Of a DNA stretch of 64,000 nucleotides, positions 1-64,000 are shown in pieces. The notes beneath the pieces were generated by a model. It had not been told where the DNA came from. It ran no database searches and saw nothing but the letters and a program-made list of their open reading frames with translations. The stretch is from the NCBI RefSeq assembly GCF_005771495.1, contig NZ_VAUW01000024.1, positions 1 through 64,000 on the forward strand. The letters are read 5' to 3'. This DNA is from Maribacter sp. ACAM166 (lineage in GTDB: Bacteria; Bacteroidota; Bacteroidia; Flavobacteriales; Flavobacteriaceae). A program made the translations under genes and the position numbers. Every line of letters starts with the position of its first letter. The stretch's first letter is position 1.

Positions 1-902
1 GTAACTTTAGAGTAGATTACCATAGATAGATTTTTAGATTAATGAATTGAATTTCAACACTTTAATTTACTGAAAATCTATCTTTTTTGTTGCATAATAA
101 TCAAATATTATTAATCGAACTCAGGTTAAAATGTTTCCGACCGATGATACTGAGAAGGAGAATAAAAAGGAAATTTCTTAGTCATTTACCTTAGTGACGA
201 CAAAAAAAGCTTATTTCAGTACTTCAATAGTACTGATTCCTTAGGCATTTTTTATTATGAAATAGTGTTTAAAGAACTTTATTTTAGCGTTATAATGCCA
301 TAAACTCAACGGGTCATTATTTTTTATACGCTTTATTTCTACCCTAACTAACGGTATAACAGTATAAATAAATACACTATTCATGGCGTAGTAGGCCACA
401 GGTTTGAACGCTCGTTTTACGCAGCAGCAAGGAATTTAAAATTAACCTAAAACGTATTGAAACAATAAACTTGAAGTAGTTAACACGTAGTGCTATGATG
501 TCATTTGTAACTGGAGCTTGCAGCCAAAAAGGAAGAGGATACCTATTTAGCTCGTAATAGGTATGGCGTTGAAATTTGAGACGTAAAACCAGTGAAAATT
601 CGATTTTTTAATAATAGCAAAGACGGAAACTGTTTAATTACGTTGCCCAATGACTTAGAATTCTATAACGCTGTACATTAATTAGGTGTAGTAGGAGACG
701 GCTATGAATAAATGGGGATTAAAACTCTTGTTTTTATGTGTGCAAAACCAATAAAGGAATAACCTTACAAGGCGAGCATATTAAAAACACAATCGATTTA
801 AATTTGAAAGTCGAAGTTCAAATACTAAAAGACAATCCTAATAAGTGCTCAAGATTTGAGAGCCTTGCTTGTCAAAAAAATAGATAATCTATTGCAAATA
901 TA
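1..902. other. Intergenic stretch with decayed coding fragments
   Basis: No intact gene is visible. Between about 510 and 870 the plus strand keeps readable fragments interrupted by several stops, for example KPVKIRFFNNSKDGN and KGITLQGEHIKNTIDL, which suggests an old pseudogene of unrecognised family. A possible hairpin near 25-95 (AGATAGATTTTTAG with CTGAAAATCTATCT, then a T run) could be a terminator but has a long loop. I cannot name the lost gene. Confidence 0.35.
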
Positions 903-2699
903 TTAATCGTTTAATTTAAGTACAGCCATAAATGCTTCTTGTGGTATTTCAACATTACCAACCTGTCGCATACGTTTTTTACCTTTCTTCTGTTTTTCTA
1001 AAAGCTTTCTTTTACGGGATATATCACCACCATAACATTTGGCTGTTACATCTTTTCGTAAGGCTTTAATGGTTTCTCTAGAAATAATCTTGGACCCAAT
1101 AGCAGCTTGAATAGGAATATCAAATTGTTGCCTAGGGATAAGTTCTTTTAACTTTTCACACATTTTTTTACCGATGTTAGCAGCATTATCAGCATGTATC
1201 AATGCGGAAAGTGCATCTACGGTTTGAGCATTCAATAAAATGTCTACACGTACCAATTTAGATTCTCGCATTCCAATAGGGGTGTAATCAAAAGAAGCGT
1301 ACCCTTTAGATACTGTTTTTAAACGGTCATAGAAATCAAACACAATTTCAGCCAATGGCATATCAAAACTGAGTTCAACACGCTCTGTGGTCAAATAGGT
1401 TTGATTGGTAATTTGCCCTCTTTTTTCAATACAAAGAGACATTACGTTTCCAACAAAATCAGATTTGGTAATAATTGTTGCTTTTATATACGGTTCCTCA
1501 ACACGGTCTATGGTTGATGGATCTGGCAAATCGGTTGGATTATTAACAATCATCGGAACCTGAGGGTCTCTACGGGTAAAGGCGTGGTAGCTAACGTTTG
1601 GTACCGTAGTAATAACGGTCATATCAAATTCGCGCTCTAAACGCTCTTGAATGATTTCCATATGTAGCATACCCAAGAATCCACAACGGAATCCGAAGCC
1701 CAGCGCAGCACTACTTTCTGCAGCAAAGACCAAAGAGGCATCGTTCAGTTGTAATTTTTCCATAGAAGATCTTAATTCTTCAAAATCTTCGGTGTCAACA
1801 GGGTAAATACCAGCAAAAACCATAGGTTTTACATCTTCAAAACCTGCAATAGGATTTGTAGTTGGATGAGCAGAATCGGTAATCGTATCTCCAACTTTCA
1901 CTTCTCGCGCATCTTTTATGCCCGTAATTAAATACCCAACATCACCTGCTTTTATTTCTTTTTTAGGTTGTTGAGTCAGTTTTAAAGTGCCAACCTCATC
2001 TGCAAAGTAACTTTTATCTGTAGCAACAAATTTTATCTTCTGTCCTTTTTTAATAGAGCCGTTCATTACTCTAAAATATGTTTCAACCCCTCTAAAAGGA
2101 TTATAAACAGAATCAAAAACAAGCGCCTGTAATGCTTCGTCTGGGTTTCCTTTCGGAGCAGGAATTCGCTCAATAACCGCACTTAAAATTTCTTCAATTC
2201 CAATACCTGTTTTCGCACTAGCAGGTATAACATCCTCTGCCTTGCAGCCTAAAAGATCAACGATATCATCGGTAACTTCTTCGGGACTTGCGCTTGGTAA
2301 GTCCACTTTATTTAAAACCGGAATAATTTCAAGATCATTCTCTAACGCCAAATATAGATTTGAAATAGTCTGAGCCTGAATACTTTGTGCTGCATCGACA
2401 ACTAAAAGTGCGCCTTCACAGGCAGCAATAGATCGAGAAACCTCATATGAAAAATCAACATGTCCTGGAGTATCGATTAAGTTTAGAATATACTCCTCGC
2501 CCTTGTAGGTATATTCCATCTGTATAGCATGGCTTTTTATGGTAATACCACGCTCTCTCTCAAGATCCATACTGTCTAATAATTGCTCTTTTTTCTCGCG
2601 ATCGGTAACAGATCCGGTAAACTCCAAAAGACGGTCGGCCAAGGTGCTTTTACCATGGTCTATATGCGCAATTATGCAGAAATTTCTAATGTTTTTCAT
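903..2699 (-). CDS. lepA: Elongation factor 4 (LepA), ribosome back-translocating GTPase
   Basis: A 598-residue translational GTPase of the usual LepA length. The start [19 protein letters not shown] holds the P-loop (AHIDHGKST), followed by the switch region [17 protein letters not shown] and the NKVD specificity motif. The LepA-specific C-terminal domain is complete, with [20 protein letters not shown] near the end. It acts on ribosomes in the cytoplasm and is thought to help with stalled or misfolded translation and subunit maturation. It is a single gene, divergent from the outer-membrane receptor to its right, with a TATATTTG -7 box upstream. Nothing is unusual in it. Confidence 0.97.
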
Positions 2700-2764
2700 A
2701 GCGGTAGTAGTAATAATAATGCTGCTTTATACCTAAGAGAATCCTCGGTATAAAAGAGCAAGTG

Positions 2765-2772
2765 CAAATATA
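2765..2772 (-). promoter_or_regulatory. Putative -7 box for lepA
   Basis: The minus strand reads TATATTTG, an exact match to the Bacteroidota TAnnTTTG -7 consensus, 65 bases upstream of the lepA start. I do not see a convincing -33 TTG at the right distance. Confidence 0.45.
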
Positions 2773-2873
2773 ATCTAATTTAAACCGCTAAGCTTTGCTG
2801 TATACCCCAATTTATTGTTACCGTGTTTTCATTGGATTACAAAAAATATAACCAAAAACATCATATTTTTTAT

Positions 2874-2881
2874 TAGATTTG
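2874..2881 (+). promoter_or_regulatory. Putative -7 box for the first outer-membrane receptor
   Basis: TAGATTTG matches TAnnTTTG. It lies inside the longest possible reading frame, so transcription would start near 2888. This argues that translation begins after that point, at the TTG at 2902, rather than at the upstream TTG at 2815. Confidence 0.4.
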
Positions 2882-2901
2882 GTATTCAACCTAAGTTAAA
2901 A

Positions 2902-5307
2902 TTGAAATTACTATTTGCTGCCTTATTCTTCGTATTGGGTACTTCCCAAAGTATCTTTAGTCAAGCCTTTGAATTAAAAGGGAATGTTAAAGATCAATAC
3001 CAAGAACCCATTCCTTTTGCATCGGTTTTTCTATTGACTGTGACAGATTCATCTTTGGTGAGAGGCACTTCGGCTGATGAATACGGCAATTTTTCAATTG
3101 AAAATATCAATGAGGGGGTTTATTTTTTAAGGGCATCGTATGTGGGTCAAACCTCTAATGATCTGGCATTAGAGATTTTTAAGGATACAAAAATTGGTGC
3201 GGTTATCATTGAACAAAAAGCTGAGGAGTTAAATGAAGTTACGGTTACAAGTAATCGGCCAGTGGTAGAGCGTAAAGTTGACCGTATCGTTTTTAACGTG
3301 GAAAACACAGTGCTTTCACAAAACAATTCTTGGGATATTCTACGGCAGACCCCAGGTGTAATTGTCATGAATGATGAATTACAGGTGCGTAATCAAGCTA
3401 CAACAGTCTATATTAATAATCGTAAGGTGCAATTGTCATCGGAAGAGGTGCGTAATCTGCTAGAAAATTATCAAGGGGAACATATAAAATCTGTTGAGGT
3501 TATTTATAATCCACCCGCTAGTTATGATGCTGAAGGGGGTTCCATTCTCAATATAGTTACTAGTAAAAACGTGTCTTTAGGCTATAAGGGTAATATAAGT
3601 GCTGGATATATCCAAGGGGTGTTCCCAAAATATAGTTTTGGTACTTCTCATTTTTACAAAACCAATAAGCTTAATGTAAATGCCAGTTATAACTATGCGC
3701 CAAAAAAAGAATTCAAGAATACATTGAATAACACTAATTATAAGAATGATACCGGTATTTTTTCTAGTTGGGATACCGATTTTGACCAAGTTATTCGAAG
3801 TAATACACATAGCGCAGGGCTTGTAGTAGATTATGATTTTGACGATAAAAACACACTAAGCCTAGCGACTAACGCACAGGTACAACCCAAAAAGGAGTCT
3901 GATTTTTTTCAAAGCACAACTATAAAAAATGGAGTAGGGGTGTTAGATTCTACGTTTACTACAGGTAGTTTCTTGAATGAAAAAAAGAATAATATATCTG
4001 GTGATCTTACATTCAAACATGGGTTTAAGGGAAATGGGAATCTTAATGCAAATGCACATTACACCTATTTCGATCTTAACCGAAGCCAAGATGTCAATTC
4101 TAATTATTTTTTGCCAGATGGTTCGTTTATTCGTGAATTCAATTTCTTCACGAATGCAGACCAGCAAATTGAAATTAAAACCGCTCAGTTAGATTATAGC
4201 AATTATATAGGCAGCTTGTCTTTTGAAACGGGTATAAAAGGATCTTTCATAAATTCTGAAAGTATGTTGGGTTATTTTCTTCGGAATAACGGCTCGCAAT
4301 TCATCCCCAATTTGTCAGATAATTATATGTACGATGAAAAAGTATACGCGGCATATGTTAGTTTTTCAAAAGACTGGGAGAAATGGAGCGTAAAAACTGG
4401 TTTACGGGCAGAACAGACAGAAAGCACAGGGGTCTCATCAAGTGTGGCAACTATAAACGATCTTGAGTATCTTGAATTTTTCCCTTCATTTTATATTCTA
4501 CATAACCTAAATGAGAACCATAGCCTATCTTTTGATTATTCTAGAAAATTACAACGGCCTCGCTATGATGATTTGAACCCGTTCAGAACGTATATTAATG
4601 AAAGAACTTTTGAAGAGGGCAACCCAAACCTAACGCCTAATTTCAGTACTAATCTTAATTTCAACTATACGCTTAATCAAGAATACTTTTTTGATTTTTA
4701 TTATCGGGATAATGGTAGGTATATCTCTAGGCTTACGTTTCAGGATAATGAAAATTTAGTTTTGAGGGACATTACCCAGAATGTTCTAGAAAGTACTTCG
4801 TTCGGTCTTGATTTCACTTATGGAAAATCAATCAGTAATAATTGGTACTTATATAGTTACGTATCCCTCTTTCATGAAGATGAAACATTTATAGCGTTGC
4901 AGAGTGATGCCTATGCATACCAGAATGAATACAATGGGGCGTATATTGACCTCACCAATTACCTGACTCTTTCGAAAGACGGCACCTTTAAAGGGGAATT
5001 GGGGCTCGTATACATGTCTGGCTATTTACAAGGATCTTTTCTGCAAGAGGAATCTATCAATTTAACCTTGGGCTTCAGAAAGTCGTTTATGAAGAACAGG
5101 GCCATTTTTAGCGTAAGTGCGAATGACCTATTGGGGAAATACAACGCCTATGTCAATTCTAACTATTTAAATCAAGACAACCGCTATTTGTCCGTTCCAG
5201 AAACCCAGTATGTTAAATTTGGATTCACGTACAATTTTGGGAATTTCCGGTTGGAGGATAACCAACGAGATATAGAGAAAATTGAGCGGGAGCGACTTAA
5301 TAATTAA
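2902..5307 (+). CDS. Outer-membrane beta-barrel receptor with carboxypeptidase-regulatory-like N-terminus
   Basis: A TonB-receptor-like barrel of about 800 residues. A signal peptide (LLFAALFFVLGTSQSIFSQ) is followed by a CarboxypepD_reg-like domain (ELKGNVKDQYQEPIPFASV), a plug domain (TPGVIVMNDELQVRNQ, then IYNPPASYDAEGG) and a C-terminal barrel of the OMP_b-brl_3 type with the conserved LQRPRYDDLNPF and EEGNPNLTPNF segments. It should sit in the outer membrane; the ligand is unknown. The start is uncertain: no ATG precedes the signal peptide, and I chose the TTG at 2902 because it directly precedes it and follows the -7 box. The frame stays open to a TTG at 2815. The next gene is a paralogue in the same direction. 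Confidence 0.8.
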   Translation: MKLLFAALFFVLGTSQSIFSQAFELKGNVKDQYQEPIPFASVFLLTVTDSSLVRGTSADEYGNFSIENINEGVYFLRASYVGQTSNDLALEIFKDTKIGAVIIEQKAEELNEVTVTSNRPVVERKVDRIVFNVENTVLSQNNSWDILRQTPGVIVMNDELQVRNQATTVYINNRKVQLSSEEVRNLLENYQGEHIKSVEVIYNPPASYDAEGGSILNIVTSKNVSLGYKGNISAGYIQGVFPKYSFGTSHFYKTNKLNVNASYNYAPKKEFKNTLNNTNYKNDTGIFSSWDTDFDQVIRSNTHSAGLVVDYDFDDKNTLSLATNAQVQPKKESDFFQSTTIKNGVGVLDSTFTTGSFLNEKKNNISGDLTFKHGFKGNGNLNANAHYTYFDLNRSQDVNSNYFLPDGSFIREFNFFTNADQQIEIKTAQLDYSNYIGSLSFETGIKGSFINSESMLGYFLRNNGSQFIPNLSDNYMYDEKVYAAYVSFSKDWEKWSVKTGLRAEQTESTGVSSSVATINDLEYLEFFPSFYILHNLNENHSLSFDYSRKLQRPRYDDLNPFRTYINERTFEEGNPNLTPNFSTNLNFNYTLNQEYFFDFYYRDNGRYISRLTFQDNENLVLRDITQNVLESTSFGLDFTYGKSISNNWYLYSYVSLFHEDETFIALQSDAYAYQNEYNGAYIDLTNYLTLSKDGTFKGELGLVYMSGYLQGSFLQEESINLTLGFRKSFMKNRAIFSVSANDLLGKYNAYVNSNYLNQDNRYLSVPETQYVKFGFTYNFGNFRLEDNQRDIEKIERERLNN

Positions 5308-5417
5308 TTAGAGGTCTAGTGATACGAATTTGATAATTCCCCCTGTTAAATAGTTGTCATTTCTGTCAGAAATTTCCGATTTTCTTTCCTATTTTTAGAG
5401 CTTAGAATTATCATTGA

Positions 5418-7817
5418 ATGAAGAGTGCTTTTATTACACTATTGTTATGTAGTCTGACTTTTTCCCTAGCGTTTTCCCAAGAATATTCTATTACAGGTTT
5501 TGTACATGATGCGAATGAGCACCCAGTCATTTTGGCAAATGTGATTTTGCTATCTGAAGATGGCGATTTCACAAAAGGGACTGTGACGGATGAGAGCGGT
5601 TATTATAAATTTACCGCCCTTACTAAGGGCGCTTATCGCATAGTAGCCAGCTATATAGCAAATACCGTAGAAAGTCCGTTAATTCAGCTATCTAAAGACA
5701 CCGAACTGGAAAGCCTTGTAGTAAATGATGCGCAGGAATTGGATGAGGTAACCGTAGTTCATCAAAAACCCAAAGTAGAACAATTAGCGGATCGCCTGGT
5801 CTTTAATATAGCCAACACGGCCCTTTCTGAAAATGATATTTGGAATGTTCTAAAGCGCACACCAGGGGTCATGGTCATGAACAACGAACTATACATTAAC
5901 GGTAGCCCCAATGTCAGCATACTGATTAACGGCAAACGCATCAATCTACCACAAGAAGACCTCATGAACTTGCTTTCTGGCAATTCTGCCGGCAATGTAC
6001 AATCAATAGAAGTGATTACCAGCCCACCTGCAAAATATAGTGCTGAAGGTGGATTGATGATTGATATTAAAATGAAAAACAATCTTGTTTCGGGATATAA
6101 TGGTTCTGTTTTCAATCGGTACACCCAAGGGGTGTTGCCAAAACACACCCTGGGCATGGATCATTTCTTTAAAGGAAAGAAACTGGACTTCTCTACGAAC
6201 TATAGTTTTAGCGATAATAGGGATTGGATCAGATATACTGAAATCACCAATTTTTTGGACAGTGGTCAAGAAAATGAAACGTGGGCGGCAGAACAGAAGT
6301 CCATTGAAAGAACCAAAAGCCACAACCTCAATCTGTTTTTAGATATTCAATTCAATGAGAAGAATACCATTAGTCTATCTTCTAACACCAGTTACTCCCC
6401 AAATGGCGTCATTAATTTTACATCTACAACGGCTATAGAAGATGCTAATGGAGGTTTAATGGCAAGCCTAGAAGGGTTGAATATTTCAAAAAATGATATG
6501 TTCAATACAGCTTATTATTTTGATTGGGTACGTAAATTGAACGATAGTGGTGCTGAGCTTTCCTTTAATTCACACATCACCTATTATGATTTTAAACGAA
6601 ACCAAGAACTGAACAACGACATTGTTGAGGGGGATTCTGAATTTATTTCTGAAAACACATTCCGTGTTTCATCTAATCAAATCATCAATTTGTATAGCGT
6701 TCAAACCGACCTTACACTTCCATTGAACCAGCATTCGGTTATGGAAACAGGGTTGCGGTACGCGGGCATTAACTCTGAGGCCAGCATAGTACAAACAGGT
6801 TTTGACCAAATAAGAGAAGGTGTAGGTCTAACAGATTCTGGCATTTTTAATTATGATGAGCAAATTTATGCAGGGTATATCAGCTTGAATAATAGCTGGG
6901 AAGACTGGAAGTTAAATTTGGGTTTACGAACGGAGTATACCGACACGAAGGGTGAGTTGAATACACTTACTGATATAAATACCAATTCATACCTGAATTG
7001 GTTTCCTTCCATGGCATTATCGTATACCGCAAATAAAAACGCGTTCTTTTTAAAGTCTTACAGGCGCATTATAAGACCGAAGTACAATAGCATTAATCCA
7101 TTTAAATTTTATCAAACGGCAAATTCTATAGAAGAAGGCAACCCTAACCTTAAGCCTGCATATAGAGATTATGTTCAATTCGATTATGTATACGACAAAG
7201 CGTACAAACTCGTATTATTTGCAGGGAAACAGTCTGATGAACAATCGCAGCAATTATTTCAGGATAACACGACAAACATTATACGCACGCAATACATTAA
7301 TCTTGAAACCAACTATTATTATGGGGCAGATGCAAGCTTTTCAAAAGACCTAACATCCTATTGGAATGCATTTTTTTTAATCAGCCATTTTTATGATGAG
7401 GATAGCTTTACCGATTTAAATTCGAATGAAATTATTAAAAACGCTATTTGGACCACTCATACGCGTGCCACCAATAGTTTTACTTTATTAAATGACAAAT
7501 CACTTTTTGCTGATATAACGTACGCCCATTTTTCACCGCGTATTAGGGGTAATTCTAGAATTGAGGCCTATGGTAAATTAGGCATGGTCGTACGAAAGAC
7601 ATTATGGAACAAAGCTGCCAGTATTTCATTGGCCATAGAAGATATTTTTAATGATGGAAATATAGCTGCAACTAGAAATTATCTCGATCAGAACAATAGT
7701 ACGTATACCAGAAGGGAAAACAGGGTGGTCGTTTTTGGTTTCCGATATAAATTCGGGAATACCCAGATTAAGGATAATCAAAAAAGAAAGAATACCGAAG
7801 AAGGTAAGCGTTTATAG
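5418..7817 (+). CDS. Outer-membrane beta-barrel receptor, paralogue of the preceding gene
   Basis: 799 residues with a signal peptide ending in SLAFSQ, a carboxypeptidase-regulatory-like domain (SITGFVHDANEHPVILANV), a plug (TPGVMVMNNELYINGSP, then ITSPPAKYSAEGG) and a barrel with RRIIRPKYNSINPF and EEGNPNLKPAY. It shares its order of motifs with the gene 110 bp upstream, so the pair looks like an old tandem duplication. It probably shares transcription with that gene, because the gap has no clear terminator. It is an outer-membrane protein of unknown ligand. No SusD-like lipoprotein or ECF sigma/anti-sigma pair lies beside it, so a glycan-uptake role is not supported. Confidence 0.85.
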   Translation: MKSAFITLLLCSLTFSLAFSQEYSITGFVHDANEHPVILANVILLSEDGDFTKGTVTDESGYYKFTALTKGAYRIVASYIANTVESPLIQLSKDTELESLVVNDAQELDEVTVVHQKPKVEQLADRLVFNIANTALSENDIWNVLKRTPGVMVMNNELYINGSPNVSILINGKRINLPQEDLMNLLSGNSAGNVQSIEVITSPPAKYSAEGGLMIDIKMKNNLVSGYNGSVFNRYTQGVLPKHTLGMDHFFKGKKLDFSTNYSFSDNRDWIRYTEITNFLDSGQENETWAAEQKSIERTKSHNLNLFLDIQFNEKNTISLSSNTSYSPNGVINFTSTTAIEDANGGLMASLEGLNISKNDMFNTAYYFDWVRKLNDSGAELSFNSHITYYDFKRNQELNNDIVEGDSEFISENTFRVSSNQIINLYSVQTDLTLPLNQHSVMETGLRYAGINSEASIVQTGFDQIREGVGLTDSGIFNYDEQIYAGYISLNNSWEDWKLNLGLRTEYTDTKGELNTLTDINTNSYLNWFPSMALSYTANKNAFFLKSYRRIIRPKYNSINPFKFYQTANSIEEGNPNLKPAYRDYVQFDYVYDKAYKLVLFAGKQSDEQSQQLFQDNTTNIIRTQYINLETNYYYGADASFSKDLTSYWNAFFLISHFYDEDSFTDLNSNEIIKNAIWTTHTRATNSFTLLNDKSLFADITYAHFSPRIRGNSRIEAYGKLGMVVRKTLWNKAASISLAIEDIFNDGNIAATRNYLDQNNSTYTRRENRVVVFGFRYKFGNTQIKDNQKRKNTEEGKRL

Positions 7818-8046
7818 GGGTTATTCTGTGCCAGTATGGAACCGGATACACCAAGGCTTGCCAGAAAAGGCCTCAATGCTTTACTACATTACCTTATTGG
7901 TATTGATTGCCGGTGCATTAAACCGTAGTGTTCAATCGATTAGTAAAGCTGCTATTTCAATGAGGGTATCTTTAGGAAGAATACTTTCAATAGTTTACTT
8001 CACATTCATGGCAGAACATATGTCAAGACCTTCTCGTATTTTTATA

Positions 8047-8054
8047 TAACTTTG
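8047..8054 (+). promoter_or_regulatory. Putative -7 box for the dihydrouridine synthase gene
   Basis: TAACTTTG matches TAnnTTTG exactly and lies 24 bases before the GTG start at 8078. No clear -33 TTG is seen. Confidence 0.45.
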
Positions 8055-8077
8055 CATCCCAAAATTAGAATACGCCA

Positions 8078-9076
8078 GTGCCCAAAATAGGAGACATACA
8101 ACTACCTGATTTTCCGTTGCTTTTAGCGCCAATGGAAGATGTGAGCGACCCACCTTTTCGTGCCCTTTGCAAGGAGCTAGGAGCCGATGTGGTCTACACT
8201 GAATTTATTTCGTCTGAAGGATTGATTCGTGATGCTGCAAAGAGCGTCATGAAGCTTGATATTTATGAGAAGGAACGCCCTGTAGGTATCCAAATATTTG
8301 GAGCTAATTTGGAGAGTATGTTGCAGTCCGTAGCGATTGTGGAGAAATCAAATCCCGATATTATTGATATCAATTTTGGTTGTCCGGTAAAAAAAGTAGT
8401 TTCCAAAGGTGCGGGTGCGGGTATTTTAAAAGATATCGACTTAATGGTTTCGTTGACCGAAGCTATGGTGAAACATACCAACTTACCCATTACGGTAAAA
8501 ACCCGCTTGGGCTGGGATGATGATTCCATAAAAATTGTTGAGGTTGCAGAGCGTTTACAAGACGTAGGATGTAAAGCGATTTCTATTCATGGACGTACAA
8601 GAGCACAAATGTATAAAGGCAATGCCAATTGGGAACCTATTCGAGAAGTAAAAAATAATCCACGAATGCATATTCCGGTATTTGGCAATGGTGATGTAGA
8701 TACGCCAGAAGCTGCTTTGAAAATGCGTGATGAATTTGGATTAGATGGCGCAATGATTGGTCGTGCTAGTATAGGCTACCCTTGGATTTTTAGGGAAATA
8801 AAGCACTTTTTTGAAACGGGCACTCATCTAGAACCGCCAACCATGGAAGAACGGGTTGATGCTGCACGGCGTCATTTACAAATGGCCATTGACTGGAAAG
8901 GGGAAATCTTGGGTGTTTTCGAAACGCGCAGACACTACACCAACTATTTTAAGGGCATTCCTAATTTTAAGGAATATCGTATGAAAATGGTCACCAGTGA
9001 CGATTCCGCATCTGTTTTTGCAGCGTTTGATGAGGTGTTGGAAAAGTTTGGGGATTATAATTTCAGCTTAGCCTAA
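8078..9076 (+). CDS. dusB: tRNA-dihydrouridine synthase, DusB-like
   Basis: A 332-residue flavin enzyme that reduces uridines in the tRNA D-loop to dihydrouridine. The N-terminal TIM barrel opens with LLAPMEDVSDPPFRALC and carries the catalytic-cysteine segment DINFGCPVKKVVSKGAGAG, then TVKTRLGWD, SIHGRTRAQMYKG and the FMN-phosphate segment IGRASIGYPWIF. A small helical C-terminal domain follows. The start is GTG, which gives MPKIGDIQLPDFP, and a -7 box sits just upstream. It converges with the permease gene and their 3' ends overlap by 4 bp. The length and motifs fit the DusB group; the exact uridine targeted cannot be told from sequence alone. Confidence 0.93.
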   Translation: MPKIGDIQLPDFPLLLAPMEDVSDPPFRALCKELGADVVYTEFISSEGLIRDAAKSVMKLDIYEKERPVGIQIFGANLESMLQSVAIVEKSNPDIIDINFGCPVKKVVSKGAGAGILKDIDLMVSLTEAMVKHTNLPITVKTRLGWDDDSIKIVEVAERLQDVGCKAISIHGRTRAQMYKGNANWEPIREVKNNPRMHIPVFGNGDVDTPEAALKMRDEFGLDGAMIGRASIGYPWIFREIKHFFETGTHLEPPTMEERVDAARRHLQMAIDWKGEILGVFETRRHYTNYFKGIPNFKEYRMKMVTSDDSASVFAAFDEVLEKFGDYNFSLA

Positions 9077-10278
9077 GCATCCACTAATTTTTTATTGATT
9101 CTGCTACTTGCAATTTTAGAGGCAATTATCCCCAAGACGATAATTGTAGCCAATACAACTATAACATTAATGAACTCAAACTTTACAGGGTAGGCAAGGG
9201 AAGGAGTAATTCTTAACCAGCCAATGGCAAGTTGTGACCAAATTAAAAGCACGCCGATACCCACACCGATTAACCCTCCAAAACCAGTAACTAAAATTCC
9301 CTGTACAAAATAAATACGCCTTAAATCTTTGATGGTCGTTCCAAGGCTGTAGAGTGTTTTAGAATTCTGTTGCTTGTCCAATATCATCATGATGATAGCA
9401 CCTACTACATTGAAGAGGGCAATAATGAGCACCAGGGTAAAAATCAGGTACGTAGCAACATTCTCGGTATTCAGCATTTTATAGAGTGTGCTATTCAGTT
9501 GCTGTCTATTTTTTAGTTGAACGCCAGATCCTAAAACAGCTTGTAGGTCAGAACGAACAGCACTAGGCTCAACTCCGTCATCCATTTTAAAATTAATACC
9601 CGAAATCTGCAGCGAATCTTTCTCTAACAACGCTTGTGTTAAGGCGAGGTCAGCGAATACATACTTATTGTCTAAATCGGCCTCTACGGCATACACACCA
9701 CCGATAACCATAGGCAATTGATTATATAGCGATGAAATACTTTGCTGAGAGATGGAACCCTTACCGGGCTTGAAGGCATAAATCTGCATGGGACTGCGAA
9801 ACTGGTTGATCGTAACCCCTAATATATTGGCGACACCCAAACCGGAAACAACCTGAGACGCATTAATGGTCCAATCACCCATATACAAGGTGCTATCCAC
9901 ACCAGTAACCTTGGTGTAATTACTGTCAATACCTTTTATATAGGCAATATGGTTTTTTCCTCTGTGTTCAAGGGAAACCTTCTCCTCCAATTCTTTGGAA
10001 TAATAGGCAAGTCCTTCTATTTGATTGAGTTTTTGTTCCTGCTCGGGGGATAGTGAAAACGTTTTTCCAGCTACGGGTAAGGCTTTTAATTGTGGATCAA
10101 AAGATTCAGTAAATGACAGGCTAAAGGTTTTTAGTCCGGCGAAAGCCGAAAGAACTATGAACAGTGCCGCAGAACCGATAACAATAACTAAAAAAGTAAT
10201 AAAATTAATGATGTTGACCGCGTTCTGGGTGCTTTTAGAACGCACATACCGTTTGGCGATATATAAGGGAAAATTCAA
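9073..10278 (-). CDS. ABC transporter permease of the LolC/LolE (FtsX) family
   Basis: 401 residues with one N-terminal membrane segment (IINFITFLVIVIGSAALFIVLSA), a large periplasmic MacB/FtsX-like domain, and three C-terminal segments near 275-300, 325-350 and 370-390. This is the LolE-type topology used to extract lipoproteins from the inner membrane for transport to the outer membrane. The ATPase subunit is not next door. It lies 4 bp downstream of rbfA on the same strand, so the two are probably co-transcribed, as is common in Bacteroidota. The family is clear; the lipoprotein-sorting role is inferred. Confidence 0.85.
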   Translation of the reverse strand: MNFPLYIAKRYVRSKSTQNAVNIINFITFLVIVIGSAALFIVLSAFAGLKTFSLSFTESFDPQLKALPVAGKTFSLSPEQEQKLNQIEGLAYYSKELEEKVSLEHRGKNHIAYIKGIDSNYTKVTGVDSTLYMGDWTINASQVVSGLGVANILGVTINQFRSPMQIYAFKPGKGSISQQSISSLYNQLPMVIGGVYAVEADLDNKYVFADLALTQALLEKDSLQISGINFKMDDGVEPSAVRSDLQAVLGSGVQLKNRQQLNSTLYKMLNTENVATYLIFTLVLIIALFNVVGAIIMMILDKQQNSKTLYSLGTTIKDLRRIYFVQGILVTGFGGLIGVGIGVLLIWSQLAIGWLRITPSLAYPVKFEFINVIVVLATIIVLGIIASKIASSRINKKLVDA

Positions 10279-10282
10279 TTGA

Positions 10283-10675
10283 TCAGGACTTTTTTCGCTT
10301 TGGCAGCAAATCCCTGTTCTCCATAGGGTTTTCCTCGCGTTTTAAGGACTTTTCTATATTCTCAATATAATCTAACGAATCGTCTAGGTAGAACATTAAT
10401 TCGGGCACCCTACGTAATTGGTTTCGGGTACGTTGCGAAAGTTCGTGTTTTATAAGGGGCTGGTTCGATTTTATCCCTTCCATTAATTCCCCTGCCTTAT
10501 CGTTTGGAAAAATACTTAGGTAAATCTTTGCGATGGATAGGTCTGTGGTCACCGCAACTTTGGATACAGAAATTAGCGTATTCCGTAACCCACCATCAAT
10601 AGTGGCCTTTTGTAAAATGTCTACAATATCCTTTTGAATGACCCCAGCTATTTTACGTTGTCTTTGCGTTTCCAT
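10283..10675 (-). CDS. rbfA: Ribosome-binding factor A
   Basis: 130 residues, the normal RbfA size, with a KH-like fold: METQRQRKIAGVIQKDIVDIL, the strand TVTKVAV-like segment ISVSKVAVTTDLSIAKIYLSI, and RVPELMFYLDDSLDYIENIEK near the C-terminus. It binds the 30S subunit and assists 16S rRNA 5'-end maturation, including during cold adaptation. It is the first gene of a two-gene unit with the LolE-type permease. Confidence 0.95.
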   Translation of the reverse strand: METQRQRKIAGVIQKDIVDILQKATIDGGLRNTLISVSKVAVTTDLSIAKIYLSIFPNDKAGELMEGIKSNQPLIKHELSQRTRNQLRRVPELMFYLDDSLDYIENIEKSLKREENPMENRDLLPKRKKS

Positions 10676-10741
10676 ACTGCAAAAGTAGGTAGAAAAAATG
10701 TATCTTGACCGCTATGTGATGGATCGTGAAGTAAATAAGGC

Positions 10742-11155
10742 ATGAAAAAAATTGAACATTTGGGAATTGCGGTAAAGGACATAGAAACTTCCAACACCCT
10801 TTTCGAAAAATTATTGGGCGTAGCTCCTTATAAACAGGAAGCTGTAGCCTCAGAAGGTGTGCTTACTTCCTTCTTTCAAAACGGACCCAATAAGATAGAA
10901 TTATTGGCATCCACAGACGTGGACGGACCTATTGCCAAATTCTTGGAAAAGAAAGGTGAAGGCATACACCACGTAGCTTTTGAAGTGGATGATATTGTAG
11001 CGGAAATGGCACGGTTGAAGTCCGAAGGCTTTACGCTGTTGAATGAGAAACCTAAAAAAGGGGCCGATAATAAATGGGTCGCCTTTGTACACCCTAAGAG
11101 TGCTAATGGCATGTTGGTAGAACTCTGCCAAGAAGCCTCACTCAAAAATGAATAA
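10742..11155 (+). CDS. mce: Methylmalonyl-CoA epimerase
   Basis: A 137-residue single glyoxalase/VOC fold with two beta-alpha-beta-beta-beta units. It has the metal-ligand histidine in KIEHLGIAVKD, the second in GIHHVAFEVDD and a C-terminal glutamate in NGMLVELCQ. It interconverts the (R) and (S) forms of methylmalonyl-CoA in the propionate/succinate route. It is divergent from rbfA. The methylmalonyl-CoA mutase genes are not in this window. Confidence 0.93.
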   Translation: MKKIEHLGIAVKDIETSNTLFEKLLGVAPYKQEAVASEGVLTSFFQNGPNKIELLASTDVDGPIAKFLEKKGEGIHHVAFEVDDIVAEMARLKSEGFTLLNEKPKKGADNKWVAFVHPKSANGMLVELCQEASLKNE

Positions 11156-11383
11156 TTTAATAAAAGCTCATTTTCACACTGAGCCTGCCTTGCCGGCATG
11201 GTAAGATTAGTCGAGGCGCTACATTGATAAAAGTTAAATCTGCACAATGAATACGCCTGTTACATTGAACGCAGTCTAAGTGTCTTCAAGATCAACAAGC
11301 CACTTTTGAACCTTACATGTTGCACCAACGGATAGACAGCCTCAATTAACTAAGAAAGTATTCTACAAGTATGCATAAAAATC

Positions 11384-11414
11384 TTGTGTTGATTAAAAAT
11401 AAGTGGTAATATTG
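11384..11414 (+). promoter_or_regulatory. Promoter of the CAU tRNA
   Basis: TTG at 11384-11386, a 20-base spacer and TAATATTG at 11407-11414 match the Bacteroidota promoter (TTG, then TAnnTTTG with one mismatch). Transcription would begin a few bases before the tRNA 5' end at 11430. Confidence 0.65.
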
Positions 11415-11429
11415 CATCCGCAATTAGCG

Positions 11430-11503
11430 GGTCCTATAGCTCAGCTGGTTAGAGCACCTGACTCATAATCAGGTGGTCCCTGGTTCGAGTCCAGGTGGGA
11501 CCA
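11430..11503 (+). tRNA. tRNA with CAU anticodon (Met elongator or Ile2)
   Basis: A complete 74-nt cloverleaf. The acceptor is GGTCCTA with TGGGACC, the D-arm is GCTC/GAGC, the anticodon stem is CCTGA/TCAGG around loop CTCATAA, and the T-arm is CCTGG/CCAGG around TTCGAGT. The discriminator is A and no CCA is encoded. The CAU anticodon fits elongator Met or the lysidine-modified isoleucine tRNA; sequence alone does not decide which. It is the integration site of the element array that follows, and its 3' half is reproduced at 30,381-30,426. Confidence 0.95.
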
Positions 11504-11504
11504 C
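11459..11504 (+). repeat. Left attachment repeat (tRNA 3' half), element 1
   Basis: 46 bases from inside the anticodon stem to one base past the discriminator are identical to 30,381-30,426 in the same orientation. This is the duplicated core left by a tyrosine integrase acting at a tRNA 3' end. The tRNA stays intact because the element restores the sequence. Confidence 0.92.
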
Positions 11505-11513
11505 TTAATTACC

Positions 11514-11545
11514 AAGCAGTTACATTTTAATGTAACTGCTTTTTT
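11514..11545 (+). terminator. Element-borne terminator directly after the tRNA
   Basis: A perfect 13-bp stem (AAGCAGTTACATT with AATGTAACTGCTT, 2-base loop) followed by a T run begins 10 bases after the tRNA. Because it lies inside element 1, the element supplies the tRNA with a new terminator after integration. Confidence 0.8.
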
Positions 11546-11552
11546 GTTTTAA

Positions 11553-11578
11553 CAGCGTGCTTTCAGCGTGCTTTTTTT
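11553..11578 (+). repeat. Left copy of a 26-bp end repeat (probable integrase arm site)
   Basis: Two tandem copies of CAGCGTGCTTT followed by extra Ts. The same 26 bases recur exactly at 30,259-30,284 near the other end of the element, in the same orientation. The position, 49 bases inside attL, fits arm-type integrase binding sites. Confidence 0.6.
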
Positions 11579-11850
11579 AATTCGGTTCTATGTGATTTCC
11601 TTTCATAATCAACCCTTGTTAGCAATAGAAAACCGGCTTAGTCTTGATTTTCTCCCCTAAGTTTAACAGGGCTTCACAGATGTGAGGCATTTTTTTCAAA
11701 ATGCACAGTTTTGTGCACACTCTTGAATTTTTTTTCTTTTTCAGATAAAATTCAACTTTTGTTGGTCTTATTTGTAGTGAATAGAACCCATTTGAGTTTA
11801 TTTAGCGTGGTATTTCCTACTTTTAGGATTATTAAACCAGATACCAATTA
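11579..11850. other. Leader of the restriction gene with hairpins
   Basis: No gene is seen. A hairpin with a T tail (GCTTCACA with TGTGAGGC, 11,671-11,697) resembles a terminator or attenuator. A palindrome follows (TGCACA-gttt-TGTGCA, 11,702-11,717) that could be an operator. A weak -7 box, TACTTTTA (11,818-11,825), precedes the restriction-methylase start. Confidence 0.4.
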
Positions 11851-14800
11851 ATGGCATTATTTCAAACTTCCGTACTTAAGAATTACCTCAAGCAATTAGA
11901 TGAAAAAACAGTTAATAAAGCATATTTAAAATATGTTTCCTATTTTCAGAATGCCACCATACAAGAAAATATAAGAAACTCTAAAGAAGAGCAGTTTCAG
12001 GCCACATTTCTAAATGAACTCTTTGTTTCGATTTTAGGATATACGCTCAATCCAAATCCTGATTTTAACCTTGCTACTGAATTTAAAAACCAAAAGAATA
12101 ATAGAAAAGCTGATGGGGCCATATTATCAGGTGATATTGCAATTGGGGTTATTGAATTAAAAGGCACTAATACCAAGGACTTGGAGAGTATTCGCAGACA
12201 AGCGTTTGATTACAAAGCCAATCAAAAAGGTTGTGTTTATGTAATCACTTCAAACTTCGAAAAGCTTCGTTTTTATATAAATGATGCGACAGAATTTGAA
12301 GAATTTAATCTCTTTGAATTAACAGTGGAGCGCTTTAAGCTTTTATACCTCTGTTTGCATAGAGTCAACTTACTTACTAACCTTCCTTTGTCAATTAAGG
12401 AGTCATCCTTGGTAGAGGAGGAAAAAATAACCAAACGTTTCTATGCGGACTATTCTTTGTTTAAAAGGGAATTGTACCGCGATCTAGTACGGCGAAATGT
12501 GGTTCGATTAAAGAAATATAGGAAAGCGGAATTACAAGAGGTTTCTCTTGGTGAAGTTGGCCATGAGGAGATGGCCCGATTAGAAAAAAATGTTAAGCTC
12601 GGTCTATTTAAAAAATCACAAAAATTGATTGATCGCTTTTTGTTCATCTTTTTCTCAGAGGACAGGGGCTTATTGCCTCCAAATTCCACTATTCAAATCT
12701 TGGACAAATGGAAAGCAGATGTTGATTTTGGAGATGAAAGACCCCTATATGACCTGTTTAAGCAATACTTCAATTTTTTGGACCAAGGCCGGCAAGGCAC
12801 GACTTCAAGGGCTGAAATTTATGCTTATAATGGTGGGCTTTTTAAACCAGATACGGTATTAGATAATCTAGAAATAGACAATGATTTATTATATAGACAC
12901 GCCCTTAATCTTGCAACGTACGATTTCGAAAGTCAAGTTGACGTAAATATTTTAGGGCATATTTTCGAGAATTCACTGAATGAGATAGAAAGTATTAACG
13001 CCGAAATTGAAGGGTCGAAATTCGATAAACAAAAAAGCAAGCGAAAAAAAGATGGGGTATTCTACACCCCTAAATACATTACCAAATATATCGTAGAAAA
13101 TACGATTGGTAAACTATGTGACGAAAAGAAAGTTGCTTTAGGCTTTAAGGAGGAGGAGTATTTTAAAGGGAGAGCCAAGAGGCCTAAAACGAAAATACTG
13201 GAGTTGGTGCAACTCCTAGACTCTTATAGATCTTGGTTATTGGAACTTACCATATGTGACCCTGCTTGTGGGTCTGGGGCATTCTTAAATCAAGCATTAG
13301 ACTTTTTGATAAAGGAACATAAATATATTGATGAACTTAAGGCAAAAATCTTAGGTGGTGGTTTGATCTTTAGTGATATTGAAAACACCATTTTAGAGAA
13401 TAATATTTATGGAGTTGACCTTAATGAAGAATCTGTTGAGATTGCCAAACTCTCGCTCTGGTTACGTACGGCACAACCTAGAAGAAAATTGAATGACCTG
13501 AGTAGCAACATTAAGTGTGGCAATAGTTTAATGGCTGATAAAAAAGGAGCCGGTCATAAAGCGTTTGGTTGGGAGCAGGAATTCCAGAAGGTTTTCGAAA
13601 GAGGTGGTTTTGATGTTATAATTGGCAATCCACCATATGTAAAACTAGAGACTATAAAGGAGCAATCTTTACAGCTAGAAAAATACAATTTTGAAACATT
13701 TGACAAAAGAGGAGATTTGTATGTGCTATTTGTGGAGAAAGGTTTTAATATACTAAAACCAAAAGGGGTATTGTCTTATATAATGCCTAATAAATGGTTA
13801 CAGGCCGGCTATGGACAGCCCTTACGTTCATATTTTTTGACTAAAGCATTACATCAATTAATTGATTTTGGTGACATCCAGATTTTTCAAGGAGCAACGA
13901 CGTATCCTATAATTTTTGTTGCAAGTAATAATAGTCCGGAGGAAGAATTTAAAGTTGCTGTTTTACAATCTGCAAAGGCGACCGATTTCGAAACCAATGT
14001 GGAGCTAAGTTTTGAAAGTTATAAAACAAGCTCCTTTGATAAGAATACATGGGTAATTTCATCAAAAGGTGATAAAGAAATTTTAAATAAACTAAATGAC
14101 AAATATATACCATTAAAAGAATTTGTGCATGGGAATGCATTAAGGGGCGTTTTAACAGGACTAACCGAGGCGTTTTTAATATCTCAAGAAGTTTATAATA
14201 AAATGGTGCAGGAAGATGCCAAGGCAGTAGAATTTTTGTTTCCTTTTTTATTGGGTCGTGAGGCAAAACCGTTTGCCAACCCAACACCACTAAATTATCT
14301 TTTACTTTTTGAAAAGGGTTTTACTAAAAGTAAATTAGGTGAAGTTGCTGAAGAAGAAGCTTGGCTTTGGCTACAAAAGCAATATCCGTCGATTGCCGAA
14401 TGGTTATCTCCCTTCGAAGCAAGAGCTAAAAAGCGAACCGATAAAGGTGATTTTTGGTGGGAATTAAGAGCATGCGATTATTATTCCGATTTCAAATTAC
14501 CAAAAATAATGTACCAGGTATTACAAGTTAAACCTTGTTTTATTTATGACGAGCAAGGCTTGTACTGTAACAATTCTATGTGGATAATCCCTACTGAAAA
14601 TAAAGGTCTAGCAGGCGTATTAAATTCCAAAATGGGTTGGTGGCTTATTACCAAATATTGTACACAAATACAGAATGGTTGCCAATTGATATGGAAGTAT
14701 TTTGGGCGAGTGCCAATACCTAATCTGAACGGTGAACTAGATTTATTGGTAACTGATATGATTGCATTAACAAAATCGTTAGATACGCAACTTGATAGTT

Positions 14801-15084
14801 TATTAAACTTACTAAAATCAAAATTCAGCATAGAAAAATTTAGTAAAAAACTTCAAAGCTGGCATGATTTAGATTTTGCAACGTTTAGCAAAGAGCTCAA
14901 AAAGCAAAAAATACAATTGAGTTTGGCTGATGAAGCAGAGTGGCTTAACTATTTTGAAGAAGAAAAAATGAAAGCACAAGAACTGCAACTTCAAATTAGC
15001 CAAACAGAGTCAGCAATTGACCAAATGGTTTATGAGCTTTATGAGTTAACAGAAGAAGAGATTGAAATTGTTGAGAATAATTAA
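11851..15084 (+). CDS. Type IIG restriction-modification enzyme (Eco57I-like endonuclease-methyltransferase)
   Basis: 1077 residues that combine both activities in one chain. The N-terminal domain has a PD-(D/E)XK-type site (D88 in RKADGAI, then E102-L-K104 in VIELKGT). The central N6-adenine methyltransferase has the SAM motif DPACGSGAFL at about 470 and the catalytic NPPY at about 593. The C-terminal part looks like target-recognition and coiled-coil regions. The enzyme would methylate host adenines and cut unmodified DNA. It is the first cargo gene of element 1, and no separate specificity or methylase gene is adjacent. The next gene starts 15 bp downstream, so they may form one unit. The recognition site cannot be predicted here. 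Confidence 0.9.
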   Translation: MALFQTSVLKNYLKQLDEKTVNKAYLKYVSYFQNATIQENIRNSKEEQFQATFLNELFVSILGYTLNPNPDFNLATEFKNQKNNRKADGAILSGDIAIGVIELKGTNTKDLESIRRQAFDYKANQKGCVYVITSNFEKLRFYINDATEFEEFNLFELTVERFKLLYLCLHRVNLLTNLPLSIKESSLVEEEKITKRFYADYSLFKRELYRDLVRRNVVRLKKYRKAELQEVSLGEVGHEEMARLEKNVKLGLFKKSQKLIDRFLFIFFSEDRGLLPPNSTIQILDKWKADVDFGDERPLYDLFKQYFNFLDQGRQGTTSRAEIYAYNGGLFKPDTVLDNLEIDNDLLYRHALNLATYDFESQVDVNILGHIFENSLNEIESINAEIEGSKFDKQKSKRKKDGVFYTPKYITKYIVENTIGKLCDEKKVALGFKEEEYFKGRAKRPKTKILELVQLLDSYRSWLLELTICDPACGSGAFLNQALDFLIKEHKYIDELKAKILGGGLIFSDIENTILENNIYGVDLNEESVEIAKLSLWLRTAQPRRKLNDLSSNIKCGNSLMADKKGAGHKAFGWEQEFQKVFERGGFDVIIGNPPYVKLETIKEQSLQLEKYNFETFDKRGDLYVLFVEKGFNILKPKGVLSYIMPNKWLQAGYGQPLRSYFLTKALHQLIDFGDIQIFQGATTYPIIFVASNNSPEEEFKVAVLQSAKATDFETNVELSFESYKTSSFDKNTWVISSKGDKEILNKLNDKYIPLKEFVHGNALRGVLTGLTEAFLISQEVYNKMVQEDAKAVEFLFPFLLGREAKPFANPTPLNYLLLFEKGFTKSKLGEVAEEEAWLWLQKQYPSIAEWLSPFEARAKKRTDKGDFWWELRACDYYSDFKLPKIMYQVLQVKPCFIYDEQGLYCNNSMWIIPTENKGLAGVLNSKMGWWLITKYCTQIQNGCQLIWKYFGRVPIPNLNGELDLLVTDMIALTKSLDTQLDSLLNLLKSKFSIEKFSKKLQSWHDLDFATFSKELKKQKIQLSLADEAEWLNYFEEEKMKAQELQLQISQTESAIDQMVYELYELTEEEIEIVENN

Positions 15085-15099
15085 AACATATATTTTAGA

Positions 15100-15735
15100 A
15101 TGGCGGAGTGTATTGATTGTGGAAAGCAGATAAAGGACATCTATGAAAGGTGTTACAGTTGTAATAACGAAAATCAAAGACCTCCAAGTAGCTCAGAAGA
15201 AAGGAATGAACCATCGGAGGGAGAATTGTTTTTACAGGAATATTTTGATAGTGAGGGTATCGCATATAAAACTGAAGTGCCGATAATAGGTTTAAAGAAT
15301 GACCCTAAAGCATATAGACTAGCCGATTTTTATTTACCCAACTATGGACTTTATGTAGAATTTTTAGGAAAATGGTTTGTTTCAGAAAAGGAGAAAGAAC
15401 GTTATCGTGAAAAGAAAAAGGTATACTCGGACAACGATATTCCATGTGTTTTTCTGTACCCTGAAAATTTAGGAATAGTAGATTTCATTATTCCTAGTAG
15501 AGCAATTAAAGAATTCAAAAAGCATGGTCTAATAAAAGGCTTGTGGTTGTTTAGACTTAAATTTTTATGGGCATATAAAAACGGCAATATAGTCTTGCTA
15601 CTTTTTCTGTTGTATGTTTTCATTTTTGGAGATTTCAAGTGGGAAGAAGACACCAATTTGATATTGGGGATTGTCGCCATAATTTGCTATCAGATATTTA
15701 CGATATACCAGTTTTATAGAAAGAAGCTAGATTAA
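15100..15735 (+). CDS. Zinc-ribbon, nuclease-like protein with two C-terminal membrane segments
   Basis: 211 residues. A four-cysteine zinc ribbon (C4, C7, C18, C21) is followed by a domain with the pattern of endonuclease-fold proteins (ELFLQEYFDSEGIAYKTE, then RLADFYLPNYGLYVEFLG, where D and E could be active-site acids). Two hydrophobic segments lie near 160-175 and 183-203 (IVLLLFLLYVFIF and LILGIVAIICYQIFTIY). I do not recognise a named family, and the nuclease assignment is inference from the pattern. It follows the type IIG enzyme by 15 bp on the same strand, so it may act with it or be an accessory defence gene. Membrane tethering would be unusual for a restriction partner. Confidence 0.6.
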   Translation: MAECIDCGKQIKDIYERCYSCNNENQRPPSSSEERNEPSEGELFLQEYFDSEGIAYKTEVPIIGLKNDPKAYRLADFYLPNYGLYVEFLGKWFVSEKEKERYREKKKVYSDNDIPCVFLYPENLGIVDFIIPSRAIKEFKKHGLIKGLWLFRLKFLWAYKNGNIVLLLFLLYVFIFGDFKWEEDTNLILGIVAIICYQIFTIYQFYRKKLD

Positions 15736-15904
15736 TGTATGGCTTGATTGTATTTAGGTTTAGAGCTTTGCTAAAAAAATATACTAATGTCGATGTCCTC
15801 GCCATGAGTTTTCCTGAAAATTGGCAAGAAAAGGCTCTTTCGCCCCTCGAATAAAGTGTTAGGCAAACGATTTGGACAGGATTCTTAAATGCACGTTTCT
15901 TCTC

Positions 15905-16189
15905 CATTGTGTAGCCTTCATAGGTAATGGCATCAATGACGCGCCAATACTTGCTACGAGTAATGTAGCAATCGCAATGGTAGGTCTTGGTAGCGATGTG
16001 GCTATTTAGAACACAGATGTTATCATCCAGAACGACCAACCGAGCAAGATTGCAAGGGCGATTCAAATAGGGCATTCCACTCGAAAAATTGTATGGTAAA
16101 ATATCTGTTTAGCGTTCGGAGGTCAAGATGGCATTACCTTCCGCACGGGTGTCTTATTTCTGGTCTTCTTTAATAGTCTCGGTAATTAA
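15905..16189 (+). pseudogene. Remnant of a heavy-metal P1B-type ATPase
   Basis: The plus strand reads VAFIGNGINDAP, then LGSDVAI, a stop, NTDVIIQNDQPSKIARAI and STRKIVW followed by another stop. This is the hinge region (GDGINDAP in intact pumps) and the start of the last membrane segments of ZntA-like ATPases. In-frame stops lie at 16,007 and 16,097, and the rest of the gene is absent. Its presence inside element 1 points to lost metal-resistance cargo. The rest of the stretch 15,736-16,350 holds no intact gene. Confidence 0.75.
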
Positions 16190-16209
16190 CCTCTTACGGA
16201 CACTTTTAC

Positions 16210-16241
16210 ACTCTTTGCAAAAAGCGGATTTTGTAAAGAGT
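16210..16241. repeat. Left module-flanking hairpin
   Basis: A 13-bp inverted repeat (ACTCTTTGCAAAA with TTTTGTAAAGAGT, one G-T pair) preceded by CACTTTTA. A near copy, also preceded by CACTTTTA, lies at 22,713-22,744. The two bracket the regulator, ubiquitin-like and NADAR/PRTase genes. A further half-copy (TGTAAAGAGTAT) is at 16,309-16,320. Confidence 0.5.
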
Positions 16242-16350
16242 ATTGATTTTTTCATAAAACTTGCTGGTAGCTGAACTTACATTCCAAAAGCATATAAAAA
16301 AAGCTTAATGTAAAGAGTATGCCGTTAAGTTGTAGCTTTTAAAATGAAAC

Positions 16351-17475
16351 TTATACACGGTCCGCTTTATACTTTGCTGGAATTTTATCTTTAATAGACT
16401 CTTTAAAACGATGAGTAGTAGAATAGGATACCTTGCCATTAAATGCAAGTTGACCGACAACGATTGAAGGATGTAAATCAATTTCTTTTGAAACATTTCG
16501 CACCAATTCCTCAGTTATATAGTTCATGTTAAATTTTAAAGCAGAGAAAATAGAAGATTTAAGAAGGACAACATCTGTCAATTCATTTGCTTCCTTTTCT
16601 TTTTTAGATGTCTTTTTCGAACTTGTATCGTCTATGAAAATAAGATTGCTGTCATCCGTTTTTGAAAGGTGTAAATAGACATGACTTAGCTCATGAGAAA
16701 GCGTGTGCCAGAAATTATCTATTCTATCAAACCGGCCGGTTAAACATACAACAGGGGTTTTGCCATCAAGGAATGCAGCACCATCTAAATAAGTTTTTGA
16801 TAAATGAGATAAATAAACAAATTTTACCCCTACCTCTTTAAGTTCATTTAGAAAATTCTTCACACCATTTGGTTGAGTAGTATAAGAATGCATTGTCTGC
16901 ATTAAATTATAAAGTGCAGCACGATCAAATTTTTCAACATCCAATTTTTTAGAAAAATTTAAAACCATTTGATACCAAATTACAGCGTTCTTTGGATTAA
17001 ATTTCTCCTTAAAAGCCTCTGACTTTTTATAGTTTAATTTTTTTTCTAAAGCATTAATAAAGTTGAAACCTGATTCTGAAATTTTATTTTGCCCCCAGAA
17101 GTCATTGATTTGTTTCTCTAGGTTTGAGACCTTGTCAAACTTTTTTAGCCAACCTTTTTTCAGCATTTCTGTTATCGGCATCTCTATGTATATCAATTTT
17201 TTACGATATACAGAATCATCTTTAGCGTCAAGATTGTTTTTGGTCAATTGATATTTTGTATCAAGTTGCATCCAATCTTCAGCAGATAAATCAAATGCAC
17301 TTTGTAACAATTTAGCAGTTGAAATAGTAATTGATTTTTTATCCTTTACCATTTCATTAACATGTTTTGTTGAGATGGATAGAACTTGAGCGAGATCCTC
17401 TTGAGTCCATATATAATCATCGAGGAAATATTTCAAAGCCTGACCTGGGCTTTGAAATTGCGACAGTTTTGACAT
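16351..17475 (-). CDS. HTH transcriptional regulator with ImmA/IrrE-type metallopeptidase domain
   Basis: 374 residues. An XRE/HigA-like helix-turn-helix at about 20-60 (WTQEDLAQVLSISTKHVNEM) is followed by a middle helical region. The zinc-protease domain has the motif H261-E-L-S-H265 and a downstream glutamate in KEKEANELTD, the ImmA/IrrE pattern. Related proteins cleave or sense a repressor or toxin partner and relieve repression. The gene is divergent from the ubiquitin-like operon. The 549-bp region between them has repeated ACCATTTAGGTTAT motifs overlapping promoters in both directions, so I infer that this protein controls both transcripts. No separate small toxin gene is adjacent. Confidence 0.8.
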   Translation of the reverse strand: MSKLSQFQSPGQALKYFLDDYIWTQEDLAQVLSISTKHVNEMVKDKKSITISTAKLLQSAFDLSAEDWMQLDTKYQLTKNNLDAKDDSVYRKKLIYIEMPITEMLKKGWLKKFDKVSNLEKQINDFWGQNKISESGFNFINALEKKLNYKKSEAFKEKFNPKNAVIWYQMVLNFSKKLDVEKFDRAALYNLMQTMHSYTTQPNGVKNFLNELKEVGVKFVYLSHLSKTYLDGAAFLDGKTPVVCLTGRFDRIDNFWHTLSHELSHVYLHLSKTDDSNLIFIDDTSSKKTSKKEKEANELTDVVLLKSSIFSALKFNMNYITEELVRNVSKEIDLHPSIVVGQLAFNGKVSYSTTHRFKESIKDKIPAKYKADRV

Positions 17476-17543
17476 TTTGACTATTTAGAATTAAGCATAC
17501 ATTGCTCCAAGAAGAGCATTGTTTAAAGTTCGACAAACAAAAG

Positions 17544-17651
17544 TACAATTTAGTACTACAATATAACCATTTAGGTAATAGTATGCAAATATAACGCACG
17601 ACTAACATTTTAGGTTATAAGACAAAATATGATAATTACCATTTAGGTTAT
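17544..17651. promoter_or_regulatory. Operator-like repeats between the protease regulator and the ubiquitin-like operon
   Basis: Three direct copies of a motif near ACCATTTAGGTTAT lie at about 17,566, 17,604 and 17,638, with a weaker one at about 17,544. They overlap candidate -7 boxes for the leftward regulator gene (TATATTTG at 17,586-17,593 and TACTTTTG at 17,538-17,545, minus strand). They end just before the rightward -7 box at 17,675. Repeated sites of this kind usually bind an autoregulatory HTH protein. Confidence 0.6.
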
Positions 17652-17674
17652 TTTTTTAGTACTTAAATTTTCTA

Positions 17675-17682
17675 TATCTTTG
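17675..17682 (+). promoter_or_regulatory. Putative promoter of the ubiquitin-like operon
   Basis: TATCTTTG is an exact TAnnTTTG box reading toward the operon. No good -33 TTG is present; the position it would occupy falls in the operator repeats, as expected for a regulated promoter. A 15-bp palindrome (GATTCAA-a-TTGAATC, 17,692-17,706) lies at the predicted transcript start. The leader to the first start codon would be about 335 nt. Confidence 0.5.
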
Positions 17683-17705
17683 CATTAATTCGATTCAAAT
17701 TGAAT

Positions 17706-17793
17706 CAAAAAAAATCAGGCAGAAAACTACCTGATTTGGATTTTAAATAGAATTCACAAGGGCTACGAACCCGAGTAAACCTCAATGTGTCGT
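17706..17793 (-). ncRNA. Predicted small RNA (about 88 nt), antisense to the operon leader
   Basis: On the minus strand a near-perfect promoter (TTTG, 20 bases, TACCTTTG; 17,799-17,830) is followed by a short stretch without an ORF. It ends in a strong intrinsic terminator: AAATCAGG (17,730-17,737) pairs with CCTGATTT (17,712-17,719), followed by eight Us. An internal GGG/CCC hairpin (GGGTTCGTAGCCC) lies midway. The RNA would be complementary to the 5' leader of the ubiquitin-like operon and would end upstream of the regulator's operators. I do not recognise an RNA family. Confidence 0.65.
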
Positions 17794-17798
17794 TACTG

Positions 17799-17830
17799 CA
17801 AAGGTATAAATTCTTCTTTAAAACACCAAA
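17799..17830 (-). promoter_or_regulatory. Promoter of the small RNA
   Basis: The minus strand has TTTG (17,827-17,830), a 20-base spacer and TACCTTTG (17,799-17,806). Both boxes and the spacing fit the Bacteroidota consensus. This is the best promoter match in the window. Confidence 0.65.
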
Positions 17831-18024
17831 TGGTATTTTCTGCTTGATTATTAATTAATTATTTAAAGCACTTAATTCGTCTTACTATCTTTTTTATCTG
17901 ATTAAAACGGTTGATCAATAGCTATTAGATCGCCAATTCCTTTAAACACCTTACGGAATGTTTGGTTTGTGATGGAGGTTTTAGTCTTGTAGCTCAATTT
18001 TTTTTAATTATTAAATACAGTAAG

Positions 18025-18984
18025 ATGACTGCAAATAAAAAAGTCGATTTATATGATTGCTATTGTAAAGGAGTAAAACCTGAAATAGCATATGAGTACT
18101 CTTTTAAAATACTTAAAGAGGAATACTCAACAAGAAAACAAGTTTTAATAGGTAATGATCTACATGAACTATATGGTTCTAGTGCTGCTACCCATTTTAT
18201 TAGAATGGTAGTAAAAGAAGGCAAAAAGGAAGTTGGCCCTTTGACTAAAATAGATCTAACAAAATGCGGAATAGAGAAATTTATTATTCGTCCCTATGAG
18301 CAAGAAACTATAGATTTGGAAACTTGTTATTGCGAGGGTGCGACCCCAATAATTACTTTTCAATACCTCCTTAAAATAAATAGGGAAAAGTATAAATCTG
18401 AGAAGGAAATATTAACTGGTGCAGAAATTTTGGCTTTAGCTGGAAAAGATTTTAAAACTTATAGATTAAGGATGTTTACCAAAAATGGGAAGGTCATTAT
18501 TGATGCAGACCAAACTATTGACCTTACCAAATGTGGAGTAGAAAGGTTCGTGGCAGAACCTTTGGATTGCACCGAGGGATTTGTTGCAAAAAATCAGTTT
18601 ACTCTACCTGATGAAGATGTACATTTTTTAAATTCAATTGAGAATGAAGCAGAACTGATTCAAGAAGGTAATACAAAGTGGTTAATTCTCAGGAATTACA
18701 AAATTCCAGATGATTATAATGTGGCAATTGCAGATTTAGCAATACTTATACCTCCGCATTATCCAACTGCCGGATTGGATATGGTGTATTTTAATCCTCC
18801 CCTTGCAAGAAAAGATGGTGCTTCTATTAAAGCTTTATCTCATCAATCAATTGAGGGTAAAACATATCAACGTTGGTCCAGGCACAGAACCGCTGCTAAT
18901 AAGTGGAATTCGGATATACACAATATTGAGTCTCATATAGATTTGATGGCGAGATGTTTAATATCAGAACTTGATAAACGTTAA
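18025..18984 (+). CDS. Double ubiquitin-like (multiubiquitin) protein fused to a prokaryotic E2-like domain
   Basis: 319 residues. Two tandem ubiquitin-like domains of the Multiubiquitin family lie at about 7-98 and 99-190. Each starts with a DLxxCYCxG segment and ends with DLTKCG(I/V)E(K/R)F. From about 200 on follows a Prok-E2_E-like domain (LPDEDVHFLNS, YNVAIADLAILIPPHYP, YQRWSRHR, HIDLMARCL). No di-glycine tail is present, because the Ubl units are internal. The usual E2 catalytic cysteine is not obvious; one cysteine lies near the C-terminus. I chose the ATG at 18,025, as the 21 codons before it add nothing family-like. It is the first gene of a three-gene operon, with the next start 5 bp away, and is predicted to take part in a protein-conjugation-like defence pathway. 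Confidence 0.85.
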   Translation: MTANKKVDLYDCYCKGVKPEIAYEYSFKILKEEYSTRKQVLIGNDLHELYGSSAATHFIRMVVKEGKKEVGPLTKIDLTKCGIEKFIIRPYEQETIDLETCYCEGATPIITFQYLLKINREKYKSEKEILTGAEILALAGKDFKTYRLRMFTKNGKVIIDADQTIDLTKCGVERFVAEPLDCTEGFVAKNQFTLPDEDVHFLNSIENEAELIQEGNTKWLILRNYKIPDDYNVAIADLAILIPPHYPTAGLDMVYFNPPLARKDGASIKALSHQSIEGKTYQRWSRHRTAANKWNSDIHNIESHIDLMARCLISELDKR

Positions 18985-18989
18985 TAGCC

Positions 18990-20375
18990 ATGGTACATTT
19001 TAAAATTACAGATAAAATGTGCCAAGAGTTGAAGAACCATCTCCATAACGGAGATGGTTTGGAAGCTCTTGCATTAGTAGTATGCGGACGTTTAAATCAT
19101 GAAAATGATAACTGGCTACTAGCACATGAAATTTTTCTAATGCCCTACGAAAAATGCTCAAGAGATATTGATTACGTAAGTTGGAAAACAGAACATATTG
19201 AACATTTATTAGAAAAAGTAAGAGAGAAAGGTTTCGCTATTATAAAGGTTCATTCACATTTTGTAACGAACTCTGATTTTTCTGAGTTAGATGATGCTTC
19301 AGATAAATCATTTTTTGAAGCCGTATATGGGTGGTCAAACTCTGATTTGCCACATGCAAGCGTTATAATGTATCCTGACGGATCAATGAAAGGCAGAACT
19401 ATTGAAAGCAATATATGCTTTACTACCATTCCTAAAATTACCGTAGTTGGCAGCAATATAAGAGAATTCCATAATAGTTTTTCAGATACATTCATAGGCA
19501 AAGAATTTATTAGAAACCAACAAGCATTTGGTAAAAAAACGACCAAAATGTTGAGAGGTTTAAAAGTTGGAATTGTTGGATGTTCTGGAACTGGCAGTCC
19601 TGTTATTGAACAATTAGTAAGATTAGGTGTTGGTACCATAGTACTAGCGGATGCTGATTTAATTGAACACAAAAACCTTAATAGAATTATAGGTTCTACT
19701 TTTGCTGATGCTAACTCTAATAGACTTAAAGTAGATACAATTAAACGGCACATTGAAAAGATTGGCTTAGGCACAAGAATTATAACCTTTCCAGTAATAA
19801 TTCAAGAGAGCCGAGAAGCTTTAGATTCATTTGCTAGTTGCGATATTATTTTTGGTTGCGTCGATTCTTTTGAAGGAAGATATTATTTGAATTTGATTTC
19901 AACGTATTATTTAGTTCCGTTGATTGATATTGGTATAAAATTGGTTGCTGATGGAGAAGGTGGTATTGATTCAATTAACGGAAACATACACTATGTAGAT
20001 CCAGGTTCAGAAACTCTTATGGAAAGAAATGTTTTTACACAAGAGCAATTGACTGCTGAGAGTTTACGAAGGATTTCCCCGCAAGAATACGAAAAAAGAA
20101 AAGCGTATTTCGATAATTTGGATATAGAAAGTCCTGCTGTAGTAAGTATTAATATGACATTTTCCGCTTTTGCTGTAAATGAGATGTTAGGCAGATTTCA
20201 TCCCTACAGATATAGTGATAATGCTAAGTTTTCCCATACCTGTATTAATTTATCAGATTGGGATATTAATACACAACCTGTAAATGAAACCAAATCTAAG
20301 TCCGCACTAAAACATATAGGAATAGGTAATCTAGAACCCGAATTGGAAATTTATGTAAATGAAACAGCTGTTTAA
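18990..20375 (+). CDS. JAB peptidase fused to an E1-like (ThiF) adenylyltransferase
   Basis: 461 residues. The N-terminal JAB/JAMM deubiquitinase-like domain has E47 and a complete H88-x-H90-x7-S98-x2-D101 zinc motif. The E1-like domain from about 185 has the nucleotide loop VGCSGTGS (G197 to G202), ADADLIE at 220-226 and NLNR at 229-232. In related E1 proteins a cysteine pair often follows a PGG segment. Here the corresponding stretch (VDPGSETLMERNVFT, about 336-350) has none, so the transfer cysteine is absent or elsewhere (C290 or a later one). The fusion would activate and trim the neighbouring Ubl protein. It overlaps the next gene by 17 bp. Confidence 0.88.
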   Translation: MVHFKITDKMCQELKNHLHNGDGLEALALVVCGRLNHENDNWLLAHEIFLMPYEKCSRDIDYVSWKTEHIEHLLEKVREKGFAIIKVHSHFVTNSDFSELDDASDKSFFEAVYGWSNSDLPHASVIMYPDGSMKGRTIESNICFTTIPKITVVGSNIREFHNSFSDTFIGKEFIRNQQAFGKKTTKMLRGLKVGIVGCSGTGSPVIEQLVRLGVGTIVLADADLIEHKNLNRIIGSTFADANSNRLKVDTIKRHIEKIGLGTRIITFPVIIQESREALDSFASCDIIFGCVDSFEGRYYLNLISTYYLVPLIDIGIKLVADGEGGIDSINGNIHYVDPGSETLMERNVFTQEQLTAESLRRISPQEYEKRKAYFDNLDIESPAVVSINMTFSAFAVNEMLGRFHPYRYSDNAKFSHTCINLSDWDINTQPVNETKSKSALKHIGIGNLEPELEIYVNETAV

Positions 20376-20688
20376 ATGGATACTTAGTTTTTTCACAAAA
20401 GAAAGTAAAGCTTTTAAGTTGAAAATAGTTTCTGAATTACCTAAAGAACCAGTTGAGCATACTCTCTACTTAGAAGGTAATGTAAAAGAGGATGACTATT
20501 GGTATGCATTATTAAAATGTCCCTGCGGTTGCGGGGACAATATAATGCTTAACCTAATGACCGATTCAAAACCTTGCTGGGAGGTTAAGCTTATTAACAA
20601 GCACCCTTCAGTTTTTCCATCAATCTGGAGAACGAAAAATTGTAAAAGCCATTTTTGGGTAAAAGAAGGGAAAATATTTTGGTCCTAA
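20359..20688 (+). CDS. DUF6527 family protein of multiubiquitin operons
   Basis: 109 residues with a zinc-binding-looking CPCGCGDNIMLNL segment, a KPCWEV segment, and KSHFWVKEGKIFW at the C-terminus. These are hallmarks of the small DUF6527 proteins that accompany bacterial multiubiquitin/E2/E1/JAB operons. The molecular role is unknown; a metal-binding adaptor is a guess. Its start lies inside the E1 gene (17-bp overlap), so translation is probably coupled. It converges with the NADAR gene with 3 bp between stops. Confidence 0.8.
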   Translation: MKQLFKWILSFFTKESKAFKLKIVSELPKEPVEHTLYLEGNVKEDDYWYALLKCPCGCGDNIMLNLMTDSKPCWEVKLINKHPSVFPSIWRTKNCKSHFWVKEGKIFWS

Positions 20689-20691
20689 AAC

Positions 20692-21321
20692 CTAGGCAAA
20701 ATCTAAATCGAATAAGACATTATTCTCAAATTCAGTTTGAGGATTGCAAACAGTCTCTATTTGATTACCATACAATAAAAAACCATATGTATCAATCGGA
20801 TGCACACACTCAATAGAATTCTTATTGATAATGAATTCTTCCCTTAGTTGCATAAGTAACCTGCCTAAGGCATTTTTACCAATGAGAGTTTTTTCAATAG
20901 TCTCTACCGCAGCCCAATCTTTATCTTTGTTTGATAGCTCGACAATAGCCTTATCTCCAGTTTCACTTAAAACTTTCGAAAACTCGCTAAAATTTTGGGA
21001 TAATTTTACTTTTAATACCCAATACATAATTGAATATTTAACTTCTTCCCAGTCTTGGCGTGTGTATTTTAAATATTTCCTGCTAATCATTTTAGCCGTC
21101 ATTGGGCTATTCTGTTCAATAATCTCTTGTTGAATTTCTGGAAATAGGGGAAATCTACATGCCTGATATAAAGCTTCAGCTGTAGGAATTATTACCTCAT
21201 TTACTCTTATAGAATATCCTGGAGCCATGTTTGACAAACCACCAAATTTAGCTTTTGTACTCTTAAAAGTTACGACTTCGCTTCTATTGTATGTCCTCTG
21301 GGTAATTTTCATCAATGACAA
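20692..21321 (-). CDS. NADAR family protein (predicted ADP-ribose-processing enzyme)
   Basis: 209 residues of the NADAR/YbiA fold: FGGLSNMAPGYSI at 26-38, TAEALYQACRF at 47-57, MTAKMISRKY, and the signature DWAAVETIEKTLIGKNALGRLL near 136-157. Characterised members hydrolyse ADP-ribosyl conjugates, including ADP-ribosylated guanosine, and other members act in riboflavin-intermediate or NAD-linked chemistry. It is the second gene of a minus-strand pair with the phosphoribosyltransferase (15-bp gap), and it abuts the ubiquitin-like operon tail to tail. NADAR proteins are recurrent in anti-phage and toxin-antitoxin settings, which fits the island. Confidence 0.85.
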   Translation of the reverse strand: MSLMKITQRTYNRSEVVTFKSTKAKFGGLSNMAPGYSIRVNEVIIPTAEALYQACRFPLFPEIQQEIIEQNSPMTAKMISRKYLKYTRQDWEEVKYSIMYWVLKVKLSQNFSEFSKVLSETGDKAIVELSNKDKDWAAVETIEKTLIGKNALGRLLMQLREEFIINKNSIECVHPIDTYGFLLYGNQIETVCNPQTEFENNVLFDLDFA

Positions 21322-21336
21322 TATAATAAGATTTGT

Positions 21337-22395
21337 TTATAATCCTCTATTTTTAACGCAAAAAAGTGGTGTCCAATTGTGTCCTGGCACGTCCCACCAA
21401 AATACTAGTGGACAAGTGTTGGAAATATTACGCCAGGTAAAAAACAAAGTTCCAGTCCCGAAGGTTCTATGCGACCTCACAGTATCTCCTAAAGGCCTTT
21501 TTCTTTTGTCAGGGTTTTCAGATTTAACTTTACTAAGAATTTCCAGTCCTTTATTCAAAAAAATTGATTCAATTCTCAGTCTATTTTCAGAACTACTAAA
21601 AAAAGTCTCTTTTTTTGGCATATTTGATGGACGAAATGCAGGAACCTTTTCGTGTACTTCTTCTAGTTTAGCTAAATATTCTAAAGCTTCTCCAGATTGT
21701 TCCTTAACAGGGTAGATACAATTTGCCTTTTGTTTTGGCCATTTCACTTGGTTTTCAATAATGTAATCATGTCCAACTATGAGCCGTTTTTTGATGGCAT
21801 CGTCGAATTCCTTCATAAGGCGAAACTCCATATTTCCGAACCCTAATTGGTGATAGCAGAAAAAGCTAACCGCTATTGTTTTGGTATTGGCCAAAACCGC
21901 TTTGTAATTTTCATTGACACCATCTTCTTTCTCAGATAACCAAGTTTTTAAATCTTTAAATACAGTTCCACCCGTTGCAAGTATATCATCGAAATAAATA
22001 AAATTACGTTTAGGACGATTAGCAAAATTCTTATAATTTATCATATGCTCCGTTTGAAGTATATCATCTATTATTTCTAATAATTCTGGCTGACTTTTAT
22101 TGGCTATTTGCATATCAAAAAAATGAGTGTTTTCCACCAGCACATTCATATTAGGATACTTATAGAATTTCATTATTTCTGTTAGTCTATTTCTTAGTAA
22201 GTCTTTAGCTTTTTCCTTAGATATATATATATTAGGAAGAAAATGTAATAGTTCCTCTAAGACAAAGGAACCATCTTCTCCAAATTGATTTGCCCATATA
22301 ACAATATGCTCTATAGTAATTTCAAATTTTCTAGCTCCATAATCACATTGATAATCCTTGATTATTTCATAGATGGCTTCCGCTGTTTGCTCCAT
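21337..22395 (-). CDS. Phosphoribosyltransferase-like conflict-system protein (PRTase-CE type)
   Basis: 352 residues with a clear PRPP-binding motif FIYFDDILATGGT at about 132-144, the pattern of type I phosphoribosyltransferases. The C-terminus GTGTLFFTWRNISN, then PLVFWWDV and WTPLF, is the tail of the PRTase-CE group predicted in nucleotide-based conflict systems. The substrate is unknown. It is the first gene of the pair with NADAR. I infer a shared pathway in which the transferase makes or consumes a ribosyl or phosphoribosyl product and NADAR processes a related adduct. Confidence 0.8.
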   Translation of the reverse strand: MEQTAEAIYEIIKDYQCDYGARKFEITIEHIVIWANQFGEDGSFVLEELLHFLPNIYISKEKAKDLLRNRLTEIMKFYKYPNMNVLVENTHFFDMQIANKSQPELLEIIDDILQTEHMINYKNFANRPKRNFIYFDDILATGGTVFKDLKTWLSEKEDGVNENYKAVLANTKTIAVSFFCYHQLGFGNMEFRLMKEFDDAIKKRLIVGHDYIIENQVKWPKQKANCIYPVKEQSGEALEYLAKLEEVHEKVPAFRPSNMPKKETFFSSSENRLRIESIFLNKGLEILSKVKSENPDKRKRPLGDTVRSHRTFGTGTLFFTWRNISNTCPLVFWWDVPGHNWTPLFCVKNRGL

Positions 22396-22712
22396 TTAAT
22401 ATTAGATTTATATAGGGTGGCACTTCTTTTTGGCTCCGATTCAAAAAAATAAAGTTAATAACCTTTTTACAGTTGCTATTGAATTGATGGTATTTTATTT
22501 GAAAAGTCCATAGAATACTTACCCAAAAACTTTGCGCGTGGATCCTGATCAATTTTTGTATTGTTCCGGCAGATAAACGTTAAGCAAAAATCGGATAGGG
22601 CGCAGCTACTTTGCTATGAGGTAAGTCATATTTGGTCTTAGTTCATTTTTTATACTCCCCTATTGTCCTTTAGTTCTCAACTAACTATTAATTGGTAGCC
22701 CACTTTTAATCG

Positions 22713-22744
22713 ACTCTTTACAAATTGCACCTTTTGTAAAGAGT
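22713..22744. repeat. Right module-flanking hairpin
   Basis: A perfect 12-bp inverted repeat (ACTCTTTACAAA with TTTGTAAAGAGT) preceded by CACTTTTA, related to the hairpin at 16,210-16,241. It lies in a 372-bp stretch (22,396-22,767) in which I see no gene. It has no T tract, so it is not a standard terminator. Confidence 0.5.
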
Positions 22745-22767
22745 TTGTTGTGAGATATAATTTTTGA

Positions 22768-23319
22768 CTAGAAAACCGGCACGGCATTATTCGATGCTGA
22801 GCAGCACCTATCAATAACCTCCAATATTTGTTCCGATGTACATTCATCTACTACCGATAAATCAAATTCACTAGCAAAATCATATAAGAATAATTTGAGT
22901 TCCCCATAAGTCTCATGTTCCAAACCACTACCATTCGGTTCGTAGATTTTATAGGCCAAAGACCTGCCAAATTCCCTATCGAATTCCTTTTTGGAACGGG
23001 TCTCATCATATTCGAAATCTTCCAAATAGGATATATATTTTTGGTTTAATGCCCAAAAATATAACGCGGTAATCTCATCTTTTTCAAGATTTTTTTTGAA
23101 TCGACATAAGAATCCGGATAGGGTAAGCCCAATTTCATAGGGCATGCTAAAACCATAAAAATTCATACTTTGAAACAAGTCGGTAATTGTTCCGTTATTT
23201 GATTGCGATTCAAAACAAAAGGCCATCAATAATTTACGGAACACTACTTTTTTAACATATGCAACCGTGACCGAACTGACTTCTTCTGTGATGAACAATT
23301 TATCGTTTATGGTTATCAA
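22768..23319 (-). CDS. Hypothetical protein, 183 residues
   Basis: No family recognised. The protein is acidic and soluble, with no signal peptide or membrane segment. It starts MITINDKLFITEEVSSVTVAY and ends with a cysteine-containing stretch (DECTSEQILEVIDRCCSAS). Predicted secondary structure looks mainly helical. It stands alone between the right flanking hairpin of the ubiquitin-like module and the repeat copy at 23,430. It may be a further cargo gene of element 1; nothing in its context gives a function. Confidence 0.55.
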   Translation of the reverse strand: MITINDKLFITEEVSSVTVAYVKKVVFRKLLMAFCFESQSNNGTITDLFQSMNFYGFSMPYEIGLTLSGFLCRFKKNLEKDEITALYFWALNQKYISYLEDFEYDETRSKKEFDREFGRSLAYKIYEPNGSGLEHETYGELKLFLYDFASEFDLSVVDECTSEQILEVIDRCCSASNNAVPVF

Positions 23320-23429
23320 AGCTTTGAAAATATTTCTGTTGGTCTGGGGTTCCGATTTGTAGATTATACAAAGATATTAAGTAACAATTATTGTTCAACG
23401 GGAAATTGGCATTTAATTTTTGCACCCTT

Positions 23430-23622
23430 TTATATTCCCATGCTCCTGCGGAAGTCGCGCAAACCTTCCACTCCAATCCTCCACATGCGTACGCGCTTCG
23501 CCGGTCCGAAGCACAAGTCTTTCCGTTCCAGTTTTGCACGACACCCTTGGTGCCGCGCAAAAGCCCAAGCGGCGAAAAAACCGCTTGATCTTTCCTCTCC
23601 CTGTCCACAAATTTTTGTTTTT
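23430..23622. repeat. GC-rich imperfect repeat, left copy (pairs with 25,690-25,883)
   Basis: About 190 bases, much richer in GC than the surroundings. Conserved blocks are shared with the second copy, including CTGCGGAAGTCGC, CTCCAATCCTCC, TTTCCGTTCCAGTT and GCACGACACCCT. Between blocks the copies differ: this one has a GCTTCG/CGAAGC hairpin, the other a different stem. Several overlapping short frames run through both strands, but none shows convincing protein constraint. The copies flank the Fic gene. This covers most of the gene-free stretch 23,320-23,828. Confidence 0.7.
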
Positions 23623-23828
23623 CCGAAAGAGGACAGAAATTTTTACTTCTCTTTACTATTTATTGACACTTTAGGATTTAAACAAAGAATTAATTCGCTT
23701 ACTTAAGCAGCAGCAGCAGTTGAAGCTATAAGACAGCTTAACCAATCAGTTTATAGTCTATGGAGCGAAATGAATCTTGACTATAGCTCTTAGCGACCTG
23801 CATCACGAAAATAAATATTATTGGTCTA

Positions 23829-25307
23829 TTATTCTACAATTTTTAACACCCCTTCAATACTTTCCTTAAAGGAGTTGCTTGCGCGAATAACATCTTCCAT
23901 TGCATCCATATCGTTTCCTGAAATAGTATGGCTAAAGGCATGGGCACGTTCCAACATTCTTATATAGACTTTTGGGTCATTATTTCTTGTCAACCTTCTC
24001 AATCCTCCCAAATAGTCTTCACGGTACACGGTAGGAACAATAATCTTGGTCTGATGTGCAGTCGATAGTTCGGCGTTCATCATCACACGTGCCATACGCC
24101 CATTGCCATCTAAAAAAGGATGTACCTCGCTTACGACGAACATCATATAGGCCGCCTTTGAAAAAGGATGTGTTAGTGTCTTGTAAAAGTCAAAACTCTG
24201 TAACAACGTACCTCGCACAAGCTCCATATCGACAAAGGATGTATCCCCGGCCTGATTATTCTTGTCCTTGAACTTTCCAGGTTTTTTGTCGGTACGGGCG
24301 CTGAGTAATATAGCGTGACGGTATTTAAGGATTTCAATAAAATTCTCCCCGGAGTATGGAACAATTTTCATTTCGCGCTTGTTGGAAACTAACTGGTAGG
24401 TGCCCAGAACATCATGTGAATCTTCATTTCTTGATGGTACGGGTTGTTGGGTGGCAATTACCTGTTTCGCTTCACCAATCTCAAAAACGGTACCTTCTAT
24501 GTAGTTGGAAAAGTAACTTTCATAGAACGCAAAATTTCGATATGCCTCTGTTGTCGTATTCTGTTCTTTGCGGTATTTGAACTCTTGTTGTTTCAGTTCC
24601 CTAAAAAGTAGTTCGAATAGCTGTACACGTGTTGGGTCGAAAGGATTACCGATTGCACGTGCTTTAGCCAAGGATGATTTCAATTCTTTTGCCGGTCTTG
24701 TGGTCAATAAGGCACTTATAACCCTATTGAGCTTTTCGAACGCTGTCTCCAATCCCAATTCTTTAGAAATCTCCCTAGCACGATCACGAACCTGATTGAG
24801 TTCCTCTTCTCCATTAACACGAACGATTTTTTCCAATTTCTCCTCGATTTGTGGAAAGGCAAGTGTTTTTGAATCGCCACCTGTTTGTCTTGATACTTGA
24901 AGGTTTTCAAGCAAAGCACGCTCCCTTTGCGATACCATCAATGCTCCGGAAAAAGAAGTATCTCCCTTGATTGCTTTCGGACCTTCTAAAAAGCGTATTA
25001 CAATTCCCGGAAGTTTTACCTTTTTAGTGTATTTATAGGTCACGAAGATTTGGCCACTAACTGTAGGAGCGAACTCAAATGCCGAGCGATGGCTTAAAAT
25101 GGCACCTGGATATAGATTTCCAAGAATTGGGAATATATTTCGTCGAATGATATCCTCAGGAGTATCTTCGAGGTTCGAGGTATAGATCCTTGAAGCAATT
25201 TTGCGAACGATACCATCATCTTCCCATTTCGATATCCTACGCGAAATGACCGAGTCTGGAGAACCATAAATAATTTCTTGCAGGTGTAAAGGCGTATGTT
25301 TTTCCAT
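23829..25307 (-). CDS. AbiEi-like antitoxin domain fused to a Fic AMP-transferase-type toxin
   Basis: 492 residues. Residues 1 to about 160 resemble AbiEi-type antitoxins: a winged-helix start (ISRRISKWEDDGIVRKIASRIY) and YPGAILSHRSAFE. The Fic domain follows, with core motif HPFLDGNGRMAR at 396-407 (catalytic H396) and, earlier, a (S/T)xxxE(G/N) inhibitory motif SNYIEG at 267-272. Fic enzymes typically transfer AMP from ATP to hydroxyl side chains, and the inhibitory glutamate blocks ATP binding. The fusion looks self-regulated: the N-terminal winged helix could bind the repeated sites just upstream (25,334-25,478). It is flanked by the GC-rich repeats, as if inserted as a unit. Confidence 0.88.
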   Translation of the reverse strand: MEKHTPLHLQEIIYGSPDSVISRRISKWEDDGIVRKIASRIYTSNLEDTPEDIIRRNIFPILGNLYPGAILSHRSAFEFAPTVSGQIFVTYKYTKKVKLPGIVIRFLEGPKAIKGDTSFSGALMVSQRERALLENLQVSRQTGGDSKTLAFPQIEEKLEKIVRVNGEEELNQVRDRAREISKELGLETAFEKLNRVISALLTTRPAKELKSSLAKARAIGNPFDPTRVQLFELLFRELKQQEFKYRKEQNTTTEAYRNFAFYESYFSNYIEGTVFEIGEAKQVIATQQPVPSRNEDSHDVLGTYQLVSNKREMKIVPYSGENFIEILKYRHAILLSARTDKKPGKFKDKNNQAGDTSFVDMELVRGTLLQSFDFYKTLTHPFSKAAYMMFVVSEVHPFLDGNGRMARVMMNAELSTAHQTKIIVPTVYREDYLGGLRRLTRNNDPKVYIRMLERAHAFSHTISGNDMDAMEDVIRASNSFKESIEGVLKIVE

Positions 25308-25333
25308 TATAATCGGTTTAAATGTAAAATTGC

Positions 25334-25478
25334 AAAATATTTTCCACTATGATTAAGTTTCAGTAAAATATTTTCCAGTATATCAATGTCTAATAATTTT
25401 CTAATAAAACACTGATATTAATTTATTAGTAAAATATATTCCAGTGTAAACTACAAATTGTTAAATATTTTCCAGCAT
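25334..25478. promoter_or_regulatory. Four phased operator-like repeats upstream of the AbiEi-Fic gene
   Basis: Four copies of a 17-bp motif close to AAAATATTTTCCAGTAT begin at 25,334, 25,365, 25,431 and 25,462. The start-to-start distances are 31, 66 and 31 bp, about 3, 6 and 3 helix turns, so all copies face the same side of the DNA. They occupy the promoter region of the minus-strand Fic gene, which begins at 25,307. Autorepression by the fused winged-helix domain is inferred. Confidence 0.65.
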
Positions 25479-25689
25479 AAAAACCAGGGGTATCACAAAA
25501 TGTGATACCCCATTAGCTAAATCAACTTTTCCGATCTTGTTCCTATGTACCAGATACTCCTTTATCATTTTGATAAAAAGAATTAGCCGTTTAACTTATT
25601 TTACTCTACTGTAAACCTTAAAAATTGGGGCTATCTCTAAATAAAGTATCAATGCCAATTTTGTATTGAGCAGCTAATTTTCCATGATA

Positions 25690-25883
25690 TGTATTCCCCA
25701 AGCCCCTGCGGAAGTCGCACAATCCTTCCGCTCCAATCCTCCCCACCGGACACGCTACGCCGGTCCGCACGGGAGGCCTTTCCGTTCCAGTTCTGCACGA
25801 CACCCTCGGGGCCGCACAAAAGAACAATGGGGAAAAACCCTTGCTCTTTTCTCTCCCTGACCACAAATTTTTTGTTTTTTCTA
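25690..25883. repeat. GC-rich imperfect repeat, right copy
   Basis: The partner of 23,430-23,622, with the same conserved blocks and the same end (CCCTGACCACAAATTTTTTG). The inner hairpin differs: here CGGAC pairs with GTCCG. It lies upstream of the mobilization genes, probably its original place. Short frames through it are common artefacts in related elements and I do not call them genes. The rest of 25,308-26,105 holds the operator repeats and the oriT-like hairpins. Confidence 0.7.
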
Positions 25884-26017
25884 TGTTCCCCAAACACCAA
25901 ACAAGACCATATATGTTATCGGTCTGGTCTCATATAATCTGATATGTACCGATATGGTTTTATGTCATAAAATACTGATTGTTAAGTTGTTATAATCAAT
26001 AACTATATATTATATTT

Positions 26018-26079
26018 ATCCACGAAGGTGGATGGCAAGTAATGTTTTGCGCACCGCAAAACGCCTACTTCTGCGAAGT
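26018..26079. other. Candidate origin of transfer (three hairpins before mobC)
   Basis: Three small inverted repeats stand in a row just upstream of the mob genes: ATCCAC-gaag-GTGGAT (26,018-26,033), GTTTTGCG-cac-CGCAAAAC (26,044-26,062) and ACTTC-tgc-GAAGT (26,067-26,079). The position directly before MobC and the relaxase is where IME oriT sites lie. The nick site cannot be placed from sequence. Confidence 0.5.
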
Positions 26080-26105
26080 GAAAACGGATAAAAATCGAAC
26101 TGAAA

Positions 26106-26489
26106 ATGGCCAATAGCAAAGGAGGCAGGAAACGCCTTGGGGACAGAAAAAGGGAGCACGCCATAACGCTCAGGTTCAATGGCGCGGAACTGGAAAAAGT
26201 GAAGGGCATCCTGCGGTCGTATAATCTTGATATTGGAAAAAGGGGAACCGTCGGCCCATTCCTAAGAAAGCTCATATTGAACGGGGAGACGATAAAGGAG
26301 AAACGGATTCCCGATGGACTTTCCAACCTCAGTTACCAGATGAACAGGATAGGGAACAACATCAACCAACTGGTCAAGGTGGCCAACTTCAAGAACATGC
26401 GCAGCCCGAACTCGAACCTCGAACGGGAGATAGAAAAGTCCAACAGACTGATGCACGAACTCATAGAAAAAATCAACAACCAACGGTAA
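26106..26489 (+). CDS. mobC: MobC-like relaxosome accessory protein
   Basis: 127 residues. A basic N-terminus (KGGRKRLGDRKREHAITLRFNGAELEKV) suggests a ribbon-helix-helix DNA-binding fold, and the MobC signature LSNLSYQMNRIGNNINQLVKVANF follows at about 77-100. It would bind oriT and help the relaxase nick. It is 1 bp from the relaxase start in an operon and richer in GC than the cargo genes. Confidence 0.9.
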   Translation: MANSKGGRKRLGDRKREHAITLRFNGAELEKVKGILRSYNLDIGKRGTVGPFLRKLILNGETIKEKRIPDGLSNLSYQMNRIGNNINQLVKVANFKNMRSPNSNLEREIEKSNRLMHELIEKINNQR

Positions 26490-26490
26490 G

Positions 26491-28776
26491 ATGATAGCAA
26501 GGGTACTTTATCGAAAAAATGTACAGGGAGTCCTGAACTATGTATTGGGCAAAACGGAAAGTACCATACTCGGTTTTCAGAACACCTATTCCGATACGGA
26601 CACCGACACACAGTTTTTCGGGAGGGTGCTCCATTATCTTGGCAACAGGCACGATACCGAAAAGCGATATCTGCACGCCTCGCTTAATCTGCCCCGTGGC
26701 GAGCATTTGAACGACACCGACTTTTTTGAACTTGCCAAAAATTATATGGAACACATGGGCTACGGCGAACAGCCGTTTATCGTGGTGCGCCATAACGACA
26801 CGAAGCACGAGCATATCCATATCGTTTCCACCACCATAAAGGAGGACTGCTTGCAGATAAACCTCTCCAATGATATCAGAAGGAGCATTGCGACCCAGAA
26901 ACACCTAGAAAAGGAATTTGGACTTTCCCCATCCCCAGATACAAAACAGACCAAGGAACTGCCTGTCTACGACATGCCCCATTTCCGAAATGAGGATAGC
27001 AACGGGGTCAAGTTCTACATACAGGACATCGTGAACAACACCCTTCAAAAATACAAGGTGCGCAGTTTTAATGAACTGTCCAGACTATTAGAGCCACATC
27101 ACATCGAGGTAAGGACCGTGAACTATAATGGAAGAATAGGCGTAGCCTACGGTATCTCCGTAAAGGACGGTTATCGTTCAAGGTTCATCAACGGCTATAC
27201 CGTACACCCGCAGTTGAGCGGCCCAAAACTGCAAAAGGTATTTGAGGCGAACAAGAAATCAACGCTGTTGCCGATGGTAAAGAAGCGGCTTGAAAAGCAA
27301 CTTCTGACCACCTATGGACTTTTCAGGACCATAAACCCCGAACACCTACCCGATATCCTGAAGGCCTATCAAAAACTGGATTGCAGGATCGATTTTGACG
27401 AAAACGGAAAAGCCATGGATTTTATCATCTATGACAAATCCGGTCATGTTCTCCATAGTGAAGAAATAGCGACCAATATCGGTATACGACAAAACACGGA
27501 ACTGTTCGATAGCGAACATACCCAGATGTATGCGGAAAGCGAACAGCTGGAACTGGAACTCCAAAGGTGCATCAGGGAAGCATATCAAAGCGGTTATCAG
27601 AATTCAAGGAGCAACATCCTTTTCTCGGAACATATCGATAGGATATCGATAACTGAAGTCGTGGCCGAAATGGCCAGATCGGAACGTTTTCTGTTTATTA
27701 GCAAATACCTGAACATGGACAACCATAAACTGGGCAAGCTGATAAAAAATCGAATCGACATTGTAAAGAACAAGCTTTATGCCACCGAAACGATAAAGGA
27801 GGAACAAGAACTACATAAAAAGGCGGAACTACTAAAGGATTCCATCCGAAAAGGACTGTTCGACACCCCGAAACAAAAGGAGGTACTTTATGAACTTCTT
27901 GGGAGTATCGGCACCGAATATGAAAACGGTACGCTAAGCTACACGCATTCTAATCGACATAAAATAAAACTGGATTTTGGTAACATACCGTTACCGAATC
28001 AGATTGATTTTTATGCCTCCCGAAGTTTTATCAGGGAAAATGGGAAAGTTTTGGACGGACTGTTGAACGACAGGTCCGAAAAGGAAATGGATCTAGGTCC
28101 TACGGCGATATTCCTACCGTTGATGTTCCCGAGGGTCTACGATGCCATGGTTCCGAAATACCGACAACAGTTTGACCGGCTAAGCCTCAAAACCTATTAT
28201 AAATATGGCCAAAGCATGCAGGTATCCTTCGAGAAATCCCCTTCTGATCATATCGAGTTTTTCAATGCCAAGGGCTTCTATTTTGAAAGGAAGGAGGAGC
28301 GGATATATATCCGTTCGATATATCCAAAGTCTCCGGTAAGCGTTCCGCTTGCACCAAAAATGCAGACCTATCTGGAATCATCTAAAGACCTTAACAAGAC
28401 TTTGGAAAATCAAACTATAATCTTGGAGGATATAGTATCCAAAGGACGGGACAGCCTAAAAAACCTTTGGTCAACATATTTGGTAGAGCGTGGCCAATAC
28501 AAGAAAGCGGCGTATCTTTTTATATTGGACGGGATCAGGCCAAATCTGCCACTGGAAATACTGGAGCACCATATGGACAACGGACTGAGGGAAGCATTGG
28601 AAAGCGTCGCCAAAATACAATTGGACAGGAAGCAGGCGCATATCCTACGGAAAGGCATCTATGCATTGGGCAATCTACTGGGAGGTGAACGCCCCAGATC
28701 GGAGGAAGCGTTCAACGGCTTTAAAGATGAACTTACGGACTATTCAAAATACAAGAGCAGGGGGTTTTCGATGTAG
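26491..28776 (+). CDS. Relaxase/mobilization nuclease (MobA/VirD2-like)
   Basis: 761 residues. The N-terminal relaxase domain has the histidine triad in RHNDTKHEHIHIVST (H101, H106, H108, H110), which binds the metal for strand transfer. A tyrosine in MIARVLYRKNVQGVLNYVLG is a candidate nucleophile. The long C-terminal part (about 300-761) has no domain I can name and may contact conjugation machinery. It would nick oriT and pilot the single strand into a helper conjugation apparatus. No coupling protein or secretion genes are present in the element. Confidence 0.9.
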   Translation: MIARVLYRKNVQGVLNYVLGKTESTILGFQNTYSDTDTDTQFFGRVLHYLGNRHDTEKRYLHASLNLPRGEHLNDTDFFELAKNYMEHMGYGEQPFIVVRHNDTKHEHIHIVSTTIKEDCLQINLSNDIRRSIATQKHLEKEFGLSPSPDTKQTKELPVYDMPHFRNEDSNGVKFYIQDIVNNTLQKYKVRSFNELSRLLEPHHIEVRTVNYNGRIGVAYGISVKDGYRSRFINGYTVHPQLSGPKLQKVFEANKKSTLLPMVKKRLEKQLLTTYGLFRTINPEHLPDILKAYQKLDCRIDFDENGKAMDFIIYDKSGHVLHSEEIATNIGIRQNTELFDSEHTQMYAESEQLELELQRCIREAYQSGYQNSRSNILFSEHIDRISITEVVAEMARSERFLFISKYLNMDNHKLGKLIKNRIDIVKNKLYATETIKEEQELHKKAELLKDSIRKGLFDTPKQKEVLYELLGSIGTEYENGTLSYTHSNRHKIKLDFGNIPLPNQIDFYASRSFIRENGKVLDGLLNDRSEKEMDLGPTAIFLPLMFPRVYDAMVPKYRQQFDRLSLKTYYKYGQSMQVSFEKSPSDHIEFFNAKGFYFERKEERIYIRSIYPKSPVSVPLAPKMQTYLESSKDLNKTLENQTIILEDIVSKGRDSLKNLWSTYLVERGQYKKAAYLFILDGIRPNLPLEILEHHMDNGLREALESVAKIQLDRKQAHILRKGIYALGNLLGGERPRSEEAFNGFKDELTDYSKYKSRGFSM

Positions 28777-28908
28777 AATATAACGAAATGCTTTGCTCAT
28801 GGAATTCTGCGCACTAGCGCGCGTTTTTCTGTGGTTAGGGAGAAGAAAGAAAATTGTGGGCTCTGATAAAACGCTAATGCTTCCACTTCTTCTAAAAGCT
28901 GTGGCTTT

Positions 28909-30228
28909 TTAATGTTTGGCGTTAGTAATCTTAGCATTAATCTCATCGAGTATTTTCTCTGAAACACTTTTGCCATAATGTTTTTCCGTAACCTGAACAC
29001 TTGAATGTCCAAGCCCCGAGGATATTTTTCGAATATCTATACCCATATCCAAACCAATATTTGTCCAAGTATCTCTAAGGGTGTAGGTAGTGATTTTTTT
29101 GTCGATTACTGCTAAGGCCGCAATACGTTTAGCATACTTATTGAATATTTGAACCTTACCCTTATTTACCTTAAACAACCTTTCAGGGGATGTTTCTTTA
29201 GGGATAATTGGAAAGAGATAGTCATTATCGTCTTGTCCGTTCAAATAATGATTAACGATTTCCAAAGATTCCTCGTTTTGGAGAACGCTGAAATAATCGC
29301 CTTCGTAATGTGTTTTCTTGCGAAAATATTTGATGCGGTTTTCTGTAAATTGAAATCGTTTTAAAACAGCCATATCAAAGAAATTCATTCCCATATTGTT
29401 GAACATAAAAAGCAGATAATTACGATTGTCCCAAATAGGTGTATGCGGTACTAATTCTAAGGTTCGAATTTTATGGATATCCTCCAAATCGATAGGAGCA
29501 GGGGCATTCGCATGGCTTTTCTTTTTAATATTGGATAAGGGCTTATGCTCTTTCAAATCCACAAAAGTTTTTCCGGCGTCGTTCATTATGGCCTGTAGGC
29601 TGCGGAGAAAGATAGCAGGAGTGTTTTTTGAGGCATAGCGGTTAATCAAATAGGCTTTAAAATCCTTTGAGAAACCATAGTCAATGGCTTTGATTTCCAT
29701 ATCAAGATTTTTAAATTCCTCCAATGGAATCAATTTATCTTCAATGATTTCATACAGCGTTTTTATTTTGAGGTCTTCCATACCTTTTAAATACCTTCTG
29801 TATTTTATTAATGACTTTAAAGCATCTTCATAAGAACTGGCTGTAGAAAATCTACCTTCCATTCTCAGGCGATTTAAATATTTAGCTCCATGATTAAGGA
29901 TGGTTCGTGATGGGGATTTATTAAAATATAGCTGTTCAATTTCTTGTTTCAGTTTATTCATATCCCAATGCTTAATCTCCCCCTCATGTTCTGCAAGCCA
30001 TAAATCAACTTCCGAATAGATTTTTCGTATACGTTTTGTGTGCCTCACAGAGTTTATAATCCCTGTAATATTTCCAGTAGTAGGGTTAAATTGATTTTCC
30101 TTTAAATGTAAATTAAGAGAAATATAGCGTGTTTTTCTATTGTGACTAATACGAAGAACTAGCATATACTTATTTCCTATAATTGTGTTAGACGAGCGTT
30201 TGTCGAAGGTTATCTTAATTGTTGCCAT
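28909..30228 (-). CDS. Tyrosine-type integrase of element 1
   Basis: 439 residues of the Bacteroidota conjugative-transposon integrase type. An N-terminal arm-binding domain (MATIKITFDKRSSN, SLNLHLKENQFNPTTGNI) and a SAM-like core-binding domain precede the catalytic domain. Catalytic signatures are TTYTLRDTWTNIGLD (the second arginine; the usual preceding histidine is Y) and GLGHSSVQVTEKHYGKS with the tyrosine nucleophile. It reads away from the right att repeat at 30,381, the usual arrangement. No excisionase gene was found in this element. Confidence 0.92.
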   Translation of the reverse strand: MATIKITFDKRSSNTIIGNKYMLVLRISHNRKTRYISLNLHLKENQFNPTTGNITGIINSVRHTKRIRKIYSEVDLWLAEHEGEIKHWDMNKLKQEIEQLYFNKSPSRTILNHGAKYLNRLRMEGRFSTASSYEDALKSLIKYRRYLKGMEDLKIKTLYEIIEDKLIPLEEFKNLDMEIKAIDYGFSKDFKAYLINRYASKNTPAIFLRSLQAIMNDAGKTFVDLKEHKPLSNIKKKSHANAPAPIDLEDIHKIRTLELVPHTPIWDNRNYLLFMFNNMGMNFFDMAVLKRFQFTENRIKYFRKKTHYEGDYFSVLQNEESLEIVNHYLNGQDDNDYLFPIIPKETSPERLFKVNKGKVQIFNKYAKRIAALAVIDKKITTYTLRDTWTNIGLDMGIDIRKISSGLGHSSVQVTEKHYGKSVSEKILDEINAKITNAKH

Positions 30229-30380
30229 AGTGAATCGGGATTATTGAGAACTTTTTTTCAGCGTGCTTTCAGCGTGCTTTTTTTGGTTTCAAGTGGTTTA
30301 ATATGGTTTTAAATATAAGTAAAAACCCTGTAATACAGACCTTTGTATAAATAATAAATCATATAAAACCATAATCGGAT
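30229..30380. other. Integrase promoter/att arm region of element 1
   Basis: It contains the 26-bp end repeat (30,259-30,284) and a 10-bp inverted pair (TATGGTTTTA at 30,302 and TAAAACCATA at 30,364), both plausible integrase or excision-factor sites. No coding sequence is seen. Confidence 0.4.
30259..30284 (+). repeat. Right copy of the 26-bp end repeat
   Basis: Identical to 11,553-11,578 and in the same orientation. It lies between the integrase start and the right att repeat. Two tandem CAGCGTGCTTT units suggest paired integrase arm contacts. Confidence 0.6.
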
Positions 30381-30426
30381 TGACTCATAATCAGGTGGTC
30401 CCTGGTTCGAGTCCAGGTGGGACCAC
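30381..30426 (+). repeat. Middle attachment repeat (right end of element 1, left end of element 2)
   Basis: An exact 46-bp copy of the tRNA 3' half. It cannot be a tRNA because the 5' half is missing: the bases before it (ATAATCGGAT) do not form the anticodon stem. It is attR of element 1 and the former attL of element 2. Confidence 0.92.
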
Positions 30427-30463
30427 AAAAAACCCCGTAACGTCAATGTTTACGGGTTTTTTT
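30427..30463. terminator. Element 2-borne terminator after the att copy
   Basis: The stem CCCGTAA (30,434-30,440) with TTACGGG (30,450-30,456) is framed by an A run before and a T run after, so it could work in both directions. When element 2 was directly next to the tRNA, it would have terminated tRNA transcription. Confidence 0.65.
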
Positions 30464-30631
30464 ATTTCTGTATACGACGAAGTTATGTTTTTTACCCCTT
30501 AATTTGATGGTTAATAACTATTTTTTTATTTCTTAAAAGGGTGGATTAGCAGGATATTTTTAAGTGTTTTGACACATATTTAACAGGAACGTTACTATAG
30601 CAATGTTATTTGCTGGCTTTTTTCATTCAAA

Positions 30632-31240
30632 TTAATATCCAAGCATAGTTTTTATCATTTCTCGGTAACCAGGGAATTCATTTGGATTTAAAAGAATCTG
30701 ATCTTTATTGTCCGCAAGATTTAAAACCTTAAAATCAGGTGCAGGACTTGTTTGAAGTATATATTCACTCAAAACTTTTGCTCCTAATTTGTTATTGCCA
30801 CGTAAACTGTAATAATATGTATAAGATGCAGGATTGTTGGCTTTGTCTCCTAATTCTGTCGAAAGCCTGTCTATTTCTGATAATATTTTCTCAATCTTTT
30901 CGATTTCAGCATTCAGTTTAGAAATTTTTTCTTCGCTGTACATTGAAGGAAATTCATTTTTATATTTTTCTTGTCTTTTAAGTTCGCCTTTTTCAAATTT
31001 TAAATCTTTCTCGAAATATTCTTTACGATACTTAACATTATCGCTGTATAGCACAGAATCTGTTAGTTTTAATTCCACAAATTCGTAACTTTCTGGGTCG
31101 TTCATTTTTGGTTTTAGATATTCTTCAACATTCTTTTTTACAATATCTTGTTGAGTTGGCTCTTTATCTGATTGGCAGGAAGTCAGTCCGAATGCTACAA
31201 TTGCAATTCCGATAAATAAATTAGTAGTTTGTTTAATCAT
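30632..31240 (-). CDS. Predicted lipoprotein of unknown function
   Basis: 202 residues from the ATG at 31,240, chosen because it is followed at once by a lipoprotein signal (LFIGIAIVAFGLTSCQS, lipobox cysteine). The frame stays open 28 codons upstream. A charged, coiled-coil-prone middle (KFEKGELKRQEKYKNEFPSMYSEEKISKLNAEIEKIEKIL) precedes a C-terminal globular part (YYSLRGNNKLGAKVLSEYI). No family recognised. It is the leftmost gene of element 2, so probably cargo acting at the cell envelope. Confidence 0.65.
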   Translation of the reverse strand: MIKQTTNLFIGIAIVAFGLTSCQSDKEPTQQDIVKKNVEEYLKPKMNDPESYEFVELKLTDSVLYSDNVKYRKEYFEKDLKFEKGELKRQEKYKNEFPSMYSEEKISKLNAEIEKIEKILSEIDRLSTELGDKANNPASYTYYYSLRGNNKLGAKVLSEYILQTSPAPDFKVLNLADNKDQILLNPNEFPGYREMIKTMLGY

Positions 31241-31384
31241 AATTTCTGGTTTTTGTTTTTTAGCTGGCGCACGATGCATTGATACAATTAATCCTTCCAG
31301 TTCCACTTTATACCCTCTTAACAATAAATCGCGTTAGTAATCTGTCTTTCCTTAATATCCTTCAAGGCTAAATTAGAATTTTCA

Positions 31385-32188
31385 TTAATTAATGCATTTC
31401 AATTTATCTACCAAAACCTCTTTATATGTAAAGTAATCATAATCATGATAGCCGTCCGTTCCTTGTAATCTAATTAACTGAATTGGAGAACTAATTAGTT
31501 TGTTGTAATTGCTAGAACTTATTACACCGTCGAGTCCAAAGCTTCCACAATCGAGATCTCCATTATGGCGTATAATTACAATTTCACCGTTTTCCAATTT
31601 AATTTTAGCAAAAGAAACATCATTGCTTAGTGGACTAGTACAACCTAAATCGTGAATAGATCCTATACTAAATATTTTTTTTCCGTCGTAGTTTCCGAGG
31701 GCAATCCTTAGATCATCTAATTCTGTAGATATAAGATAACTTTTGGTTAGCCTTTTCTGAATATTATCAAATTTATCTATTTCATTGGTTACATATTGGC
31801 ACTCACTCTTCTCCTTAATTCTTTGAATCTCTTTCTCCTTTTCTTTTTCTTTTTCAGCTACTAATTCCTGTTCATTTTGTTGCAATAATACTAGGTCTTT
31901 TTGCTCTTTTACCTTCTGTTTTTGAGCAATATGCATATCTCTGATAAAACCCTTGCAGTTTTCAGTTTCAAAATACCAACGGTCATTCTTAAATCCTAAA
32001 AGTGTTATTTCTTGTTTATAGTTAATCCGACATTCAGCTTTAGTGTAGGAGTTGGCATCTGAATATATTATCGGATTTCCATCAGGGATTATTTGAACCT
32101 CTTCATTAAGTTTAAAGTAGTCTTGAGCAGAAAGGCTAGATGTCATAAGAAGTGTTGTAATCAGGATAATTTTAATTTGGTCAAACAT
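31385..32188 (-). CDS. Predicted exported protein with SH3-like N-terminus and coiled coil
   Basis: 267 residues. A signal peptide (IILITTLLMTSSLSAQD) is followed by a segment that looks like a bacterial SH3-type domain (DGNPIIYSDANSY, ITLLGFKNDRWYFETENCKGFIRDMHI). A strongly charged coiled coil comes next (about 95-130), then a C-terminal domain of unknown type. No catalytic motif is seen. It neighbours the lipoprotein gene on the same strand, so the pair may work together at the envelope as cargo of element 2. Confidence 0.6.
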   Translation of the reverse strand: MFDQIKIILITTLLMTSSLSAQDYFKLNEEVQIIPDGNPIIYSDANSYTKAECRINYKQEITLLGFKNDRWYFETENCKGFIRDMHIAQKQKVKEQKDLVLLQQNEQELVAEKEKEKEKEIQRIKEKSECQYVTNEIDKFDNIQKRLTKSYLISTELDDLRIALGNYDGKKIFSIGSIHDLGCTSPLSNDVSFAKIKLENGEIVIIRHNGDLDCGSFGLDGVISSSNYNKLISSPIQLIRLQGTDGYHDYDYFTYKEVLVDKLKCIN

Positions 32189-32313
32189 ACTTTATAAATT
32201 AATCGTTAATTTCTTGTTTCATCTTTTTACTAAGGTAATTAAATAAAGAAACCCTCCAAAGAACGGTTAAAACTATGGAGGGCTAAACAAGAAAGAACGG
32301 TATAACTTTCCTG

Positions 32314-32526
32314 CTATGTTCTATTAAAACGTCTTTTTTTCAATTCTGTATTTATATATTTAAGGTTTAGAAAAATGTTGTGCAGTATATCAGACTCGCT
32401 AAGATTAAAACTATTAACGCTTGTATGGTTCAACCTTACATTTTGTACCCTTAATTGTTCGTGCAACTGTACGTCCGTTAAGTAGGTGTAATCAATAACA
32501 CTATCCTCTACCTTTATCTTTTTCAT
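32314..32526 (-). CDS. Small hypothetical protein of element 2 (70 residues)
   Basis: MKKIKVEDSVIDYTYLTDVQ begins a short, soluble, mostly helical protein ending in LKYINTELKKRRFNRT. Its start overlaps the stop of the upstream gene by 4 bp (ATGA-type coupling), which supports that it is translated. No family recognised. Confidence 0.55.
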   Translation of the reverse strand: MKKIKVEDSVIDYTYLTDVQLHEQLRVQNVRLNHTSVNSFNLSESDILHNIFLNLKYINTELKKRRFNRT

Positions 32527-33092
32527 GCCTTGAAGTATTGTACGTTGATAACTGGGTTCAATCCCTCCAATAAAATCCCTTGGTGATATCTTACAACATG
32601 GGCTATCATAGTGGCGTTAAATTTTGAGTGTAGCTCAATAGCTGTATCCATGAATTTTGTGACTAGGTCGTACTCTTCTTTTTTATTCTCGTTCAGGTAG
32701 ATATTAAAATCATCTTTGTTTATAGTCGATTTAAGCCCTGTTTTAGATACTTTGGGAGCGTACACGACCATTTGCCTAATAGTAGCCTTTATACTGCTTT
32801 CTAGGGCGTTAAATTGCTCTCTGCTTATATTTGTTTTAGTTTTAAAAACAAGTTCCCTATCTAGGTGTTGGGGCTCATTCTGGCAATATTTATCCCAAAA
32901 TATTTCAAGCGTATAATCAAAAGGACTTTCTAAAAAATCAGCTTGGTCTGTTATCATTTTGAAGTCCCCGATTGCCTTAGTGGTCAGTTTGGTCAATTCG
33001 CTGTAAGTATTGAATACTTCCTCATCTTTTGTTAGATACTTTTTGTATCCATCAGCATCAAAACCAATTTGTGTTTTTACATTTTTACTCAT
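32523..33092 (-). CDS. Hypothetical protein of element 2 (189 residues)
   Basis: A soluble helical protein (EVFNTYSELTKLTTKAIGDFKMI, LYDLVTKFMDTAIELHSKF-type segments) with no membrane segment and no recognised domain. It lies in a run of closely spaced minus-strand genes, with 36 bp to the upstream gene and a 4-bp overlap with the downstream gene, which suggests one transcript with the replication genes. The product could be a regulatory or packaging-interfering factor, but nothing in the sequence shows this. Confidence 0.55.
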   Translation of the reverse strand: MSKNVKTQIGFDADGYKKYLTKDEEVFNTYSELTKLTTKAIGDFKMITDQADFLESPFDYTLEIFWDKYCQNEPQHLDRELVFKTKTNISREQFNALESSIKATIRQMVVYAPKVSKTGLKSTINKDDFNIYLNENKKEEYDLVTKFMDTAIELHSKFNATMIAHVVRYHQGILLEGLNPVINVQYFKA

Positions 33093-33128
33093 AAGATATT
33101 TATTAAAATTTACTTTTTGTAATTACTC

Positions 33129-33419
33129 TTAATCAATAAACAAAGGAATTTCTAATCCATCCTTTATTTGCCATTGTTCCATAAACTCCTTAACTTTTTT
33201 CAATGTTTCTATTACTCCGATACTACTATCTGTGAAAGCACCTGTGGCATCTTGTATAAGATTATCCATTTCTCTACCTTCTAGTTTGTTCTTTAAAATA
33301 TATTCTTCCAATTCATCGAAGGTTCTAAGTACAACATCTTCTAGTTCAACCTCTTTTATTTGGTATTTTGTGGCATTCTCTATTTCCTGCAACACATCTA
33401 ATTCTTTCTTGCTATCCAT
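33129..33419 (-). CDS. Small acidic hypothetical protein of element 2 (96 residues)
   Basis: Acidic and helical: MDSKKELDVLQEIENATKYQ, then LEDVVLRTFDELEEYIL, ending LEIPLFID. It starts 2 bp after the stop of the upstream gene, so it is part of the same transcript. No family recognised. Confidence 0.55.
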   Translation of the reverse strand: MDSKKELDVLQEIENATKYQIKEVELEDVVLRTFDELEEYILKNKLEGREMDNLIQDATGAFTDSSIGVIETLKKVKEFMEQWQIKDGLEIPLFID

Positions 33420-33421
33420 AT

Positions 33422-33727
33422 TTAATTGTTATTTAGTTTATTCTGTAGCACCCTTATTCGCTCCTGTCTTTCTTGCGGCGTCATTTCGACAAAATCCTCT
33501 ATACTGGTAATACTTTCTATCTCGGTTCTATTTAATTTAGGCAAAGCGTACTCCAGTAGCTTTATAATAGTATCAATTCTTTCTTTGGCAGATAACTCCT
33601 CAAAATCGTTTATTACGTTATCCCATTGCTCATCTAAAAGGCTCTCTATTCGTGTTCTAAGCGTTTTTAAGTCCTTATTGCTGCTACCTTTAGGTCTGCC
33701 TGAATTTTCTCTTTTACCTCCTCTCAT
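33422..33727 (-). CDS. Small basic protein with a GGRPKG-type N-terminus, terminase-small-subunit-like
   Basis: 101 residues. The N-terminus MRGGKRENSGRPKGSSNKDL is the AT-hook-like start shared by many phage small terminases and related DNA-binding proteins. The rest is helical (ERIDTIIKLLEYALPKL, FVEMTPQERQERIRVL). In phage satellites a small-terminase homologue redirects packaging; that role here is only a suggestion, because the N-terminal motif is short and widespread. Confidence 0.55.
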   Translation of the reverse strand: MRGGKRENSGRPKGSSNKDLKTLRTRIESLLDEQWDNVINDFEELSAKERIDTIIKLLEYALPKLNRTEIESITSIEDFVEMTPQERQERIRVLQNKLNNN

Positions 33728-33754
33728 ATTTGATTAATTTTGATTTTTTTTCAA

Positions 33755-35194
33755 TTATGCACTTGCCAAAATTGAATTTGTTAACCTGTCTTTAAATTCC
33801 TGTAACCTGTTCAGGTATGGTAAATAAACATTGTTGCCGTTGTTGGCTTTCACGGTGTCAAAATGACTTTGAACAAATGCGGAGCAATCCCTAACCGTAC
33901 CAAAGCCCAGTTTAATTTGGTCGCTAGGTATTTCAATCGATTCAAAGTAGTTTTCAAGGTTTAGAATATCAGCGTTCCAATCTTGGGGCTGCTCCTCTGT
34001 GAACGGGTCAAATTGCTCGCTTACAAAAACGTCAAAAGGCTCATCATCTAAAAATAAAATGTTTTGTTCAGGGATAACATTAGTAACATTAGTAACACTT
34101 TCGGGTTCTTTGTAAATCGGTTTTTCCCGTTGTTCCCTGAATAGTCGCCAATCTTGTTTTATAAGATAGTCCGCAAGGTCGCTACCTTCTATTTTGTCAT
34201 TTTCAGGTGCTAACCTTTCCAATAGGTCCGAAAAAATAAACCTTGTTTTAGGTAGTCTACTTTCATAATTTTTTGCTTTTGTTTCCCATTCTTTGAAGGT
34301 GTTGCCATCTTTTGAAAGGTCTGGAAATACATACACAAAACGTCCTTGCAATACTTTCAGCTTATCAAATGAGAAACTACTTTTATTATATACCGCCAAC
34401 CAAATAAGGCTTTCAGGCGTTTCGGGCAATCCAAAATACAAAGTGCTATAAATAGCCGTTTTAGGGGCTTCTACCAACGCAACGGGGTTATTTGGGTACT
34501 TGTTTAGTAAGTGCCCCCCAAACAGGCAGGAAACCCTTTTATCCTGCTTTGTGTAAGCTTCCAGCCATGCAGGCAACGGCTCGTTTTTTCGGCTGTGGTG
34601 TTTCTCGATTATCGAGTGTAAAAAATCCGTTCCCGTGGTGTGGTTCTGTTCGTCAAATTCCTTTACTTGTATTGCCCTTACATTGTCGTTTATATCAATA
34701 AAAGGAAAAGTAGTTGCCCCTGCTCTGTAACCATTTGCAACCGTACCCAATCGGTACAGCTGTATAACCTTTGTAACGTCATCAACTTCAAACGGAAATT
34801 TAACCATATGGAATAGGTTTTGGATAAACATATTGTTTTCATAGCGTTCACTTAATAGTGTTTGTTTGAAAGTTCCAAAGTCAAAAAATACTGGTTCAGG
34901 CTTGGATTGAGAGATAAAATATTTTTGTTCTGGGAGGGTAACATTAGTAACACCAGTAACATTTTGTTCCTGCTCCCAAATCATTTTGGCATATTCATTT
35001 AGGTATGGATTCAATTTATAGGCACATTTATTTTCACGGTCACAACGTCCGTATTCCTTTGGTAAAGGTTCTCCCGTTTCAATGTCGATATAAGCAACGA
35101 ACGTTTTTTTGTCGCAGTTTGGGCAATTATGCTTTTTGCTGCCCCTTTCTAATTTATAGCGGTATGTGTTACTATTGTTATTAATGTTACTCAT
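33755..35194 (-). CDS. Primase-like protein with N-terminal zinc motif (DUF6371-like)
   Basis: 479 residues. It begins with a zinc-finger-type region (HNCPNCDKKTFVAYID, then YGRCDRENKCAYKLNPY), as in DUF6371/Toprim-type proteins of Bacteroidota elements. A Toprim-like middle follows (PVALVEAPKTAIYSTLYFG, VYVFPDLSKDGNTFKEWE), with the acidic residues expected for metal binding. It would make primers for element replication together with the helicase encoded 28 bp upstream. Two internal stretches of TNV repeats correspond to 9-bp DNA repeats at 34,075-34,099 and 34,938-34,963. Confidence 0.75.
   Translation of the reverse strand: MSNINNNSNTYRYKLERGSKKHNCPNCDKKTFVAYIDIETGEPLPKEYGRCDRENKCAYKLNPYLNEYAKMIWEQEQNVTGVTNVTLPEQKYFISQSKPEPVFFDFGTFKQTLLSERYENNMFIQNLFHMVKFPFEVDDVTKVIQLYRLGTVANGYRAGATTFPFIDINDNVRAIQVKEFDEQNHTTGTDFLHSIIEKHHSRKNEPLPAWLEAYTKQDKRVSCLFGGHLLNKYPNNPVALVEAPKTAIYSTLYFGLPETPESLIWLAVYNKSSFSFDKLKVLQGRFVYVFPDLSKDGNTFKEWETKAKNYESRLPKTRFIFSDLLERLAPENDKIEGSDLADYLIKQDWRLFREQREKPIYKEPESVTNVTNVIPEQNILFLDDEPFDVFVSEQFDPFTEEQPQDWNADILNLENYFESIEIPSDQIKLGFGTVRDCSAFVQSHFDTVKANNGNNVYLPYLNRLQEFKDRLTNSILASA
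34075..34099. repeat. 9-bp tandem repeats inside the primase gene, copy A
   Basis: Three near-perfect units of the GTAACATTA type in a row. They encode a TNV-rich segment before PEQNILF. The same kind of block recurs 860 bp away before PEQKYF. Iteron-like, but coding. Confidence 0.5.
34938..34963. repeat. 9-bp tandem repeats inside the primase gene, copy B
   Basis: Units GTAACATTA, GTAACACCA, GTAACATT. They encode VTGVTNVT ahead of LPEQKYF. Possible initiator-binding repeats placed in the replication gene. Confidence 0.5.
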
Positions 35195-35222
35195 TTAAAA
35201 AACATTTTTTTTACGTTAAGTC

Positions 35223-36812
35223 TTATTGAACGGGCTTGATATATGCCGCTAATTGGTTTCGAGAAATCCTATCTACAACAAAACCTAATCCTTGTAGCTG
35301 TTTTATGAAATTTGACTTTTTAAAAGGTGTCATCCCATCCTCTATACAAAAGGCTTTATATTCAGCGTATAAGTCTTTAATTAACTCATGTTCGTCTGGG
35401 CTTTTCTCATAGTCGTTTTCATTCAAAAACATCTGTACGCTGTTGCTTTCTGTTTTATATTGCTCAATGGCTTCTTGTGCCGCTTTGCAATCTGAAAAAC
35501 GCCTTTGTTCCAATAATCTATTAAGGCCATCCAGTACCCAATTGAATACTCCTGAAAGTTCGTTTTCAATTATTTTGGTGTGTAAATTTTTATCCTGTTC
35601 CTCTGGTGGTATGGTAACGTCAAAGGGAATTATTAAAAACCTCCTGAAATATGCCGTTGTATGCTCAACATCCTTAGGTAGTTCATTGCAGTTAAAAATT
35701 AGTTTTGCATATTGCTTTAAAATGAATGGCTGCCCATAAGGCAAACGGGCTTCAACGGGTTCGCCTGAAACTAACTGTTTAAATATTGACGCTTCCAATT
35801 TGCCATTTATTTCGCTTGCGTAGTTTACCAGTTTATTAGCCAACTTCGCCCTAAAATATCCGTTGTCATTTGTAAGGCTTTGCAATGAATAGCTGCTTAT
35901 ATTGTCATTTCCCAACAAAGCACTTACCACCTCGAAGAAAACGGACTTACCATTCGCACCAGTACCGTATAGTATTAAAGCTTTCTCCTCTTTTAATGCG
36001 TTACTACCATGTTTAATAAAAACAAAGCCTAGATATTCAGCCAATACCTTTTGGCGTTCTTTATCGGGCAATACTTTATTTAAATATGATTCAAATAGGG
36101 GAGCCGTCGCATTAGGGTTATATTCAAACGGCAATTGATATGTAATGAAGTCGGAGCTATCGAACGGTCTTAGGTTTGTTCCCTGTGGGCTTATTTCAAA
36201 CGTCCCATTTAGCAGGTTAATCAATACAGTATCCTTATCACTTTCGGGTGTTGGTAAATATGCCGTTGCAAGGAATTGTTTAAAAAGCTGTTCCCTGAAT
36301 TGGTAAAATCTTGCAGAAAATTTGGTAACACCCATTTTCTCTGCTCCCTCGCCTAAAAATTTTTGAAAAGTTTCCTTATCAATGTCAGCCCAAAACGTAC
36401 CATTGTACAGATAAATAAAATCGTGGTTTTTACATAAGCCCCAACGATTTTTTTCGGCAAAATTCAAAGCGTTCTCAATTGATAGAACTAAATAATGCTT
36501 AACATTCAATTTTAATTTATCCAACTGCTTTTGGATATCCTGTGCCTTTTCGCTTCCTTTCCCTGCCTTTTCCAGTTCCTTCATTAGTTGCTTAGCCTCA
36601 GGAAATGCAAGTAATTTAAAGTCAAGCCGCTCAAACTGTTCAATCAGCTTTTTTAAAATATCATAATGTGGTGTAGCTTCACTTCTTTTAACCAGTTCTT
36701 TAGTATGTACTGTAAAAGTATCTGCTTTGTCAAGGTCATCAAACGTAACATTCAGCTTCGTTTTACCTTCCTTTCTTTGCCCATAAGGCGCTAATAATGT
36801 ATCCTTACTCAT
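35223..36812 (-). CDS. SF3 helicase / D5-type ATPase (phage P4 alpha-like C-terminus)
   Basis: 529 residues. Residues to about 200 form a helical leader and a D5_N-like segment (WADIDKETFQKFLGEGAEKMG). The superfamily-3 helicase core has Walker A GTGANGKS at 283-290, followed by LVNYASEIN and KLIFNCNELP (Walker B and sensor region) and an arginine-rich ending YFRRFLIIPFD. It would open DNA at the element's origin. It is 28 bp upstream of the primase gene and 52 bp downstream of the small HTH gene, in one minus-strand unit. This helicase family is typical of P4-like satellites and integrative elements. Confidence 0.9.
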   Translation of the reverse strand: MSKDTLLAPYGQRKEGKTKLNVTFDDLDKADTFTVHTKELVKRSEATPHYDILKKLIEQFERLDFKLLAFPEAKQLMKELEKAGKGSEKAQDIQKQLDKLKLNVKHYLVLSIENALNFAEKNRWGLCKNHDFIYLYNGTFWADIDKETFQKFLGEGAEKMGVTKFSARFYQFREQLFKQFLATAYLPTPESDKDTVLINLLNGTFEISPQGTNLRPFDSSDFITYQLPFEYNPNATAPLFESYLNKVLPDKERQKVLAEYLGFVFIKHGSNALKEEKALILYGTGANGKSVFFEVVSALLGNDNISSYSLQSLTNDNGYFRAKLANKLVNYASEINGKLEASIFKQLVSGEPVEARLPYGQPFILKQYAKLIFNCNELPKDVEHTTAYFRRFLIIPFDVTIPPEEQDKNLHTKIIENELSGVFNWVLDGLNRLLEQRRFSDCKAAQEAIEQYKTESNSVQMFLNENDYEKSPDEHELIKDLYAEYKAFCIEDGMTPFKKSNFIKQLQGLGFVVDRISRNQLAAYIKPVQ

Positions 36813-36864
36813 ATCCCGTTTTTATTAAAAATTAAAATCCTACAATTCCTTTTTGTTGGGTTTT

Positions 36865-37026
36865 TTATTGATTAATATCTAGGATTTCGTTTAGATCATA
36901 CCGCTTAGCTTTACCCAAACCGTAGTTTTTTATTTCACCTCGTTCATCTGCACGGTACACGGTAAATAAGTTGACATTGATAGCCGCGGCTAGTTCTTTC
37001 GCTGAAACTAAATTTCTCATTTTCAT
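36865..37026 (-). CDS. Small helix-turn-helix protein, excisionase-like
   Basis: 53 residues: MKMRNLVSAKELAAAINVNL, then FTVYRADERGEIKNYGLGKA and KRYDLNEILDINQ. This is the MerR-like winged HTH (helix_turn_helix_17 / Xis type) that excisionases and small regulators use, with the wing arginine before a YDL segment. It lies between the replication genes and the integrase, the typical Xis/AlpA place, and probably directs excision and switches on the replication genes. Confidence 0.8.
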   Translation of the reverse strand: MKMRNLVSAKELAAAINVNLFTVYRADERGEIKNYGLGKAKRYDLNEILDINQ

Positions 37027-37304
37027 ACTATTAATTAATTAATGTTATGAGAGAAAACCGTATTATCAAATTTTATACCTTTGGACTTACCACAGTACCA
37101 AGGGCGTTGTTCGATATTTCGGATTTCGCTCTTTTTTTTATGCTCTATATGAGCTTCCTAATCTATAAACGTAAATTGGGGTATTCTGTAAACTACTGTT
37201 TTTGATTAATTTTACGTTTTCGCCCCGATACCTTACTTTTAATAGCGTATTTGTGTTTTAAAGCATTGAATATCAGTGGTTAATGTTTATATATTAAAGT
37301 TTTG

Positions 37305-38615
37305 TTAAGATATACTTTTTAGGTTTTCACTTCGTTTGTCGACCGTCATTTTATTGATTTCCTCAACCCTTAATCTATTGGCTTCGGTTATAGCGGAATT
37401 TTTACCACCTACGTAAATAAAGAAATTTTCAAGTTGCTTATGCCCAGTTATTGCCATACAGCTTTGAGCATCCCATCTTAATTCTTTGTATAAATAGGTA
37501 GCCAATGATTTACGCCCTGTCTTAGTTGTAATCAGTTCGTGTTTAGGATATTCACCTATTTTACCATTTTTGGATTCATTAAGTACTTCCTTTATTTCAC
37601 ATTCCTCACACACCTCTTTCACCATCTTGTTAAGGTGTGCGTTTTGGCTGCCTTCATTATCGCTAAACCTAGGAGGGAAACCACCATATTTATCGATAAC
37701 CCTTTTTACACGGTCGAAAATCGGTATTTCAACGGTTGCCCCTGTTTTCCTTTGGGTCAAAACAATAGCCCCATCCTTAATATTATCCTTTGTAAGTGCA
37801 TTACAGTCCACAAACCTCTGTCCAGTACCACAAAGCACGATTAGCCAATCCCTTGCGTATTCCATTATTTCATTTGGCATTGTGGTTGAGAATATTAGTT
37901 CCTGCTCCATTTCTGACAACGGGACTACTGTTGTGTCGTAGCTGTAGCCTTTTATGTTCCTGAAGTATGGGTCGACCTCCTGATTGTCATTATAGGCAGC
38001 CGTTAATATGGTCTTTAAGGATTTAAGTTTACGCCCTGCAGTAGAAATAGCGTATTGTTCAGTTAGAAACGATTCAAAGGAATCGATTGTCTTATTATCG
38101 AATGAATTTAAGTTGATTTTTACGCCTTCCTCTTTTTGAAACAGTTCTAAAGTTGATTTTAATTGCTCATATTTCCTTAAAGTTCCCTTGGTGTATTGTT
38201 TTAGTTTGTTCCCTTTGGTTCTATAGCCTTTTTTCTCGCACTTCTTTATAAACGCATCAATGTAGTCCGTAATACTCTTGGTATCGGTTTTAGTGAAGGT
38301 TCTTTCTTTCTCGGGTATCCTACGTATATCATATATTATTTGCCTAAAGTCGTCCCCAGTAATATCGCTTACAGATTTTGAGAGGTCGAGTTCTACATCT
38401 GTTATGTGATTAAGGAATTTTGTTTCTATGGCAGTTAAATATTTGACTATCCTTGCATCCCTTGGCATTTTCTTTTTGAAATCCCAGTTATTTTCAACAT
38501 CGGGAACGCTAATCTTTGTACTTATAAGAAAATTTTTGTGCCTTCCTATAGATATACGAGCTTGGATTTTTGAATTTCCTTTCTTTGTTCTAGGGTAAAA
38601 GTTTACTGTAGCCAT
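37305..38615 (-). CDS. Tyrosine-type integrase of element 2
   Basis: 436 residues. The N-terminal arm-binding domain (MATVNFYPRTKKGNSKIQAR) and a SAM-like domain lead to a catalytic domain with the first arginine in LCGTGQRFVDC, the second in TTKTGRKSLATYLYKE, then ITGHKQLENFFIYVG with the tyrosine. It is clearly different from the integrase of element 1 in sequence, although both use the same tRNA end. It reads away from the right att copy. The 278-bp gap before the HTH gene contains no gene I can support. Confidence 0.92.
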   Translation of the reverse strand: MATVNFYPRTKKGNSKIQARISIGRHKNFLISTKISVPDVENNWDFKKKMPRDARIVKYLTAIETKFLNHITDVELDLSKSVSDITGDDFRQIIYDIRRIPEKERTFTKTDTKSITDYIDAFIKKCEKKGYRTKGNKLKQYTKGTLRKYEQLKSTLELFQKEEGVKINLNSFDNKTIDSFESFLTEQYAISTAGRKLKSLKTILTAAYNDNQEVDPYFRNIKGYSYDTTVVPLSEMEQELIFSTTMPNEIMEYARDWLIVLCGTGQRFVDCNALTKDNIKDGAIVLTQRKTGATVEIPIFDRVKRVIDKYGGFPPRFSDNEGSQNAHLNKMVKEVCEECEIKEVLNESKNGKIGEYPKHELITTKTGRKSLATYLYKELRWDAQSCMAITGHKQLENFFIYVGGKNSAITEANRLRVEEINKMTVDKRSENLKSIS

Positions 38616-38730
38616 AATATGTATACAACATTAATTACAGTAAAATTAGTAATAAATAGTAATGAGTAGTTGTAAGCCTAAGTAAAACGGGTATAAAGTA
38701 ATTAACAGCAATGTTAAGATGTATACTGCC

Positions 38731-38751
38731 TTCGGGTACAGGTGGGACCAC
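38731..38751 (+). repeat. Right attachment remnant of element 2 (degenerate tRNA 3' end)
   Basis: 21 bases match the end of the tRNA (TTCG..., ...CAGGTGGGACCAC) with 2 differences, both in the T-loop/T-stem part. It marks attR of element 2 and is directly followed by the terminator. Confidence 0.75.
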
Positions 38752-38781
38752 AAAGAGAAGCCGAAAGGCTTCTCTTTTTTT
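38752..38781 (+). terminator. Probable original terminator of the tRNA
   Basis: An 11-bp stem AAAGAGAAGCC with GGCTTCTCTTT around a GAAA loop, followed by Ts. It starts one base after the att remnant. In the uninterrupted chromosome it would sit right after the tRNA. Confidence 0.85.
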
Positions 38782-38949
38782 GTTTATAGCTATAGTAGCT
38801 TTCACTTACATCTTACAAAGCTATGTGCTAATCAAATTCTATACAGGAGCATGCCACGTATATTGTAGCCTTTGCTCTTTTTAAAATTAACCATAACTGG
38901 AACTTGATCCCGTTATGGTTAATTAAATAGTCATTATTTTAAGAAATGC

Positions 38950-39954
38950 TTAATGCTGATGTTTGTGTTTGGTGTAGTGTTCTTTTAACAAGTCCCTGCC
39001 AAAATCACCATCAAAATCACGCCAAACCGAGTGAATGTGGTTTGCATTGTTTTGGCTGTTGTCAAATTCGATCATAAAGGTTTTTGCCTGTATGCGGTAG
39101 TAGTGTGCTTTTCCAAGTTCTGTGGCACCTGCCCATGCAAATCGCATCTCATCCATTTCCTCTTTATGGATGTTATTTATTTTCTCTATTGCCTGATCTG
39201 CAGGGATAGTGGAAACATATTCGTAAATGATGTCCATTACAAGTTTTTTCTGAGCGGTATTTAGATTACTGACCAATATGCCTTCAGGGGCTAGTTTCTC
39301 TACTTCTGACTTGTTGAGGCTAACCACATCGTTGTACGCTTTTTCATTAAAAATAGCAATCTTCTTCTGACTACTGCTCAGCATATTGATTAGTTGTAAT
39401 CCCATATCTTCTTCATTTACCAAAGGGCTAAATCCTTTCCGTTCACCTTCCATTATTCTTCCTGGGTTTGAACCGAAGAATCTAGGGGCATAAGAAACAG
39501 TATCAGCTACGGTCGTAAAATGTAGTGAAACATGATGTCCTTCAAAAGTCCACATCCAAATGTCTTCCTGTGCTGGATTTCCGTAAATGGAAACGTAATA
39601 CCTTTCTGGATCTCGGTAAACCGAGTCGCCAGAACTTGCCGCCAGTACGTTTTCTAGGCCAATGATTTCAGTCGTCTGCTTGTAGCCGGTGTCACTTAAT
39701 GATGACTGGAGCAGCCTATGGACTAATTCCTTTTGATCCGGTCTTAACGCTTTTAACGGCAGTCCTTGTCGTTCATGAGAACTCCAGGGTAAAAAGTGCC
39801 ATTGGTCTCTAGTATCTGCATTAAATTCATGAATAATTGTTGCTTTTTGGGGTGCTGTCAAAGAATTAATAAATTGGTTGACAATCGTCACATCTTGTGG
39901 GAATCCCAAAAAGGGGAAAACGGCAATAAGGACTACGAGGATATGTTTTTTCAT
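38950..39954 (-). CDS. DUF3500 domain secreted protein
   Basis: 334 residues with a signal peptide (ILVVLIAVFPFLGFPQD). The DUF3500 pattern follows: WHFLPWSSHERQGLPLKALR near the start, YYVSIYGNP-DIWMWTFEGHHVSLHFT in the middle and HIHSVWRDFDGDFGRDLL at the end, with several conserved histidines that may bind metal. The function of the family is unknown. It is exported, probably to the periplasm or surface. It lies 38 bp downstream of the sorbosone-dehydrogenase-like gene on the same strand, so the two may form an operon. Confidence 0.85.
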   Translation of the reverse strand: MKKHILVVLIAVFPFLGFPQDVTIVNQFINSLTAPQKATIIHEFNADTRDQWHFLPWSSHERQGLPLKALRPDQKELVHRLLQSSLSDTGYKQTTEIIGLENVLAASSGDSVYRDPERYYVSIYGNPAQEDIWMWTFEGHHVSLHFTTVADTVSYAPRFFGSNPGRIMEGERKGFSPLVNEEDMGLQLINMLSSSQKKIAIFNEKAYNDVVSLNKSEVEKLAPEGILVSNLNTAQKKLVMDIIYEYVSTIPADQAIEKINNIHKEEMDEMRFAWAGATELGKAHYYRIQAKTFMIEFDNSQNNANHIHSVWRDFDGDFGRDLLKEHYTKHKHQH

Positions 39955-39992
39955 ATGTAATACGATAGTTCACCTACTTTATAAGGTTCAGA

Positions 39993-41264
39993 TTAATACG
40001 TTATCTTAAAAATACTTCCACCAAAGTCATCACTAACATATAATGCACCATCTGGCCCTTGTGCCAGTCCGCATGGGCGGTGTTGCAAGGTGGCATCTGT
40101 TGGGTTGGCCAAATCAAATCCGGCAAAATTATCGAGGAAAATTTCCCAATCTCCACTTGGTTTTCCATTTTTAAAAGGAACAAAGGCTATAAAAAAGCCC
40201 TTTTTAAGCTCTGGAGATTGATTGTGAAATGCTATGAAGGCGCCATCTTTATATTTATCTGGGAACATGTCTCCCGTATAGAAAAGGACATCATTTGGGC
40301 CTAAATGCGCAGGGAAGGCCACAAGGGGCATAATAGCTCCTTTTTCACCTGACTGCTCGCCGTCTCCCCCATACTCGGGAGCTAAAATACGCTGCTTTTT
40401 AAATTGGTCGTAATACGTATAGGGCCAACCTGCATTGTCATGTTCCTTCAATTCATATAAGGTTTCGGCAGGTAATTCACCATCTTGTTTTTGAGTATAG
40501 AGATCTGGATAAAAATTGTGTAGTCCTCCCCGGCCATGATCGGTCGCAAACAAGGAGTTTGTTTTGAAATTCCATGTAATTCCAACTGAGTTTTTAAGGC
40601 CCGTAGCATACCGTGATCCATCGGCAAAGGTCTGATTCAGTTTATCGGACCTAAATTTCCAAATTCCTCCAGCCGAATCCAATATGCTACAAGGCATCAT
40701 CCCTGTATTTGCTTCTTGATCCCTGCATGCATCGTTCCAAGAACCTATGGTCACATATAGGTTGGCATCATCATCAATCGCAAATGGTTTGGCATTGTCC
40801 ATGCCCATATCAATTAAGCCACCCACAATTTTTTCCGGGGTATCCGTATCAATAATGTTATGGTCATCATTCAATTTATAGCGAAACACACCCGTATTTG
40901 AAGACGCATAGAGGTAGTCGCCCTTTGCTAGAATTCCTGTGCCGGGAACGTCGGCAAAGTGCTGTTGCTCATCTATGGTGCCATCCTTATCATTATCCTT
41001 AAGTAACACAATGGCCTTGCCATCTTTCAGAACGGATCTATTGGCATAGATATCACCATTTTTTGAAATGGTCAAATGTCGAACAGCGCCTAAATCTTTT
41101 CCAACTTCTTGAACTGAAAATCCTTCGGGGGCTTTTAAAATGGTTTCATTACGTGCTGTTTTTTCTGATGGCTTAGTTTCGTTTTTGCATTGCACAAAAA
41201 AAGTTGCAACTACCATAGCGGTTATCAACAGTAATGGGTTTCGGGTAATAGGTGTTCGTTTCAT
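39993..41264 (-). CDS. Lipoprotein with a PQQ-type sugar (sorbosone) dehydrogenase beta-propeller
   Basis: 423 residues. A lipoprotein signal (LLLITAMVVATFFVQCKN) is followed by a six-bladed propeller of the glucose/sorbosone dehydrogenase class. Recognisable parts are APEGFSVQEVGKDLGAVRHL, DNDKDGTIDEQQHF, FATDHGRGGLHNFYPD, AGWPYTYYDQF and HRPCGLAQGPDGALYVSDD. Such enzymes oxidise sugars or aldoses with PQQ. Whether this one still binds PQQ, or oxidises a sugar, cannot be told. It is probably anchored in the outer or inner membrane, periplasmic side. Confidence 0.85.
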   Translation of the reverse strand: MKRTPITRNPLLLITAMVVATFFVQCKNETKPSEKTARNETILKAPEGFSVQEVGKDLGAVRHLTISKNGDIYANRSVLKDGKAIVLLKDNDKDGTIDEQQHFADVPGTGILAKGDYLYASSNTGVFRYKLNDDHNIIDTDTPEKIVGGLIDMGMDNAKPFAIDDDANLYVTIGSWNDACRDQEANTGMMPCSILDSAGGIWKFRSDKLNQTFADGSRYATGLKNSVGITWNFKTNSLFATDHGRGGLHNFYPDLYTQKQDGELPAETLYELKEHDNAGWPYTYYDQFKKQRILAPEYGGDGEQSGEKGAIMPLVAFPAHLGPNDVLFYTGDMFPDKYKDGAFIAFHNQSPELKKGFFIAFVPFKNGKPSGDWEIFLDNFAGFDLANPTDATLQHRPCGLAQGPDGALYVSDDFGGSIFKITY

Positions 41265-41398
41265 TTAGTGGTTTTAGACGATTGGCAAGTTTTAAAGTTA
41301 CTATTTCAATATCACTTCTATACCAAAAAATTAAAATACACCTATGTTGTTAATTGTTGAACTACAAATTACTATCGAATTTTCAATCTTTTTATAAG

Positions 41399-42073
41399 AT
41401 GAAAACGATACCTCAGGCAATTCACTTCCTACTATTTTTCTAATAGTCAATCTTGGGCATGCCCAAGAGGAATATAAACTCTGGGAAGGCGAAAAAAACC
41501 TTTTATAAGGACAACAATCTCCAGGAGTTCGAAAAAGAGGCATGAGGGAACAACAGTAGCGGGAAAAAGTACGGAACCTACGCTAACAATTTATAAAACT
41601 GAAGGGCAAAATACGGGCAAGGCGGTCATTATAATTCCTAGAGAGGGGTATGAATTGGTGGCCATGTACCATGAGGGGGATGAGTTGGCAGAGCTGCTAT
41701 CAAAAAAGAGAATAACAGCGGCTGTGTTAAAATATAGAATACCCAATCGAAAATCTTCAAATGAACCACACTTGGTGTCGTTGACCGGATGCTCGCAAAG
41801 CACTTAAAATTATAGTGAAAAAGCGGAATTCAATGGTGTTAACACAGATTAGATAGGCGTTATTGGTTTTTTCTGTCGGAGGACATTTGGCAACGGTTCT
41901 GGAGCTTTGGAAGAGCGAAGAGGTGCATGCAACCGATGACGATTCTTGTAACCTTAAAGAGACTACGTTATATGCGCAAAAACTACGGGACCAACAAGTG
42001 TTAGCGGAAACACATGTTTTACCTAATGGCGGTCATGGCTTTGGGGTTGGTAGCGCCTCTGACGGTGCAGAAT
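41399..42073 (+). pseudogene. Decayed alpha/beta hydrolase (acetyl-esterase type)
   Basis: Fragments in different frames spell a lost esterase: VIIIPREGYELVAMYHEG, ITAAVLKYRIPNRKS, IGVIGFSVGGHLATVLELWK (the GxSxGG nucleophile region, degraded) and LAETHVLPNGGHGFGVG (the catalytic-histidine region). Stops and frame changes occur throughout. The start follows a weak signal-like stretch. It is oriented opposite to the genes on both sides. It may once have belonged with the neighbouring secreted DUF1080 and dehydrogenase genes. Confidence 0.75.
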
Positions 42074-42192
42074 AATGGGTTGGCCTTTAAATAAACTGGC
42101 TAAAGAACAATACATTTTGAGTACGTTATAGGAACGAACCTATGCTATTAATTCATTATTCTTTTTGGCGTTTACCTATTCGGAATTTGACC

Positions 42193-43221
42193 TTAGAATA
42201 TCGGAGTCAACACAATATTTCTATAGGCTACAGTGCCATGGTCACCCTGTAAATAAATTGGGCCTGGAGCAAAAACATCAGCGCTAATGGCTCCACCTGT
42301 AGGGCCTTCCACAGCTGCATTATCTACAATCTTTTTTTCGTTTAAGATGACCGTTATATGGCGGTCTACCAAGGTAATGTCTAAGGTCTGCCATTCACCT
42401 GCGGGTTTTTCGGCAGTTTCATTTGGAGTAACACGGCTATAAACGGCACCCATATTATGGCTGTCAAGTTCTAATCCATAAGAGTCCACTACTTGTATTT
42501 CATATAAGCCCCTAAGATATACCCCGCTATTGTTGCCCTTAGGTACGTTGACCTCTAATTTTAAATTGAAATCTGCAAACTCTTGTTCGGTACGTAGGTT
42601 TCCATAAGAGATATGTTCACCATTATCGGGCTGTGCGGGATCATTCTGCATGGTACCGTTTACCACCTTAAAACCATTTGCCATGTTAGGGTTAATAGGT
42701 CTCCAACCGTTCATATCCTTCCCATTAAATAGTTTTATAGACTTCCCATATTTAAGCGCAGTTAAGTCTGGTGCAGTGCCTACGGCAGGCATCCGTTCTC
42801 CTCTGAAATAACTAAGTTCCTCTCCGGTTCCTCCCCAAGATGGTCCCGTCATCGTGCCGGCAATGGCATCGTTTATTTTGGTAATGCGTAAGGTGTAGGT
42901 TTTGATATGGATACGCTCTTTTCCAATGGCGTCTTTCTCGAGTACTTGTTCAGAAGTTCGGGTTACGACCAAGGTATTTTCATCTACCAAATACATATCT
43001 GAAACAGGGAGCACACTACCACCGATCCATAGCAGCTCTCCGTCTAGAACTCCTTGCTGCTCATGCACTTTAAGCCAACCAACACCACCACCCACAATAT
43101 CAATGCCCCATGTACCCAGAAAACTGTTTTCCGCTTCGGGAGATAATTCACAGGGCGTATTCGCAAATAAGGAAGGACCGGTTAATACAACAGCAATAAG
43201 GGCAAGGACTAATTTTTTCAT
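42193..43221 (-). CDS. Secreted DUF1080 (3-keto-disaccharide hydrolase-like) protein
   Basis: 342 residues from the ATG at 43,221, which starts directly at a signal peptide (KKLVLALIAVVLTGPSLFAN). An N-terminal lipocalin-like part (FLGTWGIDIVGGGVGWLKV) is followed by the DUF1080 jelly roll: IKLFNGKDMNGWRP, NLKLEVNVPKGNNSGVYLRG, YEIQVVDSYG and QTLDITLVDRHITVILN. Members degrade 3-keto-glycosides or bind glycans in the periplasm. An operon partner oxidase is not adjacent; the sugar-dehydrogenase-like gene 0.9 kb away may be related. Confidence 0.88.
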   Translation of the reverse strand: MKKLVLALIAVVLTGPSLFANTPCELSPEAENSFLGTWGIDIVGGGVGWLKVHEQQGVLDGELLWIGGSVLPVSDMYLVDENTLVVTRTSEQVLEKDAIGKERIHIKTYTLRITKINDAIAGTMTGPSWGGTGEELSYFRGERMPAVGTAPDLTALKYGKSIKLFNGKDMNGWRPINPNMANGFKVVNGTMQNDPAQPDNGEHISYGNLRTEQEFADFNLKLEVNVPKGNNSGVYLRGLYEIQVVDSYGLELDSHNMGAVYSRVTPNETAEKPAGEWQTLDITLVDRHITVILNEKKIVDNAAVEGPTGGAISADVFAPGPIYLQGDHGTVAYRNIVLTPIF

Positions 43222-43459
43222 GATTTCGGTTTGGTTTAGTGTCTTAGATAGGGCATACACTATAGTATGTATCGCATACTAAAAGTAAGGATTTATTTGG
43301 TAGGGGGTACTTTAGTAGTAAAGTTTATACTAGGTAGTATTGTGGTAAGCCCAAACACAACCTATTACATAGAGGTAAATCCATCAAGGAATTGGAGGTT
43401 TTTTTGTTTTTCACAAAAACGTTGTGAGCATCTTAGTACATCTCTTAACTTTACACCCC

Positions 43460-44026
43460 ATGAAAAACCGAAAATTGAAAATCAGTGATATCATTTTTAT
43501 AGTTTTTATCGCCTTGTTGCTTATTCCACAAACTAGAACACCCATTCAAGTAGCGCTCAACAAACTAAAGGTGGCAGTATGGTCTCCAAGTATTTCAGCT
43601 ATGGAAGATCAAGATCAGGTAACGCCTTTTAAATATGCTGTACAAGATTTAAACGGTGTATCTAAAACCATTCCAATTGGTCAAGGGAAGGTCACTTTTT
43701 TAAGTTATTGGGCGACGTGGTGTCCACCATGTATTGCAGAAATGCCCGGTATTCAAGAATTATATATAGATTACGGAGAGACCATCAATTTTGTGTTGCT
43801 GACCCAAGAAGAGGCTGAGAAAGCACAGCGGTTTATGACTAAAAGTGGGTATGACTTACCGGTGTATATTCCTCAAATGCAAGCTCCTGAAATACTCCAA
43901 GAAAACAGTCTTCCCACCAATTACATTATTGATGCCCAAGGTACTATTATCATCAAAGAAACCGGTGCTGCAGATTGGAACAGTGGCAAGGTGCGCAAAT
44001 TGTTAGATGGGCTGCTTTCTAAATAA
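43460..44026 (+). CDS. TlpA-like thioredoxin-fold protein, membrane-anchored
   Basis: 188 residues from the ATG at 43,460 (a longer frame begins at 43,424). An N-terminal hydrophobic anchor (IIFIVFIALLLIP) precedes a thioredoxin fold with the redox site WCPPC in TFLSYWATWCPPCIAEMP. It then has LPTNYIIDAQGTIIIKETG, as in ResA/TlpA proteins. It probably reduces or exchanges disulfides in the periplasm, for example for cytochrome maturation. The substrate is not known. It is a single gene. Confidence 0.87.
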   Translation: MKNRKLKISDIIFIVFIALLLIPQTRTPIQVALNKLKVAVWSPSISAMEDQDQVTPFKYAVQDLNGVSKTIPIGQGKVTFLSYWATWCPPCIAEMPGIQELYIDYGETINFVLLTQEEAEKAQRFMTKSGYDLPVYIPQMQAPEILQENSLPTNYIIDAQGTIIIKETGAADWNSGKVRKLLDGLLSK

Positions 44027-44059
44027 GAACGATATGCGCACGAATCTTTAGAATCTTAA

Positions 44060-45115
44060 TTAACGAAGTCTTTCTTTAATATAAGTAGACATCACTTCTT
44101 TTTTGTTCAACGCTTTCTCTGCAAAATTGAAAAGGCTTAAACACCTGTCTAGATTTTGATTCTCATACGATACTTTATAGTAGATGTTATTATTCAAATA
44201 GTCTGTAAGCGCCCTTATGCCATGCATAAAAGGCATAAATACGGCGCCAAGTGGAAGACTTTCTTTTTCTGCATCCGTTAAAAATTCAGGGTTTGATGCG
44301 AGTCCGTCTACAAAGGCTTCGAACAGTGCAGTATTAAACGTAATCTTTTCATGATTTTGTTCATCTTCAGGTGCTGTGTTTACAACAGTTCTAATAGCAT
44401 CACCAAAATCGTAATAAAAATAGCCCTTCATTAGTGTGTCTAGGTCGATTAGGCACAAGGCCTTATCAGCGTTCTTGGAGAACAGGATATTATTGAGTTT
44501 TGTATCGTTGTGACAGATACGCACCGGTAGGTTTTCGGTATCTAAATGGTTGAGTTCGTTCAGAAAATAATGTGCTTTTTGAATAGCAACTTCCGCAATC
44601 TGACGTTTTTGGGGTTCGGAGGTGTTAAGCGCTAGTTTAAATTCTTGGGTTCTATGGGGAAGGTTATGAAACTTTGGTAGGGTATCTTTAAATAGGCTGA
44701 CATCTATTTTTTTCAAGAAACGATGGAATGCACCAACGATTCTGCCCGCTTCAAAAGCAATATTCGTATTGGTGGTCGTGTTGTAGGTAGTACTATTAGG
44801 TATATAGTTCATCATGCGCCAGAAACCACCATTTTTCTGTAGGTAATTTGCGCCATTTTTGGTACTTAAAAAAGTAATTTGAGCATAATTATCTGGCCCC
44901 AAATGAGGAAGGGCGTAGCCTATGTTATCCATTAAAATACCTGCATTCTTAAACACATTATGATTTATTTTCTGAAGAATGAATTGTTGGTCCTCCCCAT
45001 CTGTCACCAAAAAGGTGTCATTAATTAGACCGGCATTTAAGGGTGTCCAGTGAAACTGATTTCCGTTGAGGGTAAACTCTTGAAGGATATCAAGAATGTT
45101 TTGTTGGTGGGTCAT
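44060..45115 (-). CDS. Kinase-fold phosphotransferase (APH / choline-kinase-like)
   Basis: 351 residues from the ATG at 45,115 (MTHQQNILDILQEF). The APH-type kinase fold shows GLINDTFLVTDGEDQQFILQKIN in the N-lobe, then the catalytic LPVRICHNDTKLNNILF (HxDxxxxN) and the metal-binding IDLDTLMKGYFYYDFGDAIR. Related flavobacterial proteins belong to the phosphotransferase/mannose- or hexosamine-kinase-like groups; the substrate is uncertain. I see no resistance context. The 363-bp stretch to its right has no visible gene. Confidence 0.82.
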   Translation of the reverse strand: MTHQQNILDILQEFTLNGNQFHWTPLNAGLINDTFLVTDGEDQQFILQKINHNVFKNAGILMDNIGYALPHLGPDNYAQITFLSTKNGANYLQKNGGFWRMMNYIPNSTTYNTTTNTNIAFEAGRIVGAFHRFLKKIDVSLFKDTLPKFHNLPHRTQEFKLALNTSEPQKRQIAEVAIQKAHYFLNELNHLDTENLPVRICHNDTKLNNILFSKNADKALCLIDLDTLMKGYFYYDFGDAIRTVVNTAPEDEQNHEKITFNTALFEAFVDGLASNPEFLTDAEKESLPLGAVFMPFMHGIRALTDYLNNNIYYKVSYENQNLDRCLSLFNFAEKALNKKEVMSTYIKERLR

Positions 45116-45478
45116 AAAAGTGATTTGCGAAATAATTGTTAAAGGTATTAAAACCATTGATGTCAAGCATCAACCCTTGAGATTAGTTCTTCTATTCCGT
45201 TTTAGAAAAGGAACTATGTGGTGTTGTGAAAATTCGTTTAAATGATACTTCGTGTTATGAGCAGGTTAAGCATAGCACACTATAGAACGTAAAAATTTAA
45301 TTTATATACACACAAAGGCAATAGAGGTTATATGTTATACGTTTGTAAGTCAATTCCTATAGTTGTAGATAATTCCGTTTGAGAAATAAAAGTATATTCA
45401 TTTTAAATGCAGTATAACTTTTACGTAAACGATTTGTACCATTAGCCAGTTTTTAAAAGAGATTTAAAACCCCCAATA
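45116..45478. other. Intergenic stretch, nothing identified
   Basis: An AT-rich gap between the kinase-fold gene and the small exported protein gene. No ORF with coding character, strong hairpin or good promoter box is seen. Confidence 0.4.
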
Positions 45479-46033
45479 ATGATTCAGATTAAAACCTACT
45501 TTAAAGTTTCAGTATTATTTCTTACTTCCCTGTACACCCAAGCGCAATGCGAGGTGTTTAAAAGTGAAATTGCCGACGTTAAAAAGTACATGTTGCAGGT
45601 GAGTCAGCTATCTGATTCATTACGTCCGGCTTCTGAAATTGCATCATTTAATGCTAAGTTTAGTACAGCACGATTCAGTACCAAAACGGTTCTGTTATTA
45701 ATGGGACAAGCGGTTACGGCTGCCGATGAAGCTGTTCTTCTTGCTTCGGAAGCACAATATGACTCTCAGAGCTGCGGATTGGTAGAAGCAATGAGTTATA
45801 GCATAGACGCAGAGCGCCATGCCATTGACGCTCGTGATTTTTCCAGTGAGGCATTTGAAAATGTAAAAAGCGCCTCCAAAGCGAGAAACTTGGGAAATTT
45901 ACAGTTCTATATGCGAAAGGCGCAACGTATAATAAGGGAAGCCATAAATTCTGCGGATGCATCTGCATATGCTGCCGAAATTGCACATTACAGCTGTAGT
46001 CATGATGAAGACCATGCCAGTTTAGATAAATAA
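45479..46033 (+). CDS. Small exported hypothetical protein
   Basis: 184 residues with a probable signal peptide (VSVLFLTSLYTQAQC). The rest is rich in alanine, serine and glutamate and is probably all-helical (AVTAADEAVLLASEAQY, DAERHAIDARDFSSEAF). Cysteines near the start, the middle and the end could pair. No recognised domain. It is a single gene between the kinase-fold gene and the MFS gene. The function is unknown. Confidence 0.6.
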   Translation: MIQIKTYFKVSVLFLTSLYTQAQCEVFKSEIADVKKYMLQVSQLSDSLRPASEIASFNAKFSTARFSTKTVLLLMGQAVTAADEAVLLASEAQYDSQSCGLVEAMSYSIDAERHAIDARDFSSEAFENVKSASKARNLGNLQFYMRKAQRIIREAINSADASAYAAEIAHYSCSHDEDHASLDK

Positions 46034-46109
46034 TTTTCTCTGGTAATTTCAGAAATCAAAAAGCGTTAAAAGGTGGTTTAGTGTTGTATGCACTGGGCTA
46101 CAAATAGCA

Positions 46110-47312
46110 CTACACGGTTTCTGCTTTTCCTGCCCCTAAACCCATATATAATTTGAGGACAGCAATTATAAATAACGACATAAGGGCATAGTCCCAATTT
46201 CCTGTCAAGTCAAAAATCCCACCAAATAACATTGGTCCTGTTGCAGCTACTAGATACCCTATAGATTGTGCCATTCCAGATAATTCTGTGGCGCCTTCGG
46301 TATCGCGTGAGCGCAACACTAAAAACAGTAAGGCAAGCCCAAATGTGCCGCCTAAGACGATACCTAATAAAGATATCCACATAGCGACCAAGCCAAACTG
46401 AGGTAAAAGGAGTCCGGTTAAACTTATTAGTTCAAGAAGTATTAATACAACCACTATTCCGCGTTGGTTTTTCAACTTTCCTGCCAAATAGGGGATGCAG
46501 ATAGACCCGATAATTCCGGTTGCTTGAGATAAGGAAAGCATCCAACCGGCAAAGGCAGCATCATAGCCCCTACTTTGTAGAATAACAGGTAGCCATGCCA
46601 AAATAATATAGAACACCATCGACTGTAGCCCCATAAACAGGGCAACTTTCCAAGCCAATTTTGATTTGACCAGTTTTTTCATGGCTACGCTAAAACTTCT
46701 ATTACTCGAGGTTTTAGTCAATTTACCCACCTGGGGCATCCAAACAAAAATAGCTACAAACGATACTAGCCCCCAAACTACTAATGAACCACGCCATCCT
46801 AAATTAAGATTGTCTGCTAGAGGAACACTTAGCCCAGCAGCCGTAGCCGCTCCCACAGACATAATACTAGAATACATACTGGTAATAAACCCAGAATTTT
46901 CACTGAAATTTCGCTTGGTCAAACTGGGCAACAGTACATTTCCAAAGGCGATTCCAATACCTAATAAAAAAGTACCCAAGTAAAGAGCAGGGATCCATTC
47001 AATATAGCGCAGGGCAATCCCTAAAGTCAATAAAATCATGGCTCCTAATAAAGTACCGCCAATACCAAAGCGTTTGGTGAATAAGGGTGTTAGTGTAGAT
47101 ACAACTCCGAATGCAATAAGCGGAAGGGTCGTCAATAACCCTAAAAGCGTATTCGATAACCCTGTACTACTTCTAATTTCTTCGATTAACGGACCTACAC
47201 TTGCTAAGGCAGGACGCAGATTTACCGCAATAAAAATAATACCTACTATTAAAAGGTAGTTATTGATTTTCTTAGGGTTTTTGAAATGGGATTCGGACAT
47301 AGTAATAGCCAT
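46110..47312 (-). CDS. MFS transporter of the CynX/NimT family
   Basis: About 400 residues with twelve predicted membrane segments in two halves, beginning MAITMSESHF then NNYLLIVGIIFIAVNLRPALASVGPLIEEIR, the typical CynX/NimT start. The loop between segments 2 and 3 carries TPLFTKRFGIGGTLLG (a variant of the MFS motif A). Family members move cyanate, nitroimidazoles or related small anions and amides; the substrate here is unknown. Three in-frame ATGs are close together, and the start at 47,312 is a choice. Confidence 0.85.
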   Translation of the reverse strand: MAITMSESHFKNPKKINNYLLIVGIIFIAVNLRPALASVGPLIEEIRSSTGLSNTLLGLLTTLPLIAFGVVSTLTPLFTKRFGIGGTLLGAMILLTLGIALRYIEWIPALYLGTFLLGIGIAFGNVLLPSLTKRNFSENSGFITSMYSSIMSVGAATAAGLSVPLADNLNLGWRGSLVVWGLVSFVAIFVWMPQVGKLTKTSSNRSFSVAMKKLVKSKLAWKVALFMGLQSMVFYIILAWLPVILQSRGYDAAFAGWMLSLSQATGIIGSICIPYLAGKLKNQRGIVVVLILLELISLTGLLLPQFGLVAMWISLLGIVLGGTFGLALLFLVLRSRDTEGATELSGMAQSIGYLVAATGPMLFGGIFDLTGNWDYALMSLFIIAVLKLYMGLGAGKAETV

Positions 47313-47364
47313 ATAAAAACGATGCAAAAGTACCGAAACCTAGACCCATAATTTCTATAGAAGT

Positions 47365-47919
47365 TTAAAATTTATATATAAAACCAAGTGAATAGCTATT
47401 CGCATCGTTTGCAAAACTCAGCTGCATATGTTCCCTTTGGTATGGAGTGGTAAAAATGTAAGCGCTACCGATACCAACAACGGCTCCTGCCAACACATCC
47501 CAACTATCATGTTTTTGGGCATTTATTCGACTATACCCGGTATAGCCTGCTAAAATATAGGCGGGTATTCCGTAACTCCATCCATATCTTTTCTGAATAA
47601 AAGCTGCACTCTGAAACGTGGTTGAGGTATGCCCAGAGGGGAAGGCCCGATTCCCATTGTTGAATGGTCTTTTTTTGTCGGTCGCATATTTGAGACCTAT
47701 GGTTACGGCTTGGTTAAGTGTAAAACCCTTGGCAAATTGCCAAGTACCCTCATAATCGCCGATAACTAAGCTACTTGTGAGCGCTGTTGCGGGCATCACA
47801 AACAGGAGTATATCACCAGAGGTCTGTATCGTCTTGTTTTGACTATAAACAGTTGTGCTAAGTATGAGTAGAAGCGTTATTGTACAGTGTCGTATTTTGT
47901 GCTCGAAAGTAGAACGCAT
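47365..47919 (-). CDS. PAP2-family lipid phosphatase
   Basis: 184 residues from the ATG at 47,919 (MRSTFEHK), which begins the signal-like segment TLLLILSTTVYSQN. The three PAP2 motifs are present: KRPF in KYATDKKRPF, FPSGHTS, and SRINAQKHDSWDV, with both catalytic histidines. It removes phosphate from lipid phosphates such as phosphatidate or undecaprenyl pyrophosphate. It is the last gene of the run with the lipid kinase and the sulfatase-like gene, with which it probably recycles membrane lipid intermediates. Confidence 0.88.
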   Translation of the reverse strand: MRSTFEHKIRHCTITLLLILSTTVYSQNKTIQTSGDILLFVMPATALTSSLVIGDYEGTWQFAKGFTLNQAVTIGLKYATDKKRPFNNGNRAFPSGHTSTTFQSAAFIQKRYGWSYGIPAYILAGYTGYSRINAQKHDSWDVLAGAVVGIGSAYIFTTPYQREHMQLSFANDANSYSLGFIYKF

Positions 47920-48009
47920 AAAGTTTCGTATTTGAGTTTTTTTTAAAAAAATACAATTTGATTCTAAAGAGAATTTAAAGTTCGGATAGGTTGAATACCA
48001 ATAGGTCAA

Positions 48010-48897
48010 TTATTTTGCGGTAAGGACGCACAATGATTTTTCTAAAATGGAAATTGTAAGTTGATTTGTATCTATTCGGTTATGTTCACCATCTACTTGA
48101 GTATCGAAAAAATCTGCATGATTACGGGTAAGTTGCACATTTGTTGTCTGAAAGCTTTTCGATTCTTTTAGCCAATGTACTTTTCTAATAATGATTAAAA
48201 TACCCAGCCATAACATTTTTAATCGATTAATTTTCTTGATGACCAGCACGTCTAACATGCCATCTTGAAGGGAAGCTTTCGGAGTTAAACTCAATTTATA
48301 GCCCATTTCATTTGAATTCGAGACCAAAACGATAAATGGATTTATCATTGGGGCTTCCCCATCGATACCAATGGATAATGGCGTATTCTTTTTAATATCG
48401 CGAAACGTTGTTACACAGGCACTGATATATCCTAAAAGGGTTCTTTTTTCAGAGGACTCATAATGTTTGATTAAACGGGCATCAAAACCTACGCCTGTAT
48501 TGCTAAAAAAATAACGACCGTTGATACTCCCAACATCAATATGTTCTTTATGTTTATCCCTAATAATCTCTAAAGCCTTTCTCCTTTTCTTCGGAATTTT
48601 AAGGTTAGATGCCAATCCGTTGCCCGAACCCATAGGTACAATACCCAAAGCAATATTCTTACCTATTAAACACGTGGCCACTTCATTTATAGTTCCATCA
48701 CCACCGCAGGCAACAATGATATCTGCCTTTTCTAAAATGGATGCTTCTGTCAATTCTGTAGCATGTGCTTTATATTCAGACACCTTTATTGTCAACTCGT
48801 GTACCCCTTTTATAAAATAGGGTTGTAGCTCCTCTTTGGTTAATGAAGCGTTGCCATGACCAGCAATAGGGTTTACGATGAAATGTATACGAATCAT
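48010..48897 (-). CDS. Diacylglycerol-kinase-type lipid kinase (DagK/YegS family)
   Basis: 295 residues with the family hallmarks: IHFIVNPIAGHGNA, the nucleotide-binding GGDGTINEVA, and MGSGNGLASNL. The C-terminal beta-sandwich has DGMLDVLVI and TQVDGEH. It phosphorylates diacylglycerol or a related lipid to the phosphatidate form. Its ATG overlaps the stop of the upstream sulfatase-like gene by 4 bp. In lipoteichoic-type polymer synthesis the diacylglycerol left by phosphoglycerol transfer needs such a kinase, which fits the upstream gene. Confidence 0.9.
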   Translation of the reverse strand: MIRIHFIVNPIAGHGNASLTKEELQPYFIKGVHELTIKVSEYKAHATELTEASILEKADIIVACGGDGTINEVATCLIGKNIALGIVPMGSGNGLASNLKIPKKRRKALEIIRDKHKEHIDVGSINGRYFFSNTGVGFDARLIKHYESSEKRTLLGYISACVTTFRDIKKNTPLSIGIDGEAPMINPFIVLVSNSNEMGYKLSLTPKASLQDGMLDVLVIKKINRLKMLWLGILIIIRKVHWLKESKSFQTTNVQLTRNHADFFDTQVDGEHNRIDTNQLTISILEKSLCVLTAK

Positions 48898-50880
48898 TGA
48901 TTAAGCGATTTTAATTGAAGCCCTCCATTATGGTACAGCTCATCTGCTACTTGGTAATTTGAGATGGCTATTTTTTTAAAGGATTCATCCATTGGTATTT
49001 TTTGTAGACCGTTATCCATAGCGTTCCAGTTATAAAAATTTACTGTTTCTCCATCGCCTAACACTAGAACTTTTCCATCTTTTAGGTATCCTAATTTTCT
49101 ATAATTGCCAATAAGGGCACGTTCATCTTGCGGACCCATTTTAAGGATATCCATTCCGAACAGATTGCTATTGTATTCCCATCCTAAGGTAGAGAATAAC
49201 GTAGGAAAAACATCTATCTGTGAACAAAGCGTACTGATTTTTGAGGCTTGAACATTGGGTAAATTATAAATAAAAGCTGGAATATGGTAGTTAGCCACAT
49301 CCAATTCCCATTTACCTGCACTACTGGCGCAATGATCACTCATAATTACAAAGACAGTATTTTTGAACCAAGGTTTAGTTTTGGCCTCTTTTAAAAACGC
49401 TCCGATTGCATAATCCGTATATTTTACAGCACCACTTCTACCAGTACCAGAGGGAATATCTATTTTTCCTTCCGGATAACTAAACGGTTTATGGTTGGAT
49501 GTGGTCATTACAAAATCGAAAAATGGTTTGCCAGATTGATGAGCTTTATCTGCTTCTTTCAACACCTTATTGTAGATATCTTCGTCGCAAACGCCCCAAG
49601 CATTTTTCAAATGTGACCTCGTCATCTTCTATATTGGTACGCTTTACAGCTATATTGGCATCCAATAGAAATCCACGGCCTCTATCCACAATATTGAAAC
49701 CATTGCCTCCAAAAAAGGTATTCATATTATCAAAGTAGCCATCACCACCATAAAAGAAATTACAATCATATCCTTTTTCCTTGAACACCTCTCCAATTGT
49801 AAAAAGCCCCGTGTTATTATTTCTTTTTACGATGCTACGGCCAGGAGCTGTCGGTATCGAAAGGGCTATAGCCTCCATTCCTCTTACGGTACGCGTTCCT
49901 GTAGCATATAGATTATCAAAGAAAAGACTGTGGTTGACAAGAGAATCTAAAACCGGAGTTATGTTCTGGTCACCACCCAAACTGTTCAGATATTTCCCAC
50001 TAAGACTTTCAATACAGATAAAAATAACATTAGGTTTTTGTTCTGTGCCAGTCGTATCTAAAGAATGAATTGTTCTATAAATCTCATTCTTATCTGGATG
50101 CGTAAATTCGTCGTGAAAGGGTAGGTATTGTTTCTTTATAGTTGTAAAAGCATCAGCTTCTGGGATAGTGCTGTAAAATTTAGAATAAGCCAACTCATTG
50201 TTTCTAAAGGCTGCAAAGAATGAATATATACCGGCTTTTGAAATCTCGTTGTTATACCTGTTTTTCGACCATTCTGCTTGGTCATTGTTTATGAAAAATC
50301 CAAATAGGACACATACTGCAACCCAAGGTAACGTGGCTATAAAGCGTTGTTTAAAAGTCGTCTCGTTTTGAAAAATTGCTTGAAATAAGTTCTTTTTATA
50401 GCATATAAAAAGCGTAGCTGCAACTAAAGTAATTAGTGAACCTAAAAGCAATGGTAAAGTATACGATTCATTAATATTTTTGACCACTTCATAGGTGTAG
50501 ATTAGATAATCTACCGCTATAAAATTAAAGCGCCGTTGAAATTCCTCCCAAAAAGTAAACTCTCCAAAAAAGGAGAAATAGATAATTAGAACAGCCAGAA
50601 AAAACCCGAACCAGGTACTTATTCTATCGAGATAGCTTCCACACCATTTTTTGGGGAAAATTAGCAAATAAAGTAAAAAGGGCATCAAGAACATTGAAAG
50701 TGTTCCAATGTCATATACAAGTCCTGTTGCAAAAGTTCGCACAAGGACACCTATATGCATGTCTACCTCTGAAAAGTCCCAAAATAAAAATGTAAGACGT
50801 ACTAAAAATGAAGTAGTAATGAATAGCAGCACGAATGCTTTAAGTAAGGTATAGCGTTTTGGAAAAAGAAGGTTCCACAT
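48894..50880 (-). pseudogene. LTA-synthase-like membrane sulfatase, frameshifted
   Basis: Two frames together make a complete LtaS-type protein: five N-terminal membrane segments (from MWNLLFPKRYTLLKAFVLLF), then the extracellular sulfatase domain (NVIFICIESLSGKYLNSLGG, YATGTRTVRGMEA with the catalytic threonine, FFYGGDGYF). After the break it continues AWGVCDEDIYNKV, FVIMSDHCAS. One extra A in a run of five (T run at 49,603-49,607 on the plus strand) shifts the frame after DDEVTFE; removing it joins the halves as FENAWG. It could be a real mutation or a sequencing error. It would transfer phosphoglycerol or phosphoethanolamine groups outside the cell membrane. Confidence 0.8.
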
Positions 50881-50964
50881 ATTAAGGTAGTTGTTATAAA
50901 CTGACCTTAAAAGTATGTGGTGATTCTTAAGAGATCTTAAAGCTCACACATTGTTGGGTGAATT

Positions 50965-51704
50965 TTATTTTACAGTTTTTAGTTTTCTGTGTGATATGAT
51001 AATTAAAAACATCATACAAACAAGAGCTACTAAAGACGCAGGTAATGTTCCCAAATCCATCCCCCCTTTGTTTATGGGCTTGGTTAGAAAATCACCGAAG
51101 GTCGCTCCAAAAGGTCTTGTGAAAATAAAGGCAATCCAAAAAAGTACAATCTGGTTGATTTTTGTAAAATAATGCAATAAAATCGCCAAAATAATAATGC
51201 CGGCAGTAACCATCGCGCCATTCATGTAGCTCAACCCAACGACATCACTAAGATAATCGCCAAAGGCCGTACCTAAGCTATTAGAAAATAAAATGGCAAT
51301 CCAATAATAGGTTTCTTTGCTACGATTAGTAATGGGATATACTTCTAAATTATTGAATTTTTATACCATAGAAATAATGTCGTTAATAGCCCAATAAATA
51401 ACAACAAGCTCCCCCATGTATAGCCAAGATGCAGACTTCGGTCAATGAAATCTGAAATCTCTGTGCCTAATGTCGTAGTTGCAATAATGACCAGCCAAAA
51501 CCATATTGGGATGTACTTTTTTCGAGTCAATTGAATTCCTAAAACAATACAGAAAAAAGCAAAGGTGATAAGAATACCGACCATATAGCCCAAACCTAAG
51601 GTTTGCGCAATAAAATCACCCAAGGACTCTCCGAGCGTGGTAGCCACGATTTTCATCAACCAGAAAAGCAAGGTGATTTGTGCTACTTTATTAAGTGTTT
51701 TCAT
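50965..51704 (-). pseudogene. COG4705-type membrane protein, frameshifted
   Basis: Two open pieces (51,345-51,704 and 50,965-51,234) plus an open stretch between them make one protein. It has four repeated units of the TTLGESLGDFIAQTLGLGY type (again TTLGTEISDFIDRSLHLGY, then NSLGTAFGDYLSDVVGLSY and RPFGATFGDFLTKP). The frame breaks at an A run near 51,361-51,365; one more A would restore WYKKFNNLEVYPITNRSKETYYW. It is a multi-pass inner-membrane protein of unknown function, often found beside this kind of two-component system and TonB receptor. Confidence 0.75.
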
Positions 51705-51715
51705 GATAGAAGGAG

Positions 51716-54134
51716 TTATATTTTATATATAAAGCCTCCGCGAAATAATTGGGTTTCAAAATAATTCTGATAGGCGGCTGAAAAACCTTCATTCCTAACT
51801 TCTTGACGAATGCCAAAACGATTAAATATATCGGAAGCAGAGAAGGTGAGTTCCGCTTTTTTGTTCCAAAGGTTTTTCTTGATGCCTAAGTCTATAGAAG
51901 AACGGGACAGCTCTCTACCTTGGGGGAATGTTTTTATCGGAATAATAGACACCCGTTAATTGAAAGGTGAAATCACTAGGCAAACGAAGCTCTGAGGAAA
52001 GCTTTGCGTTCCAAGCATTGGCAGTAGATTCTTCAATTACAAAAGGCCGCACGAATGGAAATAGCACAGTGCCTTCATATTTTTCTATTGCATTTTAGTA
52101 CCAGTTAATAGTACTGGAGAGGCTCCAATTTTGGGTTATGTCTTGACTTACTAATAATTCTAAACCGGTATTGGTAGCACTACCTGTATTTTGGTAGATT
52201 CTATTTACAATATCATAATTAGGATTCGAATCATCAATACTGAAAATACGCATGTATTGATCCTGTATGATTCTATGGTACACGGCGGAAAATAAGGAGC
52301 CAGAATCCCATGAGTATTTGTGAGCCACTTCAAAGGCATCGGTAAATTGAGGGCGTAAATAAGGGTTGCCAACCTTTAAAAGCTCTGGGTCGTCATATTT
52401 TGGGAATACCCGTAATTCTGGTTCACCTGGCCTATCGATACGTCGATTATAAAAAGCAGATATTTTGTTATACTCGTTTAATTTATAGGTGAATCGCACA
52501 CTAGGGAACAACTCAAAATAATCGTATTTATCATTATTAGGATAATAGGTATTCGCAGGGTCTAAGTCATAAAATACGTTTGTCTGTTCTGCTCGTAGGC
52601 CTGCTTCAACATCATAAAATTCTTTTTCCAATAAGTAATTTACATACCCGGCATATAAATTTTCTCCCCAATCGGAAAATGAACCAAGCCCGGGATAAAT
52701 TATAGATTGATTACCTGGAGTAATCGTATAATCTACAGGCAGTCTTCGAATACGCAGTTTCGCCCCTAGTTCAACTCTTCCATTACTAAGAGGCTTTACA
52801 TAATCACTAGATACACTTGTGGTATTTTCTATTGCCTTAATAGTAGTCTTGTCCCTACCAATGCGAACTGAAGAGCTATCGTTTAATGAATAGGTTTCGT
52901 CTTCTAGACCTTGGGTATATTGTGCGTTGGCGCTCAAAGTATGTCCAGTTTGCTTGAATGAATGCCGATAGTTAACTGCGGTATTGACATAACGGGTTAC
53001 TTCCTCTTCTTCCCAATTATAAAATCGGTTTCTGCTATTGGTATTCAAATCAATAAATGCGACTTGAGAAGTATCGATATGCCGTTCACGGTCATAAAGT
53101 CCAGAAAATGTAAAGCTGTTCTTGTCGTCTAGATTATAATCAATTCCGCCATTAATAATCGAACGGAATTGCTTTCGGTTTTCTGGCACTTCAGAAATAA
53201 CATTTCGACCATCATCATAATTTCTAGTCGTAAATTCATTATTCGGCAGCGCTTCTTGAAGTATAAATTCTGATTGCAAGAAGTAATTAAGTTTCCCTTT
53301 TCTATAATTAAGATTGATGCTAGGAATCAATTTAGGGTTTACAGAAAAGCTACCAAGATCAGTAGGCGTGTCGGGTCTTCGTTTACCGAGTGCACCTAAT
53401 CCGAAGGATAGCCCCACATCACCATTTAGGCCCTTTTGTCTCTCTTTTTTGTAGATAATATTTACGATTCCTGCAAAGCCGTTGGCGTCATACTTTGCCG
53501 ATGGATTATTAATAATCTCAATTTTCTCAATGTTGGATGCAGGAATGTTTGCTAATCCCTTTTGGTTACCAAAACCGGTTAAGCTACTTTGTTTCCCATC
53601 AATCAGTACGACCACTTTATCGCTACCTCGTAAAACTACTTTTCCGTCTTGATCAAAGGTGACTCCTGGCATTGTTTTCATGGCATCTAAAACAGAACCA
53701 CCGGCTTGCGCGATATTATTATCAAGATTGAAAGATTTTTTGTTGAGGTCGCTATTGATGGTGGCTTCTTGTCCAACTACTTGCACTTCGTTTAGTTGTT
53801 CTGCACTGGGTTGTAGTAATATTTTTCCAAGGTCATAATCGTTATTTAATCCGCCTGCAATAAATGGCTTTTCTACAGATTCATATCCGATAAATAAAAA
53901 TACTAACATGTATTTTCCTGTAGTAAGTCCTAAGATTTCAAACCGACCATTATCATCGGTTATAGCGCCAGTCACCATATCTTGGGTTTCAGAATTTTGG
54001 ACGGTAACATTGGCAAAAGGTGAATTTTCTTGGGTAATTGCATCATTCAATTGCCCTGTTACTCTTACCGAGCTTTGGGAAAAAGCTTAAGCTACAGAAT
54101 AAAGGCTTAGAAACGCAATGATAATATTTTTCAT
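51716..54134 (-). pseudogene. TonB-dependent receptor-like outer-membrane protein, several inactivating changes
   Basis: A full-length receptor (signal peptide, carboxypeptidase-like domain, plug TMPGVTFDQDGKVVLRGSD and IINNPSAKYDANG, barrel with RRIDRPGEPEL and VGNPYLRPQF) is disrupted three times. The first lesion is a TAA inside the signal peptide (LSLYSVA, stop, AFSQSSVRVTG). The second is a TAA near 52,095 (STINWY, stop, NAIEKYEG). The third is an extra base in the C run at 51,922-51,926, after which the frame continues FPQGRELSRSSIDLG to the normal end. Two of the three are not homopolymer changes, so real decay is likely. Confidence 0.85.
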
Positions 54135-54191
54135 GAAATCAACTTTAAACAACAAGGATACTGCAAGAATCTAAAGACAACTTTAAGAACG

Positions 54192-55454
54192 TTAATTTTC
54201 TTGAAAGAAAATCTTGAAATGATGTTCATTAGCGTCATAACTATAGGAAGGTTTGAACCCATAGCGGTCACATATTTTTTTCACGATTGCCAACCCTAGT
54301 ACGGTAGATTTCACTTCGTCCGATTCTTTATAAAACCGATGGAATAATTGGTCAGGTTTCAGAATGGCTCGGGCACCTTTATTTTTCACAGTTAGAAATC
54401 CTTTTTCTAGAACTACCTCTATTGGGGTATTTGGCAAGGCATATTTTATGGCGTTAGATAATAAATTCTCGCAAAGTACTACTGCTAGATTTTCATCCAT
54501 CAAAAGAATAACCTCCTCTTTACTTTTCAATTGTATTTCTGAAGGATAAAGTTCAGAGAGATTTTCAATTCGTTTTTCAAGAACTTTGTTCAAGTTACAA
54601 GGCGTTACGTTTTCGAATTGCTTGTTTTCAATTTTGGAAAGTAGTCCAAGTTTTTTGTTTAATTGTTTGAGTCGATGAATATCATTTTGAATGGAGGATA
54701 ATTGTTCGAATTGTAGATTATTGAGCTTCTCACCGTTAATAATCGTATCTACCTTTGCCTGTATAATAGCTAAAGGGGTTTGGAGTTCATGAGAAACATC
54801 TTCTGTAAATTGTTTCAGGGTTTTATAATCAGAACGAACTTTATCGGTCAACGTGGTAATTTCGGTATTGAGTTCAGAAAATTCTAAAATATCACTATCT
54901 ACCAGTGAAATAGTGTTTTCAGAAGTCAATGAAAATAGCTTCATTTGCTCCAAATTCTTAAAAAATGGATGCCATAGTTTTCGCGTTCTAGATTTATTCA
55001 AATAGAACAGAAAGATGAACACGAGTAAAATGACGATGAGATAAGAAACGACAACGGCAATCAAGATATCTTCTGATTCTACAATAAGTGCGCGAACGGT
55101 TATCCGGTACTTTTGGTTATTAATAATAGAGAAAGAAGTTAGCTCTCGAAACTCTTCTATTTCATTTTGGGAAGGGTCAAAAATCAAGGTATCCTTTAAA
55201 TGTACAACCTCTAATTGAGAAACAGTTTCGACCTCAACCATAGGAGGGAGTTGGTACATAGTACTGTTTTCAGAAATTGAATTTTTAATTCGTGCTTCCG
55301 TAGAACGTAGCTCCTCTTCTACCTCTCTTTGTAAAAGATTCTGTACGTAAAAATAAAGTCCAATTGTACTGAATACCATTAACACAAGACTAATCCAAAG
55401 AAATGTTTTAGACGTCTTTCGTAGTAATCGTATCTTTTTAGTATGCGCTGTCAT
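54192..55454 (-). CDS. Sensor histidine kinase
   Basis: 420 residues. Two membrane segments (about 15-33 and 129-151) enclose a small periplasmic domain. A HisKA dimerisation domain follows with the phosphoacceptor histidine in FTEDVSHELQTPLAIIQ, then an ATPase domain with the N box LCENLLSNAIKYALP and the segments LFHRFYK and GLAIVKKICDRYG. The usual DxG box reads KNKGARAI, a variant seen in some kinases of this group. Its gene starts 3 bp after the response-regulator gene. It probably controls the broken receptor and COG4705 genes downstream. Confidence 0.9.
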   Translation of the reverse strand: MTAHTKKIRLLRKTSKTFLWISLVLMVFSTIGLYFYVQNLLQREVEEELRSTEARIKNSISENSTMYQLPPMVEVETVSQLEVVHLKDTLIFDPSQNEIEEFRELTSFSIINNQKYRITVRALIVESEDILIAVVVSYLIVILLVFIFLFYLNKSRTRKLWHPFFKNLEQMKLFSLTSENTISLVDSDILEFSELNTEITTLTDKVRSDYKTLKQFTEDVSHELQTPLAIIQAKVDTIINGEKLNNLQFEQLSSIQNDIHRLKQLNKKLGLLSKIENKQFENVTPCNLNKVLEKRIENLSELYPSEIQLKSKEEVILLMDENLAVVLCENLLSNAIKYALPNTPIEVVLEKGFLTVKNKGARAILKPDQLFHRFYKESDEVKSTVLGLAIVKKICDRYGFKPSYSYDANEHHFKIFFQEN

Positions 55455-55457
55455 TGA

Positions 55458-56132
55458 TTAACCTTCCATAAATTTATCACCACTACCATAAGCGGTCTTA
55501 ATGTATTTTGCTCCGGCATCGGTCATTTTTTTACGTAGGTTGTTAATATGAACGTAGATAAAATCGTAATTATTAGCCAAATCGCTATGATCTCCCCATA
55601 AATGTTCGGCAATTATTTCTTTGGAAAGGACCCTTCCCTTATTGGTAATAAAAAACAACAGCAAATCATATTCTTTACGCGTAAGCGCCATCGGTTTTTC
55701 GTCGATATAAGAGGTTCGGGATCTGGTATCGATTGAAATTTCATTAAACTCCAATCGTTCTGTGCCACCAAACTTTCCCCTTCTTAGCACTGCCTTTATT
55801 CGGGAGTTCAATTCGGCTAAATGGAAAGGTTTGGTCAGGTAGTCGTCTGCCCCTAAATCAAGTCCTCTCAACTTATCCTCTAAGGAGTTATTGGCAGAAA
55901 TAATGATGGTAGCCGATTCTTTTTTATTCTTCTTTAGTAGCTTGAGAATATCTAGACCGCTGCCAGTTATTAAATTAATATCCAATACTAATAGGTCATA
56001 TTCGTATAGGTCTATTTTATACAAAGCTTGCTCATAGCTGGAAGCTGTTTCACATACATTCCCATCTTTTTCCAAGTAATTGGCGATGGCATATAGCAAG
56101 GCATCTTCGTCTTCTACTATTAGAATTTTCAT
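55458..56132 (-). CDS. OmpR-family response regulator
   Basis: 224 residues. The receiver has the acidic pocket (LIVEDEDALL), the phosphorylation site in YDLLVLDINLITGSG and the lysine in DDYLTKPFHLAEL. A winged-helix domain follows (ALTRKEYDLLLFFITNKGRVLSKE, then NLRKKMTDAGAKYIKTAYGSG). It is the first gene of the unit with the histidine kinase. Confidence 0.93.
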   Translation of the reverse strand: MKILIVEDEDALLYAIANYLEKDGNVCETASSYEQALYKIDLYEYDLLVLDINLITGSGLDILKLLKKNKKESATIIISANNSLEDKLRGLDLGADDYLTKPFHLAELNSRIKAVLRRGKFGGTERLEFNEISIDTRSRTSYIDEKPMALTRKEYDLLLFFITNKGRVLSKEIIAEHLWGDHSDLANNYDFIYVHINNLRKKMTDAGAKYIKTAYGSGDKFMEG

Positions 56133-56218
56133 GGCCCAAGGTTAAGGTATAAATATACGTTGCATATCTAAAGAAATTCTAAAGAACCATAAAGGCATAC
56201 ATTTGGGATTGTAAAATA

Positions 56219-56806
56219 TTAGTCCTTCTTTTTTTTACTGACCAACCCTTTGGTAAACTCATTAAGTGTTTCAACCTTTTCCTCGAAATCGCCCTTTATG
56301 GACTTTCGATATTCGTTGAGGTTTTTTACAAGATCATCGATATTTTCAGGCAGTACATCCTCAAAAAATTGTCGTAGTCGTTTAGCCGTTGTTGGTGACT
56401 TTCCATTAGTGGAAATAGCCACTTTCACATTACCCTTTGTCACGATACCGCCCATATAGAAATCACAAAAAGGAGGATTATCAGCAACATTAACCAGAAT
56501 CTGTTGTTCTCTACAATCATGATATACTTGCTCATTTACAGGAACATTATCGGTCGTTGCAATAGCCATATGTTTTCCGTTTATGAAAGACTTATCATAT
56601 GAAGCCAAATTCATTTTTATATTGAATTTATTGGCCAATGCAATAGTATCCTCCCTAAACATGGGCGAGACCATTTCTACCTGAGCATTCGGGCTTGATT
56701 TAAGTAAAAAGGTCAATTTTTCTAAGGCTACATTACCGCCTCCAATTATTACTATTTGTAGGTTAGATACTTTTAAAAAAACTGGGTAAAGCTCATTCCG
56801 TTCCAT
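56219..56806 (-). CDS. Precorrin-2 dehydrogenase / sirohydrochlorin ferrochelatase (siroheme synthase N-terminal type)
   Basis: 195 residues with an NAD-binding fold (LQIVIIGGGNVALEKLTFLL), the CysG/Met8 segment VADNPPFCDFYMGGIV and the dimerisation tail TAKRLRQFFEDVLPENIDDLVKN. It oxidises precorrin-2 to sirohydrochlorin and may insert iron to make siroheme for sulfite or nitrite reductases. The uroporphyrinogen methyltransferase part is not fused and is not in the window. It neighbours DUF4202 on the same strand, a combination seen with siroheme and sulfate-assimilation genes. Confidence 0.92.
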   Translation of the reverse strand: MERNELYPVFLKVSNLQIVIIGGGNVALEKLTFLLKSSPNAQVEMVSPMFREDTIALANKFNIKMNLASYDKSFINGKHMAIATTDNVPVNEQVYHDCREQQILVNVADNPPFCDFYMGGIVTKGNVKVAISTNGKSPTTAKRLRQFFEDVLPENIDDLVKNLNEYRKSIKGDFEEKVETLNEFTKGLVSKKKKD

Positions 56807-56840
56807 GTATATATATTTAAGCTATGATAATGCTTTAGTA

Positions 56841-57428
56841 CTACGCAAGAGCCTTAGTAACTAAATTTAGTGCGTATTTAGAAAGCGGTAATTTTAATGC
56901 TGCTTCTTGACCTTTTACAGACATTTTTCGCCAGGTTTTTTGAAGAATACCAATGGTTTTATCTTCAGGATGTTTTAGGGCAAAAGACTCAAAATAGTAC
57001 TGTAAAAAAACCAAACAGATAACATCTTCTAAGCACTGTGTTTCTTCGTTTTTCTTGAGTTGTTTTTTTTCAAGCAGGAAGCAAACGTTGTCTATAGTAT
57101 CTTGGCTGTAACCGACATCTTGTAAAATAAGCGATGCTTTCTTGGCATGGAATGTTTTCAAATCTTGTCTCCATCGTAAGTATCCCTCACGATTCATATC
57201 ATAAGATGCCCTAGCAATTTCCCACCTACAGATATGTTGACAACGCACAGTGATACGTAATATTTCGGATGCTGTAGGGTGAAATTCATTCAAACATTCT
57301 GTCATACGAATGCTATAAAGCACTTCTTTGGGGTATGTTTTACCCTCAAAAATTTCGGTATAAGGGTCTTGTTTGTTAGCGGCATCAAACTGCTGAAAAG
57401 CCAGTACTAATTTATTTGGGGTCGCCAT
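56841..57428 (-). CDS. DUF4202 family protein
   Basis: 195 residues of the DUF4202 family: AFQQFDAANKQDPYTE, then RCQHICRWEIARASYDMNREGYLRWR and LEDVICLVFLQYYFESFA. The histidines and acidic residues recall an HD-like helical metal-binding fold, but activity is unknown. It sits 34 bp upstream of the siroheme dehydrogenase gene, so it is probably co-transcribed. The family often accompanies sulfur-assimilation genes. Confidence 0.88.
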   Translation of the reverse strand: MATPNKLVLAFQQFDAANKQDPYTEIFEGKTYPKEVLYSIRMTECLNEFHPTASEILRITVRCQHICRWEIARASYDMNREGYLRWRQDLKTFHAKKASLILQDVGYSQDTIDNVCFLLEKKQLKKNEETQCLEDVICLVFLQYYFESFALKHPEDKTIGILQKTWRKMSVKGQEAALKLPLSKYALNLVTKALA

Positions 57429-57925
57429 AATCTTTGAGTTGCGCCAAAGCTATTCAGAAAAGCCAACATACACAAAGCCATGTTCTATTTTAAAAGATAA
57501 GTAGTGGGCGCATCAAAACGTATATTCAAATTTTCTTCTATTTTCAATGAGAATATATTATAATCAATTAGGAAGCGTAAGTGAAGAAGAAATAACTAGC
57601 ATTGAGATGGTCGATACAAACAAACCTTAGTTCAGCACCATGATTGTTTTATCGTAAATGAGAAAGGTTTTGGCGCTTAAAATTTTAGTATTTTGTTAGT
57701 ACAAAATCTCAAGAGGTGAATGAGCATTATGTACACCTTGTATGTTCCGATCCAAAGAATAATTTTAATAAAAAACTGATTTAACTATTTATTATAACTC
57801 AAATAACAGGACTTATCCTACATTTAATCAATATGTTAGCGTATATTTAATACTGGCTAAAAAAAAATTATTTATTACGTATAATAGCTACTATATATTA
57901 CCATTCGTACTTATCAATAACCAAC
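57429..57925. other. Intergenic stretch, nothing identified
   Basis: About 500 AT-rich bases between two divergent genes. A 7-bp inverted repeat (ATTTTGT-tagt-ACAAAAT, near 57,688) is the only structure seen; its meaning is unclear. No coding remnant recognised. Confidence 0.35.
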
Positions 57926-58060
57926 ATGGCACCATTTAAGACCAAAATTAAACCAGGTAATAAAAGCGAATCATCAATCGTGAAAGCTATAAAATTTACC
58001 ATCATAATTGCAGTAATTGGTGTGCTGCTCTGCTTTGTCTTTTTGGCCCTAGAGCGATAA
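57926..58060 (+). CDS. Small single-pass membrane protein (44 residues)
   Basis: MAPFKTKIKPGNKSESSIVK begins a basic N-terminus, followed by one membrane segment (FTIIIAVIGVLLCFVFLAL) and a short ER tail. It is too short for most gene callers, but it has a clear start, a positive-inside arrangement and lies 43 bp before the deaminase gene. No family recognised. Confidence 0.55.
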   Translation: MAPFKTKIKPGNKSESSIVKAIKFTIIIAVIGVLLCFVFLALER

Positions 58061-58103
58061 TATAATTCGCTCCCGTTTATGGTAGCTGTTCAATTTATTC
58101 TAA

Positions 58104-58544
58104 ATGAGTGCAAATCACTTACATTTTATGAGAAGGGCAATTTATTTGTCCAAATTGGGAAGAGAAAATGATGGAGGGTCATTTGGGGCTGTAATCGTAA
58201 AAGACGGTGAAATCATTTCCGAAGGGTTTAATAAAGTAAAATCCTTAACCGATTGTACCCAGCATGCAGAGCTTTTGGTAATTCAAGCGGCATGTAGGAG
58301 ATTGAAATCCACTACGCTAAAAGAGTGTATACTTTATACAAGTTGTGAGCCTTGTATGATGTGTTTAGGGGCAAGTTATTGGGCGAAATTTCAAAAAATT
58401 TATTATGGTGCCTCTGCGCTACAGGCTAAAGAATATGGATTCGTCTATTCTACTATGTTTTATGCCTCTGATAAAGGCGCAAGACATAAAGAATTTAATT
58501 TAGAGCAATTATTAGCAAATGAGGCGGTATTGGTATGGCAATGA
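58104..58544 (+). CDS. Nucleoside/guanine deaminase-type zinc enzyme
   Basis: 146 residues of the cytidine-deaminase-like fold: GGSFGAVIVKDGEIISEGFN, the zinc motif HAE in QHAELLVIQAA, and PCMMC in YTSCEPCMMCLGASYWAKF. The C-terminal part KEYGFVYSTMFYAS resembles guanine deaminases of the B. subtilis GuaD kind rather than TadA. The likely reaction is hydrolytic deamination of guanine or a related base. It may share a transcript with the preceding small membrane protein. Confidence 0.85.
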   Translation: MSANHLHFMRRAIYLSKLGRENDGGSFGAVIVKDGEIISEGFNKVKSLTDCTQHAELLVIQAACRRLKSTTLKECILYTSCEPCMMCLGASYWAKFQKIYYGASALQAKEYGFVYSTMFYASDKGARHKEFNLEQLLANEAVLVWQ

Positions 58545-58610
58545 TTAGACCAGTTTCTTTAAGTTGATATTGAATAATCGTAGAGACCTAAAGCATACAA
58601 CCATGCACAG

Positions 58611-59822
58611 TTAAGGTTGCATAACTGGTAATTCTAACATGCGTTCGGGGCCATAAAATTTAAAGGCGATACCAAACGCGATAACCGAAAGCACCATACC
58701 AATCATAAATATAGTATACGTCCATCGTAATATTCTGTATTTTCTCTCGAGAACAATTCCAAGAAAATAAAGGTCTTTAGTTAAAGAGCTATAAATATAA
58801 TCCTTATCCTTAATAAGTTGGGCCATTGCCCACTCGTACTGTGCTAATTCCATTTTATGAAAATTGCCAAAGAAAAGAAGGTTTACCTTTTTTGACTTTA
58901 CTTCTTCTTCAGTGAACTGCCCTGAGGTAACATTGGGTTTGGTGGCCAAAACTGACATCACCATAGATACAATACTGAAAATAATAAAAACGAACGTTGG
59001 ATAGATAAGATAATCGTTTGATGGATTGTCTAACTTGGGTATTAGGTTAGACAGCGCCATAGAAATGATAATTGCATTTACCGATAATAGTATATTGGCT
59101 TTTGTATCTGCTATATCGCTCAATTTTAGGTGATTTCGTAAAGTTACTCTGTATAAAGTCTGGATGCCCCTGTCTGGGAGTTCACCTTTGAACTTGGCCT
59201 TTAGACTTTCTTTCTTAACAAGTTTGTTATTTTTCTTTTTCGCCTTTATGAGCTTCTTAATATTCTTGTCCTTACCTTCTTGCCAGTTTGCTAGCGCATA
59301 ATCGGTATAAAAGCGATGTTTGGTTCGTAGCAGGCGTATATTTTCTTGTCTCCAGTCTGCAGTAGAATAATTTTGAAACCCAAGAGAAGCAAGTTCTTCA
59401 CGCAACAATTCTGAAGTTTCCCTAAAACTTTTGACGGCAAAATATGATGAGTTTGCATCGCATATTATTTCTTCTAGTTTATTTTTAGGCTCATAGCCTT
59501 CTGCAGTTGCCATAATTAAATTACAAACACTATCCATAAAACCTGAAGAGCAGTCATTTTCACCTAAGAACGCTTTGGCTAAATCACAACTACGTTCTTC
59601 ATGATTGTTATATGAAACAGTGTAACCTAGGTCATGAAACCATGCCGCTACCAATAGTTGCTCTGTTTTTTTTTCATTTACTTGTTCACTCTGGATCAGT
59701 TCTTTGGTACTTTCTACCACACGTTGTGTGTGCCTTAGATTATGATACAGGTAATTTGGACTAGAATTAGAGGACAGTTTATTCGTGGCGAATTCTTCTG
59801 CTTTAATTATTATTGTTGACAT
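58611..59822 (-). CDS. HD-domain phosphohydrolase fused to a Pycsar-effector-type membrane domain
   Basis: 403 residues. The N-terminal HD domain (about 25-200) has LYHNLRHTQRVV, the HD pair in AAWFHDLGYTVS, and NNHEERSCDLA, which should bind metal. A charged linker (KKLIKAKKKNNKLVKKESLKA) leads to a PycTM/DUF5706-like domain: LYRVTLRNHLKLSDIADTKA, ILLSVNAIIISMALSNL, a second membrane pair, and a last one near 370-390. PycTM proteins are effectors of cyclic-nucleotide defence, but no cyclase gene lies nearby. It lies 54 bp downstream of the metallophosphatase-barrel gene on the same strand. Confidence 0.85.
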   Translation of the reverse strand: MSTIIIKAEEFATNKLSSNSSPNYLYHNLRHTQRVVESTKELIQSEQVNEKKTEQLLVAAWFHDLGYTVSYNNHEERSCDLAKAFLGENDCSSGFMDSVCNLIMATAEGYEPKNKLEEIICDANSSYFAVKSFRETSELLREELASLGFQNYSTADWRQENIRLLRTKHRFYTDYALANWQEGKDKNIKKLIKAKKKNNKLVKKESLKAKFKGELPDRGIQTLYRVTLRNHLKLSDIADTKANILLSVNAIIISMALSNLIPKLDNPSNDYLIYPTFVFIIFSIVSMVMSVLATKPNVTSGQFTEEEVKSKKVNLLFFGNFHKMELAQYEWAMAQLIKDKDYIYSSLTKDLYFLGIVLERKYRILRWTYTIFMIGMVLSVIAFGIAFKFYGPERMLELPVMQP

Positions 59823-59876
59823 ACTTTATTTTTAAAGAGTAACACTCATGAAATTAAGGAATTAAAACTCCTTTTG

Positions 59877-62800
59877 TTAGATAGATAGACCAAAACCTAC
59901 CTGAATCAGGTTACTTTCCTTAGAGTTGAAATATCCTATATTAAATGTTAATGCCTTTAAACTACTAATCCAGAAGCCACCACCCTGAGATGTATGCCAT
60001 ACATTAGAATTTTCATTAGGCTGCCATACCCTACCATAGTCAAAGCCGCCATACATACCGATAGTAACCGGCGAAACTGCAGTAACATAACGTTTGAGCT
60101 TTAATTTTAAATCTGATGATTGATAAAAATAAGACTTCCCGGTAAATCGTTCATCTCTAAATCCTCGTAGACCATTGCCACCACCTAGAGCAGGAGTATG
60201 GTAAAAGAATACTGTATTATAGTCAAATAATCCCTTATATTCTGCCATGGTACTATAAACCAAAGAACCTGAGGATTCCAATTTGTGGTCAAAACCAACC
60301 TTTAAGGAAGCATATCCAAATTTATTCGAATTGAGACTTAGGTTCGTTTTATATCCCGCCGCAAACCCAAAGTAAATAGCTTTGGATGGAAAATCTCCGG
60401 CATCATTACGGTCATATTCCCCTGTTAATTCTAAACCACCATAAGTTTGGTTATCAAAAACGGTATTACTTAAATTACTTGGATTAAAAAAGCGCTGCGG
60501 ATTGTCGGCTACCTTAAAAGATTCAAAAAGTGTTTTTATGCGTAGGCTGTAGTATGCGAGACCTACACTTGCTTTGAACTTTTGAATTCTAGCCCTGTAA
60601 AAATCCCTTCCTTCATTATCTTCATTATTTATGGATTCATTCCCATATCCAAAAAAGTTACTTACGTAGCGATCATTGGTAAAGTAGGCATCCATTTCAA
60701 AATTCCAACCGGGAAAAACACTTCCATATTTACCTGAATACGCTATTTCTGCAGCTTCAAAATTGAAAAAGTAGTTAGCACTCATACTGTGTTTCTGTTT
60801 AAACGAATTACCATTAATTCCATTCTTCGTATAAGTATTTGAGGCTCCTAAAAATGAGCCGTCATCTGTTCTAAAACCAGCAGTTGGCACTAATATATTT
60901 GTGTTGGGGGTGAAGTATCTGAAATGGTACGTATTCGTTTTGTAGTTATTGGTGAGATGCGTTATAGGCTTTAATTCTTCAAAATTGATTTTCTCATGTT
61001 CCCAATCATATATGCGTATTTTCTTTCTGTCTTCAATATCATAGGTGTCTTCACCATAGCCGCCTATAATTTTTAGTTTTGTATTCGGGTTTGCCTTTCC
61101 TTCAACCACAAAAACATCATCATCACCAAGTCCATATATCCATAGTTCTTTCGTAAGGCTATCGTTGAAAGCTCTGGAATACATTAGCTCATTTTTTTTA
61201 TCCGATAAATTTCGCGTCACAGTCACTTTCGTTTCACCATTACCCATTCTGGTAATAGTGAAAATATCGTCTTTTTCAGTTCCTTTAATGGCAACAATTT
61301 TATTCAGGTATTCTGCATATTTCTTAGCAACCTGGGGCAAAGTTTTAAGACGTTGTATCAAGCTCTCTTTAATGAATTCTGATGTTTCGTCCTGTACGGC
61401 AAAAGGTAGGCGTTTAAATGCTTTCTCAATTATAGTTGGAGTAATGCCTTGTTGAATAGCGTTAGCTTCCTCTACCCAGACTTCAGGCCCGTAAGAAGTA
61501 AGTAAAGTACGATCCAACTTATTACCTGAAAGATTAAGCCATTTTACATTGTCTACATCACCATCATAGGTTTCCCAATTCCTGGCGTTAGGAACGAACC
61601 ATTGTATGAACGGTATCACTTTACCATCGAATCTAGGAAACACGTTATCACGATCTCTTGGTACCGGCATAAATTCTTTTTCACCATCGGGACTTTCGTA
61701 CTCAATCCACCTCCATTGATCTTGGTGCCGATCCCAATCGCCAATAAGCATATCAAAAATTCGAGCTCTTATCAAGCTTTTTTCATCAACCGAATAAGAT
61801 TCATCACTCTTAATTTTTTCAAGCATATCGGTCGTGCTTTCATAGTCCGTCACTTTACCAGAATTCTGGTCAATCGTTCTTCTATAGCCTTTATAATTTG
61901 CTTGTTCTTCGGAAGGTCTTCGTTCTATAAAGTAAAGTTCATCACCATAATCATCATTGAATTCCTTTAAGATCTCCTGTTTTGGCACATAAAACAATTC
62001 GGTATCAGAATGATTAATTTCTGCAGACTCTGCCAATGGGTCTACCACCATTTGCATATAAGGATGAGCGGTAGAGAAAAAATCTGATATCACTTTTTCA
62101 GCCCAAGTATCTTGATAATCTGTAGTGTTATATGCGATACCTGGTAATTTGAACTTTAGAAACTTAAGTGCGCTTTTACGTAAAGATCGCATAGCGTATT
62201 GCTTGCCATTGGCATCCTCTAGGCGTAAAGAAAAAGATTGGTGACCACCACCTTCTTTAATAACCTTTAGTCCGCCATAAAGTGTATCTAGCATAACTAC
62301 CGTTGCATCAACCGGCTGACCATAGTATGAGCGGTAGCGTTTACCCCATAAGAACTCATAAAAGCTTCCTTTCTTATAAGCGTTAGGGTCGTCAAGAATT
62401 TTCACTTTTTCGATTTTGTTCGTACTTGCTGTAAAATTGGAAAACTCTTTTTTCGGTTCTAGTTTCGGTAATACAGGAAAAGTTGTACTAGAAGATAAAT
62501 CGTCTTCTGAAACAAAGGTGACTTTAGAACTGCCATCATCATAGTAATCTAAACGGGCAAACCCACGATCACCAAAGGCATATTCCCCTTCAAAATTTAA
62601 AGACCCACCAATGGCGCTAATTTTGCCAGGGCCTAATTTGGTAGCGCTTTTAGCACCTAGAGACCCACTGATGATTTGGTGTATGTCTCCACCTTCAAGC
62701 AATTGAAGACTCTCTTCGTGACCAGAAATTAAGGTAATTCGGTCATTAGCTTGTGCCAATGCGCTAACAGCAATGCGCAGGTAGTTATATCTTCTAGAAT

Positions 62801-63617
62801 TTACATGTTCTGGATTAAAAGCACCTAAATCCATTACTGTATTTTTAACGGTGCCTAAAACAGGAAATGGCTTTAAATGATCTTGAACGGTTGTCTTACC
62901 GGCATATATACCATTAGTGAATACTGGGTGGTGCATGGCAATAACAATGTTTTTCCCTTGGCCGTCACCAATATAACCTTCTAGCTCTTCCATGAAACGC
63001 CTACGGGTGATAATGTCGCTACATTTACTATTAATGCCTTCAATTCGAGACCAATTTGATATAAACCATTTAGAGTCTACCAAAATTAAATCTAAATCGT
63101 CATTGATAACCCTATAATCAATTGGGCAACCGTTATCTGGAGCTACTTCGGTATTTTTTCTATCCAGGTCTTTTAGGTAATCTTCAACCTTTTCAATTTT
63201 ATTGAGTTGAAAACTTTTCCACTCATTATTACCAGGCAAGAATACTGTTTCCCCATTAAAATTAGCGGAGAGGTTCAGCTGCTGTTGAATAAGAAGACTG
63301 TCTACGTTCCAATTTTCGGAAGTTGGAGAAATATTATCCCCTGTGAAAATAAGCATGCTATTTTTAGATGCATTATCTAATTCTTTTTTAAATCTAACTA
63401 AAAGAGAATTGTTTGATGGGGATGAAGTATTTCCCAATCCTCCGGCAATGTAAAATGAATAGGTAATTTCATTATTAGAATTCTCATTTTCAGCATTGAC
63501 AATGCTTTGCTCCTTAAACGTGGCGCAAGAAGAAATCAACAATAAAAGAACTAATAAACTGATAGTCTTCGCAAAATATATATTTGCCCATGGATAAAAA
63601 TAGGGTTGAATGGTCAT
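59877..63617 (-). CDS. Lipoprotein with calcineurin-like phosphatase domain and C-terminal outer-membrane barrel
   Basis: 1246 residues. A lipoprotein-like signal (ISLLVLLLLISSCATF) precedes a metallophosphoesterase domain: YSFYIAGGLGNTSS, IFTGDNISP, FLPGNNEW, VIAMHHPVF and LISGHEESLQ are the metal-binding blocks. A long middle follows, including AMRSLRKSALKFLK and IGDWDRHQDQWRW, the latter kinase-like in feel. The C-terminal third is an Omp85-type barrel with GGGNGLRGFRDERF and a terminal aromatic-rich strand. It is probably an outer-membrane protein with the phosphatase domain on one face. The substrate is unknown. The domain order is typical of Flavobacteriia. Confidence 0.87.
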   Translation of the reverse strand: MTIQPYFYPWANIYFAKTISLLVLLLLISSCATFKEQSIVNAENENSNNEITYSFYIAGGLGNTSSPSNNSLLVRFKKELDNASKNSMLIFTGDNISPTSENWNVDSLLIQQQLNLSANFNGETVFLPGNNEWKSFQLNKIEKVEDYLKDLDRKNTEVAPDNGCPIDYRVINDDLDLILVDSKWFISNWSRIEGINSKCSDIITRRRFMEELEGYIGDGQGKNIVIAMHHPVFTNGIYAGKTTVQDHLKPFPVLGTVKNTVMDLGAFNPEHVNSRRYNYLRIAVSALAQANDRITLISGHEESLQLLEGGDIHQIISGSLGAKSATKLGPGKISAIGGSLNFEGEYAFGDRGFARLDYYDDGSSKVTFVSEDDLSSSTTFPVLPKLEPKKEFSNFTASTNKIEKVKILDDPNAYKKGSFYEFLWGKRYRSYYGQPVDATVVMLDTLYGGLKVIKEGGGHQSFSLRLEDANGKQYAMRSLRKSALKFLKFKLPGIAYNTTDYQDTWAEKVISDFFSTAHPYMQMVVDPLAESAEINHSDTELFYVPKQEILKEFNDDYGDELYFIERRPSEEQANYKGYRRTIDQNSGKVTDYESTTDMLEKIKSDESYSVDEKSLIRARIFDMLIGDWDRHQDQWRWIEYESPDGEKEFMPVPRDRDNVFPRFDGKVIPFIQWFVPNARNWETYDGDVDNVKWLNLSGNKLDRTLLTSYGPEVWVEEANAIQQGITPTIIEKAFKRLPFAVQDETSEFIKESLIQRLKTLPQVAKKYAEYLNKIVAIKGTEKDDIFTITRMGNGETKVTVTRNLSDKKNELMYSRAFNDSLTKELWIYGLGDDDVFVVEGKANPNTKLKIIGGYGEDTYDIEDRKKIRIYDWEHEKINFEELKPITHLTNNYKTNTYHFRYFTPNTNILVPTAGFRTDDGSFLGASNTYTKNGINGNSFKQKHSMSANYFFNFEAAEIAYSGKYGSVFPGWNFEMDAYFTNDRYVSNFFGYGNESINNEDNEGRDFYRARIQKFKASVGLAYYSLRIKTLFESFKVADNPQRFFNPSNLSNTVFDNQTYGGLELTGEYDRNDAGDFPSKAIYFGFAAGYKTNLSLNSNKFGYASLKVGFDHKLESSGSLVYSTMAEYKGLFDYNTVFFYHTPALGGGNGLRGFRDERFTGKSYFYQSSDLKLKLKRYVTAVSPVTIGMYGGFDYGRVWQPNENSNVWHTSQGGGFWISSLKALTFNIGYFNSKESNLIQVGFGLSI

Positions 63618-63645
63618 AGATTAAAACTCTTTAGATATATGTAGC

Positions 63646-63816
63646 TTAATTATTAAAAAACACGTTTGAAATGATTACACCTATAATTAGGAAGACTAGA
63701 AACACGACAAGTATTGTCACTCCTAATTTTGTTTTTTTATTCTTTTGAAGAATGAATTCTCTTGTTTCTTCCTCAGATTCTTTTACAAACTGTGTTTCTT
63801 CTGGTCCTTGTTTCAT
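63646..63816 (-). CDS. Small single-pass membrane protein (56 residues)
   Basis: An acidic start (MKQGPEETQFVKESEEETRE) is followed by a lysine stretch and one membrane segment (LGVTILVVFLVFLIIGVIIS). It lies 28 bp upstream of the metallophosphatase-barrel gene, so it is probably the first gene of that operon. No family recognised. Confidence 0.55.
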   Translation of the reverse strand: MKQGPEETQFVKESEEETREFILQKNKKTKLGVTILVVFLVFLIIGVIISNVFFNN

Positions 63817-63821
63817 GAGTT

Positions 63822-64000
63822 TTATTTCTTAATATACACTGCTTTCTTATTGACAAATTCTAATATGCCTTCTCTAAATAATTCTCTGCCCTAGCCTGAT
63901 GCTTTAGTGCCATCAAAGGGTAGTCTTGAATCAGATTTTATCATTTCACTGATAAAGAATGCTCCATCTGTTATTACTGAATATCTTTCATGGCAACAAA
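63822..64000 (-). pseudogene. C-terminal remnant of an aldehyde (succinate-semialdehyde) dehydrogenase, cut by the window edge
   Basis: The minus strand reads FFISEMIKSDSRLPFDGTKASG, a stop at 63,891-63,893, then GRELFREGILEFVNKKAVYIKK and the normal end. This is the conserved LPFGG-K-SG-GRE tail of succinate-semialdehyde-type dehydrogenases, with the tyrosine after SG changed to a stop. The rest lies beyond the window. Confidence 0.7.

Follow-up and report, generated by a model that had tools for sequence, protein, structure and literature searches.

Bub operons encode bacterial ubiquitination-like systems (Gong 2025 and Ye 2026, as cited in PMC13373217). According to PMC13373217, DNA-damage responsive regulators, i.e., CapW or CapH+CapP, are found beside 219 of 544 Bub operons, and protection against phage has not been shown for Bub operons so far. 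They form a recent putative immune class, for which a conserved RNA in the control region provides a concrete handle.

Here, we study such a control region within a 64,000-nt stretch of Maribacter sp. (in the following, the window). Its operon matches known Bub operons in its E1, its E2 and, weakly, its multi-ubiquitin protein but differs by the presence of an RNA gene. The available text of PMC13373217 does not mention such a gene in a Bub control region; our literature search, with the original Gong 2025 and Ye 2026 papers outside its coverage, found no description of an RNA at Bub operons. As for CapH+CapP of Bub and CBASS operons, an HTH repressor and an ImmA/IrrE peptidase are encoded beside the operon. 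In contrast to CapH+CapP, both form one fused chain, and an antisense RNA is located between regulator and operon. An Xre-peptidase fusion protein (PD-lambda-2B) is likewise part of PD-lambda-2 as described in PMC9519451. Different from PD-lambda-2, no HigB-like toxin was found among the scanned neighbours, which included part of the nearby small ORFs. The best PADLOC model for the HTH-ImmA protein is PD-Lambda-2_B.

RNAI, CopA and similar RNAs are cis-encoded antisense RNAs of plasmids and toxin genes. The RNA discussed here is likewise predicted to be short, folded, terminated and complementary to the 5' leader of its presumed target. Different from these RNAs, it is associated neither with plasmid copy control nor with a toxin gene. 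Instead, it accompanies a Bub operon together with a repressor of the damage type, and its second type (see below) shows loop conservation. The features of the region are as follows.

16351-17475, minus strand: fusion of HTH and ImmA/IrrE metallopeptidase with HELSH motif, CapH/CapP-like regulator
17564-17578: presumed operator palindrome TAACCATTTAGGTAA, located just within the repressor transcript
17586-17593, minus strand: -7 box TATATTTG of the HTH-ImmA gene, its own TAnnTTTG box
17636-17650: palindrome TTACCATTTAGGTTA adjoining the rightward promoter, presumed operator
17675-17682, plus strand: -7 box TATCTTTG of the rightward (Bub) promoter, with TAnnTTTG there in 4/4 loci of the same type
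~17688-18024, plus strand: predicted Bub leader
17707-17793, minus strand: predicted RNA with 12-nt single-stranded 5' end, hairpin 1 (17781-17751), A-rich linker and terminator
17707-17737, minus strand: terminator with hairpin 17737-17712 (stem 11 bp, loop UUUU) and eight Us (17714-17707)
17806-17799, minus strand: -7 box TACCTTTG of the RNA promoter, consensus Bacteroidota type
17830-17827, minus strand: -33 box TTTG of the RNA promoter, exactly 20 nt from the -7 box
17836-17847, minus strand: conserved box TCAAGCAGAAAA, located upstream of the -33 box at a distance of 5 nt
18025-18984, plus strand: multiubiquitin + E2 (BubB-like), with Pfam and structure matches
18990-20375, plus strand: JAB-E1 (BubCD-like), JAB match slightly below the Pfam cut-off
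20359-20688, plus strand: DUF6527 protein, final gene of the operon

Within the operon, Multi_ubiq, Prok-E2_E and ThiF are matched above the Pfam cut-offs, while Prok-JAB reaches 23.4 for a cut-off of 25. With regard to solved structures, the E1 protein matches Citrobacter BubCD over the JAB-E1 length (E 1.2e-68) and the E2 part matches BubB (E 2.3e-22); the match to the multi-ubiquitin protein 9cd2 is weak (E 4e-4). Given the matches to BubCD and BubB, we consider this a Bub operon, i.e., a multi-domain ubiquitin-like protein, an E2 and a JAB-E1 are predicted in one operon. The leftward gene appears to be of the CapH+CapP type, i.e., HTH and ImmA/IrrE with HExxH beside an immune operon, here as a fusion, and the HExxH motif is present in all four cassettes introduced below. 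Palindromes of the TTACC-N5-GGTAA type are located near the HTH-ImmA promoter as well as next to the rightward one. The three relatives show three of them each, at similar spacing; the window holds two at equal score and a weaker third that was read by eye. Ten neighbouring proteins were scanned, and none of them has a Cas family in its match list.

The leftward HTH-ImmA gene and the rightward three-gene operon are separated by an intergenic gap of 549 bases, in which the original prediction had placed a minus-strand RNA gene with a TTTG-N20-TACCTTTG promoter and an eight-U terminator. In Bacteroidota sigma-A promoters, a TTTG -33 box is found about 20 nt upstream of the -7 box. The latter reads TAnnTTTG according to PMC9723704. 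Both boxes are present in the putative RNA promoter, while the candidate rightward promoter shows the -7 box only. The rightward promoter predicted at 17,675 thus stands with regard to its -7 box but is a weaker match, since a TTTG box is absent at a distance of 18-21 nt. Three TTTG-N18-21-TAnnTTTG sites exist in the 64 kb, all on the minus strand and none on the plus strand, and a terminator at a distance of 80-230 nt exists for the RNA promoter alone. When the intergenic region was dinucleotide-shuffled (both strands), 0.033 promoters per shuffle were observed and promoter-terminator pairs in 0/3000 shuffles. Given both observations, the promoter-terminator pair is not a chance product, which confirms the prediction at the sequence level. 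Its length is now given as ~87 nt, resulting from the predicted start at ~17793 and the end of the eight-U run at 17707. Judged by its sequence, an RNA gene with promoter and terminator is a real part of the Bub control region. The RNA folds with z = -4.1 (hairpin 1 and terminator). It contains no ATG; a TTG frame is open for 26 codons in the window, compared with at most 6 codons in any of the three close relatives. We make no claim for a string that resembles an operator and covers the -7 box of the RNA, which only two loci have.

To find related loci, we screened 397 genomes of the family by blastn. Beside two true relatives, namely G377 (89%) and G245 (76%), only short matches were found among the 58 genomes that pass an E-value of 0.01. 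The cassette of Confluentibacter sediminis was added by protein search such that four loci of the same type are available (window, i.e., G000, G377, G245 and Confluentibacter). All four show the gene order HTH-ImmA, RNA, multiubiquitin-E2, E1, DUF6527. The RNA of the window is 71-89% identical to that of the other three cassette genomes. Conservation had been set beforehand as the test on which the original prediction could fail; promoter, length (87-89 nt), the two hairpins and the terminator are kept in 4/4 loci. The terminator hairpin differs in Confluentibacter only, by one additional loop U, and is thus uninformative on base pairing. In hairpin 1, two pairs are altered on both sides, which is reached by 49/500 shuffles, i.e., the covariation of this first RNA type is weak.

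We built an RNA model (R1) from these four sequences, which matches the window at 17708-17793 with 95 bits, the window RNA being one of its sources. Over the 397 family genomes, at least 95 bits are reached in G000, G377 and G245 only, with one copy each and always with the cassette, while matches elsewhere have at most 44.6 bits; the remaining genomes of the set were scanned for the RNA alone. Since 90/397 genomes show hits with E of at most 0.1, R1 might be suspected to describe a general gene terminator. We rejected this, as the 27 further hits that were inspected (restricted to hits with a fetched locus) have no correctly placed -7 box, with TAnnTTTG found for one of them, at -40. These weaker hits look like ordinary gene terminators. 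We also discarded the RNA as part of a transposon or repeat, since in its own genome only the window copy matches well and the next-best match covers 33 bases at 82%. Blastn found no phage or plasmid copies of the window region. For viral contigs, three protein scans revealed no Bub relative but one distant HTH relative, and no exact RNA pattern was found.

By eye, the HTH-ImmA 5' leader of G245 and Confluentibacter (L039, L042) holds the terminator motif a second time (AATCAGGTAGTTTAATTGCCTG and a variant), and this copy could pair with the RNA. Also by eye, a 5-bp hairpin is visible near the start of the Bub leader (17692-17706), formed by GATTC/GAATC in the window and TTCAG/CTGAA in relatives.

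A second RNA type was found at distant multiubiquitin loci. The plasmid of Pontibacter actiniarum encodes a multiubiquitin protein with 42% identity over 65% of the query. The gap upstream of its operon holds, on the opposite strand, TTTG-N20-TACCTTGT and a strong terminator that together define an RNA of ~108 nt. Eight nt before its -33 box, we find the box TCAGGCAGAAAA, which is also the variant that G377 carries in place of TCAAGCAGAAAA. The four flavobacterial loci show the same box with 0 to 2 changes, located 5-8 nt before their -33 boxes. While a shared 12-mer at the matching position is observed in 6/20000 shuffles, any shared 12-mer occurs in 414/3000, i.e., the exact 12-mer in Pontibacter is weaker support than at first sight.

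A search in 203 genomes of another order of the window's class (the order of G442) resulted in multiubiquitin relatives in 7 genomes. Six full-length loci were read, three of which (G1287, G1140, G1217:C28) carry a Pontibacter-type RNA. Together with Pontibacter, they form the four founders of a second model (R2), all from outside the window's order. The founders share an outer helix P1, helix P2 (GAGGU loop GCCUC or close), helix P3 and the terminator. In the hand-picked helices, all base pairs are standard although P1 is present as three different sequences; invariant unpaired letters are GAU-A in the P2 loop and G-CA in the P3 loop. Searching five whole genomes with R2, we obtained a single copy from each of G1217, G1287 and G1140; G442 and G1102 gave no hit.

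A tblastn search of 11 HTH-ImmA loci chosen by their regulator alone revealed multiubiquitin genes in two of them, i.e., G085 and G130, both from the window's family. The G085 locus encodes Multi_ubiq, a 119-aa protein without match, and ThiF. In the G130 operon (L118:1756-4028), which has an RNA of the second type ahead, Multi_ubiq is accompanied by DUF6791-ThiF and DUF6527 replacing a BubCD-like E1. In both loci, R2 matches the previously unseen gap upstream of the multiubiquitin gene in antisense orientation (E 1.3e-7 and 1.5e-4). When each of the two RNAs is folded by itself, P1, P2, P3 and the terminator appear in the minimum-energy structure; their -7 boxes have one mismatch each.

The original prediction had proposed to look for compensatory changes in homologous loci. 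Such changes are found in the six distant multiubiquitin loci, where an RNA of similar layout occupies the same place: pairs form in 83% of the alignment cells and seven pairs are changed on both sides. For covariation score, paired cells and double-change cells, the six-sequence values are reached by 0/500 shuffles and all slides are lower, though the alignment was fitted to the structure of R2, which flatters pair counts. For the four founders alone, a slide by +1 equalled the covariation score.

Neither RNA has a family match in Rfam release 15. At gathering scores, the window gave one tRNA, and a search of six related loci with E up to 1 (excluding those of G130 and G085) likewise gave one tRNA only. 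R1 misses the second type, with at most 19.9 bits at its loci and this on the other strand, and R2 misses the first type. Since the models miss each other's type, common descent rests on place, promoter and box; on these grounds, both types likely share an ancestor.

Over all multiubiquitin loci examined, an RNA was recognised in 10/23, eight of which were used to build the models. The 23 loci comprise 21 distinct loci among 22 sources (L052 equals L101) plus G085 and G130; the count omits partial multiubiquitin matches in G529, G1100 and G571 as well as most of 98 plasmid records. R1 was run on 17/23 loci, i.e., all but the six plasmid loci L109-L114. Given that only 10/23 loci have a recognised RNA and 13/23 have none, the RNA is an add-on. 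Some loci offer little room for it, since a divergent gene starts 99 bases upstream in G442, 82 bases upstream in G1217:C17, and 131-164 bases upstream in four of the six plasmid loci (annotated as HTH or XRE in three). In G1102, the distance to an HTH-ImmA-like gene is 443 bases, which leaves room for an RNA, and none was recognised.

We further asked with which neighbour the RNA is linked. Comparing window and G377, identity is 88.5% for the RNA and 66-81% for the Bub proteins but only 52% for HTH-ImmA; the HTH of G377 is 73-75% like those of G245 and Confluentibacter. The low HTH-ImmA identity implies that the regulator was exchanged while RNA and Bub genes stayed together. Placing the exchange point at hairpin 1 of the RNA was dropped, since the numbers do not locate it. 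For the nine other HTH-ImmA loci (up to 1.5 kb on each side), tblastn found no confirmed Bub protein; a weak match in L095 (E 0.001) was not confirmed by the wider locus. R1 reaches at most 14.6 bits in these nine loci, and R2 gives only a 16.3-bit match in L098, i.e., they lack a convincing RNA. In G1140 and G1217, no gene follows downstream on the RNA strand, and the adjacent subtilase and ImmA genes lie on the other strand. Regulator exchange, RNA-poor HTH-ImmA loci and the arrangement in G1140 and G1217 together show that the RNA goes with the multiubiquitin operon. It stays beside multiubiquitin genes across two orders and different E1 types.

With regard to geometry, the original prediction saw the RNA antisense to the Bub leader, which as a position is supported by the sequences: in 10/10 loci, no TAnnTTTG is found on the Bub strand between RNA promoter and Bub start. 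The original interpretation is borne out in part, with antisense action or a guide/cofactor role as putative functions. Upstream of the RNA, a strict TAnnTTTG in Bub sense exists in 7/10 loci (the four cassettes, G1140, G130 and G085) and a one-mismatch box in G1287 and Pontibacter, while G1217 shows none. Without a Bub-sense box between RNA and operon, the Bub leader is predicted to cover the whole RNA in antisense. In the window, this leader would extend ~337 nt to the ATG at 18025, close to the 335 nt given before, and the convergent RNA and Bub starts are ~105 bases apart.

The reading we favour, with little more than even confidence, is that of a structured cis-antisense RNA that would restrain Bub expression beside the CapH/CapP-like repressor, i.e., act as a second lock. 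HTH-ImmA, repressor and peptidase in one chain, presumably binds the palindromes at its own and at the rightward Bub promoter and, by analogy with CapH+CapP, may be released after DNA damage. As no clear operator accompanies the RNA promoter, constitutive production of the RNA is expected. The RNA gene faces the rightward promoter, whose predicted 5' leader would be complementary to the whole RNA. The folded RNA might thus pair with the nascent leader, or transcription might collide, such that leaky Bub transcripts would be cut or stopped and only strong induction would outrun the RNA. This model fits the convergent promoters, the full overlap and the add-on distribution. Against it count the weak covariation of the first type, the rightward promoter without TTTG, the missing Bub-sense -7 box of G1217, the 13/23 loci without RNA and the strand preference of G130 discussed next, as well as the conserved loop letters of the R2 type, which plain antisense pairing does not need.

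Several alternatives relate to which strand carries the function. In 9/10 loci, the RNA strand gives the more stable predicted fold of the two strands. The preference is narrow in Confluentibacter (-25.1 vs -24.2 kcal/mol), where for the hairpin-1 region alone the complement folds better, and it is reversed in G130 (-28.8 vs -30.2 kcal/mol for the complement). The preference for the RNA strand is in line with an RNA that acts in trans within the Bub system or its sensing, bound by a protein or phage product, where the antisense position would be a by-product of a compact locus. We regard such a role as possible but tentative. It is kept in play by the invariant unpaired loop letters of the four second-type founders and by the persistence of the RNA beside different partners (E2 fusion with BubCD-like E1, or DUF6791-ThiF); also the remaining neighbours vary, i.e., a divergent regulator in eight loci and a same-strand upstream gene in G1140 and G1217. 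On the other hand, no such RNA was recognised in 13/23 multiubiquitin loci, i.e., the operon does not generally need it, and no RNA-binding domain is among the operon's Pfam matches. If the RNA acts in trans, an RNA would be tied to bacterial ubiquitin-like signalling. We consider it doubtful that the RNA is a working part of the ubiquitin-like conjugation system, where Bub proteins or an invader product would bind it and the RNA would gate conjugation or induction. To our knowledge, no RNA component of a bacterial ubiquitin-like system was known before, so that this RNA would, if true, be the first.

The same strand comparison (9/10) speaks against the plus-strand Bub leader as the functional element, i.e., an attenuator-like structure for which the minus-strand RNA would be secondary. 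In the minimum-energy folds of the four flavobacterial leaders, the terminator segment A (17712-17737) pairs with the distant segment B (17832-17849), with 14, 14, 11 and 12 of 14 A bases paired, and sequence conservation extends to ~17875 and then falls. However, U-G pairs of the RNA strand would be A-C on the leader, and Pontibacter, with a different terminator sequence, keeps segment B but misses its partner A, which leaves this reading improbable. Very little speaks for the RNA as the terminated leader of the downstream HTH-ImmA gene on the same strand: the direction agrees in 8/10 loci (counting Pontibacter's divergent set), but the HTH gene has its own TAnnTTTG box in the window (17586-17593) as in G130 and G085, and the neighbour in G1140 and G1217 runs the opposite way such that there is nothing to lead. 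Given the few sequences, one could finally think of promoter-like and terminator-like strings that arose by chance or are relics without a stable transcript. We give this hardly any credence in view of the 0/3000 shuffles, the 4/4 conservation and the second type, which occupies the same position and shows compensatory changes.

Beside the antisense RNA that we favour as a restraint on Bub, the surroundings of the cassette were inspected. A Type IIG restriction enzyme (window 11851-15084) and NikA/MobC-like and relaxase genes (26106-28776) are located nearby, which places the Bub cassette in a mobile, defence-rich island. After the Bub operon, NADAR and PRTase-CE genes are found on the opposite strand (20692-22395). 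In the window (9073-11504) and in Ulvibacterium (L038:6172-8425), the same flank is observed, i.e., three similar genes that by eye resemble a permease gene, rbfA and an epimerase gene, a tRNA-Met and then the island. The Confluentibacter cassette is also located beside a tRNA (Leu). The shared flank near a tRNA is probably a common integration hot spot. In G019 (L100:7663-8214), only a C-terminal HTH-ImmA remnant with an internal stop is left, and the gene beside it resembles the gene two after Bub in Confluentibacter (weak HNH_4 match). Finally, window positions 23300-23710 and 25618-25940 show, by eye, similar reading frames on both strands and are probably copies of a repeated non-coding element.
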